A program made the translations under genes and the position numbers. From NCBI RefSeq assembly GCF_945980375.1, contig NZ_CAMFQO010000002.1, forward strand, positions 62,001 through 126,000: a stretch of DNA of 64,000 bases, in the 5' to 3' direction. The stretch comes from an uncultured Eubacterium sp. Its GTDB lineage: Bacteria; Bacillota; Clostridia; Oscillospirales; Acutalibacteraceae. Positions 1 to 64,000 of the stretch are shown here, piece after piece. A model generated the notes under the pieces. That model was not told where the DNA came from, made no database searches, and worked only from the letters and a program-made list of their open reading frames with translations. Numbering within the stretch: the stretch's first letter is position 1; every line of letters starts with the position of its first letter.

Positions 1-702
1 AATTCTTTCGCCGATTTTTGTGCTTTGGGCAAAATCCATCATTGTGCCCTTTAGCTTGCCGAGCTCACCTGTAGGGAGCTGGTCACCGTCGGTCTCTGTA
101 AAATAATCGGCATTGATTTTAAGGTAGTGATTTTGCACATCCTCGTCGGCATTGCCCGAAAGATTAAAATACGCGTGGTTTGTAGGGTTTGCAACCGTGT
201 CCTCGTCACACAGTATTGTGTATTCAACACGCAGGGTGTTGTCGTCGGTTAGGGTGTACTTAACCTTCATTGTAAAATTACCGCCGAAGCCGTCCTCACC
301 GTCGGGAGAAAAGCGAGAGAAGGTTACAAAATCATCGCCGACCTCCTCTACATCCCAAGGCGTAAAGCTGAAACGACCTCCGCCGTGCAGGGTCCATCTT
401 CCTTGGTTCATAGGTGTTTTGTATTCCTTGCCGTTAAAGGTGAATTTTGCATCTCTGATTCTGTTTGCCCATCTGCCGACAACAAGTCCCTGATATCCAA
501 GGTCGGGATTTGTATAGTCCTGCGGATTGTCAAAGCCGAGAACAACATCGGCGAGAGTGCCGTTTTTGTCCGGCATATAAAGGGACTGAATACCTGCGCC
601 GAGGGTTTGGAGCGATACGCACGCACCGTTTTTGTTTGTTATTTTGTAAAGGTCAATTTGAGCTCCGTCGGCAAGAGTGCCGAATATTGATTTGGTAACC
701 AT
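1..702 (-). CDS. galM: Aldose 1-epimerase (galactose mutarotase), C-terminus off the left edge
   Basis: The reading frame is open from the ATG at 702 to the window edge, giving 234 N-terminal residues. The motif GRWANRIRDAKF followed by a GGGRFSF stretch and the NPTNHAYFNLSG segment, which carries the family's conserved histidine, is diagnostic of GalM-type aldose epimerases, which interconvert alpha and beta anomers of aldohexoses in the cytoplasm. AGGAGA lies 6 bases before the ATG. It is transcribed divergently from the FHA/FtsW/PBP operon and shares a compact promoter region with it. No other galactose genes are adjacent inside the window. A different epimerase specificity cannot be excluded. 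Confidence 0.9.
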   Translation of the reverse strand, partial: MVTKSIFGTLADGAQIDLYKITNKNGACVSLQTLGAGIQSLYMPDKNGTLADVVLGFDNPQDYTNPDLGYQGLVVGRWANRIRDAKFTFNGKEYKTPMNQGRWTLHGGGRFSFTPWDVEEVGDDFVTFSRFSPDGEDGFGGNFTMKVKYTLTDDNTLRVEYTILCDEDTVANPTNHAYFNLSGNADEDVQNHYLKINADYFTETDGDQLPTGELGKLKGTMMDFAQSTKIGERI

Positions 703-741
703 AGCAATTCTCCTGTTAGGTATATAAATGATTGTATATTA

Positions 742-770
742 ATTATAGATTAAATCTTTTTTAATTTCAA
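742..770 (-). promoter_or_regulatory. Predicted promoter of the aldose epimerase gene
   Basis: On the minus strand TTGAAA (765-770) and TATAAT (742-747) are separated by 17 bases. Directly upstream of the -35, at 772-780, the minus strand reads GTTACCCTA, a motif found at three other promoter regions in the window. The -35 boxes of the two divergent promoters flank this motif on both sides. Confidence 0.7.
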
Positions 771-780
771 GTAGGGTAAC

Positions 781-809
781 TTGACAATTTAGGTTAAAAT
801 TATTAATAT
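781..809 (+). promoter_or_regulatory. Predicted promoter of the FHA-FtsW-PBP operon
   Basis: TTGACA (781-786) is followed after 17 bases by TAATAT (804-809), leaving a leader of about 20 bases before the ribosome site at 821. It starts immediately after the GTAGGGTAAC motif at 771-780, so it is back-to-back with the galM promoter. Confidence 0.55.
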
Positions 810-837
810 TGAGATGTTACAAAGGAGAGTAAGCTAT

Positions 838-1587
838 ATGGATACTATTATTGCTGTGTTGCGTTATGTGGCACCTGTTGCGGCAGTTTTTATTCTTGCA
901 ACGTGTGTAATATCGTTGTTTCGTAACCGTCCGCGAGTGCACAGGCTTGCAAGACTTATTGACCAAAACGACGGCACGATAATTGAAATTACACATTGGG
1001 AAACGTCAATAGGCAAAAGCAAGGCAAACGATATTGTTTTGCCGTTGCCGACTGTTGCGCGCTTTCACGCGGTTATTGCAAAAAAGCGCAGGGATTGGGT
1101 TGTTACCGACACATCTGCAAGGGCAATCGGTATACTTGTAAACGGCGAAAAGGTTGACGGCAGTGCCGTTATTGAAAATGAGGACATCATTACCATCGGC
1201 AACATTCCGCTTAAGTTTGAGTGTGAGGAGGCATTGAGCGCAAGCAGTAAAAGGGAGCTTCGCAATCAGGCACAGCCGACAGCTCAAAAGGGCAAAAATG
1301 TTGCATACGGTGTGCTTGTGGATATAAAAACCAAAAAGCCGATTTACCTGAAAAAGCAGGATGTGCTTATCGGCAGAGGTGAGGATACCGATATTCGTAT
1401 CCCAAATCAAACGGTCAGCTCACATCACGCGCGTATATACAAAACCTCTCGCGGCTGGGCTCTCACGGATTTGGACAGCCACAACGGCACAAAGCTAAAC
1501 GGCAGGTATCTGTCACAATCTCAGCTTATTTTTGACGAGGATATGATAACCTTCGGAGACAGGGTTTTCATCTTTTATGAAAGGTAA
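838..1587 (+). CDS. Membrane-anchored protein with two FHA domains
   Basis: 249 residues. An upstream ATG at 814 exists, but AAAGGAGAG at 821-829 places the start at 838. One N-terminal membrane segment (about residues 5-27) is followed by two forkhead-associated phosphopeptide-binding domains. The second (from about residue 175) has the full signature: IGRGEDTDI, then VSSHHARI, then SHNGTKLNG. The first (from about residue 55) has the fold pattern but is altered at the binding positions: IGK for GR, VARFHA where VSRxHA is usual, and no canonical N-G-T. It precedes FtsW and PBP genes at 3 bases, as in the fha-rodA-pbpA clusters of other Gram-positive bacteria, where FHA proteins link Ser/Thr kinase signalling to wall synthesis. 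No kinase is seen here. Confidence 0.85.
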   Translation: MDTIIAVLRYVAPVAAVFILATCVISLFRNRPRVHRLARLIDQNDGTIIEITHWETSIGKSKANDIVLPLPTVARFHAVIAKKRRDWVVTDTSARAIGILVNGEKVDGSAVIENEDIITIGNIPLKFECEEALSASSKRELRNQAQPTAQKGKNVAYGVLVDIKTKKPIYLKKQDVLIGRGEDTDIRIPNQTVSSHHARIYKTSRGWALTDLDSHNGTKLNGRYLSQSQLIFDEDMITFGDRVFIFYER

Positions 1588-1590
1588 ATT

Positions 1591-2853
1591 ATGGAAGAAA
1601 AAAGAAAAAGGCAGGTAAGAATAAAGCCTGTTAACAATTTTGCATTGATGATATTGCTGTCGTTGTTCCAGCTTGCAACAGGCTTTGCCGGAGCAAACTG
1701 CACAGGTGCTTTTGAGCCAAAGGTCTTTTTGTCGCTTGTGCTTTTGATAGCAACCGAATGGGTGTATCTAATCTTTTTTTACACCGTTTTTCACAGAAGA
1801 AATTTTGAGCTTGAAATAATTGCGTTTTTCCTGTCGGGTGTAGGTCTTGTAACGGTAGGCAGTCAAAATACCGACCAGGGCTTTAAGCAATATTTTATGA
1901 TATTGGCAGGGTTGTTGGTGTTTATCTTTTTGATGTTCCTGCTTGGCCACGTTGATTTTTGTATGAAGATACGTGTTATTGTTGCGGTGGGTGCGTTGCT
2001 TTTGTTGCTCGTTAACCTTGCTATTGCAAAGACAACCCTCGGCGCACGAAATTGGATAAGTATAGGCGGTATCACTCTTCAGCCGTCTGAGTTTGTAAAG
2101 GTTGCCTTCATCTTTGTCGGCTCCGCAACGCTTGAAAAAATACAAACCTCAAAAAACATTATTGCTTTTATCGGATTTTCGCTTGCTGTTGTGGGCTCGC
2201 TCATTATAATTAAGGATTTCGGCACGGCGCTTATTTTCTTTGTTACGTTCCTGATTATTGCGTTTATGAATTCAGGCGACATCAAAACAATCATCCTTGC
2301 CGTTGCATCGGGTGTAATGGGCGGTGCGATTGTGCTTAAATACAAAAGCAACATAATGCGTCGCTTTGCCGTTTACCGTCATGTTATGGAGGCAGAATAT
2401 TACAACACCTCCGGCTATCAGCAAAGCCGTGTGCTTGTTGGCCTTGCAAGCGGTGGATTGCTCGGTCTCGGCATCGGCAACGGTAATGTTCGTAATATCG
2501 GCGAGTCAACAAACGACCTTATCTTCGGCGTAATTTGTGAGGAGTGGGGCTATCTTTTCGGCATAGCACTTGTGCTTTCGTTTGTATGCATTGCGGTGTC
2601 GGCTCTGGTTAATTCAATAGCATCGCGTTCAACCTTTTATTCGATAGCATCAATTGCCGGTGCAGGTATGCTGTTGTTCCAGACAGCACTTAATATTTTC
2701 GGCATTACAGACATTTTGCCTCTCACGGGTGTAACCCTGCCGTTTGTCAGTCAGGGTGGCTCAAGTATGATTTGCTGTTGGGCAGTGCTTGCGTTTATTA
2801 AGGCTTCGGATGTTCGTACCTACAATTATCTTGGGGGTGCAAGGAAGAAATGA
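1591..2853 (+). CDS. FtsW/RodA/SpoVE-family peptidoglycan polymerase
   Basis: 420 residues, polytopic, with about ten hydrophobic segments. The SEDS-family segments are clear: GARNWISIGGITLQPSEF in the middle and TLPFVSQGGSSM near the C-terminus. The family polymerises lipid II into glycan strands and works with a class B PBP. The next gene encodes such a PBP and overlaps by 4 bases, so the pair probably functions together. The ATG at 1591 follows an AAAGG site inside the end of the FHA gene. Whether it serves division, elongation or sporulation cannot be told from sequence alone. Confidence 0.93.
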   Translation: MEEKRKRQVRIKPVNNFALMILLSLFQLATGFAGANCTGAFEPKVFLSLVLLIATEWVYLIFFYTVFHRRNFELEIIAFFLSGVGLVTVGSQNTDQGFKQYFMILAGLLVFIFLMFLLGHVDFCMKIRVIVAVGALLLLLVNLAIAKTTLGARNWISIGGITLQPSEFVKVAFIFVGSATLEKIQTSKNIIAFIGFSLAVVGSLIIIKDFGTALIFFVTFLIIAFMNSGDIKTIILAVASGVMGGAIVLKYKSNIMRRFAVYRHVMEAEYYNTSGYQQSRVLVGLASGGLLGLGIGNGNVRNIGESTNDLIFGVICEEWGYLFGIALVLSFVCIAVSALVNSIASRSTFYSIASIAGAGMLLFQTALNIFGITDILPLTGVTLPFVSQGGSSMICCWAVLAFIKASDVRTYNYLGGARKK

Positions 2854-4253
2854 AAATGATTACCAAAAGAGGTATTTTCCTCTGGATTATGTCTGCTGCT
2901 TTTTTGGTGGGGCTTGTGTTTATGACAGTGTCACTTGTGCAAAACGGCGACACTTGGGTTATGAAAAGGTTTAATCACCATGTTTACAGTAACGGTGAGC
3001 TTATCGGCGCAGGCACAATTTATGACAGGGACGGCGAAATCCTTGCTCAAACCGTGGACGGTGACAGAGTTTATTCCGACTCTGCAACTACAAGAAAAGC
3101 CACCCTCCACGTTGTAGGTGACCCAAAAAACTTTATCTCAACAGGTGTTCAGTCTGTGTATTCCGCAAGGCTTACAGGCTACAGCCTGATGTTCGGCGTG
3201 CATAACATTCAGCGCTACGGCAAGGGTAACGACCTAAAGCTTACCGTTGACCGTGAGGTTTGCGACGAGGCTTACAAGGCACTCAACGGCAGAAAGGGCA
3301 CTGTAGGTATAGTAAACTACAAAACAGGAGATATTGTTTGCTCGGTTTCGTCTCCGTCGTATGATGTTGATGACGTTCCGGACAATCTTTTAACAAGTGA
3401 CAAATACGAGGGTGTATATATCAATCGTCTTTTGGGTGCCCATTATGTTCCGGGTTCAACCTTTAAGCTTGTTACGGCGATTTGCGCGATAGAGAACATA
3501 CCCGATATTTATTCAAGAGAATGGGCGTGCCACGGTGAGTATCAACCCGAACAGGGCGTGCCTATTAAGTGTAACGCAAACCACGGCGGACACATTAACT
3601 TTAACGACGCCCTTGCAAAGTCCTGCAATGCGGCATTTGCACAAATTGCTATTGAGCTTGGGCAGGACAAGCTTTCCGCTACTGCAAGGGAGCTTGGCAT
3701 AGGCTCTGCCGTAACTGTCAGCGGAGAAATAGATTCCTACGCAGGTTATTTTGAATTTTCCGACAAGGTAAAAATGGGTGTAGACTCTCTTGGTTGGACA
3801 GGTATCGGTCAGGGCAATACGCGTATTGCGCCTATCACAATGCTTCGTATTGTATCTGCTGTTGCCAACGATGGCACAGCCGTTTCGTTCAATATCGTTG
3901 ATTCTTTAGCCAATCAGGCTGGCAAGGCACTTGACTTTACACTGCCAAGCAATCGACTTGCTATGATAAGTCCCGATGTTGCCTCCAAAATGAAGCAAAT
4001 GATGAGGTATAATGTTACGGACCATTACGGCGAGTCAAGGTACAAGGGCTTAAACCTCTGTGCAAAATCAGGTACGGCACAGATTGACAGCAACGACGAC
4101 CACAACATTGCGTGGTTTACAGGCTTTATGGATGATGACAAGCATCCGTATGCGTTTGTTGTAGTTGTGGAAAACGGCAATTCAGGCTCGCAAACAGCCG
4201 GTCCGGTTGCAAAGCGAGTTCTTAATAAGCTTGTAGAAGTAGGCAATAAATAG
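2850..4253 (+). CDS. pbpA: Class B penicillin-binding protein (PbpA/PBP2-like transpeptidase)
   Basis: 467 residues with an N-terminal membrane anchor (about 8-30) and a transpeptidase domain carrying the three active-site motifs: STFK with the nucleophile at S203, SCN at about 258-260 and KSGT at 406-409. It cross-links peptidoglycan stem peptides outside the membrane and is the expected partner of the upstream SEDS polymerase. It is short for the class, with a small N-terminal region, like actinobacterial PbpA. The start may be 2850 or 2856; the AAGGAAG site suits the second slightly better. The stop codon lies inside a dispersed repeat (4240-4291) which encodes the last residues. Confidence 0.92.
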   Translation: MKMITKRGIFLWIMSAAFLVGLVFMTVSLVQNGDTWVMKRFNHHVYSNGELIGAGTIYDRDGEILAQTVDGDRVYSDSATTRKATLHVVGDPKNFISTGVQSVYSARLTGYSLMFGVHNIQRYGKGNDLKLTVDREVCDEAYKALNGRKGTVGIVNYKTGDIVCSVSSPSYDVDDVPDNLLTSDKYEGVYINRLLGAHYVPGSTFKLVTAICAIENIPDIYSREWACHGEYQPEQGVPIKCNANHGGHINFNDALAKSCNAAFAQIAIELGQDKLSATARELGIGSAVTVSGEIDSYAGYFEFSDKVKMGVDSLGWTGIGQGNTRIAPITMLRIVSAVANDGTAVSFNIVDSLANQAGKALDFTLPSNRLAMISPDVASKMKQMMRYNVTDHYGESRYKGLNLCAKSGTAQIDSNDDHNIAWFTGFMDDDKHPYAFVVVVENGNSGSQTAGPVAKRVLNKLVEVGNK

Positions 4254-4291
4254 CAATCCGAACCTTGGTTCAAATTACTTTTTATTGCATA
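4240..4291. repeat. Miniature palindromic repeat, deletion derivative of the 24753-25029 element
   Basis: Positions 4240-4264 are identical over 25 bases to the reverse complement of 25005-25029, the right end of the MITE-like element in the tad operon. The match extends to 4276 with one mismatch. The right end, TTTATTGCATA at 4281-4291, is a near inverted copy of the left end TAGGCAATAAA. Both ends carry TA. The repeat overlaps the 3' end of the PBP gene and supplies its TAG stop. Confidence 0.75.
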
Positions 4292-4343
4292 GATTAATTG
4301 GTATTTTGCAGTTGGCATTCGCATATAATTCCACGGTGATATT

Positions 4344-4808
4344 ATGCGGATGTTAACTTTTAAGCTAAAGCCAAAAACAGCCTTTGGCATTATTTTACTT
4401 CTTACGGGAGTGGTGGTGATAGCCGTGTCGTTCATCGGCAACCATCCTGCAACACCTGCGTCAAAGCAGACAACCGTGTCCTGCAAAACAGCAGAAGAAA
4501 GAGTAAATTACATTAACTCCCTCGGATTTGAGACCGATTCAAGCGAGGAAAGCAAGGAAATCATTATCCCTACAAGGTTTAATGATGTTTATAACAAATA
4601 TAACGAAATTCAAAAAAAGCAGGGGCTTGACCTTGCGGAGTATAAGGGCAAAACCGCGGTTATGTACACCTATCATATTACCAATTACGGTGATAATGAT
4701 AATGTGATAGCAAATCTCATTGTTTTTGACGGTCAGCTTATCGGAGCGGATTTGTGCGATACCTCTGCGGACAACGGCTTCTTGGTGGCACTTAATGACA
4801 AGACTTGA
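4344..4808 (+). CDS. DUF4830-type single-pass membrane or secreted protein
   Basis: 154 residues. One hydrophobic segment at about 14-32 is followed by an extracytoplasmic domain with INSLGFETD, IIIPTRFNDVYNKYNEIQ and LAEYKGKTAVMYTYHI, the pattern I associate with DUF4830 in Clostridia. No enzymatic motif is visible. A GGTGAT site sits 5 bases before the ATG. The 3' end overlaps the pseudouridine synthase gene by 14 bases, so the two are probably co-transcribed. Function unknown. Confidence 0.7.
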   Translation: MRMLTFKLKPKTAFGIILLLTGVVVIAVSFIGNHPATPASKQTTVSCKTAEERVNYINSLGFETDSSEESKEIIIPTRFNDVYNKYNEIQKKQGLDLAEYKGKTAVMYTYHITNYGDNDNVIANLIVFDGQLIGADLCDTSADNGFLVALNDKT

Positions 4809-5499
4809 CAAAATTTTATCCACACAGCTTAATATTTCACGCACCGATGCAAAGCAGATGATTAAAAAGGGCAGGGTGAGCGTTAACGGTATCCCAGCAA
4901 AATCGGGCGATGTAAAGGTTGCCGATGCCGATATTGTGGCCGTTGACGGCAATAAAATATCGTACAGTCGGTTTGTCTATATTATGATGAATAAGCCCAA
5001 GGGCGTCATTTCCGCATCTGAGGGCAAGGGCGAAAAAACCGTTGTTGACCTGGTGCCGAGCGATATGCAAAGGCGTGGGCTGTTTCCTGCCGGCAGACTT
5101 GATAAGGACACGACGGGCTTTGTGCTGTTAACCGATGACGGTGAATTTGCTCACAGCATTTTGGCACCGTCAAGGCATATTGATAAAACCTATGTTGTTA
5201 CTCTCGACAAGCCCGTAACACCCGAGGCAGTGGCAGATTTTCGTTCAGGTATGGAGCTGAACGGCGAAAGGCTTTTGCAGGCAGATGCCGAAATTATCAG
5301 CGAGGACGCAACTGTTTGCAGGGTTGTTTTGAGGCAGGGGCTTTATCATCAAATTAAGCGAATGTTCAAAAAGCACGGCTTAACCGTGCTTGAGCTTAAA
5401 CGCGTAAAAATGGGCAATTTGCCCCTTGATGACTCACTTTTGCCGGGTGAATGTAGATATTTGTCACAAAAGGAGCTTGATTTGATTTGTAGCAGATAG
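4795..5499 (+). CDS. rsuA: RsuA-family pseudouridine synthase with S4 domain
   Basis: 234 residues from the ATG at 4795. The longer open frame has no good ribosome site, and this start gives the usual MTRLDKILS N-terminus. An S4 RNA-binding domain occupies about residues 1-60. The catalytic domain carries GRLDKDTTGFVLLTDDG with catalytic Asp at D103. The motif YHQIKRMFKKHG is typical of RsuA, which converts U516 of 16S rRNA, rather than of RluB/RluF. Length matches E. coli RsuA closely. Confidence 0.88.
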   Translation: MTRLDKILSTQLNISRTDAKQMIKKGRVSVNGIPAKSGDVKVADADIVAVDGNKISYSRFVYIMMNKPKGVISASEGKGEKTVVDLVPSDMQRRGLFPAGRLDKDTTGFVLLTDDGEFAHSILAPSRHIDKTYVVTLDKPVTPEAVADFRSGMELNGERLLQADAEIISEDATVCRVVLRQGLYHQIKRMFKKHGLTVLELKRVKMGNLPLDDSLLPGECRYLSQKELDLICSR

Positions 5500-5591
5500 G
5501 GCAATTTTGGCAGATTTGGCACAATATATTGTGGTTATTTTGACGCGTTAGTCAAATAGCACAAAAAAATAAAAAATAATTAGTAAAAAGG

Positions 5592-5620
5592 TTGCAATTT
5601 TATCAAATCTCTTGTATAAT
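5592..5620 (+). promoter_or_regulatory. Predicted promoter of the CdaR-like regulator
   Basis: TTGCAA (5592-5597), 17-base spacer, TATAAT (5615-5620), with TTG just before the -10 box. The gap 5500-5682 holds nothing else that I can support. Confidence 0.65.
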
Positions 5621-5682
5621 GTATACAATAGGTTTGATATTTTTTTGTGCAGTTATGTGTTATAACTTATGGAGGAGATTTT

Positions 5683-6768
5683 ATGCCTAATAGATTATTT
5701 CAAAGCATAATCAATCAAATGCGTGATGCAATCGACAGAACTATCGGCGTGGTAGACGATACCGGAACTGTCATTTCCTGCAGCGAGCTCGGCACAATCG
5801 GCGAGGTTCGCAAGGGTGTAGTTGCTGCCGGTGTGTTCGGCGGTGCACAGGTTTGCGTTGACACCTGCACCTACAAGGCATTTGGTGACAGCGTTCATCC
5901 GGAATATGCCTGCTTTGTTGACGGCACGGACGAAATCAGCCGTCGCTTTGCTTCTATTATTGCGGTTGCGCTTGACCAAATTAAAAAGAATAATGATGAA
6001 AAATTTGACCGTTCAAATTTCATCAAAAATGTAATTCTTGATAATATTTTGCCGGGTGATATTTACATCAAATCCCGTGAGCTTCGCTTTAACAACGATG
6101 CCACAAGGTGCGTGTTTATCATCCGTACGGCAGAACGCACAGACGTTTCTGTTTACGATGTTGTTCAAAATTTCTTCCCGGATAAAACCAAGGATTTTGT
6201 AATTTCTGTCAGCGAAACCGACATTGCCCTCATCAAAGAGGTGCGCCCAAATGTAGAATCAAAGGATTTGGAAAAGCTTGCGCAGTCCATCTGCGACACC
6301 CTTTCAACCGAGTTCTACTGCAAGGCCACCGTGGGTATCGGCTCCTGCGTTCAGGGTATTAAGGATCTTGCAAAGGCGTTCAAGGAGGCACAGGTTGCCC
6401 TTGAGGTTAGCAAGGTGTTTGATAACGAGCGCACAATTATTAATTATGACAATCTCGGCATTGCCCGTCTTATTTATCAGCTTCCTACAACTCTTTGCGA
6501 GATGTTTCTTAAGGAAGTGTTCAAAAAGGGCAGTATCGAATCTCTCGACCAGGAAACCCTGTTTACTATTCAAAAGTTTTTTGATAACAACCTTAACGTG
6601 TCGGAAACCTCAAGAAAGCTTTTTGTACACAGAAATACACTTGTTTACCGTCTTGAAAAAATCAAAAAGCTCACCGGCCTTGACCTGCGTGAGTTTGATG
6701 ACGCTATCGTTTTCAAGGTAGCACTTATGGTAAATAAGTACCTTGATTCCACCCCGGTTAAGTACTGA
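5683..6768 (+). CDS. CdaR/PucR-family transcriptional regulator
   Basis: 361 residues from the ATG at 5683, which has GGAGGAG 5 bases upstream; the longer frame from 5647 lacks a site. The N-terminal part (about 1-130) resembles the sugar-diacid recognition domain of CdaR proteins. A middle GGDEF-like region of the PucR/CdaR type follows, and the C-terminus (about 295-355) is the PucR-type helix-turn-helix with LNVSETSRKLFVHRNTLVYR. Family members regulate sugar-diacid or purine catabolism. No clear target gene lies next to it; the neighbour is an oppositely oriented AraC gene. Effector unknown. Confidence 0.82.
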   Translation: MPNRLFQSIINQMRDAIDRTIGVVDDTGTVISCSELGTIGEVRKGVVAAGVFGGAQVCVDTCTYKAFGDSVHPEYACFVDGTDEISRRFASIIAVALDQIKKNNDEKFDRSNFIKNVILDNILPGDIYIKSRELRFNNDATRCVFIIRTAERTDVSVYDVVQNFFPDKTKDFVISVSETDIALIKEVRPNVESKDLEKLAQSICDTLSTEFYCKATVGIGSCVQGIKDLAKAFKEAQVALEVSKVFDNERTIINYDNLGIARLIYQLPTTLCEMFLKEVFKKGSIESLDQETLFTIQKFFDNNLNVSETSRKLFVHRNTLVYRLEKIKKLTGLDLREFDDAIVFKVALMVNKYLDSTPVKY

Positions 6769-6794
6769 TTCTCTATACCTATTATATCGCTTTT

Positions 6795-6832
6795 CGGCTC
6801 CCCTTATAGCAAGGGGAGCCGTTTTGTTTTTT
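6795..6832 (+). terminator. Intrinsic terminator after the CdaR-like gene
   Basis: CGGCTCCCCTT-loop-AAGGGGAGCCG (6795-6821) followed by a T-rich tail. The GCTCCCCTT/AAGGGGAGC stem recurs at 41873, 41946 and 49851. Confidence 0.85.
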
Positions 6833-6883
6833 AGGCATATTATTTAGGCTAAATGTTTAATATATACAGTACTGTTTCACCTT

Positions 6884-7732
6884 TCACATAATCATTTTTC
6901 TGTATTCGGTTGGTGTCATATTTTTCTTTCGCTTAAACAAGCGATTAAAATAGCTGAGGTCGTTAAATCCGCAGGAAAAGGCAACATCCGTTACCGACAG
7001 ATAAGGCAGTCTTAACTGCTCCGCCGCACATTCTATGCGATAGTAATTCAGATAATCTATCGGGGTTTTGCCGGTTGCCTGCTTAAATGCACGGCAAAAG
7101 TATTGCGAGTTCAGGTTTGCCTCTCGTGCCAAATCATCAAGCGTTAACGGCTTTGCGTAATCGTTGCGGATTTTGGTAAGCACACGTTTGATTTGCTTGT
7201 TCTTTCGGTAAACATTGCCTGACGATGACGGCTCCGTCTGCTGTCTCTGCTCAAGCAATCCGCCCACTAACTGCCACAAAAGCCCCGTGGTGTTGAATGT
7301 GTAGGCTTCGCTTTCCTTTTCCATATTCTCAAACAGCTCGTCAATAATGGCACCGCACCTGCTGCCGGCGTCAAAAACCAATTCGCACACAGCGCCGGAG
7401 TCGATTGATTTGTTGTACTTTTCAACACATTGAGGCGATTGTGCCAAAAAGCTTTCAATATCAAAAACAACACATTCGTATATGCACCTTTGCGGTGTAC
7501 CGCCGTGAATCAGCCCTCCGGGGATAAAAACACTTTGCCCCTTTTCTACGCCGTATTGCTTGCCGTTAACGGTGAGCTCAAGCCTGCCGTCAAGGACAAG
7601 TATCAGCTCACATTCCATATGCCAATGAAACGGCATTTCGTACTGAGGGTGGCTTTTGTCAACATAGTACAGTTGAATGGGAAAGCCAAATGTTCCACGC
7701 CTTTGATTTTCCTGATAGCCCAAATATCTCAT
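6884..7732 (-). CDS. AraC-family regulator with cupin sensor domain, probable regulator of the fucose operon
   Basis: 282 residues from the ATG at 7732 with GGAG 6 bases upstream; a TTG at 7744 is possible but has no site. The N-terminal cupin (about 15-100) includes PFHWHMECELILVLDG, with histidines typical of sugar-sensing AraC proteins such as RhaS. Two C-terminal helix-turn-helix motifs are visible: LDDLAREANLNSQYFCRAFK and VTDVAFSCGFNDLSYFNRLF. It is divergent from the fucose operon with 125 bases between starts, which suggests that it controls that operon. Whether fucose, fuculose or another sugar is the inducer is unknown. Confidence 0.88.
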   Translation of the reverse strand: MRYLGYQENQRRGTFGFPIQLYYVDKSHPQYEMPFHWHMECELILVLDGRLELTVNGKQYGVEKGQSVFIPGGLIHGGTPQRCIYECVVFDIESFLAQSPQCVEKYNKSIDSGAVCELVFDAGSRCGAIIDELFENMEKESEAYTFNTTGLLWQLVGGLLEQRQQTEPSSSGNVYRKNKQIKRVLTKIRNDYAKPLTLDDLAREANLNSQYFCRAFKQATGKTPIDYLNYYRIECAAEQLRLPYLSVTDVAFSCGFNDLSYFNRLFKRKKNMTPTEYRKMIM

Positions 7733-7794
7733 ACTGCTCTCCAAATATTATCCGAAAAAAGTCAATATTGTCCTATTACATATCATTATACGCC

Positions 7795-7823
7795 TTGTAG
7801 CATACAAAAATCAACAGTATAAT
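7795..7823 (+). promoter_or_regulatory. Predicted promoter of the fucose operon
   Basis: TTGTAG (7795-7800), 17-base spacer, TATAAT (7818-7823). The weak -35 fits a promoter needing an AraC-type activator. The divergent AraC gene starts at 7732. Confidence 0.6.
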
Positions 7824-7857
7824 ATAAATATAATATTGTTTTGAAAGGAAATGCAAT

Positions 7858-8568
7858 ATGGATATTGAAATTATTAAAGACCAAATATGTGATGTTTGCC
7901 ACAAAATGTGGCAGCTCGGCTGGGTTGCCGCAAATGACGGCAATGTCAGCGCAAAGCTTGACGACGGCACAATCCTTGCCACTCCTACGGGAATGAGCAA
8001 GTCCTTTATCACACCCGACAAGCTTATCAGAATTGACGCACAGGGCAATGTGCTGGAGGCGGCAGAGGGCTTGCGTCCTTCAAGTGAAATCAAAATGCAT
8101 CTTCGTTGCTACGACAAACGCCCGGATGTTACAAGTGTTATCCACGCTCATCCGCCGGGAGCAACAGGCTTTGCAGTAGCTCACAAGGCAATGGATATGT
8201 ACAATATGATTGAAGATGTTGCGGCTATCGGTGCCGTTCCTCTTACACCATACGGCACACCGTCTACAACAGAGGTGCCGGACGCTATTGAGCCGTATCT
8301 TGATGAGCATGATGTTATGCTTCTTGAAAACCACGGTGCCTTGGCAGTCGGCAGTGACGTTATTACAGCATTTTACAGAATGGAAAGTCTTGAGCTTTGG
8401 GCAAAGATTACAATTAACGCAGTTATCCTCGGCGGCAGCTGTGACATTAATAACGAGAATATTCAAAAGCTTATTGATTTAAGAAGCTACTACAAAATCA
8501 CAGGTCGTCACCCGGGCTACAAGGTGTTCAACCCTGACGACGAGCTGTTGCACAAAAAGGAGGATTAA
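7858..8568 (+). CDS. fucA: Class II aldolase, probable L-fuculose-1-phosphate aldolase
   Basis: 236 residues. Zinc-dependent class II aldolase/adducin fold: GNVSAKL near the N-terminus, the HAHPP zinc-binding motif at about residues 99-103 and the ENHGAL segment with a third histidine at about 159. FucA cleaves L-fuculose-1-phosphate to dihydroxyacetone phosphate and L-lactaldehyde. First gene of the operon, 2 bases before fucU. Specificity is assigned from context with FucI and FucU; rhamnulose-1-phosphate aldolase is the alternative. Confidence 0.85.
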   Translation: MDIEIIKDQICDVCHKMWQLGWVAANDGNVSAKLDDGTILATPTGMSKSFITPDKLIRIDAQGNVLEAAEGLRPSSEIKMHLRCYDKRPDVTSVIHAHPPGATGFAVAHKAMDMYNMIEDVAAIGAVPLTPYGTPSTTEVPDAIEPYLDEHDVMLLENHGALAVGSDVITAFYRMESLELWAKITINAVILGGSCDINNENIQKLIDLRSYYKITGRHPGYKVFNPDDELLHKKED

Positions 8569-8570
8569 TT

Positions 8571-9011
8571 ATGCTAAAGGGCATTAATCCTATACTTTCA
8601 CCGGAGCTTCTTAAGGCTCTGTGCGAAATGGGGCACGGTGACGAGCTTGTAATTGCCGACGGCAACTTTCCCTGCGAAAGCGTTGGCAAAAACGCTATTG
8701 TAATCAGGGCGGACGGTCACTCCACAACAGACATACTTGATGCTGTTTTGTCGCTTATTCCGCTTGATACATACACTGACAAACCGGTTGCGCTTATGGA
8801 GGTTGTAAAGGGTGACAACACCCCGACACCGACAATTTGGGCAGAGTACGACAAGGTGCTTAACAAATATGAGCCCGACCATCACGATATTGATATGACA
8901 GAGCGCTTTGCATTTTACGAAAGAGCAAAGAACGCATACTTAATCATCGCAACAGGCGAAACCGCTATCTATGCAAACATCCTGCTTAAAAAAGGAGTAG
9001 TAAAGGTATGA
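8571..9011 (+). CDS. fucU: L-fucose mutarotase (RbsD/FucU family)
   Basis: 146 residues, the usual FucU length. The family segments are LKGINPILSPELLKALCEMG with HGDELVIADGNFP, and a C-terminal AKNAYLIIATGETAIYANI. FucU interconverts the alpha and beta anomers of L-fucose before isomerisation. It overlaps the kinase gene by 4 bases. Confidence 0.93.
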   Translation: MLKGINPILSPELLKALCEMGHGDELVIADGNFPCESVGKNAIVIRADGHSTTDILDAVLSLIPLDTYTDKPVALMEVVKGDNTPTPTIWAEYDKVLNKYEPDHHDIDMTERFAFYERAKNAYLIIATGETAIYANILLKKGVVKV

Positions 9012-10417
9012 GCCGAGTATTAGCATTCGACTTTGGTGCGTCAACCGGAAGAGCGATTGTCGCCGAGTACACAGACGGCAAAATCAATTACAGCGAGGTG
9101 CACCGCTTTGACAACGAGCTTGTGCAGAAAAACGGGCATTTGTGCTGGAATTTTGAGTACCTTTTGGGCGAGGTGAAGAAAGCCATTGAGCTTGCAGGCA
9201 AGGTGGATTCGTTAGCCTTTGATACCTGGGGTGTGGATTACGGCTTGATTAATGCAGACGGCAGTATTGCCGATTTGCCTGTATGCTACCGTGATGACAG
9301 AACAAAGGACGTCCCTCAAAAGGTTTTTGAAAGCATCGGACCAAAGGAGCTTTACAGTTTGACAGGCAATCAAATTATGCCTATTAACACTCTTTTTCAG
9401 CTCGTGGCAGAGGAAAACAACGATGCCGATATGCTTTTGTTTATGCCTGATTTGTTTGCATACGCGCTGTGCGGTGCAAAATCGGCAGAGCAAACCATTG
9501 CATCAACCTCACAGATGCTTGATTTGAACAATGTAAAATGGCAGAGTAAGGTGTTTGATGTAACCGGCAAGGATGCAAAAATCCTGCCGCCTATTGTTGA
9601 AAGTGCAACCGTGGCAGGTGAATACAACGGTATTAAGGTTATTAAGGTTGCTGGGCACGACACCCAATGTGCCGTATGCGCTATGCCGAGCACAAGGCAG
9701 GAAAGCCCTGCATTTTTGTCCTGCGGAACCTGGTCGCTTATAGGCTGTGAAAACGACGAGCCTATCTTGACCGAAAAGAGTATGGCAGACGAGCTTTCAA
9801 ACGAGCTTGGTGCAAACGGTAAAATAAACTACCTAAAGAACATCAGCGGTCTTTGGCTTATTCAGGAGATCAGACGTAACTTTAAGGAGGAGGGCAAGCA
9901 GTATACATATAACGATATGGAACAGCTTGCAAGAGAGGAAAAGGCATTTGCTTTTTTCATTAATCCCGATGACGATGTGTTTGCTTCTCCGAAAAATATG
10001 CCTCAAAAGATTCGCGATTATTGCGAGCGTACAGGTCAGGGCATACCTCAAACCGACGGCGCGCTTGTAAGGTGTATCTACGAAAGCCTTGCAATGAAAT
10101 ATCGATATGCTATCAGGCAAATTGAGGAGAACACGGGCAAAAAATTTGACGTGCTTCATCTTCTCGGCGGCGGTACAAAGGACAGCTTCCTTTGTCAAAT
10201 GACAGCTGATAGCCTTGATATGCCTGTTATCGCAGGTCCTACAGAGGCAACTGCACTCGGCAACATCATTTTGCAGTTTATTGCTCTTGGCGACATTGCC
10301 GATGTTGACGCAGGCAGAGAAATCATTAAAGCACAGGAAAATCTAAAGGAATATAAGCCGGTTAATTCTGCTGAATTTGAAGAGGCTTATCAAAAATTCT
10401 TAAACGTAATTAAGTAA
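9008..10417 (+). CDS. FGGY-family sugar kinase, probable L-fuculokinase of RhaB type
   Basis: 469 residues. The N-terminal LAFDFGASTGRAIVAEY is the FGGY phosphate-binding segment, and the C-terminal LHLLGGGTKDSFLCQMTAD is the second ATP-binding motif. The sequence style is that of rhamnulokinase (RhaB), for example VDSLAFDTWGVDYGLI. Its position between fucU and fucI indicates that it phosphorylates L-fuculose. Use of a RhaB-like kinase in a fucose operon is common in Clostridia; rhamnulose activity is possible as well. Confidence 0.85.
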   Translation: MSRVLAFDFGASTGRAIVAEYTDGKINYSEVHRFDNELVQKNGHLCWNFEYLLGEVKKAIELAGKVDSLAFDTWGVDYGLINADGSIADLPVCYRDDRTKDVPQKVFESIGPKELYSLTGNQIMPINTLFQLVAEENNDADMLLFMPDLFAYALCGAKSAEQTIASTSQMLDLNNVKWQSKVFDVTGKDAKILPPIVESATVAGEYNGIKVIKVAGHDTQCAVCAMPSTRQESPAFLSCGTWSLIGCENDEPILTEKSMADELSNELGANGKINYLKNISGLWLIQEIRRNFKEEGKQYTYNDMEQLAREEKAFAFFINPDDDVFASPKNMPQKIRDYCERTGQGIPQTDGALVRCIYESLAMKYRYAIRQIEENTGKKFDVLHLLGGGTKDSFLCQMTADSLDMPVIAGPTEATALGNIILQFIALGDIADVDAGREIIKAQENLKEYKPVNSAEFEEAYQKFLNVIK

Positions 10418-10435
10418 ATGTAAAGGAGTAATTTT

Positions 10436-12220
10436 ATGAAGTATCCAAAAATAGGCATTCGCCCTGTTATCGACGGCAGATGGGGCGGAGTACGCGAAAG
10501 CCTTGAGGCACAGACAATGGGCATGGCAACATCTGCCGCAAAGCTTATCAGCGACAATCTTTGCTATCCCGACGGCACACCTGTACAATGTGTAATCAGC
10601 GACACAACAATCGGCGGTGGCGCCGAGGCCGCAAGATGTGAGGAGCAATTTTCAACAGAAAATATTGTTGCAACCCTCACTGTAACACCGTGCTGGTGCT
10701 ACGGCATGGAAACCTTTGATATGAACCCAAAAACAATTAAGGCAGTTTGGGGCTTTAACGGTACGGAGAGACCGGGTGCCGTATATCTTGCCGCAGTTAT
10801 GGCTGCATATGCACAAAAGGGTATGCCTGCCTTTTCTATTTACGGTCACGATGTTCAGGATATGGATGACAAGTCTATCCCTGCCGACGTTGCACAAAAA
10901 ATTCTTAATTTTGCAAAGTGCTCTGTAACAGTAGGCTGGATGAAGAACAAGGCATATGTAAACCTTGGCGGTGTTTCAATGGGTATCGCAGGCTCATATT
11001 GCAATGCAGAGTTCTTCCAAAAATACCTTGGTATCCGTCCGGAGTGGGTTGATATGAGCGAAATCATTCGCAGAATCACTCTTGAAATATACGACCATGA
11101 CGAATTTGACAAGGCTTTTGCCTGGGTAAAGGCAAATTGCAAAGAAGGCTTTGACGTTAACGCAGGCAAGGACCTCCCTGAAATCATTACAAAATCAAAG
11201 GTTGTAAATCCCGATAAGGATTGGGAATTCATCACAAAGATGACTATTGTTATCCGCGACATTCTTTTTGGCAACAAAAAGCTTGACGATATGGGCTGGC
11301 ACGAGGAGGCACTTGGCAAAAACGCAGTTGCAGGTGGCTTCCAGGGTCAAAGAAATTGGACCGACTGGCTTCCTAATGCAGATTTTACAGAGGCTATTAT
11401 GGCTTCAACATTTGATTGGGACGGCAAAAAGATGCCAACTCCTTTTGCAACAGAGAACGACACTCTTAACGGTGCCGCAATGATTCTCGGCAGCCTTGTT
11501 TCCGACTCTGCACCTTGCTTCCATGATGTTCGTACATATTGGAGCCCCGACGCTTGCGAGCGAGTAACAGGTCTGCGCCCTGACGGTGTTGCAAAGGACG
11601 GATTTATCCACCTTATCAATTCCGGTGCAACAGCGCTTGATGGCTGCGGCGCATCAAAGAACGAAAACGGCGAGGGCTGTATGAAGCCTTTCTGGAAAAT
11701 GACAGCAGATGATATTAAGGCTTGCATTGATGCAACCGATTGGTGCCGTGCAAACTATGAATATTTCAGAGGCGGCGGATTTTCATCACACTTCCGTTGC
11801 AGAGCAGAAATGCCTGTTACAATGCTCCGTGTAAATATTGTTGAGGGCATCGGACCTGTTCTTCAAATTGCAGAGGGCTATACTGTAGACCTTCCCGATC
11901 AAATCCATACAACTATTGACCAACGTACTGATAAGACTTGGCCGACAACATGGTTTGCTCCGAGACTTACAGGCAAGGGTGCATTTAAGGACGTATACAG
12001 CGTTATGGCAAATTGGGGTGCAAATCACGGTGTTACCGTTTACGGTCATGTGGGTGACAAGCTTATCACTCTTGCATCAATGCTTCGTATTCCTGTAAAT
12101 ATGCACAATGTTGAAGGCGACAGAGTGTTCCGTCCGCATTGCTGGTCGGCATTCGGCACAGATGATGTTCAGGCTGCGGATTACTCTGCATGTCAAACAT
12201 ACGGCCCACTTTATAAGTAA
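10436..12220 (+). CDS. fucI: L-fucose isomerase
   Basis: 594 residues, matching E. coli FucI (591). Starts MKYPKIGIRPVIDGR and contains SDTTIGGGAEAARCEEQF, GGFQGQRNWTDWLPNADF and TPFATENDTLNGAA, the last two holding the expected Mn-binding Glu and Asp. It converts L-fucose to L-fuculose. Preceded by AAAGGAG and 18 bases after the kinase gene. The operon has no transporter in the window. The lactaldehyde reductase that would complete the pathway is 36 kb away at 48689. Confidence 0.96.
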   Translation: MKYPKIGIRPVIDGRWGGVRESLEAQTMGMATSAAKLISDNLCYPDGTPVQCVISDTTIGGGAEAARCEEQFSTENIVATLTVTPCWCYGMETFDMNPKTIKAVWGFNGTERPGAVYLAAVMAAYAQKGMPAFSIYGHDVQDMDDKSIPADVAQKILNFAKCSVTVGWMKNKAYVNLGGVSMGIAGSYCNAEFFQKYLGIRPEWVDMSEIIRRITLEIYDHDEFDKAFAWVKANCKEGFDVNAGKDLPEIITKSKVVNPDKDWEFITKMTIVIRDILFGNKKLDDMGWHEEALGKNAVAGGFQGQRNWTDWLPNADFTEAIMASTFDWDGKKMPTPFATENDTLNGAAMILGSLVSDSAPCFHDVRTYWSPDACERVTGLRPDGVAKDGFIHLINSGATALDGCGASKNENGEGCMKPFWKMTADDIKACIDATDWCRANYEYFRGGGFSSHFRCRAEMPVTMLRVNIVEGIGPVLQIAEGYTVDLPDQIHTTIDQRTDKTWPTTWFAPRLTGKGAFKDVYSVMANWGANHGVTVYGHVGDKLITLASMLRIPVNMHNVEGDRVFRPHCWSAFGTDDVQAADYSACQTYGPLYK

Positions 12221-12241
12221 TATACATACAACAAAAACTTC

Positions 12242-12270
12242 AGCTCCACTTATATCAAGTGGAGCTGTTT
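12242..12270 (+). terminator. Terminator of the fucose operon
   Basis: AGCTCCACTT-loop-AAGTGGAGCT (12242-12266) followed by a short T-run. It is related in sequence to the GCTCCCCTT terminators elsewhere in the window. Confidence 0.75.
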
Positions 12271-12426
12271 CGCTGTACAAAGCCTTGATGTCCATAACAA
12301 TTCTCCTTGTAATATGATAATTATTACATCACTATTTTTTTTATGTTCAACATAAAATCTTTAGACAATGCGGTGAATTGCCGTGTCGTTTTTTAAGCCT
12401 TGACATATTATGAAATGGTGATTAAT

Positions 12427-13164
12427 ATGACATTTTGGGGAATAATGATTCCTTTTATCGGCACAAGCCTCGGCTCCGGGTGTGTGCTGTTTATGAAAAA
12501 AAGAATGAGCCCTCGCATTGAGCAAATTCTTCTTGGCTTTGCGGGCGGAGTGATGGTTGCCGCGTCGGTTTGGTCGCTTCTCATTCCGTCTATTTCAAGG
12601 TGCGCCGGTCTTGGCAGGCTTGCGTTCCTGCCCGCTACAATAGGGTTTGTTTTGGGAGTGTGCCTGCTTCCTGCGGTTGACAGAATTACTCCGCGCCTAA
12701 AGCTTGGCAAAACCTCTCTTCTCGCACTCGCTGTTACAATTCATAATATTCCGGAGGGTATGGCGGTTGGTGTTATATTTGCCGGTGTGCTGTATGGCAA
12801 CTGCGGTGTAACGCTTGCGGATGCTATGGCGTTGAGCATTGGAATAGCTATTCAAAATTTTCCCGAGGGAGCAATAATTTCCATGCCCGTTATGGCGCAA
12901 ACGGGTTCGAGAAAAAAGGCATTGCTGTACGGCGTGCTCAGCGGTGTGGTTGAGCCTGTAACAGCAGGGGCGACGCTTGTTCTGTTTGGCTTGGCGTCGG
13001 TGGCATTGCCTTATCTTCTTGCCTTTGCGGCAGGCGCTATGATATATGTTGTGGTGCAGGAGCTGATACCTCAGGCAAGTCGTCCCGACAATCCCATTGC
13101 CTCAACCCTCGCCTTTTCTCTCGGCTTTTTGGTGATGATGATTCTCGACGTCGCCTTTGGATAG
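12427..13164 (+). CDS. ZIP-family metal transporter (ZupT-like)
   Basis: 245 residues from the ATG at 12427, chosen because GGTGAT lies 5 bases upstream; ATG 12415 and TTG 12400 are alternatives. About eight membrane segments. The transmembrane metal-binding motifs HNIPEGMAVG and QNFPEGAIISMP are those of ZIP transporters, which import zinc or other divalent metals. The second motif has N where ZupT usually also has N, so both sites look intact. It stands alone between two terminators. Metal specificity is unknown. Confidence 0.9.
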   Translation: MTFWGIMIPFIGTSLGSGCVLFMKKRMSPRIEQILLGFAGGVMVAASVWSLLIPSISRCAGLGRLAFLPATIGFVLGVCLLPAVDRITPRLKLGKTSLLALAVTIHNIPEGMAVGVIFAGVLYGNCGVTLADAMALSIGIAIQNFPEGAIISMPVMAQTGSRKKALLYGVLSGVVEPVTAGATLVLFGLASVALPYLLAFAAGAMIYVVVQELIPQASRPDNPIASTLAFSLGFLVMMILDVAFG

Positions 13165-13191
13165 TCAACGAAAAAAACCGACTATATACTT

Positions 13192-13223
13192 AAAAAAGAG
13201 CAGGCACGAAACCTGCTCTTTTT
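13192..13223. terminator. Bidirectional terminator between ZIP and NERD genes
   Basis: AAAAAAGAGCAGG-loop-CCTGCTCTTTTTG serves the convergent genes on both strands. Confidence 0.88.
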
Positions 13224-13245
13224 GATTGGATTTATGAATTATTGT

Positions 13246-14310
13246 TTACTCGATGTTTTCAATATATCTGCATTTTGGATAGTTTGAGCAACCATAAAAT
13301 TGATTACCCGCATTTGCACCTCGAGTAGCCGTTCTTAAAACAAGCTCGGCATTGCATTTTGGACATTTTCGAGGCTGATTATCACTATTGCTTTCTGCCT
13401 GTATTGTTTCATTGCAAGTCGTGCTTTTGGCATCATCGTTTGTTTTGATGTTTTCGTCTTTGACAGCGTCGTTATCGTTTGATTGCTCAACCGATTCGTC
13501 TTGAATTGATGGCAAGGCATTTGATTGGGGTTCTTTTACGGATTGTGAATCCATCTTGCTTTGAATGTCGGCAATGTGCTGTTGTTTTGTTGCCTCGTCA
13601 ACTTGTGTGCACGGATAAAGCTTATCATAAATATCGGCAATATCGTTTTTGCTTAACAACGCCGTATCGGTACGGTTGCAGATGTCCGATATAGTAGATG
13701 AAACATCGTATCGATTAATTACAAATACATCCTCGCTCGTTGTTTTTATGTCTTTTAATGTGCACCTGTCAGAAAAAGTAATTATTGACCACATTTGAAT
13801 ATCTTCACCGAGAAATGCTTTAAGGTGTTTAATATGAGTTCGGTTTTGCTTTATGGGATTATAAAAGTGTTCCTTGTGGCTTTTGCCCCTGCCTCTCGGC
13901 AAGGTTTGGTACCAATTTTTTTGATTTTCATTGCCAAATATCCAACCGCTGTAATTCTTGCTTTCAAAAACGAATATTCCTTTTTGATGAATCATAATAA
14001 CATCTATTTCCGATGTTTCATCGTTTTCCTTTGGAATATAAACATTGAAAAGGAATTTCGCTCCTTTGTCTTCAAAGGATTTGAGGTATTGGTATGTAAG
14101 ATATTCACCGTATTTTCCGGTATTGTTCAGCAAAGAAAAATAAGGCGTTTTTGTGTTTTTATAATATGTTCCGGATTTGTATTTCCTAACCTTCTTTGCA
14201 AGTGCTATTGCAACTAATATAACAGGAATTAAAATTGCAGGAATAAGATAAATCGCAAGCCGTACAAGCATTTCCACTATTGGTTGAAAAACCTGTTCAA
14301 TTATTGACAT
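13246..14310 (-). CDS. Membrane-anchored NERD-domain protein with C-terminal topoisomerase-type zinc finger
   Basis: 354 residues. Hydrophobic segment at about 12-38; NERD (nuclease-related) domain at about 60-190 with GKYGEYLTYQYL and the SEIDVIMIHQKGIFVFESKN core, where D, E and K form the PD-(D/E)xK-like catalytic set. A low-complexity D/S/Q-rich linker (about 240-310) follows. The C-terminus is a four-cysteine zinc finger of the type I topoisomerase kind: CPKCN, then CSNYPKC. A GAGGTGA ribosome site is present. Role unknown; a DNA-end or stress function is plausible but not shown. Domain architecture is common in Firmicutes. Confidence 0.85.
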   Translation of the reverse strand: MSIIEQVFQPIVEMLVRLAIYLIPAILIPVILVAIALAKKVRKYKSGTYYKNTKTPYFSLLNNTGKYGEYLTYQYLKSFEDKGAKFLFNVYIPKENDETSEIDVIMIHQKGIFVFESKNYSGWIFGNENQKNWYQTLPRGRGKSHKEHFYNPIKQNRTHIKHLKAFLGEDIQMWSIITFSDRCTLKDIKTTSEDVFVINRYDVSSTISDICNRTDTALLSKNDIADIYDKLYPCTQVDEATKQQHIADIQSKMDSQSVKEPQSNALPSIQDESVEQSNDNDAVKDENIKTNDDAKSTTCNETIQAESNSDNQPRKCPKCNAELVLRTATRGANAGNQFYGCSNYPKCRYIENIE

Positions 14311-14384
14311 AACTTCACCTCATTTGTACTTGTTACTTACTATTATAGCATATATGTATATAAAAATCGAGTGTTTATAACTCA

Positions 14385-14497
14385 AATCAAGGCGAAGCCT
14401 TGTATATCATCTATTCCGCAGGTAATACAGCCATATGTGCCTACGGCGATGATATACACGCCGACGCGTGATGATATGCCAAGCCTGCGGCTTGGAT
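14385..14497. repeat. Cluster of short palindromes joined by GATGATAT spacers
   Basis: Palindromic cores AAGGCGAAGCCTT (14389-14401), CACGCCGACGCGTG (14457-14470) and CCAAGCCTGCGGCTTGG (14479-14495) are separated by GTATATCATC / GATGATAT spacers. This layout matches the dispersed intergenic repeats common in Clostridia. No coding sense. Confidence 0.6.
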
Positions 14498-14540
14498 AAA
14501 AAAGAAGTAACTTTTGGCAGACAAAAGTTACTTCTTTTTT
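14498..14540 (-). terminator. Terminator of tRNA-Pro(GGG)
   Basis: Perfect 19-bp stem (14498-14516 with 14522-14540) around a 5-base loop, AAAAAAGAAG... to ...CTTCTTTTTT. It begins at the tRNA 3' end on the minus strand and could also act on the plus strand. Confidence 0.88.
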
Positions 14541-14615
14541 GGTCGGAGTGACAAGACTTGAACTTGCGACCCCCAGACCCCCAGTCTGGTGCGCTACCAC
14601 CTGCGCTACACCCCG
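14540..14615 (-). tRNA. tRNA-Pro, anticodon GGG
   Basis: 76 bases including encoded CCA. Acceptor CGGGGTG/CACTCCG (one G-U pair), D stem GCGC/GCGC, anticodon stem CCAGA/TCTGG with loop CTGGGGG (anticodon GGG), T stem GCAAG/CTTGT with TTCAAGT loop. It reads CCC/CCU codons. Confidence 0.95.
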
Positions 14616-14637
14616 ATTGCTTTTATTTTTTTTGAAA

Positions 14638-14662
14638 GGGAGCAGGCATTTGACCTGCTCCC
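14638..14662 (-). terminator. Inverted repeat between the two tRNA genes
   Basis: GGGAGCAGG-loop-CCTGCTCCC immediately downstream of tRNA-Pro(CGG) on the minus strand. The T-run after it is only TTT, so it may be a weak terminator or a processing hairpin. Confidence 0.5.
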
Positions 14663-14665
14663 CGT

Positions 14666-14742
14666 TGGTCGAGGTGACAAGATTCGAACTTGCGACCCCC
14701 ACGTCCCGAACGTGGTGCTCTACCAAACTGAGCCACACCTCG
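14666..14742 (-). tRNA. tRNA-Pro, anticodon CGG
   Basis: 77 bases including encoded CCA. Acceptor CGAGGTG/CACCTCG, D stem GCTC/GAGC, anticodon stem CCACG/CGTGG with loop TTCGGGA (anticodon CGG), T stem GCAAG/CTTGT with TTCGAAT loop. Only 50 bases separate it from the tRNA-Pro(GGG) gene. The T stem and variable region match that gene, so the pair probably diverged from a duplication. Confidence 0.95.
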
Positions 14743-14780
14743 ATGTATTCAGCCCCACACCGTTTGATGAGGGCTGTTTT

Positions 14781-15341
14781 TTAGTCCTTTTGTTGTGCTT
14801 TTGCAAGCTCCTCTGCGAAGGTCATAATCTTGAAGCCGTTTGCATCAGCCTCAGCCTTGTCGGTAATGATATTATAGGCATCAACAAATGCCCACACATA
14901 TGCAACAACAAAGCCCAAGCCCAATGCCAATGAGCCGATAAGTGCTATCAAAAGCTGTGCAACACCCTTACTGCTGTTGCCGAGATAGAAATTGTGCAAT
15001 CCCAAAAAGCCGAAGGTTACAGCCAAAAGCACTGCAACATACTTTTTCTTTGGCTTATAGCCGTTTGGATAATCTGTTGATGGTGCAGGATTAATGAGCG
15101 CCGGGTCAAAATACGGTGGCTGATTTGGGTTATAATAATTTTGCTGTGCCTCGTATACAGGCTGTGTGTATGCGGGGTTTTCCTGATATGTAGGTTGGTA
15201 TACAGGCTCCTGCAGCGGTGTTGTTTCAGGCTGCTGAACAGGCTCCTGCTCAGGTACCGCGTTTGCAACGTTTTCGGTATTTGCAGTACAGGTGCAAACC
15301 TCACCCTCATATAATTCTCTGCCGCAATTAGGACAATTCAT
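14781..15341 (-). CDS. TM2-domain protein with N-terminal zinc ribbon
   Basis: 186 residues from the ATG at 15341, which has AAGGGGG upstream; an in-frame ATG at 15371 is less likely. The N-terminus MNCPNCGRELYEGEVCTC is a zinc ribbon, followed by a Q/P/Y-rich linker (about 20-95) and two membrane segments with the TM2 signature LLAVTFGFLGLHNFYLG plus an aspartate between helices (FVDAYN). TM2 proteins of this build are frequent in gut Firmicutes; function unknown. Confidence 0.88.
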   Translation of the reverse strand: MNCPNCGRELYEGEVCTCTANTENVANAVPEQEPVQQPETTPLQEPVYQPTYQENPAYTQPVYEAQQNYYNPNQPPYFDPALINPAPSTDYPNGYKPKKKYVAVLLAVTFGFLGLHNFYLGNSSKGVAQLLIALIGSLALGLGFVVAYVWAFVDAYNIITDKAEADANGFKIMTFAEELAKAQQKD

Positions 15342-15471
15342 AGTACAACCCCCTTGTTTTAATTTTTGCATATCTATATAATATGCTTTTACACATCAAA
15401 TGTCAATTTTATTTTGCAGAAAATTTTATAATTTTTTGTTAATAATAAATAAACTAATAGTTATTTGACTA

Positions 15472-15500
15472 TTGAAATATGCAAAAGGTAGGTATATAAT
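15472..15500 (+). promoter_or_regulatory. Predicted promoter of the uronate operon
   Basis: TTGAAA (15472-15477), 17-base spacer, TATAAT (15495-15500). The ribosome site AAAGGAG lies 19 bases downstream. Confidence 0.7.
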
Positions 15501-15539
15501 ATTTTTGATTAAAATCAAAGGAGTAAAAAGGGAGTAGCT

Positions 15540-16940
15540 ATGACAGAATTTATCGGCAAGGATTTTTTACTTGATACCGAATGTGCAAAAAAGCTTTTTC
15601 ACGAATATGCAGAGAATATGCCTATTTGCGATTACCATTGTCACTTAAGTCCAAAGGAGATTTACGAAAACAAGCAGCCAACGGATATTTCACAGCTTTG
15701 GCTGTCGGGCGACCATTACAAGTGGAGAGCAATGAGGAGCGCAGGAATTGATGAATACTACTGCACAGGAGACGCGTCGGGTGAGGAAAAGTTTATAAAA
15801 TTCGGCGAGGCTTTGCAGTACTGTATAGGCAATCCGCTTTACCATTGGGCTCACATAGAGCTTCAAAGATATTTTGGCATAGACACACCGCTTAATGCAA
15901 AAACTGCAAAGGATATTTATGCAAGAGCAAATGAGGCTATCGCAAACGGTGATTTTCGTCCGCAAAGCCTTATTACAAAAAGTAATGTAAAGGTTGTTTG
16001 CACAACGGATGACCCTGTTGACAGCCTTGAATACCACGGACTTTTGAGGAACGTTGACGGCTTTGATTGCAAGGTGCTCCCGTCGTTCAGGCCGGACAAG
16101 GCACTCAACATTCACCTTGACGGCTTCGCTGAATATATTAATGAGCTCGGCAAAGCAGCAGGTGTTGAAATAAAATCATACAAGGATGTTATTACTGCCC
16201 TGCTTAACAGATGCGATTATTTTAACGAGGCAGGCTGTAAGGTTTCGGACCAGGCGTTTGAATATGTTCCGTTTGACCTTGCCGACGACGATGAAATAGA
16301 AAAAGTATTTCAGCAGGCAATGAACGGAAACATTCCGTCACAGGCCGACGGTGACAAATACAGAACTGCTGTTCTTGTCGCGCTGGGTGAAAAGTACCAC
16401 GAGCTTGATTGGGCTATGGAAATTCATATCGGTGCAATACGCAACAATTCAAGTAGAATGTTTAACCTTTTAGGTGCTGACACAGGCTTTGATAGCGTGG
16501 GTGACTGCGAGATTGCAATTAATCTTTCAAGATTTTTGGACGCGCTTGATGTGAAATCTGCATTGCCGAAAACTATTTTGTTTAATCTTAACGACAAGGA
16601 CAACACTGTTCTTGCAACTATGCTTGGCAATTTCCAGGGCACAGAGGCTGAGAGCAAAATTCAATTCGGCCCTGCTTGGTGGTTCCTTGACACTATGGAC
16701 GGTATGACAAATCAAATGAAATCGCTCGGCAACCTCGGCGTACTCGGCAAGTTTGTCGGTATGGAAACGGATTCACGTTCCTTTACCTCCTATGGCAGGC
16801 ACGAATATTTTAGGCGAATTATGTGCCGTTTGCTCGGCAGATGGGTTGAGGACGGCTGGTATGCCTACGATGAAGATATACTTGAGGAAATCGTTTGCGG
16901 TATCTCATACAACAATGCAATGAAATATTTTGGATTTTGA
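15540..16940 (+). CDS. uxaC: Uronate (glucuronate/galacturonate) isomerase
   Basis: 466 residues, the UxaC length. It has MPICDYHCHLSPKEI with the first metal-binding histidines of the amidohydrolase fold, VKVVCTTDDPVDSLEYH, and EIHIGAIRNNSSRMF in the middle. It isomerises glucuronate to fructuronate and galacturonate to tagaturonate. It starts a three-gene operon with KDG kinase and KDPG aldolase. The oxidoreductase and dehydratase steps between are not in this window. Confidence 0.95.
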   Translation: MTEFIGKDFLLDTECAKKLFHEYAENMPICDYHCHLSPKEIYENKQPTDISQLWLSGDHYKWRAMRSAGIDEYYCTGDASGEEKFIKFGEALQYCIGNPLYHWAHIELQRYFGIDTPLNAKTAKDIYARANEAIANGDFRPQSLITKSNVKVVCTTDDPVDSLEYHGLLRNVDGFDCKVLPSFRPDKALNIHLDGFAEYINELGKAAGVEIKSYKDVITALLNRCDYFNEAGCKVSDQAFEYVPFDLADDDEIEKVFQQAMNGNIPSQADGDKYRTAVLVALGEKYHELDWAMEIHIGAIRNNSSRMFNLLGADTGFDSVGDCEIAINLSRFLDALDVKSALPKTILFNLNDKDNTVLATMLGNFQGTEAESKIQFGPAWWFLDTMDGMTNQMKSLGNLGVLGKFVGMETDSRSFTSYGRHEYFRRIMCRLLGRWVEDGWYAYDEDILEEIVCGISYNNAMKYFGF

Positions 16941-16976
16941 TTTAACTTTATATTTTGAAAGGCTACGGTGATTGTT

Positions 16977-18074
16977 ATGAATCTTAATTTAAGACCAAAG
17001 GAAGAATGTACGTTTGACGAGGTTTCACTCGGCGAAATTATGCTTCGCCTTGACCCGGGCGAGGGCAGAATAAAAACCGCTCGCTCGTTCAGAGCCTGGG
17101 AGGGCGGCGGCGAGTACAATGTTGCCCGTGGGCTTCGCAGATGCTTTGGTATGAAAACATCTGTTGTTACTGCTTTTGCAGAAAACGAAATCGGTTATCT
17201 TATGGAGGATTTGATTCTTCAGGGCGGCGTGGACACATCTCTTATCAAGTGGGTGCCGTACGACGGTATAGGCAGAACCGTAAGAAACGGTATCAACTTT
17301 ACCGAGCGCGGTTTTGGTATCCGCGGTGCTGTCGGTGCGTCGGACAGAGGCAATACTGCCGCATCACAGCTTAAGCCGGAGGATATTGATTGGGATTACA
17401 TTTTCGGCACACTCGGTGTTCGTTGGCTTCACACAGGCGGTATTTATGCCGCTTTGTCCGAAACAGCTGCTCAAACCGTAATCACCGCTGTTAAAAAGGC
17501 AAAGGAATACGGCACCGTTGTATCATATGACCTCAACTACCGCCCGTCACTTTGGAAGGGTATCGGCGGTCAGGCAAAGGCTCAGGAAGTTAACAGAGAA
17601 ATTGCAAAATATGTTGACGTTATGATAGGCAATGAGGAGGACTTTACTGCATCTCTCGGCTTTGAGGTTGAAGGCAACGACGCAGACCTCAAGGAGCTTA
17701 ATATGGACGGCTACTACAAAATGATTCAAACCGTTACAAAGGCATATCCAAACTTTAAGGTTATCGCAACAACTCTTCGTACCGTTAAAACCGCAACCGT
17801 TAACGATTGGAAGGCTATCTGCTGGGCAGACGGCAAAATTTACAATTCTCTTGAATTTCCCGGTCTTGAAATTTTGGACAGAGTCGGTGGCGGTGACAGC
17901 TTTGCATCAGGTCTTATCTATGGCTTGATGACATATGAGGACGCACAAAAGGCAGTTAATTACGGCGTTGTTCACGGTGCACTTGCAATGACAACACCCG
18001 GTGATACCTCTATGGCTTCACTTAAAGAGGTAGAGGCAAAGGTTAACGGCGCAGGTGCCAGAGTACAAAGATAA
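16977..18074 (+). CDS. kdgK: 2-keto-3-deoxygluconate kinase (PfkB family)
   Basis: 365 residues from the ATG at 16977; GTG at 16968 is an alternative with GAAAGG upstream. I favour ATG because the GGTGAT-to-ATG spacing recurs in other genes here. PfkB family features: FDEVSLGEIMLRLDPG at the N-terminus, GGGEYNVARGL substrate segment, MIGNEEDFTASLG, and the RVGGGDSFASGLIYG motif with catalytic Asp at about residue 306. It phosphorylates KDG to KDPG, the substrate of the next enzyme. Confidence 0.9.
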   Translation: MNLNLRPKEECTFDEVSLGEIMLRLDPGEGRIKTARSFRAWEGGGEYNVARGLRRCFGMKTSVVTAFAENEIGYLMEDLILQGGVDTSLIKWVPYDGIGRTVRNGINFTERGFGIRGAVGASDRGNTAASQLKPEDIDWDYIFGTLGVRWLHTGGIYAALSETAAQTVITAVKKAKEYGTVVSYDLNYRPSLWKGIGGQAKAQEVNREIAKYVDVMIGNEEDFTASLGFEVEGNDADLKELNMDGYYKMIQTVTKAYPNFKVIATTLRTVKTATVNDWKAICWADGKIYNSLEFPGLEILDRVGGGDSFASGLIYGLMTYEDAQKAVNYGVVHGALAMTTPGDTSMASLKEVEAKVNGAGARVQR

Positions 18075-18103
18075 AACAAAATAACAAAAAGGAAGTATTA
18101 ATT

Positions 18104-18760
18104 ATGGCAAATAAAATTGAAACCCTTGCAAAGATTCAAGAGGTAGGCATTGTAGCAGTTGTTCGTGCAACATCTCTTGAGCAGGCAGAAAAAATCACAG
18201 ATGCTTGTATTGCCGGCGGAGTTGCCGCTATCGAGCTTACATTTACCGTTCCTCACGCAGACAAGCTTATTGAAGCAATGCGTGCAAAGTATAATTCAGG
18301 CGAAATCATCATCGGTGCAGGTACTGTTATGGACGCAGCCACAGCAAGAATTGCTATCCTTGCAGGTGCAGAATACATTGTGTCACCCTACTTTGACCCT
18401 GAAACAGTTAAGTGCTGTAACAGATACGGTGTGCCGTCAATGCCGGGTATTTACACACCTACCGAGGCGGTTCACGCTATGGAGTGCGGTGCAGACGTGC
18501 TCAAGGTTTTCCCGGGCGACATTGCAGGCCCTGCGTTCATTAAGGACATTCATGGCCCTATCCCAAATGCTGTTATGATGCCGTCAGGCGGTGTTGATGT
18601 TGACAACGTTAAGGATTGGATCAAGGCAGGTGCTATTGCCTGCGGTGCAGGCTCATCGCTTATTGCAGGCGCAAAGACAGGCGATTACGATAAGATCACC
18701 GAAACAGGCAAGCTCTTTGTTCAAAGAATAAAGGAAGCAAGAGCAGAAATGGCAAAATAA
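18104..18760 (+). CDS. eda: KDPG/KHG aldolase
   Basis: 218 residues. Class I aldolase with VAAIELTFTVPHA (catalytic Glu), IGAGTVMDAATA, and the Schiff-base lysine in DVLKVFPGD at about residue 131. It splits 2-keto-3-deoxy-6-phosphogluconate to pyruvate and glyceraldehyde-3-phosphate. Last gene of the uxaC-kdgK-eda unit, followed by a bidirectional terminator. Confidence 0.94.
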   Translation: MANKIETLAKIQEVGIVAVVRATSLEQAEKITDACIAGGVAAIELTFTVPHADKLIEAMRAKYNSGEIIIGAGTVMDAATARIAILAGAEYIVSPYFDPETVKCCNRYGVPSMPGIYTPTEAVHAMECGADVLKVFPGDIAGPAFIKDIHGPIPNAVMMPSGGVDVDNVKDWIKAGAIACGAGSSLIAGAKTGDYDKITETGKLFVQRIKEARAEMAK

Positions 18761-18795
18761 TAGCTTACCTCGGCTTTTTATTCGGCTGAGGGGAT

Positions 18796-18836
18796 AAAAA
18801 AGGATTGAACCCGATGTCAAGTTCAATCCTTTTTTT
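18796..18836. terminator. Bidirectional terminator
   Basis: AAAAGGATTGAAC-loop-GTTCAATCCTTTT between eda and the convergent unknown gene. The ATTGAAC/GTTCAAT core is shared with hairpins at 41998 and 59847, and all three follow or precede similar GGGGATAAAA or ATATGCGAC remnants. Confidence 0.88.
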
Positions 18837-18837
18837 A

Positions 18838-19515
18838 TTATTCTTCATTATTTTCTTCGTCATCAACAAGTGTGCCGAGCAGCCTTATTGCCTTTTTAAC
18901 CTTTTCGTTATCATCCTGCAGGCCGAGCTCACGGATGTTGTCGCCGATAAGCGTTTCAATTATATCCTCAACCCGTGACAGAGTGGCGATGTATTCGGTT
19001 TTGCTTTCGTTTCTTGCCTCTCTGTTTTCAACATCTGCCGAGAATTCCTGCGTAGCCAGACTTTCCTTAAACTCAAGGCGGTCGTTGTGAGCGCTGCGAA
19101 TAATTTGAGAATCCTTTTCAATTATGAGTGACATAATGCCCTCGGAGTCCCTGTTCATCAGGCGCTTCATTTTTCTGAAGATAAATGTTGCGTCAAACAG
19201 GCTTGTAAAGGTTATGTGCTCGACAGAGCTCACCTTGTTTATATATAGGTGTACGCACTCGTTTGAATTTTGTGTTACAATTTCATTGACCTTTTTTAAG
19301 AAATCATTGTCCGAAAGTGCAAGCTGTGATGTTTCAAAATTGTACAAAAGATTCATATCACTGTCAAAAACAAGCACCGATTCTTTAATAGCAACAAAAT
19401 ATTCGTTACCATCAAATTCAAATGATATGAGATTGTTTTTGTTTGATATTGCGGATTGTACAGAGTCGGTTTGATTTTTACTTCTGCCAAGCAGCCTTTC
19501 AAGCTTTGTTCCCAT
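18838..19515 (-). CDS. Uncharacterised 225-residue protein
   Basis: I do not recognise a family. AGAGGTG lies 6 bases before the ATG. The protein is hydrophilic, without signal peptide or membrane segment. The first half looks like mixed alpha/beta (LISFEFDGNEYFVAIKESV and a VLVFDSDMNLLYNF stretch). The second half is helical and rich in Glu, Arg and Asn, with an acidic tail DDEENNEE. It faces the methyltransferase gene divergently with 199 bases between starts. Codon use looks native. Confidence 0.65.
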   Translation of the reverse strand: MGTKLERLLGRSKNQTDSVQSAISNKNNLISFEFDGNEYFVAIKESVLVFDSDMNLLYNFETSQLALSDNDFLKKVNEIVTQNSNECVHLYINKVSSVEHITFTSLFDATFIFRKMKRLMNRDSEGIMSLIIEKDSQIIRSAHNDRLEFKESLATQEFSADVENREARNESKTEYIATLSRVEDIIETLIGDNIRELGLQDDNEKVKKAIRLLGTLVDDEENNEE

Positions 19516-19635
19516 TTACAACACCTCTTATAAACGTGGATTTATCTTTTTTAATATAGCACAATATGTTTTGCAAAACAAGTATTTGTACAAATTATCG
19601 GTTGCAATTTTGTTATTTTTGATAACGGTATAGCC

Positions 19636-19665
19636 TTGACACGGATACTTTGTTGTTGATACAAT
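19636..19665 (+). promoter_or_regulatory. Predicted promoter of the methyltransferase gene, with downstream GTTACCCTA site
   Basis: TTGACA (19636-19641), 18-base spacer, TACAAT (19660-19665). GTTACCCTA occurs at 19683-19691, just inside the predicted leader, where a bound repressor could block transcription. The 14-base string ATTACCGTTACCCT is repeated exactly at the radC-like promoter (49895-49908). Confidence 0.6.
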
Positions 19666-19714
19666 AGGATAGGATTATTACCGTTACCCTAAGATTTTTT
19701 TGAGAGGTTATTTT

Positions 19715-20866
19715 ATGCAAACATACGAACAGGTAGATAATTATATGAGGGCTCTTGACCTCAAATATTACAAAAACACAAACGACTTTTTGGCAAACCT
19801 TATGATGAAAACAGACAAAAATTATGTTAAGGAGCTTGCCGAAACCTTGAATTCGCGTGCACAGGGACAGAATTCGGACAATACATATTTTTACAAGCTG
19901 AAGAACAAAAGCCTCGACGGCTCACTTTGTGTGTCGGCTGCGTTTGACAGCGGATTGTTCAGGCACCTCGGCAATATGATAATAGACGAGGCGCAGTATT
20001 TTAACGGCACGGTTCTTGACATTGGCTGCGATTGCGGTATGGTAACCTGCTTTATTGCAAAGCAGTATCCTGATTGCAGAGTGGTTGGTGTTGATTGCAA
20101 TGAGCTTGCCGTTAACAACGCAAGGGAGCTTGCACAAAGACTCGGACTTAACAATGTTGAATTTGCCGTTGCGGATATTTACGATTATACCCTTGATACA
20201 AAGGCTGATGTTGTCACCTCCTTCAGAGGTCTGCTTGATATTGCACAAAGGCAAACAAGCGGTGTCAGCGTTATCGGTGAACGCGGTGCAAGAGAAAATG
20301 CATATCAGGCTGCCTTTTCTCCGCTTGCAAAATCCATAAGTAATAATATTGCGGATAACGGCATTATAATAAGTATAGAAAGATATACTGCAATGTACGG
20401 ATGGCTTGGATGGATGCAGGCACTTGCAGAGCAGAATATTTGCCCCATTGTTGACAAATGTGACAAAATGGTGGCGCAGGACATCTCATCCGCAAAAAAT
20501 TATTCTGTTACATTTGCACAAAAAAATCTAACCTCAACTCCTTTGGAGGCATATAGTAATGTGATGGTAAAATCCTTCAAAAGCGGAGCAGGATGCACCG
20601 ATGCCGATGCAGAGTTTGCACTGTGCTATGATTCCGATGAGGTTGATTACATAGATGTGTATAAGGGCGAAAAGCTTATCCATCAGTTTGCACATGCCTT
20701 GTCAAAGGGCGGAAAGCAGATGTTTTACGAGGCAGATTTGGATTACAGAAAGCTCAAATACTGCAACGAAAAAAAGAGCATCAGGGCTCAGGAGGACTTT
20801 GACAGAAAGCTTGCAATGTACAATCCCGAAGAGTTTACGGTAAAGAAGTACAAGGTTAAATATTAA
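19715..20866 (+). CDS. Class I SAM-dependent methyltransferase of unknown substrate
   Basis: 383 residues from the ATG at 19715, with GAGAGG upstream; the frame extends to a TTG at 19700. A Rossmann methyltransferase core sits at about 85-190: VLDIGCDCGMVTCFIA (motif I), VVGVDCNELAVNNA (acidic residue binding ribose) and VEFAVADIYDY. The N-terminal 80 residues and C-terminal 150 residues match nothing I recognise. It is a single-gene unit just upstream of the tad operon but with its own promoter. Substrate unknown. Confidence 0.75.
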   Translation: MQTYEQVDNYMRALDLKYYKNTNDFLANLMMKTDKNYVKELAETLNSRAQGQNSDNTYFYKLKNKSLDGSLCVSAAFDSGLFRHLGNMIIDEAQYFNGTVLDIGCDCGMVTCFIAKQYPDCRVVGVDCNELAVNNARELAQRLGLNNVEFAVADIYDYTLDTKADVVTSFRGLLDIAQRQTSGVSVIGERGARENAYQAAFSPLAKSISNNIADNGIIISIERYTAMYGWLGWMQALAEQNICPIVDKCDKMVAQDISSAKNYSVTFAQKNLTSTPLEAYSNVMVKSFKSGAGCTDADAEFALCYDSDEVDYIDVYKGEKLIHQFAHALSKGGKQMFYEADLDYRKLKYCNEKKSIRAQEDFDRKLAMYNPEEFTVKKYKVKY

Positions 20867-20967
20867 CTAAAAATAAATTAAGTCTGCTTTTTATTGTGCA
20901 ATTTGCACAAAATCGTTTTTTGAAATTGATTAACACGACAAAAATTAATAATTTGTGAATTTTTTCA

Positions 20968-20996
20968 TTGAAAATTGGCAGAAAAAGTATTATTCT
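20968..20996 (+). promoter_or_regulatory. Predicted promoter of the tad operon
   Basis: TTGAAA (20968-20973), 17-base spacer, TATTCT (20991-20996). It is followed by a short leader and GCAGGAG before the first tad gene. Confidence 0.5.
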
Positions 20997-21030
20997 TAAT
21001 TTACAGGGAGCAATCCCCGCAGGAGATTAA

Positions 21031-21729
21031 ATGTTTACGGATTCAATTTTAATTAAGCTTTTAATCGGCGCGGCTTACGGAATCTTCCTTGGAGTTGTTA
21101 CAATTATTGTTTCAAAAAAGCTAACTCTCAAGAGAACGGACGATCCGGTCAAAGCGGCTCCGATTGATACAACACTATTTAAGATAATGGCTGTTGTTGT
21201 GGGAATCATTGCCTCGGTTGCAGTGATGCTAACCTCAACCGACACAGCCCTCGCAATCAGAAATGAGCTTTTGCTCATACCAATCGCATCTATTGCAGTT
21301 GTGGACTCTTTGGTAAGGAAAATTCCAAATCCGCTTCTGCTTTATATGATAATTGTTCAGGTAATATATCTTGTGTATTATTCGGTAACAAATGATCCAC
21401 AGATATTGCTTGCCGCAGGGTTTGGATTTTTTGTAGGATTTGCATCCTGTGCATTCACAACCTTGCTTAAGGTGCCGGTAGGCAACGGGGACACTAAATA
21501 CTGTGCCGTTTTGGGTATGTGTATTTATCTTCAGTCGTTCCTGCAGTCTATGGTGCTTGTGGGATTAATAGCCATCATTTGCCTTATCTATCTTAAGGCA
21601 ACCAAAAAGGGCGGAATTAAAACCATGATTCCCCTCGGTCCGTTAATCTCTTTAGCTACAGTAATTTCTATCTGCTTCCCGTATTTGCCGAATTTCTTGG
21701 CAGATATGGTGTCGCAGATTGAGATTTAA
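21031..21729 (+). CDS. tadV: Type IV prepilin peptidase, A24 family (TadV/CpaA-like)
   Basis: 232 residues, six to seven membrane segments. The two catalytic aspartates are visible: VVDSLVRKIPN after the second helix group and VGNGDTKY (GxGD motif) at about residues 151-155. The enzyme removes the leader from Flp-type prepilins at the cytoplasmic membrane. First gene of the tad operon, 41 bases before the flp pilin gene. Confidence 0.88.
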   Translation: MFTDSILIKLLIGAAYGIFLGVVTIIVSKKLTLKRTDDPVKAAPIDTTLFKIMAVVVGIIASVAVMLTSTDTALAIRNELLLIPIASIAVVDSLVRKIPNPLLLYMIIVQVIYLVYYSVTNDPQILLAAGFGFFVGFASCAFTTLLKVPVGNGDTKYCAVLGMCIYLQSFLQSMVLVGLIAIICLIYLKATKKGGIKTMIPLGPLISLATVISICFPYLPNFLADMVSQIEI

Positions 21730-21770
21730 TAAAATCATAATTAAAAATAAATATAAAGGAGTAAATTATT

Positions 21771-21944
21771 ATGATGAAGTTTATCAAAGACGAAAACGGT
21801 CAGGGCATGCTCGAGTATGTACTTATCATCGCACTTGTTGCACTTGTACTTATCGCTGTACTTGTTGTAATCAACCAGAAGTCTAAGAAGGCTGGCGACA
21901 AGACAAACAATCAGATGGATGCAGTAGAGAACGCTCTTAAGTAA
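21771..21944 (+). CDS. flp: Flp-type major pilin precursor
   Basis: 57 residues. Strong AAAGGAG site. A short charged leader (MMKFIKDENGQG) precedes the processing site, then MLEYVLIIALVALV with the invariant Glu at +3 and Tyr at +4 of the Flp family (cleavage after G12), a single hydrophobic helix and a hydrophilic tail. It would be cleaved by the adjacent A24 peptidase and assembled into a Tad pilus. A GC-rich hairpin follows at 21979, consistent with stabilised, abundant pilin mRNA. Confidence 0.93.
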   Translation: MMKFIKDENGQGMLEYVLIIALVALVLIAVLVVINQKSKKAGDKTNNQMDAVENALK

Positions 21945-21978
21945 TCCTAATTGAAGTCTAAAATCTAAAAATGAATTT

Positions 21979-21998
21979 GGGGCAGGTTATCCTGCCCC
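21979..21998 (+). terminator. Hairpin after flp (attenuating or stabilising)
   Basis: GGGGCAGG-TTAT-CCTGCCCC, followed by AATATTC rather than a T-run, so it probably reduces read-through or protects the flp message. Confidence 0.6.
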
Positions 21999-22059
21999 AA
22001 TATTCATAATTAGGCATAATGTTAAACTTATGTAAATGAATATTAAGAGGTGAAATCTC

Positions 22060-22722
22060 TTGAAAAAGCTTTATAGCCGATTGTGGCAACACGGAAAATC
22101 CGAGGACGGACAATCTATGATAGAATTTGTCATCGTCTTCCCCATATTTATGCTGATACTTGCCATGATTCTCGACTTTGGATGGCTGTTTTATAACAAG
22201 CTTAATGTTGAGAATTCGGCACGAAATGCAGCCAGAGTAGCTTGCGTTGAATACACGGAGGTTGCGTATGACGACGAAAACCAGCGCCCTGATGTTACAT
22301 ATAACAATTTGGGTGTGGCAACGGCATACAGCAAAACCTACAACCTCGGCGACTATGCCGCTGTTTTGGGCGGTACGGCGTCGGAGGAGGAACTGGAGAG
22401 CTGCGTGCTGTCCGGTCAGGAAATTCGTGTTTTAAGGCAGGTTTCAAACACCGTGCCTATGGATGTTTCGGATGTAACCGTTACAATTGCGTATACCTAT
22501 GACAAGGAATATCTTACCTCGCCGTCGGTTGCGGAGTATAATGTATCTAACCGTTCAAGAGGTGACGTGGTTGTTCTTGTAAGAGGTACTCATCACGCAA
22601 TCAGTCCGTTTGTAGCCCTTGCCACAGAACCCGGAGAGGGCAGCAGAATGACACGAATTATAGGCGCAAAGTCTGTCTATAAGGTAGAGGCTAACAGCCT
22701 TTCCGAGCAGGAGGGCTCATAA
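22060..22722 (+). CDS. tadE: TadE-like pseudopilin
   Basis: 220 residues, starting with TTG after GAGGTGA. The region around residues 12-45 is the TadE pattern: a GQSMIEFVIVFPIFMLIL segment, where the GQS...EF site resembles a pilin-processing site, then a hydrophobic helix and NKLNVENSARNAARVA. The extracytoplasmic domain has no recognised motif. TadE-type pseudopilins are minor components needed for Tad pilus assembly. Confidence 0.85.
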   Translation: MKKLYSRLWQHGKSEDGQSMIEFVIVFPIFMLILAMILDFGWLFYNKLNVENSARNAARVACVEYTEVAYDDENQRPDVTYNNLGVATAYSKTYNLGDYAAVLGGTASEEELESCVLSGQEIRVLRQVSNTVPMDVSDVTVTIAYTYDKEYLTSPSVAEYNVSNRSRGDVVVLVRGTHHAISPFVALATEPGEGSRMTRIIGAKSVYKVEANSLSEQEGS

Positions 22723-22773
22723 GCACACGGTTATTTCGGCGCTTAGTATTTATTTATAATTCATAATTGAAAT

Positions 22774-22791
22774 AGAGCAGTTATCTGCTCT
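22774..22791 (+). terminator. Hairpin between tadE and cpaB
   Basis: AGAGCAG-TTAT-CTGCTCT, the same TTAT loop as the hairpin after flp, without a proper T-run. Probably an intercistronic mRNA structure. Confidence 0.5.
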
Positions 22792-22842
22792 ATATATATA
22801 ATAAAAAGTTTTGTCAAGACAAAACGAAAAAAGGAGAACAAA

Positions 22843-23514
22843 ATGAAAAAGGTTTATTTAATCGCAGTTGTATTTGCTTTGGTAGCAGGATTTGCTACAT
22901 ATTTCTTTGCAAGCGAGATTGACAAGAAATCAACATTTAAGGATGCCGAAATGGTAACGGTTTTTGTTCCTGTTGCAGATATGGACAGAAACGTTACAAT
23001 CACCGAGGATATGTTCCTTGAGGATGCAGGCGTGTTTGAGGAAAAGACAGTTGTTGCTGCCGACGTTACAGCTGACGTAGCCACATCAAAGGACCAGCTT
23101 ATAAATCAGGTTGTTGTTTATCCGCTCTATGCAGGCGAGCCAATCAATGTGAAAAGACTTGAATCTATTGACGGTGCAGACGTTGCACTTTCAATCAAGC
23201 TTCCAAAGGGCAAGGTTGCTTATTCATTCAGCGCAGGCAGCGTTACAAGTGTTGACGGATATATCAACGAGGGCGATACGGTAAACGTTTTGGTTTATGA
23301 CGGCGATGACAAAAAGGCAAATGTAGCCTACAAGGACCTTAAAATTTTAAGGGTTTCAACAGCTACCGCAAGTAAGAATGCTTCAGCCTCCGGTCAAAAG
23401 ATTACAGATTACAGCACACTTACCGTTGAGGTAACGGAAAAGGAAGCGCTTGAGCTTTACGAGATTGAAAATCAAGGCTCCTACAAGCTTATCCTTAACC
23501 ACAGAGAATCATAA
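22843..23514 (+). CDS. cpaB: Flp pilus assembly protein CpaB/RcpC
   Basis: 223 residues. Single N-terminal membrane segment (about 4-22) followed by a SAF-type domain with VFVPVADMDRNVTITEDMF and a YPLYAGEPINVKRL segment, then a C-terminal RcpC-like part. RcpC/CpaB acts on the outer face in Tad pilus assembly. In Gram-positives, where there is no outer-membrane secretin, it is retained as here. Good AAAGGAG site. Confidence 0.88.
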   Translation: MKKVYLIAVVFALVAGFATYFFASEIDKKSTFKDAEMVTVFVPVADMDRNVTITEDMFLEDAGVFEEKTVVAADVTADVATSKDQLINQVVVYPLYAGEPINVKRLESIDGADVALSIKLPKGKVAYSFSAGSVTSVDGYINEGDTVNVLVYDGDDKKANVAYKDLKILRVSTATASKNASASGQKITDYSTLTVEVTEKEALELYEIENQGSYKLILNHRES

Positions 23515-23543
23515 ATTTTGTACAGGAGAATGGAGAAAATAGT

Positions 23544-24749
23544 ATGGCTGATTTAATTAACATTGTTGTTTGCGCCGAGCAAACAGAAATTAAGGTAAAC
23601 ATCAAAAACAAGATTGACCCCGAAAAGCTTGAAATCATCGGCTACACCGAATTCAGCGACGAGGCAAAAACAAGAATTTTGGGATATTCTCCCGATGTGG
23701 TAATCTTTGCCGCAGAAAGCGCAGATATTGATGAAAAATTCTTCCAATTCATCGAGGATATGGAGCTTGCATCAAACGGCTGCTCACCCGTTATTATGAC
23801 AGATGATGTAACCGTTTCGCTTGTAAACAGTGCTGCTCGCTACGGCGTGCGTCAGGTTATGGATTTGGAAATCAGCGGCCGTGAGCTTACCGAAAACCTT
23901 GAGGGCGTTCTCAGCAGTGAGCGCAAGCTCAGCAAGAAGATTAACGTTGAGCGCAAAACAAGGTCCCATGTTTACTCCTTTTTCAGCGGTAAGGGCGGTG
24001 TCGGCAAAACAACCGTTTCCACCAACCTTGCAGTTAACCTTGCAAGCCGAGGCAAAAAGACATTGCTTATTGACCTTGACCTTCAGTTTGGTGATGCCGA
24101 TATGGCACTTGACCTTAACCCAAGCGAAACAATTGTTGATGTTGTAAGGGATTCGCTCGGTATTTCCATTGACAACCTTACAAATTGTGCCGTTACTCAT
24201 GCGTCGGGACTTTCCGTTCTTTCTTCTCCGTCATCACCGGAGCTTGCAGAATACGTTCAGTCTAATCATGTTAAGCAGATAATTGATACAGCAAGAAATT
24301 ATTATGAGTACATAATTCTTGATTGCGGATGTAACCTTACAGACCCTGTAATCACAGCGCTTGAATCAAGCGACACCATATTTATGGTTAACGATGTTAA
24401 CATCCTTTCGCTTAAGCGCGCAAAGCTTTGTCAAAATGTATTGCTCCAGATTAATCAGGGCGACAAGATTAAGCTGATTATCAACAAAAATACAAAGAAA
24501 AATAATGTTAAGATTGCCGATTACGAGAGCATTTTGAACATGGACGCTTATGCAATCTTTTCAAGCGACCTAAAGACAATTAACGATTCGCTCAACAGCG
24601 GCCAGCCTGCTATTTCCTACAAGCCGAGAGCAGCCTTTTCAAAGGAGCTTAATGCCTTTGCAGAAAAGATAATTATGGAAAGAGAAGGCAAGGAAGGCCT
24701 TGCAAAGCTTGGCGCCAAAGGCAAGAAAAAGGGCAAGTTCGGTAAATAA
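23544..24749 (+). CDS. tadZ: TadZ/CpaE-like MinD-family ATPase
   Basis: 401 residues. An N-terminal receiver-like domain (about 1-125) lacks a convincing phosphoacceptor triad. A MinD/ParA-type ATPase follows, with the deviant Walker A SGKGGVGKTTVSTN at about 146-159 and LLIDLDLQFGDADMALDL. The tail is basic (KGKKKGKFGK). TadZ proteins place the Tad machinery at a cell site, usually a pole. A MITE-like element starts 4 bases after the stop. Confidence 0.9.
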   Translation: MADLINIVVCAEQTEIKVNIKNKIDPEKLEIIGYTEFSDEAKTRILGYSPDVVIFAAESADIDEKFFQFIEDMELASNGCSPVIMTDDVTVSLVNSAARYGVRQVMDLEISGRELTENLEGVLSSERKLSKKINVERKTRSHVYSFFSGKGGVGKTTVSTNLAVNLASRGKKTLLIDLDLQFGDADMALDLNPSETIVDVVRDSLGISIDNLTNCAVTHASGLSVLSSPSSPELAEYVQSNHVKQIIDTARNYYEYIILDCGCNLTDPVITALESSDTIFMVNDVNILSLKRAKLCQNVLLQINQGDKIKLIINKNTKKNNVKIADYESILNMDAYAIFSSDLKTINDSLNSGQPAISYKPRAAFSKELNAFAEKIIMEREGKEGLAKLGAKGKKKGKFGK

Positions 24750-24752
24750 GCC

Positions 24753-25029
24753 TAGGCAATAAAGAGTAATCCGAACCTGCCAAAAATGCAGAATTAAAGC
24801 GACTTTTGAAATTTTCGCTGTCGCCTTGCGTCAGCAAGGCTTCCATCTCAAAATCCAAAATTCATCTTTACTTCAAGCATTTTTGGTCTGCGAGTTCAAA
24901 TTGTGCTGATTTGTTCTTAATCAAGGCACAAAAACGCAGGAATACTTTATGTATTCCGAGTATTTTTAACATAGAGAAAGGGCAAATCAGCCAATTTGAA
25001 CCACGGTTCGGATTGCTATTTATTGCCTA
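24753..25029. mobile_element. MITE-like element with 25-bp terminal inverted repeats
   Basis: The 318-base gap between tadZ and tadA is almost entirely this 277-bp element. Its left end (24753-24777) and the reverse complement of its right end (25005-25029) agree at 23 of 25 bases, beginning TAGGCAATAAA. Both ends carry TA, which fits a TA target duplication as for IS630/Tc1-mariner MITEs. It contains hairpins GCCTTGC/GCAAGGC (24823-24840) and GGAATAC/GTATTCC (24939-24957) and no plausible gene. The right end is repeated exactly at 4240-4264. Confidence 0.75.
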
Positions 25030-25067
25030 AGTAAATTTTGAAAATCTAAACAAGGGAAGAAACACAA

Positions 25068-26417
25068 ATGGGATTGTTAGACAGATACACCGTCGGCGGT
25101 GCAGATGAAGCCCTTCAGGGCTCTGCGCGCAAGGCAGAATCGACAGAAAGAATTAGACCCGTCATTGAGGATAGATACTCTGATGTTAAGGGGCGTATTC
25201 ACGCATTAATCATTGAGCAGCAGCTTGGCTCGGAAAATGCAGATATTTCCGATGACGGTATGAGAAAGCTCATTGACGAATATGTGGAACGACCGGATTT
25301 CAACATTCCTCGAGTTGACAGAGAGATTGTTAAAAAGGAATTATTCGATGACATTATGGGCTTCGGCCCCATTCAGCCTCTTATCGACAGCGATGTGTAT
25401 TCCGAAATTATGGTTAACGGATACGACCATGTATATGTTGAGTCAAAGGGTAAGCTTGTCCTTACCGATATTCAGTTTAAGGACGATGCTCACCTTATGC
25501 AGATTATCGACAGAATCGTATCAAAGGTTGGAAGACACGTTGATGAATCAAGCCCTATGTGTGACGCCCGTTTGCTTGATGGCTCCCGTGTTAACGTAAT
25601 TATTCCTCCATTGTCATTGGTTGGTCCGGTCCTTACCATTCGTAAGTTCGGTAAAACCCCTATTACAGCGGAAAACCTTGTATCCTGGGGCTCTATATCA
25701 ACAAAGATGCTCGATTTTTTGGAGGCTGCCGTTAAGGGTAAGCTAAACATTATTGTATCAGGTGGTACAGGCTCGGGTAAAACAACACTCCTTAATGTTC
25801 TTTCATCATATATCCCGTCCGATGAAAGAATTATCACAATAGAGGACTCTGCCGAGGTTCAGCTTCATCAGGAGCATGTTATCACCCTTGAAAGCCGTCC
25901 TGCCAACATGGAGGGCAAGGGACGTATCAGTATTCGTGATTTGGTAGTTAACGCACTTCGTATGAGACCTGACCGTATTATCGTAGGTGAGGTTCGTAGT
26001 GAAGAGACCTTGGATATGCTTCAAGCTATGAACACCGGTCACGACGGCTCACTTACAACAATCCACGCCAATTCTCCAAGAGACTCTATTTCCCGTATTG
26101 AAACAATGGTTATGATGTCCGGCTCGGAGCTTCCGTCAAAGGCTATCAGAGACCAGGTTTCATCAGCTATTAATATTATTGTTCAGCAGGCCCGTCTGCG
26201 TGACGGTTCAAGAAAGGTTACCTCTATTTCGGAGATTGTCGGTATGGAGGGTGACGTTGTCAGAATGCAGGACATTTTTGTTTATGATACCGATGGCGAA
26301 TTTGACTCAAACGGCAAATTCAAGGGTACATTTAAGCCAACAGGTATTATTCCGAAATGTGTTGAAAAGATTAAAGAAAACGGAGTAGTGGTATCAAATG
26401 ACTGGTTCAATGATTAG
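25068..26417 (+). CDS. tadA: Tad pilus assembly ATPase (TadA/CpaF)
   Basis: 449 residues. Secretion ATPase of the VirB11/CpaF family: FGPIQPLIDSDVYSEIMVNG in the N-terminal domain, Walker A GGTGSGKTTLLN at about 232-243, TIEDSAEVQL, and the conserved RPDRIIVGEVRSEE plus NTGHDGSLTTIHANS segments. It is the cytoplasmic motor for pilin polymerisation. Its 3' end overlaps tadB by 20 bases. Confidence 0.96.
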   Translation: MGLLDRYTVGGADEALQGSARKAESTERIRPVIEDRYSDVKGRIHALIIEQQLGSENADISDDGMRKLIDEYVERPDFNIPRVDREIVKKELFDDIMGFGPIQPLIDSDVYSEIMVNGYDHVYVESKGKLVLTDIQFKDDAHLMQIIDRIVSKVGRHVDESSPMCDARLLDGSRVNVIIPPLSLVGPVLTIRKFGKTPITAENLVSWGSISTKMLDFLEAAVKGKLNIIVSGGTGSGKTTLLNVLSSYIPSDERIITIEDSAEVQLHQEHVITLESRPANMEGKGRISIRDLVVNALRMRPDRIIVGEVRSEETLDMLQAMNTGHDGSLTTIHANSPRDSISRIETMVMMSGSELPSKAIRDQVSSAINIIVQQARLRDGSRKVTSISEIVGMEGDVVRMQDIFVYDTDGEFDSNGKFKGTFKPTGIIPKCVEKIKENGVVVSNDWFND

Positions 26418-27369
26418 TGTTATCGTAATAACGGCGGCATTTGCCATGCTCGCTTTCATAGTGGCATTTATTTTATCCTATACCTTGGGTGCCTCAAAGA
26501 TTGAAACAGATAAGAGAATGGAGGAGCTCAAAAAGCAGGAAGGCTATGTCGATGTTTCACTTGTAAAAAACAAGAAGAAGGAGCGCAAAAAGAGAGAGGC
26601 ACAAAGCGACCTTTTTGTAAAGCTTGCAACCGCACTTTACAAGCAGCTTCAAAGTGCGGACATTAAGATGCGCCCCGAGGAGTTTATGCTCATTTGGGTT
26701 ATTGTTGCGGTTTTGCCTGCCTTGTTTGTCCTTCTTATTTCGGAAAAGCTTGCAGCCGTTGCCTTGGGTGTTGGCATAGTTGGTGCCGTTGCCCCGTATA
26801 TGCTTATCAAAATTAAGCAAAAGCAAAGGGTTAAGAAGTTTGACGTTCAGCTCAGTGATGCACTTATGATTTCGTGCAGCTCGCTTCGTGCAGGTCTTAG
26901 CTTTACTCAGGCTATGGAGGCTATATCAAAGGATATGCCGGACCCTATCGCATCGGAGTTTGCAACAGTTCTTGATGAGATGGCTATGGGTATGCCAATG
27001 GATGAGGCACTTGAAAGACTTAATACAAGAATTAAGAGCAAGTATCTTCCGCTTATGGTATCATCTGTGCTCATCCAAAGACAAACCGGTGGTAACCTTT
27101 CATCAATTCTTGAGGGTATCGCAGATTCTATTAAGGAAAAAATGAAGCTAAAGCAGGAGCTTAAGTCGTTGACCTCATCGGGTAGAACAACCGCTACGAT
27201 GGTAGGCTCAATGCCGGTTGTGCTTTGTATTCTTTTCTTCCTTGTTAACAGAGAATTTATTATGCCTTTGTTTACAACAAGTACAGGCCATATCTTTTTG
27301 GGTGTTGCAGCAGGGCTTGAGGTTCTTTGCTTCATTGTTGTAAAAAAGATTATTACTATAAAAATGTAG
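26398..27369 (+). CDS. tadB: Tad inner-membrane platform protein TadB
   Basis: 323 residues. GspF/type II secretion F domain with several membrane segments. Characteristic stretches: DALMISCSSLRAGLSFTQAM and SVLIQRQTGGNLSSILEGIA. It forms the membrane platform with TadC. ATG 26398 or 26410 may be the start. Confidence 0.92.
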   Translation: MTGSMISVIVITAAFAMLAFIVAFILSYTLGASKIETDKRMEELKKQEGYVDVSLVKNKKKERKKREAQSDLFVKLATALYKQLQSADIKMRPEEFMLIWVIVAVLPALFVLLISEKLAAVALGVGIVGAVAPYMLIKIKQKQRVKKFDVQLSDALMISCSSLRAGLSFTQAMEAISKDMPDPIASEFATVLDEMAMGMPMDEALERLNTRIKSKYLPLMVSSVLIQRQTGGNLSSILEGIADSIKEKMKLKQELKSLTSSGRTTATMVGSMPVVLCILFFLVNREFIMPLFTTSTGHIFLGVAAGLEVLCFIVVKKIITIKM

Positions 27370-27379
27370 GAGGCGCCTT

Positions 27380-28327
27380 ATGATTCCTTTTTTGGTAATA
27401 GCATATTCGTTGTTGATCCTTGTGCTTTGTATCGTAGTGTTTGGAAAAAAAGGCGCAGAAGAGGACAATAACCTTAAAAGAATGAAATCTATCGGCAAAG
27501 AGGTTGTCAATGCCGAGTACAAAAATATTGAAACATCGTTTTACGAGCGTAACATAAAGCCTATTATCGCAAAGATGTCAAACCTTGACAGTCAGGGTAA
27601 CAAGCAAACAAAGAATGCCCGTAAAAGACAGGAAAGTGAAAAGCTTGCCCTTCAGCTTAGAAAGGCCGGTATACATATGTCGGCAGGCAGCTTTACATAC
27701 CTTAAGACTGCCGTATCAATTGTTGGTGTAATTGTGTCGGTGGGCATTGGATTTTTGCTTATGGATGTTACATCGTACTTTTGGCTTGTTATGCTTGTAG
27801 GTGCAGGCCTGTCGTTTTTTGCACCTAACCTTGTGCTTAACTCAAAGGTTAAAAGCCATCAGGGTGCAATTAGGGCACAGCTTCCGGATACACTTGATTT
27901 GCTCAGTGTTTGTATGGAAGCAGGCTTGAGCTTTGATGCATCCCTCCTTAAAATTTCGGAAAGAATGGAGGGCCCGCTTATTGACGAGCTTGTAACTGTG
28001 TTTAAGCAAATTCAGCTTGGTAAAAGCAGAAATGATGCACTTAAGGCGCTGTCGGATTCAACAGATGTCGACGAGCTTAAAACCTTTGTGTCTGCCGTAA
28101 TTCAGGCGAACACCTTGGGTATACCAATCACCAACGTTCTTGCCGCACAGTCGGAGCAGCTTAGAGTTGCAAAGCGAGAGGAAATCAGAGAAAAAGCAGG
28201 TAAGGTACCTACAAAGATGACTATTCCTACCGTACTTTTGATATTGCCTGCTATTATATGTATCATTATGGGCCCGGTTGTTATTCAGGTAATGGATAGC
28301 GGTGCATTGAGCTCAATCTCATTGTAG
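27380..28327 (+). CDS. tadC: Tad inner-membrane platform protein TadC
   Basis: 315 residues. Second F-domain protein: LPDTLDLLSVCMEAGLSFDA, AVIQANTLGIPITNVLAAQ, and AKREEIREKAGKVPTKMTIP near the last membrane helices. Preceded by AGGAGG. It pairs with TadB. Confidence 0.92.
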   Translation: MIPFLVIAYSLLILVLCIVVFGKKGAEEDNNLKRMKSIGKEVVNAEYKNIETSFYERNIKPIIAKMSNLDSQGNKQTKNARKRQESEKLALQLRKAGIHMSAGSFTYLKTAVSIVGVIVSVGIGFLLMDVTSYFWLVMLVGAGLSFFAPNLVLNSKVKSHQGAIRAQLPDTLDLLSVCMEAGLSFDASLLKISERMEGPLIDELVTVFKQIQLGKSRNDALKALSDSTDVDELKTFVSAVIQANTLGIPITNVLAAQSEQLRVAKREEIREKAGKVPTKMTIPTVLLILPAIICIIMGPVVIQVMDSGALSSISL

Positions 28328-28334
28328 TAGTGTT

Positions 28335-28679
28335 ATGAAAATGTTAGGATTGTACAAGGATGATAACCTCCTTGTTGAAGAAATTGAAAATGCAAATCAT
28401 TTTGTGCGTAGGTTTATGGGGCTGATGTTTAGGCGCAGTATGGCAGAAAACCACGGCCTTTTGCTCACCCCGTGTGACGAAATCCATACCTTTTGTATGA
28501 GGTTTGCCATAGATACCGTAGCACTTGATAAAAACAACAGGGTGCTTTTTGTGGACCCTGCTGTTCCTCCGCATAAGGTAAGAAAAAGGGTTAAGGGATG
28601 CAAAAAAATCCTTGAGCTGAATGCGGGTGCTGCCGAAAGGCTCGGCATTAATGTCGGGGACGTTTTGGCATTCAAATAA
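28335..28679 (+). CDS. DUF192-family protein embedded in the tad operon
   Basis: 114 residues with no signal peptide. It fits DUF192: FVRRFMGLMFRRSM, HTFCMRFAIDTVALDKN and a C-terminal ILELNAGAAERLGINVGD. The biochemical role of DUF192 is unknown. Members are often found next to tad genes in Gram-positive genomes, which suggests a link to pilus biogenesis. Position 7 bases after tadC indicates co-transcription. Confidence 0.85.
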   Translation: MKMLGLYKDDNLLVEEIENANHFVRRFMGLMFRRSMAENHGLLLTPCDEIHTFCMRFAIDTVALDKNNRVLFVDPAVPPHKVRKRVKGCKKILELNAGAAERLGINVGDVLAFK

Positions 28680-28700
28680 AAAATTGGAGAGAGAATAGTA

Positions 28701-29348
28701 ATGAGCAATAGGGAAATTGTAGACAGAAATCAAATATTGGGCACTAATAAGGTAGAGTTTGACAAGGCACTCAGAGGATACGATGTTGGCCAGGTAGACG
28801 AATACATTGCCAACCTTATCAACGTTCAAAAAAATGCCTCGGAGAATTTTGACAGTCAGGTTAAGGATTTAAGGAATCAAAACTCTATGCTTCAGTATGA
28901 GGTTTCGGACCTTAAGGAGCAGGTTAAGAGCCTCACTGCAAAAAATGAGCATGCAGTTGAGGAAAAGGAAAGGTTGATGAAAAAAATCAACGAGGCTCCC
29001 CGTGAGGTTAAGGTTGTTGATGACAGTCAGCTTAAGGAGCTTCAGGAAAAATATGATGCCCTTGTCAGCAAGCATAGACTTTTGGGTGAGGAGAACAGAA
29101 GGCTTGCCAAGGAAAATGAGGGTCTAAAGCGAGATGTTGCCCACCTTACCAAAAAGGTAGACAAGAACAGAAGCGAAATCAATAACCTTCGAACAAGTGC
29201 CGAGGGTAATTATACAAACGTTACCGATGAGCGCTTCATCAAGGTTTCAAGAATATACGAGGAAGCTATCGATAAGTGCGAGGACCTTATCTTTAGGCTT
29301 CAAACCGAGCTTTCTCTTGCTCATTCAAAGGCAGAGGATATAGAATAA
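28701..29348 (+). CDS. DivIVA-like coiled-coil protein
   Basis: 215 residues. The N-terminal FDKALRGYDVGQVDEYIANL is the DivIVA membrane-curvature-binding motif. Most of the remainder (about 45-165) is heptad-rich coiled coil. DivIVA-like proteins mark poles or septa in Gram-positives. Sitting between tadC/DUF192 and the giant gene, it may position the Tad apparatus, together with TadZ; this is inference from context. Confidence 0.82.
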   Translation: MSNREIVDRNQILGTNKVEFDKALRGYDVGQVDEYIANLINVQKNASENFDSQVKDLRNQNSMLQYEVSDLKEQVKSLTAKNEHAVEEKERLMKKINEAPREVKVVDDSQLKELQEKYDALVSKHRLLGEENRRLAKENEGLKRDVAHLTKKVDKNRSEINNLRTSAEGNYTNVTDERFIKVSRIYEEAIDKCEDLIFRLQTELSLAHSKAEDIE

Positions 29349-29438
29349 TTTGTGCCAAACGGTGCAAATAACAAAGCAACAAACCCCCAATCAATCAGCA
29401 GGTAGCTTACAACGCGTTTAACAAGGAGTGTGATTGCC

Positions 29439-32400
29439 TTGAAAAAATTATTCAAAAGGAAGGAAAACGGTGATATTGCCCTTATATCGATATTTGCGTC
29501 TATCGTAATATTGACTATTTTGGCTCTTATCATCGATTTTGGCTTAATATATTATCAATCGGCAAGGTTGCAGAATGCAGTAGATTCTGCGACTGTTGCT
29601 GTTGCGCATAATCTTATGGCAGATGATGCGTCCGTAAAGAATACGGTTGAAACCTATATGAAAGAAAACGGCGTTGATATTACCGAAAAGGGTTACGGTG
29701 CAATCACCCCCGGTACCCTTACCACTAAGATTACATATGGTGACGAGGACGCTATCGTTTTGATTGATAAAAAGGGACTTCTTACCGAGGAGGCAGAGAA
29801 TGCCGACGACGGTAGGTACATAACGGCGGGTTATCTTAAGGTGACCGTTGCCGTAAAATGCAAGGGCTATTGGTCCGCATTTTCAGGACTTACAGGCAAG
29901 CAAATAGTTAAAAGCGGCTACGCAAAGTGCGATATGCAGTACAATGATATGCCTGAAGCACTTAAGTATACAATTTTCGGTAACTCACCAAACACAACCG
30001 ATGATTACCGCAAAATGACCGTTAGGATAGACGGTAGAACAAACAACACACAGGCTGTTGTGAATGTATTTACGGACATTATTAACGGTATTAATGAGAG
30101 CTTTGTTCAGCCTATTATCGGTGCGTTCGGCGGCGAGCCAAACTACAACACATTGCTCAACGCAAGCCTTTCGCATGCAATTATTAACGGCGACGTGCAC
30201 TCTAATTCAGACATCAGCATAGGTGTAAACACCATCCAGGCGAGCAGAGCCAAGGATGGCGACTTTAACGGTAAAGCGGAGGAGTGTATCTGCTCCATTA
30301 AATGTAAGGAAAATTCAGTTAACAGATATTGCACCGTTTGCCAAAACGATTACAGAAAGTGCGACGGCGACGAGCAAACAAATGACGACTATAACCAGGT
30401 TATCTTTACTGCCGTAAACAAGATTGACTTTTCGGCAGGCAAGTACGCAAACGATAGCTTTATCGGCTCCATTATCGGCTCTGATAACGACTTTGAAACA
30501 AGAGTTTATGTAAGAAATTTCCAGTATGTTGAGCAAACACAGGTTGTTCTTTATGTGCTTAACCAAATTGATTTTGATACCATTTCAAGCACGGAAACAT
30601 TAAGAAGCGTGTTTACCCAAACAGCAACAGAGTATTTTGAAAACAGCATTACCTTGCCCGAATCGCAAAAGAATGCAATTCTTGCACAGGCAAACAACCT
30701 TGAGTATATCAGCAAAAACAAGTATCAGCTTAATGCTCAAAAATCTATCGTTTATGCTGCGTCAAACGCAATGGCAAACGATGTTATGCTTGCCGTTCAG
30801 TCGGGCAACACACTTGTTAATATGCTCCAGCCGGTGCTTGACAGCGGTGGTATAGACCCAACCGCAACACCTGAAACTCTTTTGAAATACGACGGCACAA
30901 ATCTTGATATAGAAAACAGCGTTATCACCTTTACAAAGCCGGATAGCGACCAAACAGCCGAGCTTTATATTGTTGACAGTGAAAATACAAACAGAAGCGT
31001 TATTGATATGACAAAGCAGAGTTTAGTTACAGATTCTGCCACTGCCGGATATAGATTTGCTATTGCAAAAACCTTCCATCAGTTTGCAAATCATATTGAT
31101 GCTCCTAATATGAAGCCGTACTTTATCAGAGCAATTAACCGCTCCGTAAAGAACGCAACAACCACCAAGGACAGCGATTCCACAGCAACCGAATACGAGG
31201 ATGCAAAATCCGTTAAGGACGCTGTTAAGAAATCACAGACTCGCCTTGTAAACACAATTAATTCAAAGAACACAATGGCGACTATCAATAACGGTGACGG
31301 TACCTTCAGCAAGGGCTCCGCAGATGCCACAACAGACCCAAGCGCTGTTGCAGACGGACGGTCGGATACCTATATTGATAATACATACAGGACAAGTGCG
31401 TCCGTTACCAGACAGGAAACCTCACCGTTGTTTAGGTACAGGCTCAATTCCACAACCAACGATAAGAATAAGCTTGTAACAAATAACGATAACGGCAAAT
31501 CACCGTACACCCTCATCAAGTACGGCAATAATGACGCAGGCCATACCACCTATAATGGTGTTAAGGTCTTTAACGACGAGGGCAATTTGTCAACCGCCAA
31601 GGAGGTAGTTGACGACTATGCCCAAAAGAACAACAGCAAATACGGCAAGAATGCTGTTGATAAGTTTGAGCAAACGGATGTTCTTGTTGACGCAGATGCA
31701 GACGATCCGTCTGTACACGACTACGAAAGTCACTATGGCGATGATGCCGTAGCAAAGAAAAAACATTATATAGAAAATACCCTTATGCTGTCGGAGGATA
31801 GCAAATTTAATGATGCTGCGCCTAAAAAGGACGATGTTTTCCTTATGAGCACCGGCACAAAGAAGAGCTATCTTGAAAAGAAGATTACCGACATCAAAAA
31901 TATTGCAGGGGCTATCGGCAGCACGGCTCTCGCAATCCCTGCAGATTTAAGGGTGGACCCTGTTGCATCAAGGTACAGAACCCTTATTGATGCAACCGTT
32001 GCCGACCTCGGCTACACCCTGCAAAACAGCACAGGCCTTTCTTACACAGGTGAAGCGTCTATTTCTAAAAAATACATCACACCTAACGGTACAACCGTTG
32101 AAGAGGCTTATTCGTACGAAGCTCTGCTTCCGGGTAGGGATAATACTGTTTCAAAGACGGTTGATGCGATTCTTACCGAAACACGTAATGATTTCAAAAA
32201 GGTTGAGCCATCGCTTGATGCTTCATTAAACCCGGTAGAAATGAATCAGGCTAACCTGCTCACCCTTGTTAACAATAAGTATAACGAGTATCATCAGATA
32301 AAGAGCACTTCGGGTTGGACATCAAGAGGTTCAGCCGGTAAAGACCCAAAAGATTCAGATTTCCCAAGAGAGGGAAAGCAGATGATACTTCATGATAAGT

Positions 32401-35400
32401 CGGTCTACGCTTCTATTGATAGTGCATGGACTACTAATTGGATTGGAGCTCTTTCGGAAAGATTGGGTGTAACAATAAAGTCAGGTAGATCAGTACAGAT
32501 TAACGGTCAATTTAAGCTTGACAGCGACGACTCAAGCACTCAAGTTATTATTGGTGATAATTCCGATATATCAAAGCCAACATACCTTTATGTAAAAGGA
32601 AACGTTATTGTAAGTAGATGTAATGTTACAATAGGTGACAATACAACCGTTATTGTCGACGGACATTTTAAGGTTACAAATGGATACAATCTTACTATCG
32701 GTAATAATTCCAAGCTTATCGTTAACTATGAAATGTTCATTGACGGTAATGTTAATGTTGGTGAAAATTCTATCGTTGTAGTAAACAAAACAGAAACCGG
32801 CTCAAATTACTCTTTGAAGTATGGCAGTTTGACAACAAGGTCGGGCTCAAAGATGTACATCTATAAGGATGTATACAAGCAAAACGGTGGTGATAATCAC
32901 CTCGGCGGCGAGTTCTACACCGGCGGTGCTATGTGGCGCGAAGGTGCAGGTGGTAACACATATTTTGACAGCAACTCGCTTACATACCTCGGCAGAGACC
33001 TTAACACAAACGGAAAAGGCGACCTTTACCTGCAGGAGAATGCAATAGTAGTTGTTAACACTCCTCCGGAGGCCGGCACAAACTACGAAACCGTTAAGGT
33101 TACCGGAGGTAAAACAATAAATATGGCAGCAGGCTCTGTGCTTGCTACCTTGGGTAGTGTATACCACAGAGTTGACGCTTCAATCTATAATATGGAGCCG
33201 GGCTCACTTATAGTAACCGATATGGTTAAGTGCGGTAACAGCTCCAATACCTCTTGGCTTTCAAATGTCATTGCCAAGAAGATTGACACCAACGCTCTTG
33301 TTTTCAAAAAGGGTGCTCACGTATTCTGCTCCGATGAAATCTATATTGCCAACAACAAGACAATAGAGATTAACAACAGTGTTAAGATTGTTGCAGGTAA
33401 AAACGGTGACGGTGAAAGTGTAAGCGGTAACAGTGCGTTTACATTCTCTGACAACTACAACAATGCAACCAATAAGGAATTTGCTATCGGTTGTACAGGT
33501 ACAATTAGAAACTTTGGCTCGGGCGACTTTGTTCTCGGTGCAAACTGCTTCCTTTCTGCTCAGGGATTAAGCATCGGCAACCTGACCATCAACGAGGGCG
33601 GCGGCTTCCTTATCCCTCACGACAGCAGTACAAATACAGATATTACCAAACTTACGGTCAATGATGGTGATTCCACCTACATAGGCAACAACCTTAATGT
33701 TAGGGATGAAATTACGGTTAATGCAGACCTTAACCTTTACAAGGTTGCAAGTGCAAAATTAATCAAAGTAAACAGCGGAAATCTTGTTGTTGACACAGAT
33801 TGTACGGCAACAAATGTTACGGTTAATGGCGAAATGAATGTTGCCAACACATTCAACTGCTCAGGCACTATTGAAAACCAGGGCAAGCTTTTGGTAGGTG
33901 TTGCACCTAACGGCTCAAATTCGGGTAATACCGGTAGCTTTAGCGGTTCGTCGGGTACAATTAATAACTACGGCACTGTGCAGATATACGGCGATGCTTC
34001 GTTTGGTACGGTCAATAACAAGTACAATACCGCAAAGAGCAAGGGCTCTGTGTTCTACTCGGGTGTTGACATCTTTAACCCTGCAACCACAAGCATTACA
34101 ACATTTAACAACGAAGCAAGCTGTCAGCTTATCTGCCCTGATATGCTTCAGGTGCAAACAGTTGTAAACAACGGCTTTGTTGAGGCGGGCACACTTTCGT
34201 GCACATCGTCGTTCACAAACTATCAGTACGGTCAGGCCAAGCTTCGCAGCGCAACCTGCTCGGGCGGTATCACCAACGACGGTATCATTCAATGTACAGG
34301 CAGCTTTAGAGTAAGCGGTGACGTAAACAATACAAAGAACATCAGGCTCGATAGCGGCTGCAACATTACCGGCAAGCTTACAAACTCCGATTCCGGTAAT
34401 GTACAGGTAACAGGCAACGATGCTAACTTTAAAGATGTTGACAACTCGGGTAACATCAGCGTTTACGGTCAGATTATCTCAAGCGGAAAATTCGTTAACG
34501 ACGGCTTTACCTGCACGGCGAGCCAGTCGAAGATTTACAGGCTTGAAAACAGCGGTACGTTCAGCACAACGCTCCTCAACCGCGACGGCAGTACGGAATC
34601 GAATATCGTAAACACCGGTACCATTGAGCTGTACAGCACATCAGGCGGTGCTTCGTCAAACGTTACAAGCATTGATAATAGCGGTGATTTTGTATCAAAC
34701 AGATCGGTTTACACCGGCAATCTTGTTAACACAGGCAAGCTTGAGGTGTTTGAATCGCTTGATTCATCCAGCGACATTACAAACAGCGCAAAGCTTTATG
34801 TACACAAGAGCATAAAGGCGACATCAACAATTAACAACAATTCCAACGGCTCAACCGGCGAGGGTAATTCTACAATCTATGCCGGAATGGGCAACGGCTC
34901 CGATTATGCAATTTATGCAGCAACCATAAACAACGGTGCAAACATTGTTGTCGGCAGGGATGACATTTATGTTACCGGAATATTTGTCGTGCTTGAATCG
35001 AGTATTGTTTGCGTAATTGACGGTGGAATTGATACAAAAGATTTTGAGCTTAACAATAATTGCTCGTTAAGCTATAGCAATGACCTTAATATAAGAGAAA
35101 AGCTTATTAACAAGGGCAACGTCTTGTTAACAGAGGCAAAGGCAAAGCAAATTGAAAACTACGGCAACCTTTACATAGAATCAAACGGAAACTTTAGGCT
35201 TGATTATTTGTATAATAGAGGAACAGGAAGCATTGCGTTTGATGGCGGCTCGCTTGAGATAAACTATCAGGATAAAAATGCCTCAATTCTCAACGAGGGT
35301 AAGCTTTATGTTAAGGGCAATGTTTTCTGCCACGGTGCGTTACATAGCAAAGGCGGAGAGGCATACATCTACGGTGATTTGGATGCCGCAAACACTGTTG

Positions 35401-38400
35401 CATTAAACAACGCGTGCGTTTACCTTGAAAAAGATGCACAGCTTTATGTATACGGCGATGTGCCTACAAATGATGCGGGCAACGGCGTTTACATCATGGA
35501 AAAGACAGATGTTAACCTGCCAAATGCTGTTTACAGTGTTTACGGCAGAGGCAACACAATCAACAGCGGTACCATCAACAGCGACCAGCAGTCGTCAAAG
35601 CTTTACTTTGGCGGTGATGTTAAGGTAACCACCACAAGCAACACCCAAACAATGAAGGGTCAATCGTTCTTCTACGGCAAGTACACCACCGAAGCAACGA
35701 TGAACTTTAACATCGAAAACGAGGGACTTGTTTACATCGCAGACAATGTTGACGCACAGGAAACAAGCGTTTATGTAAGAAGCTCCGGCTTGTACTGCTA
35801 CGGCAGATCTGTAAAGTTCAAGAACATTGACGGTGATGCAGGACGTATTTACCTTATCAATCTTCCTATTTCGCAATATACGGGTGTTTCGGGTGTAATC
35901 AACCTTAAAAACGCAAGTATGATTTACATGCCAAAGGGTGTTACTTTACCTGCCGGAAAGCTTGTTATGACAGACGACTGTCTTGATCTTTCAGACCCGT
36001 CTACGATTATACCGATTACAAACGACAATTTTGCAAAGGCAAATTCAGGCTTTGTTACATCGGGTAAAGTAAAAGTTATGAATACTCTTACAATTCCGGA
36101 GGGCTCAACCCTTTGCGTAGGCGGTAACCTCTATCTCCTCGGTATAAATGCAAGGATTGTAGTTAAGGGTAACCTTTATGTTACGGGCAAGATTTATTAC
36201 AGCGACAGCATTACACCGACAACATTTAACTCAACGGAAATATCCGAATTAAGCAATGTTAAGTTTGACGATTTGATTACTATGAATGGTCAAAATGCCG
36301 AAATGTTTATCGGCAAAACAAATTCCGGCACGGTTAACCTAAAAGATCAGCTTAACCTTTACGGCAACCAAAAGCTGTATATGGAAAACAACCTGTCAAC
36401 GACAGGTAACCTTTCCAATGCCGGAAAAAGTAAGGGCGGTATCAGCGGTGGAAGCCTTGTTCCTAACCGTGGAGAGTCTGTAATTATTGAGGGCAATTCA
36501 AAGGTTTGCATCTCGGGTGACTTCTTCACTAACGGACCTAACAACAACCTCGGCAATGCCGTATATGTCGCAAAGGATGCATCGCTCAGCTGCGGCGGTA
36601 ATCTTTACAACGATTCTGCAATTTACAACTACGGTACATTATTTGTATTCGGCGAAATGGTTAACTACAAAAAGGCAGACGGCACAGAGGCAAACGATGC
36701 AAGGAAGTATTCATCCGATAATTCAGATAGTAAAAAGAATTATTTGGGAATTTCGTTGCTTAACGGTAACGACGGTGTTCGCACGGCTCGCTTCTTTGTA
36801 GGCGGACATCTTAAGGACGGAACCGTATCGCAGAAAACAATTATCTTTGAGGGCTATGCTCAAAACTGGGGACAAATTAATATTAATCAGCCGATATATA
36901 TCAAAGGCCATAGAATGAACGGCTATTTGTATATGAGAGCAATTGGCGAAAATACTAAGGCGGAGTTTTACACTCGTGGTAACAGCAGCCCTGAGGGTAT
37001 TAGACCTAATTCTCCTATGTCTTCAATCGTAGCTGAGCAGGGTTCACGTGCAAACTTTGGTAACAATGTTGCAATGCTTGGAGGATACATCACCTTTAAC
37101 AGAGATTCAACCGGAAACAAGGATGCAATGCCTGTATTCTCGGCAGAGGGCGATGCAACCTTTGGCCAATGTATCCTTAACGGTGGCATCTTTTATGCTA
37201 AGGGTGCAGTTGGCTACACAGGAGAGGTGGGTCATACTGCAGACGTAAATCGTCTTGGAGAAAAGGATCAATACAGGAATTATTATATTAGACATCTTGA
37301 TATTCTTTGGGGTGAATCAGAGGGTAGAAAGGGCTCATATTCTATCGTAAACGGATACACACTTTACGATAGAAGCCAAAGTGGCGGAGATTGTCCGCAA
37401 AACAAAAAGGCATTGTTCTATTCCGGTAGCGGCATTAAGGTTGGCAAGAACGAGAATTCAACCGGTAACGATATCGGTGGCTCAGTTCAAAACTGGGGTG
37501 ATATGTATATTGATGGTAGCCTTATTGTTTACTCTAACGGTGATGCTGCTGTAAATAAGATTGCTGTGGCTGCTGAGCCTGATTCAAGAACCATTATCGC
37601 AGGCGATTGCTGGAGCAGTGGCGGTACTGTAACAATGCGTAACACCATATTTATGTGTGACGGCGACTTTATGGCAAAACGTTGTGCAAGAATCGGTGTA
37701 TCTGAATTTGTAAAAAGTGAGGATGACATTAACAGTAGCTCATACACCTATGTTGGCGGCAACATGGTTACAAGTACTGAAGGTACAAGTGGCAAAGGTG
37801 ACCTTGGTAACGGTGTCGATCCAAAGATTTCAACATGGAACTATCTTGACATTTTCTCCAATGCAAATATTTATGTAGGCGGCTCGTTCTTCACCAACAG
37901 TATTTTCCACCCGTTCCAAAACGTAACCATTGTTGTTGACGGTAAGAATAAGGGCAAGGTTAATACGTCTACAAACTTTATAACCTGGCTTCAAACAATA
38001 GCGAACGGTGTTTCGCTGTCGATTAGCGGATACAATATGGATGACTTTAAGTTTATCGTAAATGATAGATTTGACGTTCAAAAAACTATGTCCGAGGGTA
38101 GAACAACCTCTATGCTCGACAGGTACTACATTCACGGCAGCGTTTACCTTAACGGCAGAGCAAAGATTGCCGATATGACAAAGTTCTATGTTTACGGTAA
38201 CTTTGTAAACAGAACAGGCCTTATCGCAAAGCTTTCGTCATTTGAGGTCGGCAGAGCGCTTGATGTTAAAAACGACGGTGACACATGGGCTTCAAAGGGA
38301 ACATTTGTAGATTCTAACGATAAGCCGAGAACAATCAGGGACAGCAATGGTAACTATATCCTTAACCCTGATTACGACTATAATTATGCAAACGCAACCT

Positions 38401-40445
38401 ATGTTTATGTTGAGGATACCCTTGATGTTGACAGACAGATGGATATTTATCCGGGTACCACAATCAAGATAGGCAAGAACTACAAGCTGTTCGGAAGAGT
38501 AAAGCTTGACCACGATACAAGGCTGTATTGCGGCGGCAAGATTGACTCAAAGAGATATATTGATGTCGGCCAGTACGCAGACCTCTTTGCAAAGGGAGGC
38601 CTTAGCGCTTGGAACTATGTTGTAATACGCGAGCATGCTATGCTTTACAGCGGCGGCGATGTTAAGTGCGGTACCACCTACGAGGGCAAGACTGCATCGA
38701 CAACATACACAGAGGGCTCGCTTAAAGCAACTCTTTCAAACATTAAGATTCGCGACGAGTCAACTGCATTTGTCAGCGGTAATATGAGCGCATTCAGCTA
38801 TATCGAGCTTGGCAAGAAGGATGAATCCTACAAAGACAACCTTCGTAAGCCGGAGGATCCTTCAACGGGCAATGTATGTACCTGCTCAAGCAGATGTACC
38901 GGCTCGGGCGATGAACAGCACGACGGCGACTGCCCTGTATGTAAAGGTGATTACAGCAGGTGTACCGCTCCGCTTGAATGTATTTGCGAAAGCGAATGTA
39001 CATCCGAAAGCTACAATGCAGACTGTCCGGTATGTAATGCAAATATTGCAGAATGTAAGCATGTTAACCCTGAAAATCAAGAGGGTGTACAGTGTACCTG
39101 TAAAGATACAAGATGTACAGCCGCAAATCCGGATTGTCCGGTATGTAGCACGGATTACAGCAAGTGCGAGGTTGCATCTGAAGAAACTGTGCTTGAAAAC
39201 GACATTACAAGGGATTTGACCGACAAGGCTGACGGTGGTAACTTCTACATAGGCAAGGCGCTTGTGTCCTACACAAGCTACATCAGGCAGTACGGCTTCT
39301 CAAGTACGTTGGTCGGAAAATATGTATTTGCCAACAGGTATTTGACTCTTCGAAGCAATTCGGATATGTGGGTGCTTCCTGAGGCATTTAACAACGATAC
39401 GTATAAGCATGTTGACAAAACATTTGAAAGTGACGGAACTATCCTCGGTGATATTATAAAGTTCATCAAGGAAACTGCGTTTAAGGTGCAGGATAAGCTG
39501 TCGCTTAAGAACGGCTCAATATATACAATGGGCGATTTGTCGCTGAACAAGAATGCGTCAATAATGGGTACGCACGATTGTTACGTATTCGGCCAGGCAA
39601 CATTGCTTCACGATTCGTTGATGTACTTTGGCCATGATGTTAAGTTCTACGGTCCAAGCTTTGATTTGAGCGGTATCTTTACCGGCAACTTTACGGGCTT
39701 TACCGCAGCCGGTGATGTTTACACCACTATGAAGTGTAACAACAAGGCAAAGCATCCGTCCGGCTACACAATTTACACAAAGAATTACGACCCATCAAAG
39801 TCGTATGTTTGTGACAAGTGCGGTGCGGCATTGAGCAAGAAAACAGTTAGGGAAGCGGTAACATGTCCTGTTACTGTCTATGCAAACAACGATATTGTAA
39901 TGGCAACCTCTGTTAATATGAGCCTTTGCTATGCAGTTGCCTGCAACGGTGATGTTACAATATCCGACCCGTATTCAAGCAATACCTATGACGACAGAAA
40001 CCTGTATCAGCTTCCAAACGCTATTGCTTCGTACAACGGTAACATTACCTATGCAACAATGTACGGCAAGATTGCGGCATTGTTCTACGCACCGTCCGGA
40101 AATTCAACTCCAGAAAAGACGGTTGGTAATGTTAAGCTTGACGGCTTCTATCAAGAGGTATGGGGCTCAATTATCGGTGATACCGTAACGGTTGATACCT
40201 TCTACATCAACCTCCACAGGTTCAATAACTGGAGAACTATGGACCTTCAAATTGCCGAATCAGGTAATGTATACTTGATTTCAAAGGAAGAATATGACAA
40301 GTATGTCAATAATGTTGACGAGGCCTTTATGACCAGCGGCAACACAGAGGACGAAACAAAGGGCGGTGCATCGCTGTTCTTTGACAAGGATATTCTTAAC
40401 AAGGGCGAGGTTTCCGGCGGAGGACTGGAGCAAACTACTAATTAA
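29439..40445 (+). CDS. Giant membrane-anchored TadE/TadG-like protein with beta-solenoid-like body and cysteine modules
   Basis: 3,668 residues from a TTG at 29439, chosen because AAGGAGTG is 8-10 bases upstream and MKKLFKRKENGD matches the other tad pseudopilin start. Residues 12-50 have the TadE/TadG pattern: a hydrophobic helix (ALISIFASIVILTILALI), then QSARLQNAVDSATVAVAHNL. Residues about 100-1000 are Asn/Asp/Thr-rich. From about 1018 to 3600 short irregular repeats of the type N-x-G-x-I-x-V-x-G-x-I dominate (VYVAKDASLSCGGNLYNDS is one), a pattern of stacked beta strands like bactofilin or right-handed beta-helix proteins. Cysteine modules C-x-C-x3-4-C-xn-C-x2-C-x5-C occur at 283-308 and three times at 3147-3243; a zinc-ribbon-like C...C-x2-C lies at 3433-3461. 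There is no LPXTG motif and no von Willebrand domain, unlike TadG. It probably extends from the membrane through the wall as an adhesin or scaffold. Confidence 0.85.
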   Translation: MKKLFKRKENGDIALISIFASIVILTILALIIDFGLIYYQSARLQNAVDSATVAVAHNLMADDASVKNTVETYMKENGVDITEKGYGAITPGTLTTKITYGDEDAIVLIDKKGLLTEEAENADDGRYITAGYLKVTVAVKCKGYWSAFSGLTGKQIVKSGYAKCDMQYNDMPEALKYTIFGNSPNTTDDYRKMTVRIDGRTNNTQAVVNVFTDIINGINESFVQPIIGAFGGEPNYNTLLNASLSHAIINGDVHSNSDISIGVNTIQASRAKDGDFNGKAEECICSIKCKENSVNRYCTVCQNDYRKCDGDEQTNDDYNQVIFTAVNKIDFSAGKYANDSFIGSIIGSDNDFETRVYVRNFQYVEQTQVVLYVLNQIDFDTISSTETLRSVFTQTATEYFENSITLPESQKNAILAQANNLEYISKNKYQLNAQKSIVYAASNAMANDVMLAVQSGNTLVNMLQPVLDSGGIDPTATPETLLKYDGTNLDIENSVITFTKPDSDQTAELYIVDSENTNRSVIDMTKQSLVTDSATAGYRFAIAKTFHQFANHIDAPNMKPYFIRAINRSVKNATTTKDSDSTATEYEDAKSVKDAVKKSQTRLVNTINSKNTMATINNGDGTFSKGSADATTDPSAVADGRSDTYIDNTYRTSASVTRQETSPLFRYRLNSTTNDKNKLVTNNDNGKSPYTLIKYGNNDAGHTTYNGVKVFNDEGNLSTAKEVVDDYAQKNNSKYGKNAVDKFEQTDVLVDADADDPSVHDYESHYGDDAVAKKKHYIENTLMLSEDSKFNDAAPKKDDVFLMSTGTKKSYLEKKITDIKNIAGAIGSTALAIPADLRVDPVASRYRTLIDATVADLGYTLQNSTGLSYTGEASISKKYITPNGTTVEEAYSYEALLPGRDNTVSKTVDAILTETRNDFKKVEPSLDASLNPVEMNQANLLTLVNNKYNEYHQIKSTSGWTSRGSAGKDPKDSDFPREGKQMILHDKSVYASIDSAWTTNWIGALSERLGVTIKSGRSVQINGQFKLDSDDSSTQVIIGDNSDISKPTYLYVKGNVIVSRCNVTIGDNTTVIVDGHFKVTNGYNLTIGNNSKLIVNYEMFIDGNVNVGENSIVVVNKTETGSNYSLKYGSLTTRSGSKMYIYKDVYKQNGGDNHLGGEFYTGGAMWREGAGGNTYFDSNSLTYLGRDLNTNGKGDLYLQENAIVVVNTPPEAGTNYETVKVTGGKTINMAAGSVLATLGSVYHRVDASIYNMEPGSLIVTDMVKCGNSSNTSWLSNVIAKKIDTNALVFKKGAHVFCSDEIYIANNKTIEINNSVKIVAGKNGDGESVSGNSAFTFSDNYNNATNKEFAIGCTGTIRNFGSGDFVLGANCFLSAQGLSIGNLTINEGGGFLIPHDSSTNTDITKLTVNDGDSTYIGNNLNVRDEITVNADLNLYKVASAKLIKVNSGNLVVDTDCTATNVTVNGEMNVANTFNCSGTIENQGKLLVGVAPNGSNSGNTGSFSGSSGTINNYGTVQIYGDASFGTVNNKYNTAKSKGSVFYSGVDIFNPATTSITTFNNEASCQLICPDMLQVQTVVNNGFVEAGTLSCTSSFTNYQYGQAKLRSATCSGGITNDGIIQCTGSFRVSGDVNNTKNIRLDSGCNITGKLTNSDSGNVQVTGNDANFKDVDNSGNISVYGQIISSGKFVNDGFTCTASQSKIYRLENSGTFSTTLLNRDGSTESNIVNTGTIELYSTSGGASSNVTSIDNSGDFVSNRSVYTGNLVNTGKLEVFESLDSSSDITNSAKLYVHKSIKATSTINNNSNGSTGEGNSTIYAGMGNGSDYAIYAATINNGANIVVGRDDIYVTGIFVVLESSIVCVIDGGIDTKDFELNNNCSLSYSNDLNIREKLINKGNVLLTEAKAKQIENYGNLYIESNGNFRLDYLYNRGTGSIAFDGGSLEINYQDKNASILNEGKLYVKGNVFCHGALHSKGGEAYIYGDLDAANTVALNNACVYLEKDAQLYVYGDVPTNDAGNGVYIMEKTDVNLPNAVYSVYGRGNTINSGTINSDQQSSKLYFGGDVKVTTTSNTQTMKGQSFFYGKYTTEATMNFNIENEGLVYIADNVDAQETSVYVRSSGLYCYGRSVKFKNIDGDAGRIYLINLPISQYTGVSGVINLKNASMIYMPKGVTLPAGKLVMTDDCLDLSDPSTIIPITNDNFAKANSGFVTSGKVKVMNTLTIPEGSTLCVGGNLYLLGINARIVVKGNLYVTGKIYYSDSITPTTFNSTEISELSNVKFDDLITMNGQNAEMFIGKTNSGTVNLKDQLNLYGNQKLYMENNLSTTGNLSNAGKSKGGISGGSLVPNRGESVIIEGNSKVCISGDFFTNGPNNNLGNAVYVAKDASLSCGGNLYNDSAIYNYGTLFVFGEMVNYKKADGTEANDARKYSSDNSDSKKNYLGISLLNGNDGVRTARFFVGGHLKDGTVSQKTIIFEGYAQNWGQININQPIYIKGHRMNGYLYMRAIGENTKAEFYTRGNSSPEGIRPNSPMSSIVAEQGSRANFGNNVAMLGGYITFNRDSTGNKDAMPVFSAEGDATFGQCILNGGIFYAKGAVGYTGEVGHTADVNRLGEKDQYRNYYIRHLDILWGESEGRKGSYSIVNGYTLYDRSQSGGDCPQNKKALFYSGSGIKVGKNENSTGNDIGGSVQNWGDMYIDGSLIVYSNGDAAVNKIAVAAEPDSRTIIAGDCWSSGGTVTMRNTIFMCDGDFMAKRCARIGVSEFVKSEDDINSSSYTYVGGNMVTSTEGTSGKGDLGNGVDPKISTWNYLDIFSNANIYVGGSFFTNSIFHPFQNVTIVVDGKNKGKVNTSTNFITWLQTIANGVSLSISGYNMDDFKFIVNDRFDVQKTMSEGRTTSMLDRYYIHGSVYLNGRAKIADMTKFYVYGNFVNRTGLIAKLSSFEVGRALDVKNDGDTWASKGTFVDSNDKPRTIRDSNGNYILNPDYDYNYANATYVYVEDTLDVDRQMDIYPGTTIKIGKNYKLFGRVKLDHDTRLYCGGKIDSKRYIDVGQYADLFAKGGLSAWNYVVIREHAMLYSGGDVKCGTTYEGKTASTTYTEGSLKATLSNIKIRDESTAFVSGNMSAFSYIELGKKDESYKDNLRKPEDPSTGNVCTCSSRCTGSGDEQHDGDCPVCKGDYSRCTAPLECICESECTSESYNADCPVCNANIAECKHVNPENQEGVQCTCKDTRCTAANPDCPVCSTDYSKCEVASEETVLENDITRDLTDKADGGNFYIGKALVSYTSYIRQYGFSSTLVGKYVFANRYLTLRSNSDMWVLPEAFNNDTYKHVDKTFESDGTILGDIIKFIKETAFKVQDKLSLKNGSIYTMGDLSLNKNASIMGTHDCYVFGQATLLHDSLMYFGHDVKFYGPSFDLSGIFTGNFTGFTAAGDVYTTMKCNNKAKHPSGYTIYTKNYDPSKSYVCDKCGAALSKKTVREAVTCPVTVYANNDIVMATSVNMSLCYAVACNGDVTISDPYSSNTYDDRNLYQLPNAIASYNGNITYATMYGKIAALFYAPSGNSTPEKTVGNVKLDGFYQEVWGSIIGDTVTVDTFYINLHRFNNWRTMDLQIAESGNVYLISKEEYDKYVNNVDEAFMTSGNTEDETKGGASLFFDKDILNKGEVSGGGLEQTTN

Positions 40446-40519
40446 TTTACAGGCAAAAACGATGATGCTATATTGTCGTTTTTGCCTTGTTTTAACAAAG
40501 ATTGGATAGGGTAAATTTA

Positions 40520-41302
40520 ATGGCAAAGGGAATTTTACGCTCAAGGGCGGCAAAAATTATTATATCGGTTTTGGTTGTTGTTGCTTTGGCGGCGACGGTA
40601 TTTTTGAGCGTTGGCTCAAGCAACGGTACTATCAGTAAGGGCAACTCAAAGCAGTACGACGCGTCCGAATTGATAAAGAATGAGGACTCGCTTATGCAGG
40701 ACGACCTCATAGCTTTTTTGGGCTCCGATTTTGTGTACGGCGCAAAATCAGACGGTCAATCATTTGTGGATTACTTGGTTAAGGTTGACGGCATAAAGGC
40801 AAAAAAATACGGCGGCGAGGGCTACACCCTTAACGGCAAGGGTGAAGGCTCGCTTGTTGACAGCCTAAATTCCGTTATCAAAAACGGGCTCAACCCAATG
40901 GTGCTGTTTTGCGAGGTGCCTGTCTGCAACGAAAAAGGCAGGCTCAAGCTCGGCGAGCTGACGAATAATTACTTTATCGGTGATTATGACACCTCAACGG
41001 TTATCGGTGCAATGGAATATATCTGTGCCAGCGCCGATATGAATTGGGGCTGCAAGGTGGTGTTCATCACCTGCCCAAACGACGATAACAAAAAGTATGC
41101 CCAAATTGTTGAGGCAACAAATCAGGTGGCTCAAAAGTGGAATTCCGGTATCCTCAATTTTTACAATAACGAAGAAAACATCCTTGACAAAAAGCAAAGG
41201 AGATTGTACTTTGTCGATTCCTCATCACCCACAAAGGCGGGATATAATGCGGTTTTCGGCCCTATGGCAGAGGAATATATAAACGACAAATTTCATATGT
41301 AA
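40520..41302 (+). CDS. Membrane-anchored SGNH-hydrolase-like protein lacking catalytic Ser and His
   Basis: 260 residues from ATG 40520. One N-terminal membrane helix (about 11-32) is followed by an SGNH/GDSL-like domain. AFLGSDFVYGAKSDGQSFVD aligns with the block I pattern FLGSSVTYG...G.SFVDYL of clostridial SGNH hydrolases, but the nucleophile Ser is Asp (D70). The block V pattern DxxHPTKAGY is DSSSPTKAGY, with Ser236 in place of His. The fold is thus probably kept without hydrolase activity. Located 74 bases after the giant gene and overlapping the PPTase gene by 1 base. A binding or scaffolding role is inference. Confidence 0.65.
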   Translation: MAKGILRSRAAKIIISVLVVVALAATVFLSVGSSNGTISKGNSKQYDASELIKNEDSLMQDDLIAFLGSDFVYGAKSDGQSFVDYLVKVDGIKAKKYGGEGYTLNGKGEGSLVDSLNSVIKNGLNPMVLFCEVPVCNEKGRLKLGELTNNYFIGDYDTSTVIGAMEYICASADMNWGCKVVFITCPNDDNKKYAQIVEATNQVAQKWNSGILNFYNNEENILDKKQRRLYFVDSSSPTKAGYNAVFGPMAEEYINDKFHM

Positions 41303-41868
41303 TGGTAAAAACTTTTATGATTTCCGCCTCACAGGCGAGGGAGGCAGATGAGGATTTTTTTATTGCCAACTACCCTTTGAGGTACAGGCAGTCGCTTCAA
41401 TACAGCGATAGTAATGACGCCCTGCGTTGCCTCGCGGTTGCCCTTTTGCTTGACAAAGCGGGTATAAAGGAAAATGAGGTGGCGGTTGACGAAAACGGCA
41501 AGCCCTCCCTTAAAAACGGTGGATATATCAGCATTTCTCACAGCGGGGAACACTGTGCCTTGGCTGTTGCAGATGCCCCTGTCGGCATAGATATTGAGCA
41601 AATCGGTAGGGTGGATGACAGAATTGCAAGCCGATTCTTTACCGAAACCGAAAGGCAGTGGGCACACGGTGACGCCGTACGACTTACTGCTATTTGGACT
41701 GTTAAGGAGGCTCTCGCAAAGCTTGACGGCACGGGTATAAAAATGCTTTGGAACAGCGTTGATGTTACACCGCTTGTTAACGGAAATGAGCTTGATTTTA
41801 ACGGCAAAAAAATAAAAGCCGAGATAGAAAATCTCGACAATAATTATATAATATCTACAGTTATGTAA
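41302..41868 (+). CDS. 4'-phosphopantetheinyl transferase, Sfp type
   Basis: 188 residues. The Mg-binding and catalytic segments are present: VGIDIEQIGRVDDRI and WTVKEALAKLDGTGI, plus KPSLKNGGYISISHSGEHCALA. It transfers phosphopantetheine from CoA to carrier proteins. No carrier protein or synthase gene is in the window, so its target is unknown. The ATG overlaps the upstream stop codon, which places it at the end of the tad operon. Preceding genes supply translational coupling rather than a strong ribosome site. Confidence 0.9.
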   Translation: MVKTFMISASQAREADEDFFIANYPLRYRQSLQYSDSNDALRCLAVALLLDKAGIKENEVAVDENGKPSLKNGGYISISHSGEHCALAVADAPVGIDIEQIGRVDDRIASRFFTETERQWAHGDAVRLTAIWTVKEALAKLDGTGIKMLWNSVDVTPLVNGNELDFNGKKIKAEIENLDNNYIISTVM

Positions 41869-41869
41869 T

Positions 41870-42195
41870 AAGGCTCCCCTTGTTGCAAGGGGAGCTTAGA
41901 CTGTCGATAAAGTGGGCTGAAACACGCCAAAAGAGGATATAAATGGCTCCCCTTATTGTAAGGGGAGCTGTCGCATTTTATATGCGACTGAGGGGATAAA
42001 AAACAGATTGAACATCGAGTTCAATCTGTTTTTGGCGTTTTTCGCCTTTTGCTCGGGGGCAGTACCATCGTACAGCTCCCACTCGCAAGAATGCGAAATT
42101 CAGCTCCATTTCTCAACAGTCTACCAGCGTGTCGCATTTTATATGCGACTGAGGGGATAAATTTGGTGCGAAAACGAATATGCTCGTTTTTCGCT
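41870..42195. repeat. Repeat-rich intergenic region with three hairpins
   Basis: No gene. Hairpins: GCTCCCCTT/AAGGGGAGC at 41873-41895 and again at 41946-41968, and a strong terminator AAAACAGATTGAAC/GTTCAATCTGTTTT at 41998-42033. A 31-base direct repeat, from GTCGCATTTTATATGCGAC to GGGGATAAA, occurs exactly at 41970-42000 and 42131-42161. The block separates the tad operon from convergent tex. Confidence 0.8.
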
Positions 42196-44343
42196 TTATT
42201 TATTTGGGTTTTTCATTGTCAGCGAAATTCGCTTTTTGTCAACATCAACATTCAATACCCAAACAGTCACTATGTCGCCTACCTTCAGCACATCCGACGG
42301 ATGCTTGATGTACCTGTTTGTGATTTGGCTAATGTGCACAAGTCCGTCCTGATGAACACCGATGTCAACAAACGCACCGAAATCAATTACATTTCGTACG
42401 GTACCCTTTAGCTCCATACCTGCCTTAAGGTCCTCCATACCCATAACGTCGGTACGCAAAAGAGGCTTAGGCAGCTCGTCTCTTGGGTCTCTGCCCGGCT
42501 TTGAAAGCTCCGATACAATGTCAATGAGTGTTGGCTCTCCTATATCGAGCCTTTGTGCAAGTGCCGATGTTCCTATGCTTTGTACCTGAGCCTGAAGCTT
42601 TGTGATGTTTCCGCTTCTGATGTCCGCCTCGGTTACGGAGCAAACCTTTAACAGCTCCCTTGCGGCATCGTAGCTTTCCGGGTGAACGGCTGTGTTGTCA
42701 AGTACGTTCTTGCTTTCTGCAACTCGCAGGAAGCCTGCACACTGCTCAAATGCCTTTGGACCGAGCTTTGCAACCTTTTTTAGCTGACTGCGCGAGGTGA
42801 ACGAGCCGTTTTCTTCTCTAAATACAACAATATTTTTTGCTATGGCACTTGTTACTCCTGCAACTCTGCCAAGGAGCTGTGGGGAGGCTGTGTTAAGGTC
42901 AACACCAACACTGTTAACGCAGGCTTCAACAACACCGTCGAGCGCGGCAGACAATTCCTTTTGAGGCATATCGTGCTGATATTGACCGACACCGATAGCC
43001 TTTGGGTCAATCTTTACAAGCTCTGCAAGAGGATCCTGCAAACGCCTTGCAATGCTGACAGCACTGCGCAGGCTGACATCAAATTGCGGAAATTCCTCTG
43101 CCGCAAGCTTTGATGCAGAGTAAACGGATGCACCTGCCTCGCTGACAACCATATAGCTTATGCCGCAGTCGAGCTCCTTGATAAGCTCGGATGCAAACAC
43201 CTCGGTTTCGTGTGTTGCTGTGCCGTTGCCTATTGCAAACATTTTTACATTGTGTTTTTTAACAAGGCCTGTGATTATTTTCTTTGCCTCGTCAATTTTA
43301 TTGTGGGGAGGTGCAGGGTAAATAACTCCCGTATCAAGCACCTTGCCGGTTTCGCTTATTACTGCAACCTTACAGCCTGTGCGGTATCCGGGGTCAAGAC
43401 CAATGGTTACGTTGCCCTTAACGGGCGGTTGCATAAGCAGCTGCTTTGTGTTTTCGCCAAACACCTTTATTGATGCCTCACACGCCTTGTCTGTCAGCTC
43501 GTTTCGTATTTCCCTTTCTATCGAAGGAAATATCAAACGGGTGTATGAATCCTCAATGGCTTCAATAACAAGGTCGGTAGCCTTGGTGTTGTTTTTGCAA
43601 TGCAGGTTGAATAATAGGTCGGTTGCGATGGTTTTGTCAAAGTCAATGCCAACCTTTAGCTTGCCCTCCTTTTCACCGCGGTTAACAGCCAAAATTCTGT
43701 GTCCTGCGATGGATTTTACAGGCTCGCTGTATTCCCTGTACATTTCGTAAACTCCAAGGTCATCATCGGTGCCCTTGCTTGTGATAACACCGTTGCTTTT
43801 TACCGCGTAGCGAATGAGCTTTCTGCCGTTTGCGTCATCGGATACAAGCTCGGCAATGATGTCCTTTGCTCCCTGCAGGGCAGAGTCAACATCCGGCACC
43901 TCGTCTGTAATGTATTCCTGTGCCAAAAGCTCCGGTGCAGGCGTACCCTTTTCCTGTGCGTAAATTGCGTCTGCAAGCGGTTGCAGGCCGAGTGCCTTTG
44001 CAACAGATGCCCTTGTTTTACGCTTTGGACGAAACGGACGGTAAATATCCTCAAGCTCTGTCATTGTTTTTGCGTTTTGGATAGATTGTGCAATCTCGTC
44101 CGTCATATTTTCCTGCTCGGTGATTGCGGCAATAATTTTTTCCTTTTGCTCCTCAAGATTGCGAAGATACGCAAGCCTGTCGCTCAATTCCCTTAACAGC
44201 TGGTCGTCAAGCGAGCCTGTTGCTTCTTTTCTGTATCGGGCAATAAACGGAATTGTGTTGCCGTCGTCAATAAGCTTTAGGGTGTTTTCCACCTGCCATG
44301 GCTTGAGCGAAAACTCAAGCTGTAATTGCTTTGAAATGTCCAT
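42196..44343 (-). CDS. tex: Tex-family RNA-binding transcription accessory protein
   Basis: 715 residues, normal for Tex. In order: N-terminal helical domain; YqgF-like RNase H fold with GLDPGYRTGCKVAVI at about 317; helix-hairpin-helix region with NTASPQLLGRVAGVTSAIAK; and a C-terminal S1 domain with GTVRNVIDFGAFVDIGVHQ. Tex binds nucleic acid and affects transcription; it is widespread and conserved. Stands alone between the repeat block and the glycan locus. Confidence 0.96.
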   Translation of the reverse strand: MDISKQLQLEFSLKPWQVENTLKLIDDGNTIPFIARYRKEATGSLDDQLLRELSDRLAYLRNLEEQKEKIIAAITEQENMTDEIAQSIQNAKTMTELEDIYRPFRPKRKTRASVAKALGLQPLADAIYAQEKGTPAPELLAQEYITDEVPDVDSALQGAKDIIAELVSDDANGRKLIRYAVKSNGVITSKGTDDDLGVYEMYREYSEPVKSIAGHRILAVNRGEKEGKLKVGIDFDKTIATDLLFNLHCKNNTKATDLVIEAIEDSYTRLIFPSIEREIRNELTDKACEASIKVFGENTKQLLMQPPVKGNVTIGLDPGYRTGCKVAVISETGKVLDTGVIYPAPPHNKIDEAKKIITGLVKKHNVKMFAIGNGTATHETEVFASELIKELDCGISYMVVSEAGASVYSASKLAAEEFPQFDVSLRSAVSIARRLQDPLAELVKIDPKAIGVGQYQHDMPQKELSAALDGVVEACVNSVGVDLNTASPQLLGRVAGVTSAIAKNIVVFREENGSFTSRSQLKKVAKLGPKAFEQCAGFLRVAESKNVLDNTAVHPESYDAARELLKVCSVTEADIRSGNITKLQAQVQSIGTSALAQRLDIGEPTLIDIVSELSKPGRDPRDELPKPLLRTDVMGMEDLKAGMELKGTVRNVIDFGAFVDIGVHQDGLVHISQITNRYIKHPSDVLKVGDIVTVWVLNVDVDKKRISLTMKNPNK

Positions 44344-44490
44344 AAATGCTTCCTTTAGCTTTCTTGATTTTATAACATATTCAGTTTATCAAAAATCAAT
44401 GTGCGTTTCAAGAAATATTTGCTTGCTGTCTTTCGTTAATTTACATAAAAATAACAGGATATTTTCGCCGTTAAAAATAGTAAATAGTTC

Positions 44491-44520
44491 TTGAATATTG
44501 CCTTTATTATATATTATAAT
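44491..44520 (+). promoter_or_regulatory. Predicted promoter of the lacto-N-biose locus, within the 44344-44679 gap
   Basis: TTGAAT (44491-44496), 18-base spacer, TATAAT (44515-44520). A second candidate, TTGCCG-16-TATAAT, lies at 44560-44587. Downstream, AACGCC/GGCGTT (44612-44641) followed by a T-rich stretch could be an attenuator. Nothing else is seen in this 336-base gap apart from the tex 5' region. Confidence 0.45.
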
Positions 44521-44679
44521 TGATATGTGTGAACATTTTAACAAAAAAGGTTAAAAGCATTGCCGTCAAAATTTGCTTTCGTATAATTTTGATATGGCTA
44601 AATTCCCGTTAAACGCCTTATTAGGCTACAATAACGGCGTTAGGGATTTTTATTTTTACTATTTGCAGCAGGAAAGGCT

Positions 44680-45144
44680 ATGAGAATTATTATGAATACA
44701 TTTTGTTTCACATCAAAGGATGAAGAAAGGTATGCAAGGGCGAGCTTAATTTTTGCCCAAAGGCTCGGACTGATTGACGACAGCAGTCTTGATGCAGTTA
44801 AGGTCAGATGTAATGCAGAAAACGAAAAACGCCAAAGGGCACTCGATGCCGGCGAGGTTGTTTACGGCTTAAAGCAATTTACCGTGCCTGTGTATCTTGA
44901 TTATGAGCTTACTCGCTTTAGGCTTGATTTTGCAGCCGAGGTTGAAGCCTGCAAAAAGGTATTTAATTATCAGCCTATTGACAAAAAGCAGCTTAAGGAA
45001 TACTACAAGGCAAACCGTGATTTGTTCACTCGCTACAACGGTGACAAGTTCAGGTTTAAGGAATCAAGCATGGTGATTTACAAAAAGATAAGGGAGGAGC
45101 AATACGATGCAGAAATCAACGCAATATTATGTCAGCTCGATTAA
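44680..45144 (+). CDS. Probable helical (chaperone-like) subunit of a two-gene GH136 lacto-N-biosidase
   Basis: 154 residues, predicted mostly helical, without signal peptide. The C-terminal part (LKEYYKANRDLFTRY, then KIREEQYDAEINAI) resembles the N-terminal region of SurA/parvulin proteins. In Eubacterium and Roseburia, GH136 lacto-N-biosidases consist of such a small helical partner (subunit I) encoded just before the beta-helix catalytic subunit. Here it overlaps the beta-helix gene by 38 bases and a GH112 phosphorylase follows. Assignment rests on context and general sequence character. Confidence 0.6.
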   Translation: MRIIMNTFCFTSKDEERYARASLIFAQRLGLIDDSSLDAVKVRCNAENEKRQRALDAGEVVYGLKQFTVPVYLDYELTRFRLDFAAEVEACKKVFNYQPIDKKQLKEYYKANRDLFTRYNGDKFRFKESSMVIYKKIREEQYDAEINAILCQLD

Positions 45145-46396
45145 CGGCAATGACAGTAACGACGGCTTGTCCCCCGAAACAGCCTTTTTAACTCTTGATA
45201 AAATCAATTCGCTTGCAATCAACGCAGGAGATAAAATATTGCTCCAAAGGGGCTCGGTGTTTAATAACCAATTTTTGCACCTTAAAAATTGCGGTGACAT
45301 CAACGGCGAGCCTATTGAGATTGCTCCGTACGGCGACGGCGACAGATTGCCTGTTATTAACACAAACGGCGAGGGTATTTGGTATCAGGATTACGGAACA
45401 AAGCTTGACTCTCCCGGTCATGTATACAAGGGTGATGTTTCGTCATCAATTTTGCTTTATGATGTAGAAAACATTGTTGTTCACGATATTGAGGTTGTAA
45501 ACAAGGAGGAGTACACAACTCTTGAGGCGTACACCGCTCCTGAAAAAAGGGACAGAACGGGTGTTGCCGTTGTTGCTCAAAACAGGGGTACTCTGCATTC
45601 AATAACCCTTAAAAATCTTTTTGTTCACGATGTTAACGGCAATGTTTACAACAAGCATATGAACAACGGCGGAATTTATATGACAGCCTTTAAGCCTGCC
45701 GACGAGGGTGCAACGGGCGTTGCCCGCTACGACGGTGTAACCGTTGAGGGCTGTGTTGTAAAGAATGTCAGCCGTTGGGGTATCGCAGTAGGCTATACAT
45801 ATCGCTATGCAGAATTTTCATCAAAAGAGCTTGGCGAGGAGACCTTTAAGCAGTATGGTAACGAGAATGTTATTATCACCGGGAATTACTGCAAAAATGT
45901 CGGCGGTGACGCAATCACCCCTATGTATGTGTTAAAGCCTCTTGTGGAGCATAATGTTTCGGATTCCTGCGCAACAGAGATGAACGACCGCTACTATGTT
46001 AATCCGGGTAAGCGTATGGGCAAGGTTGCAGCGGCAATCTGGCCTTGGAAATGTAAGGACGCTTTGCTTGTTTACAACGAGGCAGTTGATACAAAGCTTA
46101 ATCAGGACGGTATGGCATATGATGCCGATTCCGGTGACGGTACAACATATAAGTATAATTATTCAAGGCTAAACGAGGGCGGATGTATGATGTTCTGTCT
46201 TGGTCAGGCGGTACATAACACCTTTGTAAATAATGTAAGCTACGACGATTTGGGAGGCACCTTGAGCCCTGCCGGTAACCCGGATGCCTATGTTGCCGAT
46301 AACGAATTCTATATGCGCAAGGGTGTTCCGCTTAGGCGCAAAAGAAATCACGGCAAAATGACATTGAAGAATAACAAAATAACTATTATAGATTAA
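45107..46396 (+). CDS. Right-handed beta-helix protein, probable GH136 lacto-N-biosidase catalytic subunit
   Basis: 429 residues from ATG 45107 with GGAGGAG upstream. N-terminus YYVSSINGNDSNDGLSPETA is typical of beta-helix glycan enzymes, followed by regular beta-helix turns. Asp334 and Asp341 in QDGMAYDADSGDGTTYKYN have the 7-residue spacing reported for the acid/base and nucleophile of GH136 (D411/D418 in LnbX). GH136 releases lacto-N-biose from lacto-N-tetraose, and the next gene encodes the phosphorylase acting on that disaccharide. No signal peptide is seen, so it would act on imported sugar. Another beta-helix glycosidase is the alternative. Confidence 0.65.
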   Translation: MQKSTQYYVSSINGNDSNDGLSPETAFLTLDKINSLAINAGDKILLQRGSVFNNQFLHLKNCGDINGEPIEIAPYGDGDRLPVINTNGEGIWYQDYGTKLDSPGHVYKGDVSSSILLYDVENIVVHDIEVVNKEEYTTLEAYTAPEKRDRTGVAVVAQNRGTLHSITLKNLFVHDVNGNVYNKHMNNGGIYMTAFKPADEGATGVARYDGVTVEGCVVKNVSRWGIAVGYTYRYAEFSSKELGEETFKQYGNENVIITGNYCKNVGGDAITPMYVLKPLVEHNVSDSCATEMNDRYYVNPGKRMGKVAAAIWPWKCKDALLVYNEAVDTKLNQDGMAYDADSGDGTTYKYNYSRLNEGGCMMFCLGQAVHNTFVNNVSYDDLGGTLSPAGNPDAYVADNEFYMRKGVPLRRKRNHGKMTLKNNKITIID

Positions 46397-46417
46397 TACA
46401 TATTAGCGAGGTACACT

Positions 46418-48610
46418 ATGGCAAAAACAAAAGGACGTGTAACCATTCCAACCGATATGGACGTGGTGCCACAGACACTTGAAATTATGGAGGAGTGGGG
46501 AGCAGATGCAATCCGTGACTGCGACGGAACAGAGTTTCCGCAGGAGCTGAAGGATACGGGTGCAAAGATTTACGCAACCTACTACACCACCCGTAAGGAT
46601 AACGATTGGGCAAAGGCAAATCCCGACGAGGTTCAGCAGATGTATATTATGACACCGTTTTACACTGCTGTTGACACCGTGCTTGAGATTCATCTTATGA
46701 ATCATCTTTATCCCGATATGCTCAAGGTGAATAACCGTGACGACATCACAAGATGGTGGGAGGTTATCGACCGCACAACAGGAGAGGTTGTCAGCCCTGA
46801 CAGCTGGTCGTACGATGAGGCAAGCGGTAACGTTACAATCCGCAATGCAAAAAGGTTTCACGAATATACCGTAAGCTTTCTTGCCTACATTATGTGGGAC
46901 CCTGTGCATATGTACAACGCAGTTGTTAACGAATGGGATGTAGAGCCGCAGATTACATTTGATGTTCGTCAGCCAAAGACAAGGGCACATTCTCTTGAAA
47001 GATTGCGTCGCTTTCTTGACACACATCAATATGTTGACGTTGTAAGATTTACAACATTTTTCCATCAGTTTACCCTTGTGTTTGATGAATTTGCAAGAGA
47101 AAAATTTGTAGATTGGTTTGGATATTCGGCATCCGTAAGTCCGTATATTCTTGAACAGTTTGAAAAAGAGGTTGGATACAAATTCCGCCCCGAGTTCATC
47201 ATCGATCAGGGATATATGAACAACACCTATCGCGTTCCGTCAAAGGAATTTAAGGATTTTCAAAAATTCCAGATGCGTGAGGTTGCCAAGCTTGCCAAGG
47301 AAATGGTAGACATTGTTCACGAATACGGCAAGGAAGCAATGATGTTTATGGGCGATCACTGGATTGGTATGGAGCCGTTTATGGACGACTTTGCTTCTAT
47401 CGGCCTTGATGCTGTGGTAGGCAGTGTCGGCAACGGTGCAACCCTTCGTCTGTTCAGTGACATCAAAAATGTAAAATATACCGAGGGCAGATTCTTGCCT
47501 TATTTCTTCCCCGATGTTTTCTGCGAGGGCGGCGACCCTATTTACGAGGCAAAGGTTAATTGGGTTACTGCAAGGCGTGCTATTTTGAGAAGCCCTATTC
47601 AGCGTATCGGCTACGGCGGATACCTTAAGCTTGCACTTAAGTTCCCCGAATTTGTGGAGTATATCAAGGGCGTGTGTGACGAATTCCGTACCCTTTATGA
47701 CAACATTCAGGGCGTTACACCTTACTGCGTAAAGAAGGTTGCCGTGCTTAATTGTTGGGGCAAGATGCGTTCATGGTCAAATCATATGGTGCATCACGGA
47801 CTTTATTACAGACAGAATTATTCGTATTTCGGCGTTATCGAGGCCTTGAGCGGTGCTCCGTTTGATGTGTCGTTTATCAGCTTTGACGACATCAAAAACG
47901 ACAGCTCGGTGCTTGATGATATTGATGTAATTATCAATGTAGGCGATGCAGATACCGCACAGACAGGCGGAGCGTATTGGGAGGACGAGCAAATCGTTAC
48001 CGCAATTAAGAGCTTTGTATATAACGGCGGCGGATTTATCGGCGTAGGCGAGCCTGCGGCTCATCAGTGGCAGGGCAAGTTCTTCCAGCTTGACGATATT
48101 CTCGGTGTAGAAAAGGAAAACGGATTTACTCTTAACACACGCAGATACAATACCGAGGAGCACAGGGACCATTTCATACTTGCAGATACAGACGGAAATG
48201 TTGATTTCGGCGAGGGCAAAAAGAATATCGTAGCACTTGACGGCACAACTGTTCTTATACAAAATGCAACCGAGCTTCCGTTCGCAGTAAGGCATGCCGA
48301 GGAGGTGCAGATGGCTGTTAAGACCTTCGGTAAGGGCAGAGGCGTATACATCAGCGGACTTCCTTATTCGTTTGAAAACAGCCGTGTGCTTTACCGTGCG
48401 GTGCTTTGGAGTGCTTCGGCAGAGGATGAGCTTTTGCGTTGGTTCTCCACTAACTACAATGTCGAGGTTCACGCATATGTAAAGAACAACAAGTATTGCG
48501 TTGTTAATAACACCTACGAGCCGCAGGATACAACCGTTTATGTCGGTGACGGCACAAGCTTTGAGCTTCATCTTGAAGCAAATGAAATTAAGTGGTATCA
48601 GATAAATTAG
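46418..48610 (+). CDS. GH112 beta-1,3-galactosyl-N-acetylhexosamine phosphorylase (lacto-N-biose phosphorylase)
   Basis: 730 residues, normal GH112 length. Starts with GRVTIPTDMDVVPQTLEIME; MFMGDHWIGMEPF places the catalytic acid at Asp313, the same number as in the Bifidobacterium longum enzyme. It phosphorolyses lacto-N-biose or galacto-N-biose to galactose-1-phosphate and the N-acetylhexosamine in the cytoplasm. A galactosyl-rhamnose phosphorylase subgroup exists in GH112, but the GH136-like neighbours favour lacto-N-biose. 22 bases after the beta-helix gene. Confidence 0.92.
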   Translation: MAKTKGRVTIPTDMDVVPQTLEIMEEWGADAIRDCDGTEFPQELKDTGAKIYATYYTTRKDNDWAKANPDEVQQMYIMTPFYTAVDTVLEIHLMNHLYPDMLKVNNRDDITRWWEVIDRTTGEVVSPDSWSYDEASGNVTIRNAKRFHEYTVSFLAYIMWDPVHMYNAVVNEWDVEPQITFDVRQPKTRAHSLERLRRFLDTHQYVDVVRFTTFFHQFTLVFDEFAREKFVDWFGYSASVSPYILEQFEKEVGYKFRPEFIIDQGYMNNTYRVPSKEFKDFQKFQMREVAKLAKEMVDIVHEYGKEAMMFMGDHWIGMEPFMDDFASIGLDAVVGSVGNGATLRLFSDIKNVKYTEGRFLPYFFPDVFCEGGDPIYEAKVNWVTARRAILRSPIQRIGYGGYLKLALKFPEFVEYIKGVCDEFRTLYDNIQGVTPYCVKKVAVLNCWGKMRSWSNHMVHHGLYYRQNYSYFGVIEALSGAPFDVSFISFDDIKNDSSVLDDIDVIINVGDADTAQTGGAYWEDEQIVTAIKSFVYNGGGFIGVGEPAAHQWQGKFFQLDDILGVEKENGFTLNTRRYNTEEHRDHFILADTDGNVDFGEGKKNIVALDGTTVLIQNATELPFAVRHAEEVQMAVKTFGKGRGVYISGLPYSFENSRVLYRAVLWSASAEDELLRWFSTNYNVEVHAYVKNNKYCVVNNTYEPQDTTVYVGDGTSFELHLEANEIKWYQIN

Positions 48611-48688
48611 TTACAAATAATAGGAAAAATTTTAACAAAATATATCCTATTTAATGTTATTATAAAAGAAAAAACGGAGGTTTTTATT

Positions 48689-49837
48689 ATGGCAAACAGA
48701 ATAGTACTTAACACAGTTTCTTATCACGGCAAGGGCGCAATTGCAGAGATTGTGCCTATTGCACAGGCAAAGGGATGGAAGCATATTTTTGTATGCTCCG
48801 ACCCGGATTTGATTAAGTTCGGTGTTACTGCAAAGGTAACCGATTTGCTTGACGAAGCAAAGATTGCTTACACGGTTTATTCCGGAATTAAGCCAAATCC
48901 GACTATTGAAAATGTTGTTGAGGGTGTAGAAAGCTTTAAGGCTTGCGACGCAGATTCTATCATCACTATCGGCGGCGGCTCATCAATGGATACTGCAAAG
49001 GCTATCGGTATCATTATTACCAACCCTGAATTTGCAGATGTTCGCTCTCTTGAGGGCGTTGCTCCTACAAAAAATCACGCAGTTCCTACCATTGCAGTTC
49101 CTACAACAGCAGGTACGGCAGCAGAGGTAACAATCAATTACGTTATCACAGATGTTGAAAAGGAAAGAAAGTTTGTTTGCGTTGATGAAAATGATATTCC
49201 CGAATATGCGATTATCGATCCTGATATTATGTCATCAATGCCAAAGGGCTTAACCGCATCGACAGGTATGGATGCTCTTACTCATGCTATTGAGGGCTAC
49301 ACAACAAAGGGTGCTTGGGAAATGTCGGATATGTTCCACCTTGAAGCAATCAAGCTTATTGCAAAGCATCTTCGCGGTGCCTGCGAAAACAAGCCTGAGG
49401 ACAGAGAGGGTATGGCTCTTGCGCAGTACATTGCAGGTATGGGCTTCTCAAATGTTGGCTTGGGCATTGCTCACTCAATCGCTCACACATTGGGCGCACA
49501 TTATGACACACCTCACGGCGTTGCCTGCGCTATGATGCTTCCTATCGTTATGGAGTACAATCAGGAATACACAGGCGAAAGATACAGAGAAATTGCACGT
49601 GCAATGGGCGTTGACGGTGTTGATGAAATGTCACAGGAGGAATACAGAAGGGCTGCAATTGATGCAGTTAAAAAGCTTTCTGCTGACGTAGGTATCCCTG
49701 CCGTTAATGAAAAGGTAAAGGAAGAGGACCTTGACGTTCTTGCAGCAGACGCGTTTGCAGATGCTTGCCGTCCGGGCAATCCAAAGGATACAAACGTAGA
49801 CGACCTTAAGGCTCTTTACAGAAAAATTATGGCATAA
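48689..49837 (+). CDS. fucO: Lactaldehyde reductase (iron-containing alcohol dehydrogenase)
   Basis: 382 residues, as E. coli FucO. Group III dehydrogenase with IGGGSSMDTAKAIG for NAD(P) binding, PTTAGTAAEVT, STGMDALTHAIEGY, and the metal-ligand histidines in GIAHSIAHTLGAHYDTPHG. It reduces L-lactaldehyde from fucose or rhamnose breakdown to 1,2-propanediol. It lies next to the lacto-N-biose locus, far from the fucose operon, with its own strong CGGAGG site. Confidence 0.92.
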   Translation: MANRIVLNTVSYHGKGAIAEIVPIAQAKGWKHIFVCSDPDLIKFGVTAKVTDLLDEAKIAYTVYSGIKPNPTIENVVEGVESFKACDADSIITIGGGSSMDTAKAIGIIITNPEFADVRSLEGVAPTKNHAVPTIAVPTTAGTAAEVTINYVITDVEKERKFVCVDENDIPEYAIIDPDIMSSMPKGLTASTGMDALTHAIEGYTTKGAWEMSDMFHLEAIKLIAKHLRGACENKPEDREGMALAQYIAGMGFSNVGLGIAHSIAHTLGAHYDTPHGVACAMMLPIVMEYNQEYTGERYREIARAMGVDGVDEMSQEEYRRAAIDAVKKLSADVGIPAVNEKVKEEDLDVLAADAFADACRPGNPKDTNVDDLKALYRKIMA

Positions 49838-49850
49838 ACAAAAAGCATAA

Positions 49851-49884
49851 GCTCCCCTTTTATACAGTAAAGGGGAGTTGTTTG
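49851..49884 (+). terminator. Terminator after fucO
   Basis: GCTCCCCTTT-loop-AAAGGGGAG followed by TTGTTTGTT; the same stem family as at 6795, 41873 and 41946. Confidence 0.82.
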
Positions 49885-49909
49885 TTATATATAGATTACC
49901 GTTACCCTA

Positions 49910-49938
49910 TTGTAAAAATGTGTATTGTATGGTAAAAT
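49910..49938 (+). promoter_or_regulatory. Predicted promoter of the radC-like gene with abutting GTTACCCTA
   Basis: TTGTAA (49910-49915), 17-base spacer, TAAAAT (49933-49938) with TGG before the -10. GTTACCCTA at 49901-49909 directly precedes the -35, the same arrangement as at galM. Confidence 0.6.
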
Positions 49939-49965
49939 TTGTGCATAGGTATTGGAAGGGAGTGA

Positions 49966-50622
49966 ATGGTGATGCAGGGACGCGACGGGCATCGTGACAG
50001 GATACGCAATGCGTACCTTAACGGTGAGTATGACGATGCCGAGGATACTAAAATCCTTGAGCTGTTTTTGTCGCTGGTTGTTCCTCGCAAGGATGTTAAG
50101 TACACCGTTTATGCTCTTTTTGAAAGGTTTGAGGATTTAGAGGGGATTTTCGGTGCGGATATTGAAGAGCTGGTGGCTGTTAACGGTGTGGGCGAAAATG
50201 TTGCTGTTGCCATCAAAATGTTTGATGAACTGATGAACAAAAAGGCTCCTCCCGTGGAATATAACCTTAATAATTACGAGGACCGTATTGAATATGCCAA
50301 GCGTAATGCAACGATTGAATATAGGTACTGCGTCTTTGCCATTGGGCACGACGGTGAGCCGGTTGACTGTGTTGGCTTTGACGAATACAACGATGATGCA
50401 ATGAAGCGCACAATGGAGCTTTTAACCCTGCAAAGCTGTACGGGATTTTTTATTGCAAAGTTTAGGGAAAACGAATTTTTGCCCAACGATATAGATATGA
50501 TTGCGGATTTTAAGCTGATGTCCATCGAGCTTAATGTTCCGCTACTCGACTACGTAACCGTTGGCTTTGGAACAGGTCAATCGCTGTGGAATTCGAAATA
50601 TTTTCGCATTTTGGTTGTGTAA
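49966..50622 (+). CDS. RadC-like protein with degenerate JAMM motif
   Basis: 218 residues. The N-terminal part is RadC/UPF0758-like: a helix-hairpin-helix region with DTKILELFLSLVVPRKDVK and VNGVGENVAVAIK. In the C-terminal MPN/JAB domain the zinc-binding HNHPSG...PSxxD motif is replaced by a FRENEFLPNDID segment, so the histidine ligands are lost. Molecular function of RadC is unclear even in intact members. GGAAGGG lies upstream of ATG 49966; ATG 49972 is an alternative. Confidence 0.75.
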   Translation: MVMQGRDGHRDRIRNAYLNGEYDDAEDTKILELFLSLVVPRKDVKYTVYALFERFEDLEGIFGADIEELVAVNGVGENVAVAIKMFDELMNKKAPPVEYNLNNYEDRIEYAKRNATIEYRYCVFAIGHDGEPVDCVGFDEYNDDAMKRTMELLTLQSCTGFFIAKFRENEFLPNDIDMIADFKLMSIELNVPLLDYVTVGFGTGQSLWNSKYFRILVV

Positions 50623-50656
50623 ATAAGAGTGTTTTGAAAAAAGTGCAAAAAATATA

Positions 50657-50715
50657 TTGAAATTTGTGTAAAAAATTGGTATAATATTACCAAAAGGGTG
50701 AGCAATCGCTCACCC
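50657..50715 (+). promoter_or_regulatory. gdhA promoter and 5' leader hairpin
   Basis: TTGAAA (50657-50662), 17-base spacer, TATAAT (50680-50685) with an extended TGG. GGGTGAGC-AATC-GCTCACCC at 50696-50715 would form at the very 5' end of the transcript and may stabilise the mRNA. Confidence 0.72.
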
Positions 50716-50757
50716 GAAAATCGTATCATATAATTGCTATTAAGAGGGGGAAGCATT

Positions 50758-52107
50758 ATGAACGAATATATTGAAAGCGTTATCGCTACTGTCGAAAAAA
50801 GAGACAGCGAAAAACCGGAGTACATTCAGTGCGTCAAGGAGGTTTTCAGATCACTTGAGGCGGTTATTAATGAGCATCCGGAATACGTTGAGGACAATCT
50901 TCTCGGACGTATGGCAGAGCCTGACAGGCTTATTTCGTTTCGCATTTCTTGGGTAGATGATGATGGAAAAACACAGGTTAACAGAGGCTATCGTGTGCAG
51001 TTTAATTCTGCTATCGGTCCTTACAAGGGAGGCTTGCGTTTTCATCCAAGTGTAAATCCGTCAATTATGTATTTTCTCGGATTTGAGCAAACCTTTAAGA
51101 ACTCACTCACAGGGCTTCCTATGGGTGGTGCAAAGGGCGGCTCCGATTTTGACCCGCGTGGCAAAAGCAGGGGAGAAATTATGCGTTTTTGCCAGGCGTA
51201 TATGACAGAGCTTTACAGACACATAGGCCCTAACATTGATGTTCCTGCAGGTGACATCGGAGTCAGCGGCAGAGAGATTGGCTTTTTGTTCGGTCAGTAC
51301 AAAAGAATCGTGGATTCGTTTGATAACGGTGTGCTTACCGGCAAGGGCAGATCATACGGCGGCTCGCTCATAAGACCGGAGGCTACCGGCTACGGCGCTG
51401 TGTATTATACACAGGAGGTGCTTAAGCACGAGGTAGACAGCATCAGAGGCAAAACCGTTACGGTATCAGGCTTTGGTAACGTTGCTTGGGGTGTATGCAA
51501 AAAGCTGTCACAGCTTGGAGCAAGACCGGTTACAATTTCAGGCCCTGACGGATATATTTATGATGCAGACGGTATAGTTACTGATGAAAAGATTAATTTC
51601 CTTCTTGAAATGAGAGCATCGGGCAGAGACAGATGTCAGGATTATGCCGACAAATTCGGCGTTGAGTTCTTCCCTAACGAAAAGCCTTGGGGCGTTAAGG
51701 CAGATATTGCAATGCCTTGTGCAACTCAAAACGAGATTACCGCCCAAGAGGCAAAGAAGATAATTGCAAACGGTACAAAGTATTACATAGAGGTTGCCAA
51801 TATGCCAACCACAGAGGATGCCCTCGAATTGCTTATGAATACAGACGGTGTTATCGTTGCTCCGTCAAAGGCAGTTAATGCAGGCGGTGTATGTGTATCC
51901 GGCCTTGAAATGAGCCAAAATTCGCAGCGCCTTTCCTGGACAGCAGAGGAGGTCGACTCTCGACTTCATCAGGCTATGGTTGACATTCATAAGAACTCTG
52001 TTTATGCTGCCGAAAAATACGGCCTTGGCTACAATCTTGTTGCAGGCGCAAACATTGCAGGCTTCGAAAAGGTTGCACAGGCAATGATGGAGCAGGGTAT
52101 TTATTAA
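50758..52107 (+). CDS. gdhA: NADP-specific glutamate dehydrogenase
   Basis: 449 residues from ATG 50758 with AGAGGGGG upstream. Hexameric type: YKGGLRFHPSVNPSIMYFLG and active-site LPMGGAKGGSDFDPRG, then the NAD(P) domain with VSGFGNVAWGVC. It forms glutamate from 2-oxoglutarate and ammonia. Cofactor choice is inferred from length and similarity to the NADP-type bacterial enzymes. Single-gene unit with a strong promoter. Confidence 0.94.
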   Translation: MNEYIESVIATVEKRDSEKPEYIQCVKEVFRSLEAVINEHPEYVEDNLLGRMAEPDRLISFRISWVDDDGKTQVNRGYRVQFNSAIGPYKGGLRFHPSVNPSIMYFLGFEQTFKNSLTGLPMGGAKGGSDFDPRGKSRGEIMRFCQAYMTELYRHIGPNIDVPAGDIGVSGREIGFLFGQYKRIVDSFDNGVLTGKGRSYGGSLIRPEATGYGAVYYTQEVLKHEVDSIRGKTVTVSGFGNVAWGVCKKLSQLGARPVTISGPDGYIYDADGIVTDEKINFLLEMRASGRDRCQDYADKFGVEFFPNEKPWGVKADIAMPCATQNEITAQEAKKIIANGTKYYIEVANMPTTEDALELLMNTDGVIVAPSKAVNAGGVCVSGLEMSQNSQRLSWTAEEVDSRLHQAMVDIHKNSVYAAEKYGLGYNLVAGANIAGFEKVAQAMMEQGIY

Positions 52108-52185
52108 TCAAAAATTTGAGCTACTGCATAATATATATTAGTACTTTGACGCTTTAGCACGCAAAAACTTTTTTTGAAAAAACTA

Positions 52186-52214
52186 TTGACAAAGCCTTTT
52201 TGTTGTGATAGAGT
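52186..52214 (+). promoter_or_regulatory. Promoter of the T-box/trpXYZ transcript
   Basis: TTGACA (52186-52191), 17-base spacer, TAGAGT (52209-52214) with extended TGA. Confidence 0.7.
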
Positions 52215-52220
52215 TAAGTA

Positions 52221-52489
52221 AACCGATGAGAAAGGGTAAGTAAGTTTTTTACCGCTTTGCAGAGAGCTGCCGATGGTGGAATGGCAGTAAGTATTGGGAA
52301 AAGCCGAATGGACTTTTGAGGGCGAGCTGAATTAAAAGTAGGCAAGACGGAGCCGACACTTCGTTAACAACGGTCTGCGTATGACAGTACGTGCAAAGTG
52401 GGTACAATATGTACCAAGTGGGGTGGCACCGCAGGAGATTGAATTTTCACTCTTGTCCCGACAGTTAATGTCAGGACAGGAGTTTTTTG
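52221..52489 (+). ncRNA. T-box leader, tryptophan specifier
   Basis: Stem I begins AACCGATGAGAAAGGG. The specifier is TGG at 52309-52311 (context GAATGGACTTTTGAG, with the usual A after the codon). The T-box sequence GGGGTGGCACCGC is at 52420-52432, and the terminator, TTGTCCCGACA/TGTCAGGACAG plus TTTTTT, ends at 52489. Uncharged tRNA-Trp would favour antitermination, so the downstream transporter is expressed in tryptophan shortage. This fills most of the 506-base gap. Confidence 0.92.
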
Positions 52490-52613
52490 TTTATCAAATT
52501 AAGGAGATTGCGGCTATGGTTATTTTAACAAAACGATGGCAACGATGGTAAAAATAAAGCATAACATAAAACACAAAACAAAGTTTATTTTTATTATCGA
52601 AAGGAAAATTATT

Positions 52614-53663
52614 ATGAAAAACTTTAAGAAAATTATCGCTGTACTTACATCAATCGCTATCATTTTTGCATTTGCTGCCTGCTCAAAGGGAGCAGCTCAG
52701 TCAGGTGACGCAAACGCACAGGCAAAAACCTACAAGGTTGGTATTTGCAACTATGTTGACGATGCTTCACTTAATCAAATCGTAGAAAATATCGAATCAC
52801 AGCTTAAGGTTGCAGGTGAGCAAAACAACTGCACCTTTGATGTTACCGTTCAAAACTGCAATGCTGACGCAAGCGTTATGAACCAAATTATTTCAAGCTA
52901 CATTTCAGAACCCGTTGACCTTATGATAGGTGTTGCAACTCCTGTTGCAATCGCAATGCAGGCTGCAACCGAGGACAACAAAATTCCTGTTGTATTTGCC
53001 GCTGTATCAGACCCTGTCGGTGCAGGCTTGGTAGCAAGTTCCGAGGCTCCGGGCGCAAACGTTACGGGCACATCGGATTACCTTAACACAGATGCAATTA
53101 TGGATTTGATTTTTGCAAATGACGAAAAGGCAGACAACATTGCTCTTCTTTACGATATGGGACAGGACAGCTCAAAGACACCTATCGAAAATGCAAAGAA
53201 GTACCTTGATGCAAAGGGTGTTTCATACAAGGAATACACAGGCACAAACGTTACAGAGGTTCAGCAGGCTGTATCAACAATAGTTAAGGATAAGTGCAGT
53301 GCAGTATTTACCCCGACAGACAACACAATTATGACCGCAGAGCTTTCAATTTATGAGGACTTGGCAAAGGCAGGTATTCCTCACTACACAGGCGCAGATT
53401 CATTTGCACTCAACGGTGCCTTCCTCGGCTACGGTGTAGATTACGCGGCTCTCGGCAGAGATACTGCAGATATGGTTGCAGACATTCTTGTTAACGAAAA
53501 GGACCCTGCAACATATGCAGTTAAGTTCTTTGATAACGGTACTGCTACAATCAATACCGAAATCTGCACACAGATTGGATTTGACTTTGACACTGTTAAG
53601 GAAAAGTCTTCGCCGTTCTGCACCGAAATCAAAACAATTACAACAGCAGAAAGCTTTGAGTAA
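52614..53663 (+). CDS. trpX: Tryptophan ABC transporter substrate-binding lipoprotein (TrpX-like)
   Basis: 349 residues from ATG 52614 (AAGGAAA upstream). Lipoprotein signal with IIFAFAAC lipobox, then an ABC_sub_bind-type domain: VGICNYVDDASLNQIVENI and PVVFAAVSDPVGAGLV. Its position behind a Trp T-box and before matching permease and ATPase genes points to tryptophan or an indole precursor as substrate. Confidence 0.88.
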   Translation: MKNFKKIIAVLTSIAIIFAFAACSKGAAQSGDANAQAKTYKVGICNYVDDASLNQIVENIESQLKVAGEQNNCTFDVTVQNCNADASVMNQIISSYISEPVDLMIGVATPVAIAMQAATEDNKIPVVFAAVSDPVGAGLVASSEAPGANVTGTSDYLNTDAIMDLIFANDEKADNIALLYDMGQDSSKTPIENAKKYLDAKGVSYKEYTGTNVTEVQQAVSTIVKDKCSAVFTPTDNTIMTAELSIYEDLAKAGIPHYTGADSFALNGAFLGYGVDYAALGRDTADMVADILVNEKDPATYAVKFFDNGTATINTEICTQIGFDFDTVKEKSSPFCTEIKTITTAESFE

Positions 53664-53696
53664 CAGATTAATATAAACATCATAATTATTAAGATT

Positions 53697-53717
53697 CGGG
53701 CGAATGTAGTTCGCCCG
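53697..53717 (+). terminator. Intercistronic hairpin between trpX and trpY
   Basis: CGGGCGAA-loop-TTCGCCCG without a T-run; likely lets the binding protein be expressed above the membrane components. Confidence 0.55.
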
Positions 53718-53741
53718 GTTCTTGTGTGAGGAGAATTATTT

Positions 53742-54680
53742 ATGTCTAACATTTTGGCTATATTTGATGCCGGGCAAATGCAAACGGTTTTGGAGCTTGG
53801 ACTAATCAGCTCACTTACCGTGCTTGCATTGTTTTTGAGCTACACAATGCTTAATGTGTGCGATCTGTCAACCGACGGTTGCTTTACCTTTGGTGCGGCG
53901 GTCGGCGCAGTTGTTGCACTTAACGGACACCCAATTTTGTCAATACCTATTGCTATGCTTGCGGGCATGGCATCGGGCCTGATAACAGCATTGCTTCAAA
54001 CAGTTTTAGGCATAGACAGCCTTTTGGCAGGTATTGTTGTTAACACAGGGCTTTATTCAATCAATATTGCCGTGATGAAAAAATCCTCACTCTTAAATCT
54101 AAACAATTCGGACACGGTGTTTTCCTTAATAAAGCAGAGGCTTGAGGGCACCGTGCTTGAAGGGAAGCAAACGCTTATTATTGCAACCTTGGCGGTTATT
54201 CTTGTTGTGCTTTTTCTGTCGCTGTTTCTAAAAACAAAGCTCGGATTGTCTATTCGTGCAACGGGCAATAATCCCGATATGGTTAAATCCTCGTCAATCA
54301 ACCCCATTGTTACAACAATTATCGGACTTTGCATAGCAAACTCGTTTACCGCTCTTTCGGGTTGCTTGCTTGCACAGTCACAAAAGCAGGCAGAAATTAA
54401 TATCGGCACAGGCATGGTAACGGTTGCGTTGGCATCATTGCTTATCGGCGGTGTGTTTGTCCGCCGCGGCAAAATTCCGCTACGCGCAATAGGTGCGGTT
54501 TTGGGTGCAATTTTGTTCCGCTTGGTATATCAAATTGCTATCGGTCTTCATATGCCTCCGTTTATGCTAAAGCTTGTTTCATCGGTAATTGTAATTATAG
54601 CAATCGCAGGTCCTTACCTAAAAACAAGGCTGCCTGAATACATAAGAAAAGCAAAGCTTCGTTCGGGAAGGAAGGTGTGA
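53742..54680 (+). CDS. trpY: ABC transporter permease (TrpY-like)
   Basis: 312 residues, branched-chain-type permease fold (BPD_transp_2) with about nine hydrophobic segments. SLTVLALFLSYTMLNVCDLS and FVRRGKIPLRAIGAVLGAIL are typical. Good GAGGAG site. It overlaps the ATPase start by one base. Confidence 0.88.
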   Translation: MSNILAIFDAGQMQTVLELGLISSLTVLALFLSYTMLNVCDLSTDGCFTFGAAVGAVVALNGHPILSIPIAMLAGMASGLITALLQTVLGIDSLLAGIVVNTGLYSINIAVMKKSSLLNLNNSDTVFSLIKQRLEGTVLEGKQTLIIATLAVILVVLFLSLFLKTKLGLSIRATGNNPDMVKSSSINPIVTTIIGLCIANSFTALSGCLLAQSQKQAEINIGTGMVTVALASLLIGGVFVRRGKIPLRAIGAVLGAILFRLVYQIAIGLHMPPFMLKLVSSVIVIIAIAGPYLKTRLPEYIRKAKLRSGRKV

Positions 54681-55468
54681 TGATGCTTACATTATCTGAT
54701 ATTAAAATGGTTTTCTTTAAGGGCACAGCTGATGAAAAGGTTGCTCTTAACGGCTTGTCGCTTGATGTTAACGATGGCGATTTTATCACAATTATCGGTG
54801 CAAACGGCGCCGGCAAATCAACACTTTTTAATGCGATAGCAGGCACCTATCTTACCGACGAGGGCAGAATTTTGCTTGACGGCAGGGATATAACCGCAAT
54901 GCCTGAGCATAAGCGCGCAAGGTTTATCGGCAGATTGTTTCAGGACCCTATGAAGGGCAGTGCCCCGGGTATGAGCATTGAGGAAAACCTTGCTCTTGCG
55001 GCAGGTCACGGCGGATGGCTTTCTACAATTTCCAAAAAGGATAAAAAGCTGTTTAGGGAAAAGCTTGCTCTTTTGGATATGGGGCTTGAGGATAGGATGA
55101 ATCAGCAGGTTGGCTTGCTTTCAGGCGGTCAGCGTCAGGCTCTTACTCTTATGATGGCAACCATTAACCCGCCGAAGATTTTGTTGCTTGATGAGCACAC
55201 GGCAGCACTCGACCCGGGTACAGCCGAAAAGGTGCTTAATCTTACAACTCAAATAGTTGAGGAAAACAAAATCACCTGCCTTATGATTACTCACAATATG
55301 CAATCGGCGCTTGAGCTTGGCAACAGAACAATTATGATGGATGCCGGCAGAGTAATTTATGACGTTGCAAACAAGGAACGCAACGGACTTACGGTTGCCG
55401 ACTTGCTTGAAAAATTCAAATCGTCAGTCGGTCAAAGCCTTGATAATGACCGTATGCTTTTGTCATAA
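54680..55468 (+). CDS. trpZ: ABC transporter ATPase (TrpZ-like)
   Basis: 262 residues from ATG 54680; ATG 54683 also possible. Walker A GANGAGKSTLFN, signature LLSGGQRQALTLM, and Walker B ILLLDEHTAALDP. It energises the TrpXY transporter. Ends at a bidirectional terminator. Confidence 0.92.
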   Translation: MMLTLSDIKMVFFKGTADEKVALNGLSLDVNDGDFITIIGANGAGKSTLFNAIAGTYLTDEGRILLDGRDITAMPEHKRARFIGRLFQDPMKGSAPGMSIEENLALAAGHGGWLSTISKKDKKLFREKLALLDMGLEDRMNQQVGLLSGGQRQALTLMMATINPPKILLLDEHTAALDPGTAEKVLNLTTQIVEENKITCLMITHNMQSALELGNRTIMMDAGRVIYDVANKERNGLTVADLLEKFKSSVGQSLDNDRMLLS

Positions 55469-55470
55469 AT

Positions 55471-55507
55471 AAAACACCTTGGACCTTCAAAATCCAAGGT
55501 GTTTTTT
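55471..55507. terminator. Bidirectional terminator between trpZ and yebC
   Basis: AAAACACCTTGGA-loop-TCCAAGGTGTTTTTT. The ACACCTTGGAT core resembles the hairpin at 62409. Confidence 0.88.
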
Positions 55508-55515
55508 ATTAGGAA

Positions 55516-56259
55516 TTATTCCTCGTATTCGTCTTCGTTTTCCCAGTTGTGATAGATGTTTTGAACGTCGTCGTTTTCCTCAAACATCTCTATCATTTTT
55601 GCCATTTTCTTCATATCGTCTTGGCTTTCAAGCCTTGTGTATGTGCTTGGTACATATGCTGCCTCTGATGATACAATGGTGTAGCCCTTTGCATCAAGCT
55701 CGTCACGGATTGCACCGACATCGTTCGGCTCGGTCCTGATTTCAAAAATATCCTCGTCATCTGTAAGAAAATCAGAAGCACCTGCCTCAAGAGCATCCTC
55801 CATAAGCTGATCCTCGTCGGTATCCTCTTTTTCGATGATGATAACGCCCTGCTTTTCAAACATAAAGGTAACAGAGCCGGGGTTTCCCATATTACCGCCT
55901 GCCTTGTCAAAGTAATGTCTTACCTCGCCTGCGGTTCTGTTTCTGTTATCTGTAAGAGCCTCAACAACCACGGCAACACCTGACGGTCCGTAGCCCTCGT
56001 ACACGATCTCCTCGTAGCTTGTTGTGTCTGCGTCACCGGCAGCCTTCTTGAGCATTCTGTCAATATTATCGTTGGGAACATTGTTTTGCTTTGCCTTTGC
56101 AATAACATCACGAAGCTTTGCGTTGTTGTTTGGGTCCGGTCCGCCGTTCTTTACAGCAACGGCAAGCTCTCTGCCGATTTTTGTAAATACCTTTGCTCTT
56201 GCAGCATCGTTTGCACCCTTTTTTCTTTTGATGGTGCTCCATTTATTATGTCCGCTCAT
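55516..56259 (-). CDS. yebC: YebC/PmpR-family protein
   Basis: 247 residues, the usual length. MSGHNKWSTIKRKKGANDAA, GGPDPNNNAKLRDVIAKAK and a YEGYGPSGVAVVVEALTDNR segment are family hallmarks. Regarded as a transcriptional regulator; recent work ties the family to translation of polyproline stretches. Cytoplasmic, single gene. Confidence 0.95.
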   Translation of the reverse strand: MSGHNKWSTIKRKKGANDAARAKVFTKIGRELAVAVKNGGPDPNNNAKLRDVIAKAKQNNVPNDNIDRMLKKAAGDADTTSYEEIVYEGYGPSGVAVVVEALTDNRNRTAGEVRHYFDKAGGNMGNPGSVTFMFEKQGVIIIEKEDTDEDQLMEDALEAGASDFLTDDEDIFEIRTEPNDVGAIRDELDAKGYTIVSSEAAYVPSTYTRLESQDDMKKMAKMIEMFEENDDVQNIYHNWENEDEYEE

Positions 56260-56373
56260 AATACAAAAACCTTTCTTTTTTCGATTTTTTCACAAAATAT
56301 TCTATCACATATATATTAACGTTGCAAGTATGAATTTTGTGCGTTTCGGCAAAACTATATTGAGGTGTTAAAA

Positions 56374-57567
56374 TTGAAAAAGGCAATCAGGATTTTTGAT
56401 GTTATTTTGTCATTTATATGCGCAATTATTTTTGCAGTTGTTGCTTGGGGCAATGCTTATCTGCCCGGCACTGTGGTTTGCTATGATAACAACAGCAATC
56501 GGCTTGCGGGGGTGTTCAGTCTTGCTGACGGTGATGCAACCTTGGCTGTTGATGTTCAAAGCTCGTCACCGCGCAAAAGCACGTTAAAGCTGTTTGGTGC
56601 AATTCCCGTTAAGGAGGTAATGGTTAGCCAAAGCGATGCGAAAAAGGTTATGGTAAGCGGAGAAGCTTTTGGCATAAAGCTTTATACCGACGGCGTTATA
56701 GTTGTCGGTGTGCAGGATGTTCAAACCGATAGCGGAAAGCGAAATCCCGCAAAGGAATGCGGTATAGAGGTCGGCGACGTAATTGTCAGCATTGATAATA
56801 TAAATGTATATACCTCGGATGATGTTCAGTCGATTTTGTGCGACAACAACGGTACGAGCTTTGATGTGAAGATTAAAAGAGGCGAACGCTACAAAAGCTT
56901 AACTCTAACTCCCGTGTACTGCGAGCGCGAGGGATGCTACAAGGCAGGTATGTGGGTGCGTGATTCCACAGCAGGCATAGGCACAATCACATTTTATAAT
57001 CAAAACAGCGGTATATTTGCGGCGCTCGGTCATCAGATAAATGATGTTGACACAAAGGAAATTATGCCAATGCTTGACGGTGAGGCTGTTGGTGCAACCG
57101 TCAAAAAAATAGAAAAAAGCACTCGGGGAACTACGGGCTCGCTTGAGTGTGATTTTCAAAGCCAAACTATCGGCAGATTGCTCAACAACACGGATTGCGG
57201 AATATACGGTGCGTTTGCGCAAATTCCCGATTGCGCAAGGGAGTATCCCGTAGCCTCTGTGCAGGAGGTAAAAAGGGGCGATGCCACCGTTATTTGTACT
57301 GTGGACAGCGGTAAGCCGCAGGAATATGATATAGAAATTGTACGCATAAGCTATAACGAGAGCAATCGGGAGAAAAATATGATTGTTCGCATTACAGATA
57401 ATGAATTGATAGAAAAAACAGGAGGCATAGTTCAGGGAATGTCGGGCTCGCCTATTATTCAAAACGGCAAGCTTATAGGTGCACTGACTCATGTAATTGT
57501 CGGCAATCCGCAAAAGGGATATGCAGTTTTTGCTCAAACAATGGTTGAGCAGTCGGAAAATAATTAA
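56374..57567 (+). CDS. spoIVB: SpoIVB sporulation serine peptidase (S55)
   Basis: 397 residues starting at TTG 56374 (GAGGTG 6 bases upstream; GTG at 56365 is inside the site). N-terminal membrane anchor (about 5-28), PDZ domain (about 125-175) with CGIEVGDVIVSIDNINVYTS, and an S55 peptidase domain with the catalytic histidine in AALGHQI and serine in QGMSGSPIIQNGKLIGA. SpoIVB starts the sigma-K (or late) signalling cascade from forespore to mother cell, so the organism probably has a sporulation programme. Confidence 0.92.
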   Translation: MKKAIRIFDVILSFICAIIFAVVAWGNAYLPGTVVCYDNNSNRLAGVFSLADGDATLAVDVQSSSPRKSTLKLFGAIPVKEVMVSQSDAKKVMVSGEAFGIKLYTDGVIVVGVQDVQTDSGKRNPAKECGIEVGDVIVSIDNINVYTSDDVQSILCDNNGTSFDVKIKRGERYKSLTLTPVYCEREGCYKAGMWVRDSTAGIGTITFYNQNSGIFAALGHQINDVDTKEIMPMLDGEAVGATVKKIEKSTRGTTGSLECDFQSQTIGRLLNNTDCGIYGAFAQIPDCAREYPVASVQEVKRGDATVICTVDSGKPQEYDIEIVRISYNESNREKNMIVRITDNELIEKTGGIVQGMSGSPIIQNGKLIGALTHVIVGNPQKGYAVFAQTMVEQSENN

Positions 57568-57606
57568 GGTTACCCTAAATAAAGGGGGAGTCTTTATATA
57601 TAACAG

Positions 57607-57635
57607 TTGCATTTGGGTGTTTCAAGTGATAGAAT
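57607..57635 (+). promoter_or_regulatory. Predicted promoter of the DUF3048 gene
   Basis: TTGCAT (57607-57612), 17-base spacer, TAGAAT (57630-57635) with TGA before the -10. GTTACCCTA occurs upstream at 57569-57577. Confidence 0.5.
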
Positions 57636-57669
57636 ATTTTTATAGCCTAAAAATAAAGGGGATATTCAA

Positions 57670-58719
57670 ATGAAAAGATTTGCAGCCGTATTATTGGCAA
57701 TTCTTATGACTGTTACACTTTTCGGTTGCTCCGCAAAGGTTGAAGAGCCTGAAACAACAACCGTTACTACAACCGAAACAACAACCAAGGCACCCGTGCT
57801 TAATCCTTTTACGGGTGAGTCGGGCTTCAACGAGTCTGCATTAGGCAAGCGACCGGTAGCCATTGTTGTAGAAAACCTTCGTCCTGCACGTCCGCAATGG
57901 GGCATCACCTCTCCCGACATCATCTGCGAGGGTGAGGTTGAGGGTGGCATCAGCCGTATGCTTTGGATTTATGCCGATGTTAATGACGTGCCCGAAAAGG
58001 TTGGACCGCTGCGTTCTGCAAGACCGAGCTATGTAAAGTTCAGCACATTTTTTGATGCAATCTTTATCCATTGGGGCGGAAGCCACAGCAAAGGTAATTA
58101 CACAGGCGGATACGAAACAATCAAAAAGCTAAAGGTAAACAATATTGACGGTATGTCGGGCGGCGAAATGTTCAGCAGAGATACCACGCGTAAGGTTTCG
58201 TCCGAGCACAGAGGAGTTATGAACGGCAAAAAGCTCTCTAACGCAATCAAGAAAAAGGGTTACAGAACAGAGCTTGACTCCACCAAGTTTACACAGCTGA
58301 AATTTAATACCGAGATTTCACCTGCCGGTGCAACCGAGGCAAAAACCGCAAAGGTAAAGTTTTCGGACAGAACGGACACAAGAGCCTTTACCTACGACAC
58401 CTCCGACGGAAAGTATCACACTAACGATTGGGAAAAGGAGGTTAAGTTCCAAAACCTTATTATTCTCAAGGCGGAGTCAACCTATATTACGGTGCCGTAC
58501 AAGGGCTCAACAACTACATACCTTAATTATAAGTGGTCGTCGGGCAGCGGAACCTATGTGTCAAACGGCACATCAACCGACATTACCTGGGAGGTTAAGG
58601 ACGGCAAGTTCGTTTTGAAGGATGCCGTAGGCAACGATTTAACCATCAACAAGGGCAAGTCATATATTGGCTTTGTTTCGTCAAACCATAACGGCAAGGT
58701 TACCTGCTCGGCAGAATAA
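57670..58719 (+). CDS. DUF3048-family lipoprotein (YerB-like)
   Basis: 349 residues. Lipoprotein signal ending TVTLFGC, a Thr-rich linker (about 28-42), then DUF3048 with RPVAIVVENLRPARPQWGIT, ISRMLWIYADVND and VGPLRSARPSYVKF. Function unknown; B. subtilis YerB is the closest named relative. GGGGATA ribosome site. Confidence 0.9.
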   Translation: MKRFAAVLLAILMTVTLFGCSAKVEEPETTTVTTTETTTKAPVLNPFTGESGFNESALGKRPVAIVVENLRPARPQWGITSPDIICEGEVEGGISRMLWIYADVNDVPEKVGPLRSARPSYVKFSTFFDAIFIHWGGSHSKGNYTGGYETIKKLKVNNIDGMSGGEMFSRDTTRKVSSEHRGVMNGKKLSNAIKKKGYRTELDSTKFTQLKFNTEISPAGATEAKTAKVKFSDRTDTRAFTYDTSDGKYHTNDWEKEVKFQNLIILKAESTYITVPYKGSTTTYLNYKWSSGSGTYVSNGTSTDITWEVKDGKFVLKDAVGNDLTINKGKSYIGFVSSNHNGKVTCSAE

Positions 58720-58726
58720 TTTGCTC

Positions 58727-58754
58727 TTGATATTATAAATCAAAGTGATATAAT
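58727..58754 (+). promoter_or_regulatory. Predicted promoter of ilvE
   Basis: TTGATA (58727-58732), 16-base spacer, TATAAT (58749-58754) with TGA before the -10. Confidence 0.6.
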
Positions 58755-58794
58755 AAAATGTATAAATTCTATAACAAGCAAGGAGATGTTTTAT

Positions 58795-59820
58795 ATGGAA
58801 AAGAAAAACATTGATTGGTCAAGCCTTGGCTTCGCATATGTACCTACCGATAAAAGATATGTATCGTGGTTTAAGGATGGCAAGTGGGATGACGGTGAGC
58901 TTACATCGGATGCAACCATCACCATGAGCGAGTGTGCCTGCGTTTTGCAGTATGCTCAAACCGTATTTGAGGGACTTAAAGCATACACAACAAAGGACGG
59001 CAGAACAGTTTGCTTCCGCCCTGATATGAATGCGAAAAGACTTGCGGAGTCTTGCCGCAGGCTTGAAATTCCTGTTGTACCCGAGGATAAGTTTATTGAT
59101 GCCGTAAAGCAGGTTGTAAAGGCTAACGAGGCTTATGTTCCTCCGTTTGGCTCCGGTGCAACCCTTTACCTTCGTCCGTTTGTATTCGGCTACGATTCAA
59201 TCATCGGTGTAAAGCCTGCAAACGAATTTCAGTTTAGAATTTTTGCAACACCTGTCGGTCCTTACTTTAAGGGCGGTGCAAAGCCTATCACAATTAGGGT
59301 TTCGGATGTTGACAGAGCTGCGCCTCACGGTACAGGTGACATCAAGGCAGGCCTTAACTACGCTATGTCGCTTCACAACATCGTTGATGCACACAACTGC
59401 GGCTATGATGAAAATATGTACCTTGACCCTCAAACACGCACAAAGGTAGAGGAAACAGGAGGTGCAAACTTTATCTTTATCACAAAGGACGGCAAGCTTG
59501 TAACGCCTAAGTCGGATTCAATTCTTCCGTCAATCACCCGTCGTTCACTTGTTTATGTAGCAGAGCACTATCTCGGTATGGAGGTTGAGCACAGAGAGGT
59601 TTACTTTGACGAGATTAAGGATTTTGCAGAATGCGGACTTTGCGGTACTGCGGCTGTTATTTCTCCTGTCGGCAAGATTGTTAACCACGGCGAAGAAATT
59701 TGCTTCCCATCAGGTATGGACGAAATGGGTACATATACAAAGAAGCTTTATGACACTCTTACCGGCATCCAAATGGGCGAAATTGAAGCTCCTGAGGGCT
59801 GGATTGTAGAGATTGATTAA
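58795..59820 (+). CDS. ilvE: Branched-chain amino acid aminotransferase
   Basis: 341 residues from ATG 58795; an ATG at 58786 overlaps the AGGAG site. Fold type IV PLP enzyme: QYAQTVFEGLKAY, LYLRPFVFG, the PLP lysine in GDIKAGLNYAMSL, and ETGGANFIF. It transfers the amino group between glutamate and leucine, isoleucine or valine keto acids. Single gene with terminator. Confidence 0.94.
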   Translation: MEKKNIDWSSLGFAYVPTDKRYVSWFKDGKWDDGELTSDATITMSECACVLQYAQTVFEGLKAYTTKDGRTVCFRPDMNAKRLAESCRRLEIPVVPEDKFIDAVKQVVKANEAYVPPFGSGATLYLRPFVFGYDSIIGVKPANEFQFRIFATPVGPYFKGGAKPITIRVSDVDRAAPHGTGDIKAGLNYAMSLHNIVDAHNCGYDENMYLDPQTRTKVEETGGANFIFITKDGKLVTPKSDSILPSITRRSLVYVAEHYLGMEVEHREVYFDEIKDFAECGLCGTAAVISPVGKIVNHGEEICFPSGMDEMGTYTKKLYDTLTGIQMGEIEAPEGWIVEID

Positions 59821-59846
59821 TCTTTGTAAATCTTAATAAAAGCACA

Positions 59847-59883
59847 AAAAGCAGATTGAACTTAATGCTCAATCTGCTTTTTA
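59847..59883. terminator. Bidirectional terminator between ilvE and cbiO
   Basis: AAAAAGCAGATTGA-loop-TCAATCTGCTTTTT. Followed by TATATGCGAC, part of the repeat found at 41978-41988. Confidence 0.88.
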
Positions 59884-59900
59884 TATGCGACAGTTTTAAT

Positions 59901-60539
59901 TTACATTTCTATTATCTGTGTGGCAAGCGAGTCAAAATCGTTGCTGTGCGATACGATTATTATCGTTTTGCCTATTGAGTGCATTTGGCTTAAAAAGTCG
60001 ATTATCCATTGCCTTGACCTTTTGTCAAGGAAGTTCATCGGCTCGTCAAGGACAAGCACCTGGGGGTTCATTGTCAGCACCGATGCAATTGCAACCTTCT
60101 TTTTTTCGCCCATAGACAGATGAATGGTTGCCCTTTCCAGCAGATTGCTTATTCCCACAAGGGAGGCAATGTCACTTACCCTTTTTTCAATTTCCTGTTC
60201 GGCAAGCATCATCTGTCTCGGCGCAAAGGCAAGCTCGTCATAAACGGTGGAACAAAACAGTTGCGCATCAGTGTTTTGAAAAACATATCCCATCTGTCTG
60301 TGAAAGGCCTTTGCAATGCTTTCGTTTTTCATAGCCTTTTTGTTGATAATTGTGCCGTTAAAGCTGTATGTGCCTATCTCGGCAAACTCAAGACCGTTAA
60401 TTATGTTCAGCAGGGTGGTTTTGCCACAGCCGTTGTCGCCCTTGATAACAACAAACGCACCGTCGTCAATTTGGGTGTTAAAGTGCCTGATAACAGGTAC
60501 ATCGTCATAGGCAAAGCAAATATCGTTAAGCTTTATCAT
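59901..60539 (-). CDS. cbiO: ECF transporter ATPase, cobalt/nickel type
   Basis: 212 residues, short for an ECF ATPase. Walker A KGDNGCGKTTLLNI, QMGYVFQNTDAQLF, signature HLSMGEKKKVAIA, Walker B VLVLDEPMN. It is last in the cbiM-cbiQ-cbiO unit and overlaps cbiQ by 4 bases. Confidence 0.92.
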   Translation of the reverse strand: MIKLNDICFAYDDVPVIRHFNTQIDDGAFVVIKGDNGCGKTTLLNIINGLEFAEIGTYSFNGTIINKKAMKNESIAKAFHRQMGYVFQNTDAQLFCSTVYDELAFAPRQMMLAEQEIEKRVSDIASLVGISNLLERATIHLSMGEKKKVAIASVLTMNPQVLVLDEPMNFLDKRSRQWIIDFLSQMHSIGKTIIIVSHSNDFDSLATQIIEM

Positions 60540-61345
60540 ATAATCACCTCAAGATAAATAAATATACCGGTAATAAGCAAAAGCATTACTGTGTATAAAA
60601 AATCCGCCAAGCTTGGCTTGTATTTTTGCGATACAACGTATTTTCCGCAAAAGCCACGACATTCCATTGCCCTAACGGTTTCTTCGCCTGCCTGTCGAGC
60701 CTTTACAAAAACTGCACCGAGCACTCCCGACACCGAGCTGCTTTTTCTGTCGTTTTTACCGACAGAGCGCACCTTTAAGGCGGTAAGCATTTCGTTGCAT
60801 ATTTCGCCGAACAGCAGGATGTACTTGATTGTTATATCAAATGTAAATATCACAATGTCGGGAACGCGAAATGCCTTTAACGCCCCTGTTATGCTGTAAA
60901 ACGGTGCTGTAAGGTTAAGCACTGTAACAAGACTTGTGCTGACGGCAACTCTGCCGATGACCGAAAGCATTGTCCTCGGATGCCCCATAAACACGCTCGG
61001 CAGCAGAATAATAAATGAAAAAATCAGGGCCGGTACAACAACACGAAGCAGACTTCTGATGCTTTGAGCATTCAGCAATGCAATTCTGACGGCACACAGC
61101 CCAAGCATAAGCAAAACAAAGGTGAAATTACGCGAAGCGGCAGTCAGCACAATCATCAGTAAAATGCCGAAAAGACGACAGGTAGTGCTTGGTGCCTGCG
61201 TCTTTTTTATTTGAGCATTCAATTTGAATTTTGAGATAAGCGAGATTACTGCCCGTTGAGTTGCGGTGATAAATCTGCTGTTATCCTTTGGCGGATTGTA
61301 CTCCTGCGGTTGCACCAGCCAATCCGGAATACTGTTGTTAGTCAT
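60536..61345 (-). CDS. cbiQ: ECF transporter transmembrane component CbiQ
   Basis: 269 residues. A hydrophilic N-terminus (about 1-60) precedes 5-6 membrane helices; coupling-helix motifs MLTALKVRSVG and VRAMECRGF contact the ATPase. Overlaps cbiM by 8 bases. Confidence 0.9.
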   Translation of the reverse strand: MTNNSIPDWLVQPQEYNPPKDNSRFITATQRAVISLISKFKLNAQIKKTQAPSTTCRLFGILLMIVLTAASRNFTFVLLMLGLCAVRIALLNAQSIRSLLRVVVPALIFSFIILLPSVFMGHPRTMLSVIGRVAVSTSLVTVLNLTAPFYSITGALKAFRVPDIVIFTFDITIKYILLFGEICNEMLTALKVRSVGKNDRKSSSVSGVLGAVFVKARQAGEETVRAMECRGFCGKYVVSQKYKPSLADFLYTVMLLLITGIFIYLEVII

Positions 61346-62327
61346 AGCTTACCCTTGATTTCATAAATGTGCTGATGAGCTTAAACATTATTGTGCAAAT
61401 CGCAATGCCTATTACTGCACACAAAATATAGCCTATCCATTCGGGCAGGGAGCCTATTGAATAATCGGGGCAGATTGCCTCAAAGCCGGAAAGAATACCG
61501 CTTTCAAGTCCCTTGGGAGTATATCCTGCAATCTCGGCAATCTCGTCTGCACCCCATTCACCCCATGCTGTTCCTGTTGCCAAAAGTCCGATAGGTGTTG
61601 CACAGGTGAGCACACCAAGGAGCACGCCGATAAGGGTGTTGCCCTTTTTTGTGCGTGGTTGATTTTTCATAATTTCCGGTGATGTTGCCTCAAAAAATGC
61701 AAGCATGGCAACGGTAAAGATTGCCTCTGCAAGACCGAATAGGGTTAGGTGCTCTGCCATCATTGCAGGCACGGAAACGTTAAGACCGTACGGGCAGTAC
61801 AATGCCTGACCGTCTGCACCCTTGAATAACAGAGGCTGCACACCGAATTCCACTGCCGTGCAAAGAGCTGCCGCATTGATTCCTACATATCCTGCAATGC
61901 CTGCGGCAAGATATTTTGCGCCCTTGCTTTTGAGCTTTTTTGAAATCAGGCTGTACACGGCATAGCCCACAAACGGCAGAACAAATGCCATATTAAAGCA
62001 GTTTGCTCCTATTGCAAGTATACCGCCGTCACCGAAAAGCAGAGCCTGAAGTATCAGTGTAACGCTGACGGACAGACAGGCGGCCTCGGGACCCAACAGT
62101 ATGGCTATCAGGGTTCCGCCCACGGCGTGTCCGGTTGAGCCTCCTGCGATAGGAATATTAAACATCATTGCCACAAATGAAAATGCGGCAAATATGCCAA
62201 GCAAAGGCATTTTTTCTTTTGTAATTTCCTTTGATACCTTTTTTGCACAATATGTCCAAGCAGGAATAACCGCCGCTGTCATAACCGCACAGGTGGACGG
62301 TGAAAGATAGTTCTCCGGAATATGCAT
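61338..62327 (-). CDS. cbiM: CbiM-type cobalt/nickel substrate-binding component with fused CbiN/NikN-like C-terminus
   Basis: 329 residues. MHIPENYLSP gives the N-terminal Met-His needed for metal binding, and GGSTGHAVGGTLIA holds the second conserved His. About six membrane helices are followed by a C-terminal two-helix part (about 230-325, GTAWGEWGADEIAEIAG) resembling NikN/CbiN. It imports Co or Ni with CbiQ and CbiO. No cobalamin or NiCo riboswitch is visible upstream, so the metal remains open. Confidence 0.92.
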   Translation of the reverse strand: MHIPENYLSPSTCAVMTAAVIPAWTYCAKKVSKEITKEKMPLLGIFAAFSFVAMMFNIPIAGGSTGHAVGGTLIAILLGPEAACLSVSVTLILQALLFGDGGILAIGANCFNMAFVLPFVGYAVYSLISKKLKSKGAKYLAAGIAGYVGINAAALCTAVEFGVQPLLFKGADGQALYCPYGLNVSVPAMMAEHLTLFGLAEAIFTVAMLAFFEATSPEIMKNQPRTKKGNTLIGVLLGVLTCATPIGLLATGTAWGEWGADEIAEIAGYTPKGLESGILSGFEAICPDYSIGSLPEWIGYILCAVIGIAICTIMFKLISTFMKSRVSYD

Positions 62328-62357
62328 AGCCTGTACCTCTTTTCTTATTATGTTAAG

Positions 62358-62386
62358 ATTTTAGCACAGGCATAATCGTTGTACAA
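62358..62386 (-). promoter_or_regulatory. Predicted promoter of cbiMQO
   Basis: On the minus strand TTGTAC (62381-62386), 17-base spacer, TAAAAT (62358-62363); AGAGGT precedes the cbiM ATG. Confidence 0.62.
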
Positions 62387-62402
62387 GCCCCGTGGGGGGA
62401 TA

Positions 62403-62438
62403 AAAATTCACCTTGGATGCAAGTGCAATCCAAGGTGA
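62403..62438 (-). terminator. Terminator of the sortase-like gene
   Basis: CACCTTGGAT-loop-ATCCAAGGTG with AATTTTTA following on the minus strand. Confidence 0.75.
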
Positions 62439-62457
62439 TAAATACGGTTGGGATAAA

Positions 62458-63330
62458 TTAAAACAAATATCTTGATACTTTGTGAGCCTTGTCTGTATAA
62501 ATTACGGGACGCCATTGACCTGCAAGCCAATAAGGGTTGTGCTCATTGTTTTTGTCATACCATACCTGCGGATAGTGTACCTTTTCGTTTTCGGTAACCT
62601 CCTTGTACGGTGTAACTATCTTGTCCACCTCAACGCAAAGGATGACAAATCTAAAGTCCTGCATAAAGTCACTGTCGGCGCTGATACTCAAATACCTGTC
62701 GGTATACGACATATCATATCCTGTATGGTACAATGCTCGTGACATAACTCTGTCCTCATAGCTGTTGAAGCTGTCCTCGGTTAATGTACCGCAGGCATTG
62801 TACGGAAAGGTGTAGCCGTTGTCATCGCTCGGGTTTGTGTTTGTGTAGTATGCGGCGATAATCTGGTAGGTTTTTGATTTGCCGTAAATGTCGGTAAGGT
62901 ATACCGCCTGTGTGCTGTTGATGTAATTTGTTGACTTTGAATAGAGCCCCTCTATATCGGCAGACGAGCTTTCTATTGATATTGATTTAATCTGTGCATC
63001 GTCATCAATGGCGGAGCCCTCGTCAAAATGGTCACCGCTTTGGTAGTCGCTGTTTAGGATAAACACCTCACCGAGCTGTCCGTCACCAAAGGTGATTTTT
63101 GCCGATACGTTTTTGTTTTGACCGTAGGCGTCACAGAATTCCTCGGCTATACCCTTTGGATAGGTTATGCCGTATTTCTTTTCATACGGCTTGAGGTACG
63201 CGGTTGATGCAATGTTTATGATTATTGCCAATATGCCGATAAGTGCCACTGCACCCACGCAAATTAATGCAATTTTATTCTTCTTTGCAAATGCCTTGAT
63301 GTCAATGCTTTTTTTGTTGTTTTCGCTCAT
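62458..63330 (-). CDS. Sortase-B-like membrane protein lacking catalytic Cys and His
   Basis: 290 residues. N-terminal cytoplasmic stretch, one membrane segment (about 18-42), then an extracytoplasmic domain. Residues about 172-235 follow the class B sortase pattern: FPYNACGTLTEDSFNSYEDR, SRALYHTGYDMSYTDRYLSI, then RFVILCVEV. The LSTC catalytic position reads SISAD, with Asp219 in place of Cys, while Arg227 is kept at the expected +8 spacing. No YGHN-like histidine motif is found. Probably a catalytically inactive sortase relative with a binding or regulatory role. The stop abuts the thiI stop region: the ATG at 63330 overlaps the thiI end by 1 base. Confidence 0.6.
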   Translation of the reverse strand: MSENNKKSIDIKAFAKKNKIALICVGAVALIGILAIIINIASTAYLKPYEKKYGITYPKGIAEEFCDAYGQNKNVSAKITFGDGQLGEVFILNSDYQSGDHFDEGSAIDDDAQIKSISIESSSADIEGLYSKSTNYINSTQAVYLTDIYGKSKTYQIIAAYYTNTNPSDDNGYTFPYNACGTLTEDSFNSYEDRVMSRALYHTGYDMSYTDRYLSISADSDFMQDFRFVILCVEVDKIVTPYKEVTENEKVHYPQVWYDKNNEHNPYWLAGQWRPVIYTDKAHKVSRYLF

Positions 63331-64000
63331 TATTTAACCACTGTCTTTCTTGCACCTGCAACGGCACGAGCAATGAGTGCCTCGCTGTCAAGTGCCTTTT
63401 CTGCCTCAATGATTTCGTCAAGATGAGGCCTTGTTTTAGGGTGCTTAGGTGTAAACACGGTACAGCAATCCTCATATGGAAGAATTGAGGTCTGGAAGGT
63501 GTCAATCTCTCTTGAAATACGAATAATCTCGTCCTTATCCATACCGATACACGGCCTGAACACAGGCATCTGTGTTGCGGCATCGGTACAACCGAGTGCA
63601 TATATTGTTTGGCTTGCAACCTGACCGACGCTTTCTCCTGTTATGAGTGCCGAGCAGTTTTGGTTGCCTGCAATTATTTCGGCAATCTTCATCATATATC
63701 TGCGCATAATGATGGTGAAATAGATTTCAGGGCACTTGTCCCTAATCTCCTCCTGAAGCTCCGTAAAAGGTACAACATAGGTTGCAATAGGTCCGCTGTA
63801 TGCCGCAACCTTGTGCAGCAAATCCATAACCTTTTGCTCTGCAAGCTGTGTTGTGTACGGAGGTGAAGCAAAGTGCACCGAAATAAGCTCAATGCCCCTT
63901 TTTGCCATCATATATGCGGCAACGGGGGAGTCGATGCCTCCGCTGATAAGCACTGCACCTCTGCCGCTTGTGCTGACAGGCATACCGCCCGCGCCCTTGA
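63330..64000 (-). CDS. thiI: tRNA 4-thiouridine synthetase ThiI, N-terminus off the right edge
   Basis: The frame runs in from the window edge and ends at 63330; about 223 C-terminal residues are present. GAGGMPVSTSGRG, then the PP-loop LISGGIDSPVAAYMMAKRG, EIYFTIIMRRYMMKIAE and TGESVGQVASQT are ThiI motifs, with PYEDCCTVFTPKHP carrying the cysteine region. ThiI adenylates and thiolates U8 of tRNA. The N-terminal THUMP part lies outside the window. The rhodanese extension of E. coli ThiI is absent, as in most Firmicutes. Confidence 0.95.
   Translation of the reverse strand, partial: KGAGGMPVSTSGRGAVLISGGIDSPVAAYMMAKRGIELISVHFASPPYTTQLAEQKVMDLLHKVAAYSGPIATYVVPFTELQEEIRDKCPEIYFTIIMRRYMMKIAEIIAGNQNCSALITGESVGQVASQTIYALGCTDAATQMPVFRPCIGMDKDEIIRISREIDTFQTSILPYEDCCTVFTPKHPKTRPHLDEIIEAEKALDSEALIARAVAGARKTVVK

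Follow-up and report, generated by a model that had tools for sequence, protein, structure and literature searches.

Grafted modules have been described before in pilins, as have a solenoid within a pilin and a TadG that forms the backbone of a pilus tip. The solenoid case is ComZ of Thermus thermophilus, a pilin with a ~380-residue, ~60-angstrom beta-solenoid that is argued to be a tip subunit and that was missed by a pilin motif search (PMC6561018). Within Tad systems, TadG has been modelled as the backbone of tip complexes, with a modular C-terminus, and the Tad tips of Myxococcus are described as priming pili and affecting prey recognition (PMC12075869), while in Caulobacter CpaL, which carries a vWA module, has an influence on the number of pili and on surface sensing (PMC12607857). 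A review table places TadG among the parts of the membrane sub-complex (PMC10191384), RcpC/CpaB is described as a ring conduit in Pseudomonas (PMC12307814), and the minimal Tad machinery of monoderms is given in another review as a major and two minor pilins (PMC6916266).

The protein studied here (hereafter the giant) is encoded within a 64-kb stretch of DNA, which is what we call the window. It resembles ComZ in combining a pilin-like domain with a beta-solenoid (both only putative in the giant, from its sequence) and in escaping motif-based pilin recognition, whereas the ~380-residue solenoid of ComZ is inserted within the pilin sheet, in a DNA-binding protein of a diderm (PMC6561018). With TadG, KilN and CpaL it shares the TadG class, an N-terminal module (putatively pilin-like in the giant), a large C-terminal module and the association with tad genes, but these proteins carry vWA or other modules and are much smaller where a size is given, the vWA of CpaL ending near residue 626 (PMC12075869, PMC12607857). 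PilB and PilC of Streptococcus sanguinis are also monoderm proteins with a binding domain grafted on a pilin, although they belong to a Tfpa system and their modules are vWA and lectin (PMC6916266). Finally, the short solenoid TadG-class proteins described below (loci L152-L160; PF13400 plus DUF7305) have ends related to those of the giant, are linked to tad genes and sit in the same operon slot in six of nine cases, but they have 363-659 aa, far fewer rungs and no visible counterpart of the ~700-residue region that follows the HSN motif. Among the matches listed in searches of the open-access literature, neither a giant TadG nor DUF7305 was the subject of any paper. As far as these searches show, what is new is the length, the apparent orthology with short DUF7305-type TadG proteins and, in the samples searched, the confinement to one genus plus one neighbour. 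We consider it probable that, in the Tad (type IVc) pilus of a monoderm, the giant serves as the TadG-class minor pilin, a tip or initiator with an expanded solenoid rod and a distal cap, like a very long ComZ.

Gene and operon context

The giant gene (29439..40445, + strand; defined by its open reading frame, ribosome-binding site and Pfam matches) encodes 3,668 aa without internal stops. It starts with the TTG at 29439, with AAGGAG at 29423-29428, ten bases 5' of it; an in-frame GTG at 29430 lies one base past the AAGGAG and is a less likely start. A terminator-like hairpin of 17 pairs, found by pattern search, follows the stop codon (40451..40487, + strand) and has the most pairs of the 34 such patterns found in the window, against 19.3 ± 5.0 expected.

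The genes upstream, all on the + strand and annotated with Pfam, encode a prepilin peptidase (PF01478; 21031..21729), a 57-aa Flp major pilin with the site ENG↓QGMLEY (21771..21944; 29.4 bits, under the cut-off of 32.2), a TadE minor pilin with the site EDG↓QSMIEF (22060..22722), RcpC/CpaB (PF16976; 22843..23514), a TadZ/CpaE-type ATPase (AAA_31; 23544..24749), the TadA/CpaF assembly ATPase (T2SSE; 25068..26417) and the platform proteins TadB (T2SSF, 66.2 bits; 26398..27369) and TadC (T2SSF; 27380..28327). Between TadC and the giant there are a DUF192 protein (28335..28679) and, directly upstream of the giant, a coiled-coil protein (28701..29348) that we call DivIVA-type from a GYDVGQVDEYI motif recognised by eye, its DivIVA match reaching 21.7 bits, under the cut-off of 28, and its best match being ZapB with 36.3 bits. 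These two proteins perhaps place the Tad machine at the pole or the septum. The Pfam annotation and the hairpin agree in making the giant the last gene of a Tad operon, the position that an earlier note on this DNA had assigned to it.

A profile search found no secretin match in the host genome (98% complete), and we therefore read the system as a monoderm-type Tad system. In the same genome, at E values up to 0.001, PF13400 matches the giant only and the TadE profile matches only TadE and the giant, which would be the two minor pilins of the minimal monoderm Tad machinery here. The earlier proposal that the giant replaces TadG thus seems to hold, although the vWA-containing TadG was the wrong comparison and the short solenoid forms are nearer.

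Past the hairpin, 40502-41302 encodes a protein of 266 aa that is hydrophobic near its N-terminus and has no match in Pfam up to E 1, followed by a phosphopantetheinyl transferase; matches to this protein were seen at three (L120, L121 and L126) of 24 giant loci, although in many of these the sequence stops close to the giant. Tandem tRNA-Pro genes (ggg, cgg) lie on the minus strand at 14540-14742.

Architecture of the giant protein

Residues 1-60 (29439..29618, + strand) comprise a short basic leader, the ENG and a hydrophobic helix. PF13400 (Tad, TadE/G-like) matches residues 13-56 with 28.5 bits, above its cut-off of 22.3, and was matched in all 16 full-length giants scanned, that of the window included; the TadE/TadG-type N-terminus previously claimed is borne out by this profile, while TadE (PF07811) stays below its cut-off, as do CD1107-like and DUF1031. 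Beyond these four there was no Pfam match in the giant up to E 10, either to a binding domain or to a vWA domain, so that it is not a vWA-TadG. Residues 45-58 read QNAVDSATVAVAHN. The following residues 61-188 (29619..30002, + strand) probably form a pilin-like globular domain; that the short forms have it in common with the giants is seen in an hhalign comparison of the N-termini of giants and of four of the nine short forms (143 columns, probability 99.4, E 2.3e-21). Further on, the alignment revealed the motif INGDVHSNSDISIG at residues 249-262 (30183..30224, + strand), a region in which D252, H254, S255 and N256 are invariant in 16 aligned rows, and in several of the short forms the similar position reads GSVHSN or GNVHSN.

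The glycine of the prepilin site is present in all 25 giants, but only one has E or F (an F) at mature position 5; the other 24 have M, I, W, L or T (I in the window's giant), whereas Flp and TadE of its own operon have E. The giant thus departs from the prepilin-peptidase pattern (G/A, X4, then E/F), which makes prepilin processing doubtful. Four ordinary TadG proteins of ~300 aa also lack E at position 5 (by eye), and ComZ too escaped motif-based pilin prediction, so the missing E5/F5 is not decisive. It does bring up the main rival to a tip or initiator, namely a membrane-anchored surface rod in which the helix stays uncleaved, the stalk crosses the wall and the cap serves as adhesin or as guide for pilus exit, the protein making use of the pilus locus but never entering the filament. 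Besides the 24 of 25 giants without E5/F5, this agrees with the single N-terminal hydrophobic helix, with the lack of LPxTG in the last 80 residues of the giants (0/19), though the genome has four sortase matches, and with the listing of TadG among membrane sub-complex parts in a review table (PMC10191384). However, the short forms have only 363-659 aa and their solenoid looks too short for the wall, the N-terminal domain is the best conserved part between short and giant forms, and published TadG-type proteins have been modelled at the pilus tip (PMC12075869, PMC12607857). We regard such an anchored stalk as possible but rather unlikely, and continue with the giant as a tip or initiator.

After the motif comes a linker or domain region (residues 309-1017; 30363..32489, + strand) which lacks the rung period in the autocorrelation and has no counterpart seen by hhalign in the short forms. 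The periodic body (residues 1018-3140; 32490..38858, + strand), with limits set by reading the sequence together with periodicity and motif counts, contains 11.4% Gly and 10.7% Asn, and we read its rungs of about 20 residues as a beta-solenoid on the basis of composition, motif count and autocorrelation. A rung motif (three residues of strand type, then any residue, then Gly followed by a turn residue) was counted 46 times in residues 1018-3640, against 16.5 ± 3.9 in 500 shuffles, and 845 times in 19 bodies, against 279 ± 16 in shuffles, with 155 motif pairs spaced 19, 20 or 21 residues apart where about 50 were expected. Hydropathy autocorrelation after residue 800 in 19 full-length proteins gave z values, inflated by treating related proteins as separate, of +15, +19, +17, +13, +15 and +7 at lags 2, 6, 8, 14, 20 and 26, and of -16 and -20 at lags 1 and 3. 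Residues 80-650 of the same proteins, taken as a control, gave -4, -5, +7, -3 and +1 at lags 2, 6, 8, 14 and 20, so that lag 8, the only one raised in the control, is the only signal common to both. In the window's giant alone, residues 1018-3140 reach 6.6 (lag 6), 4.9 (lag 14), 3.7 (lag 8), 2.6 (lag 2) and 2.1 (lag 20). Alternating inward residues and coils of ~20 residues would fit a beta-solenoid with three strands per rung, and the Asn/Gly-rich, strand-and-turn body noticed earlier is in keeping with these periodicity and motif results at the level of sequence.

Profile searches of the PDB gave FwdC, which we take to be a beta-helix protein, at an unconvincing E of 0.0022 for the N-terminal alignment reaching into the body, and nothing useful for the C-terminal alignment (lactoferrin-binding protein B at E 1.6); neither the profiles of the giants nor those of the short forms matched ComZ in the PDB. 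A relation of the body to bactofilin (PF04519), which the earlier note had brought up, was dropped as too weak, with no Pfam match in the window's giant and matches in only four of 19 N-terminal pieces (best 7.1e-5) and three of 16 full-length giants (best 0.0091).

Scaled on ComZ (about 380 residues per about 60 angstrom), residues 1018-3610 would give a rod of about 41 nm. The rise per rung of a beta-solenoid is 0.48 nm, and with 20.5 residues per rung and every rung regular the upper bound is about 61 nm; loops and cysteine inserts will shorten the rod below this value. Among 19 proteins, the 17 with a clean change-point estimate of the rod start (it failed for the window's giant, 1900, and for L128, 2200) have bodies of about 1,460 to 2,720 residues and upper bounds of 34-64 nm. 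The wall of monoderms has a thickness of the same order as the estimated rod. This similarity, together with the lack of a secretin match in the genome, could also be explained by a permanent wall-crossing scaffold, several copies of the giant lining or propping the pilus channel in a secretin-less cell. It is a very improbable arrangement, given that nothing in the sequence points to oligomerisation and that RcpC/CpaB, reported as a ring conduit in Pseudomonas (PMC12307814), is encoded in the giant's operon and beside the short forms.

Residues 3260-3610 (39216..40268, + strand) form, by alignment and hhalign, a conserved C-terminal cap. Its link to DUF7305 (PF23981) goes through the short forms only, Pfam matching no DUF7305 in the giants, and the comparison of short and giant caps (113 columns, probability 88.8; hhalign with four of the nine short forms) is less sure than that of the N-termini. 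The four cysteine modules announced in the earlier note are present, found with a CxC...CxxC...C expression at residues 283, 3147, 3181 and 3219; module 1 covers residues 283-308 (30285..30362, + strand), for which Pfam gives only a CD1107-like match (PF14283) below cut-off, and modules 2-4 cover residues 3147-3243 (38877..39167, + strand). They do not characterise the family: when 20 sequences, complete or partial, were scanned with this expression, only the window's giant (four modules) and the sister species E. coprostanoligenes (two) had them, and we rejected them as essential parts. The giant has 63 Cys in all, the cap itself contains a CxxC pair of another kind at about residues 3436-3466, and some other giants have other Cys-rich inserts.

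Distribution and short relatives

The body (residues 1018-3668) matched 14 of 60 genomes, its own included, all of them in the genus. Among 80 genomes of the genus, 31 have PF13400 and 31 have TadC, 30 of them having both and 48 neither; the two exceptions are G480, with a weak TadC match (E 1.4e-8) and no giant, and G010, with a giant but no TadC in a genome that is 62% complete. Co-occurrence with tad genes, already raised in the earlier note, is thus supported by these counts, and homologues away from tad were not found. Complete giants of 2,320-3,679 codons (stop to stop) are present in 20 of the 31 genomes with PF13400, and in ten (G009, G031, G032, G018, G016, G010, G474, G478, G477 and G482) the giant is cut by a contig end. 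In G472 (L167:5133-8510) the frame of the giant is interrupted by a stop after 783 codons and then stays open as far as the contig end, either a decayed gene or an assembly error.

Scanning one genome per species provided 24 loci that encode the cap, 18 with a complete giant and six running off the contig. The coiled-coil gene is just upstream of the giant in all 18 complete loci and DUF192 was seen in 14, the other four stretches beginning inside the coiled-coil gene. One of the 24 loci (L120) is from Eubacterium coprostanoligenes ATCC 51222, and six have record titles naming goat, sheep or red deer sources, which makes a role in ruminant guts possible. Elsewhere, PF13400 was found in 57 of 391 genomes of the class, 20 of 345 of the order and 151 of 299 of the phylum, and among the matches listed for these genomes the window's giant was the only frame of at least 1,500 codons with this domain.

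At the family level (250 genomes), a cap profile found six genomes, namely that of the window, G556, from another genus, with a frame of 2,624 codons, and four with proteins of 415-604 codons. The five other loci are all tad loci with the order TadA-TadB-TadC-DUF192-coiled coil-cap gene (the coiled-coil gene of G627 and G709 being recognised by eye, not by BLAST). PF13400 occurs in 21 of the 250, which we divided into two giants, nine short solenoid forms, seven mid-size and three small proteins, with the mid-size G509 and the small G644 assigned uninspected (the other small ones are G725 and G712). The nine short forms, of 363-659 codons, are those of G547, G675, G586, G604 and G572 plus the four found with the cap profile. 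All nine lie beside tad genes, six of them in the giant's slot after TadC, DUF192 and the coiled coil; that of G675 is behind DUF192 with no coiled-coil gene detected, that of G547 lies between TadE and CpaB, and that of G604 is on the opposite strand. They have at one end a Tad helix and probably a pilin-like domain and at the other a DUF7305-type cap, PF13400 being above its cut-off in all nine and DUF7305 matching all nine at E up to 2.6e-4, above cut-off in two. A match of the short forms to a WD40-repeat protein of the PDB (1.2e-15) was discarded, as no stretch passes alone and the value is a sum of weak repeat matches.

In a TadA tree of 51 rows from 67 loci (for the other 16, G547 among them, the sequence retrieved contained no TadA of 250 residues), the 22 giants of the genus and G556 group together (97/84) within a solenoid clade (99/97), from which the mid-size systems (100/100) and three ordinary ones fall apart. 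G556 nests with four members of the genus (99/99), so that transfer or a loose genus border is possible. The short forms make one group at only 50/61, the root is the midpoint and there was a long-branch warning; read with that root and that support, the tree is most simply explained by a single expansion at the base of the giants. The giant thus appears to be orthologous to the short solenoid TadG-class protein, at six to ten times its length, and the fact that cousin genera have a short protein of like make-up, mostly in the same slot, argues for an expanded solenoid TadG and not for a new fusion.

The giant of G556 (L151:2427-10298, minus strand, 2,624 codons) has a BspA-type LRR region inserted at residues 521-616 (E 9e-23), which hints that other modules can be displayed on the rod, together with zinc-ribbon-like stretches below cut-off. 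A second kind of TadG-class protein, with a length of about 680-1,500 codons and in most cases GY as its last residues, appears across Clostridia in the class survey, with a separate TadA group. Such mid-size PF13400 proteins (about 680-1,500 aa, from other Clostridia), presumably DUF5702, were rejected as halfway forms, as their ends do not look solenoid-like (by eye) and their TadA is separate (19/19 rows, 100/100). Recent tandem duplication was also rejected as the source of the length, the DNA repeats in the gene being short and about 60-75% alike.

The expansion might be neutral, with rungs duplicated without any new role and the short form and the giant doing one job. Aligned over the full length, 14 of 15 relatives are 27-36% identical to the window's giant and the sister species is 56% identical, and the body varies from about 1,460 to 2,720 residues (17/19 proteins), as would be expected under such a process. 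We nevertheless give it almost no credence: setting aside G472, the samples searched yielded no complete protein of the solenoid type with a length between 659 and 2,320 aa, many Gly and Asn columns in the last third of the giants are invariant (25 sequences), and the repeats in the DNA are short and 60-75% alike.

Possible role of the rod

The published tip models for TadG-class proteins, ComZ, CpaL, the minor-pilin-like N-terminus and the LRR of G556 favour a tip or initiator with a distal receptor cap. The short DUF7305-type beta-solenoid module of the cousin genera would have been expanded to a rod of ~70-130 rungs; the N-terminal helix and pilin-like domain would lie beside TadE in the membrane, where they would nucleate assembly by TadA/B/C, after which Flp subunits would be added below and the giant would ride outward, presumably as the tip. 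With about 41 nm to about 61 nm, the rod could extend through the wall and bridge it before the pilus grows, and the conserved C-terminal cap would be the part that meets, and probably binds, the target. The role of the rod is perhaps to reach through the wall and to grip or sense something outside; the adhesin, tether or crown of the earlier note are candidate functions.

A more specific version, which we find unlikely, is that the tip is deployed in advance. Being about as long as the monoderm wall is thick, the rod would already hold the cap outside, with the pilin domain still in the membrane and ready for assembly, and contact of the cap, passed along the stiff rod to the TadE-giant initiator, would start Tad polymerisation only once the cap has gripped something. 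If true, the pilus would extend after contact and not before, the wall would be crossed without a secretin, and it would be explained why, in the samples searched, lengths pass directly from under 660 residues to over 2,300.

If the giant is assembled into the pilus as tip or initiator, its chain of ~3,660 residues would be an extreme among pilin-class subunits, when compared with the ~380-residue solenoid of ComZ (PMC6561018) or the vWA of CpaL ending near residue 626 (PMC12607857), and a pilus tip could carry a rod of 40-60 nm. For cells that have no outer membrane, the giant makes it testable how a Tad pilus gets through the wall and what is bound at its tip, and the naturally occurring lengths (363-659 aa and 2,320-3,679 codons, in most cases at one position of the operon) together with the culture-collection strain E. 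coprostanoligenes ATCC 51222 represent ready material. Also in the window, 45107-48610 encodes a lacto-N-biose phosphorylase (715 bits) and, next to it, what may be a right-handed beta-helix protein (match below cut-off), which may reflect the use of glycans of the mucin or milk type and could possibly give a clue to the target of the pilus.
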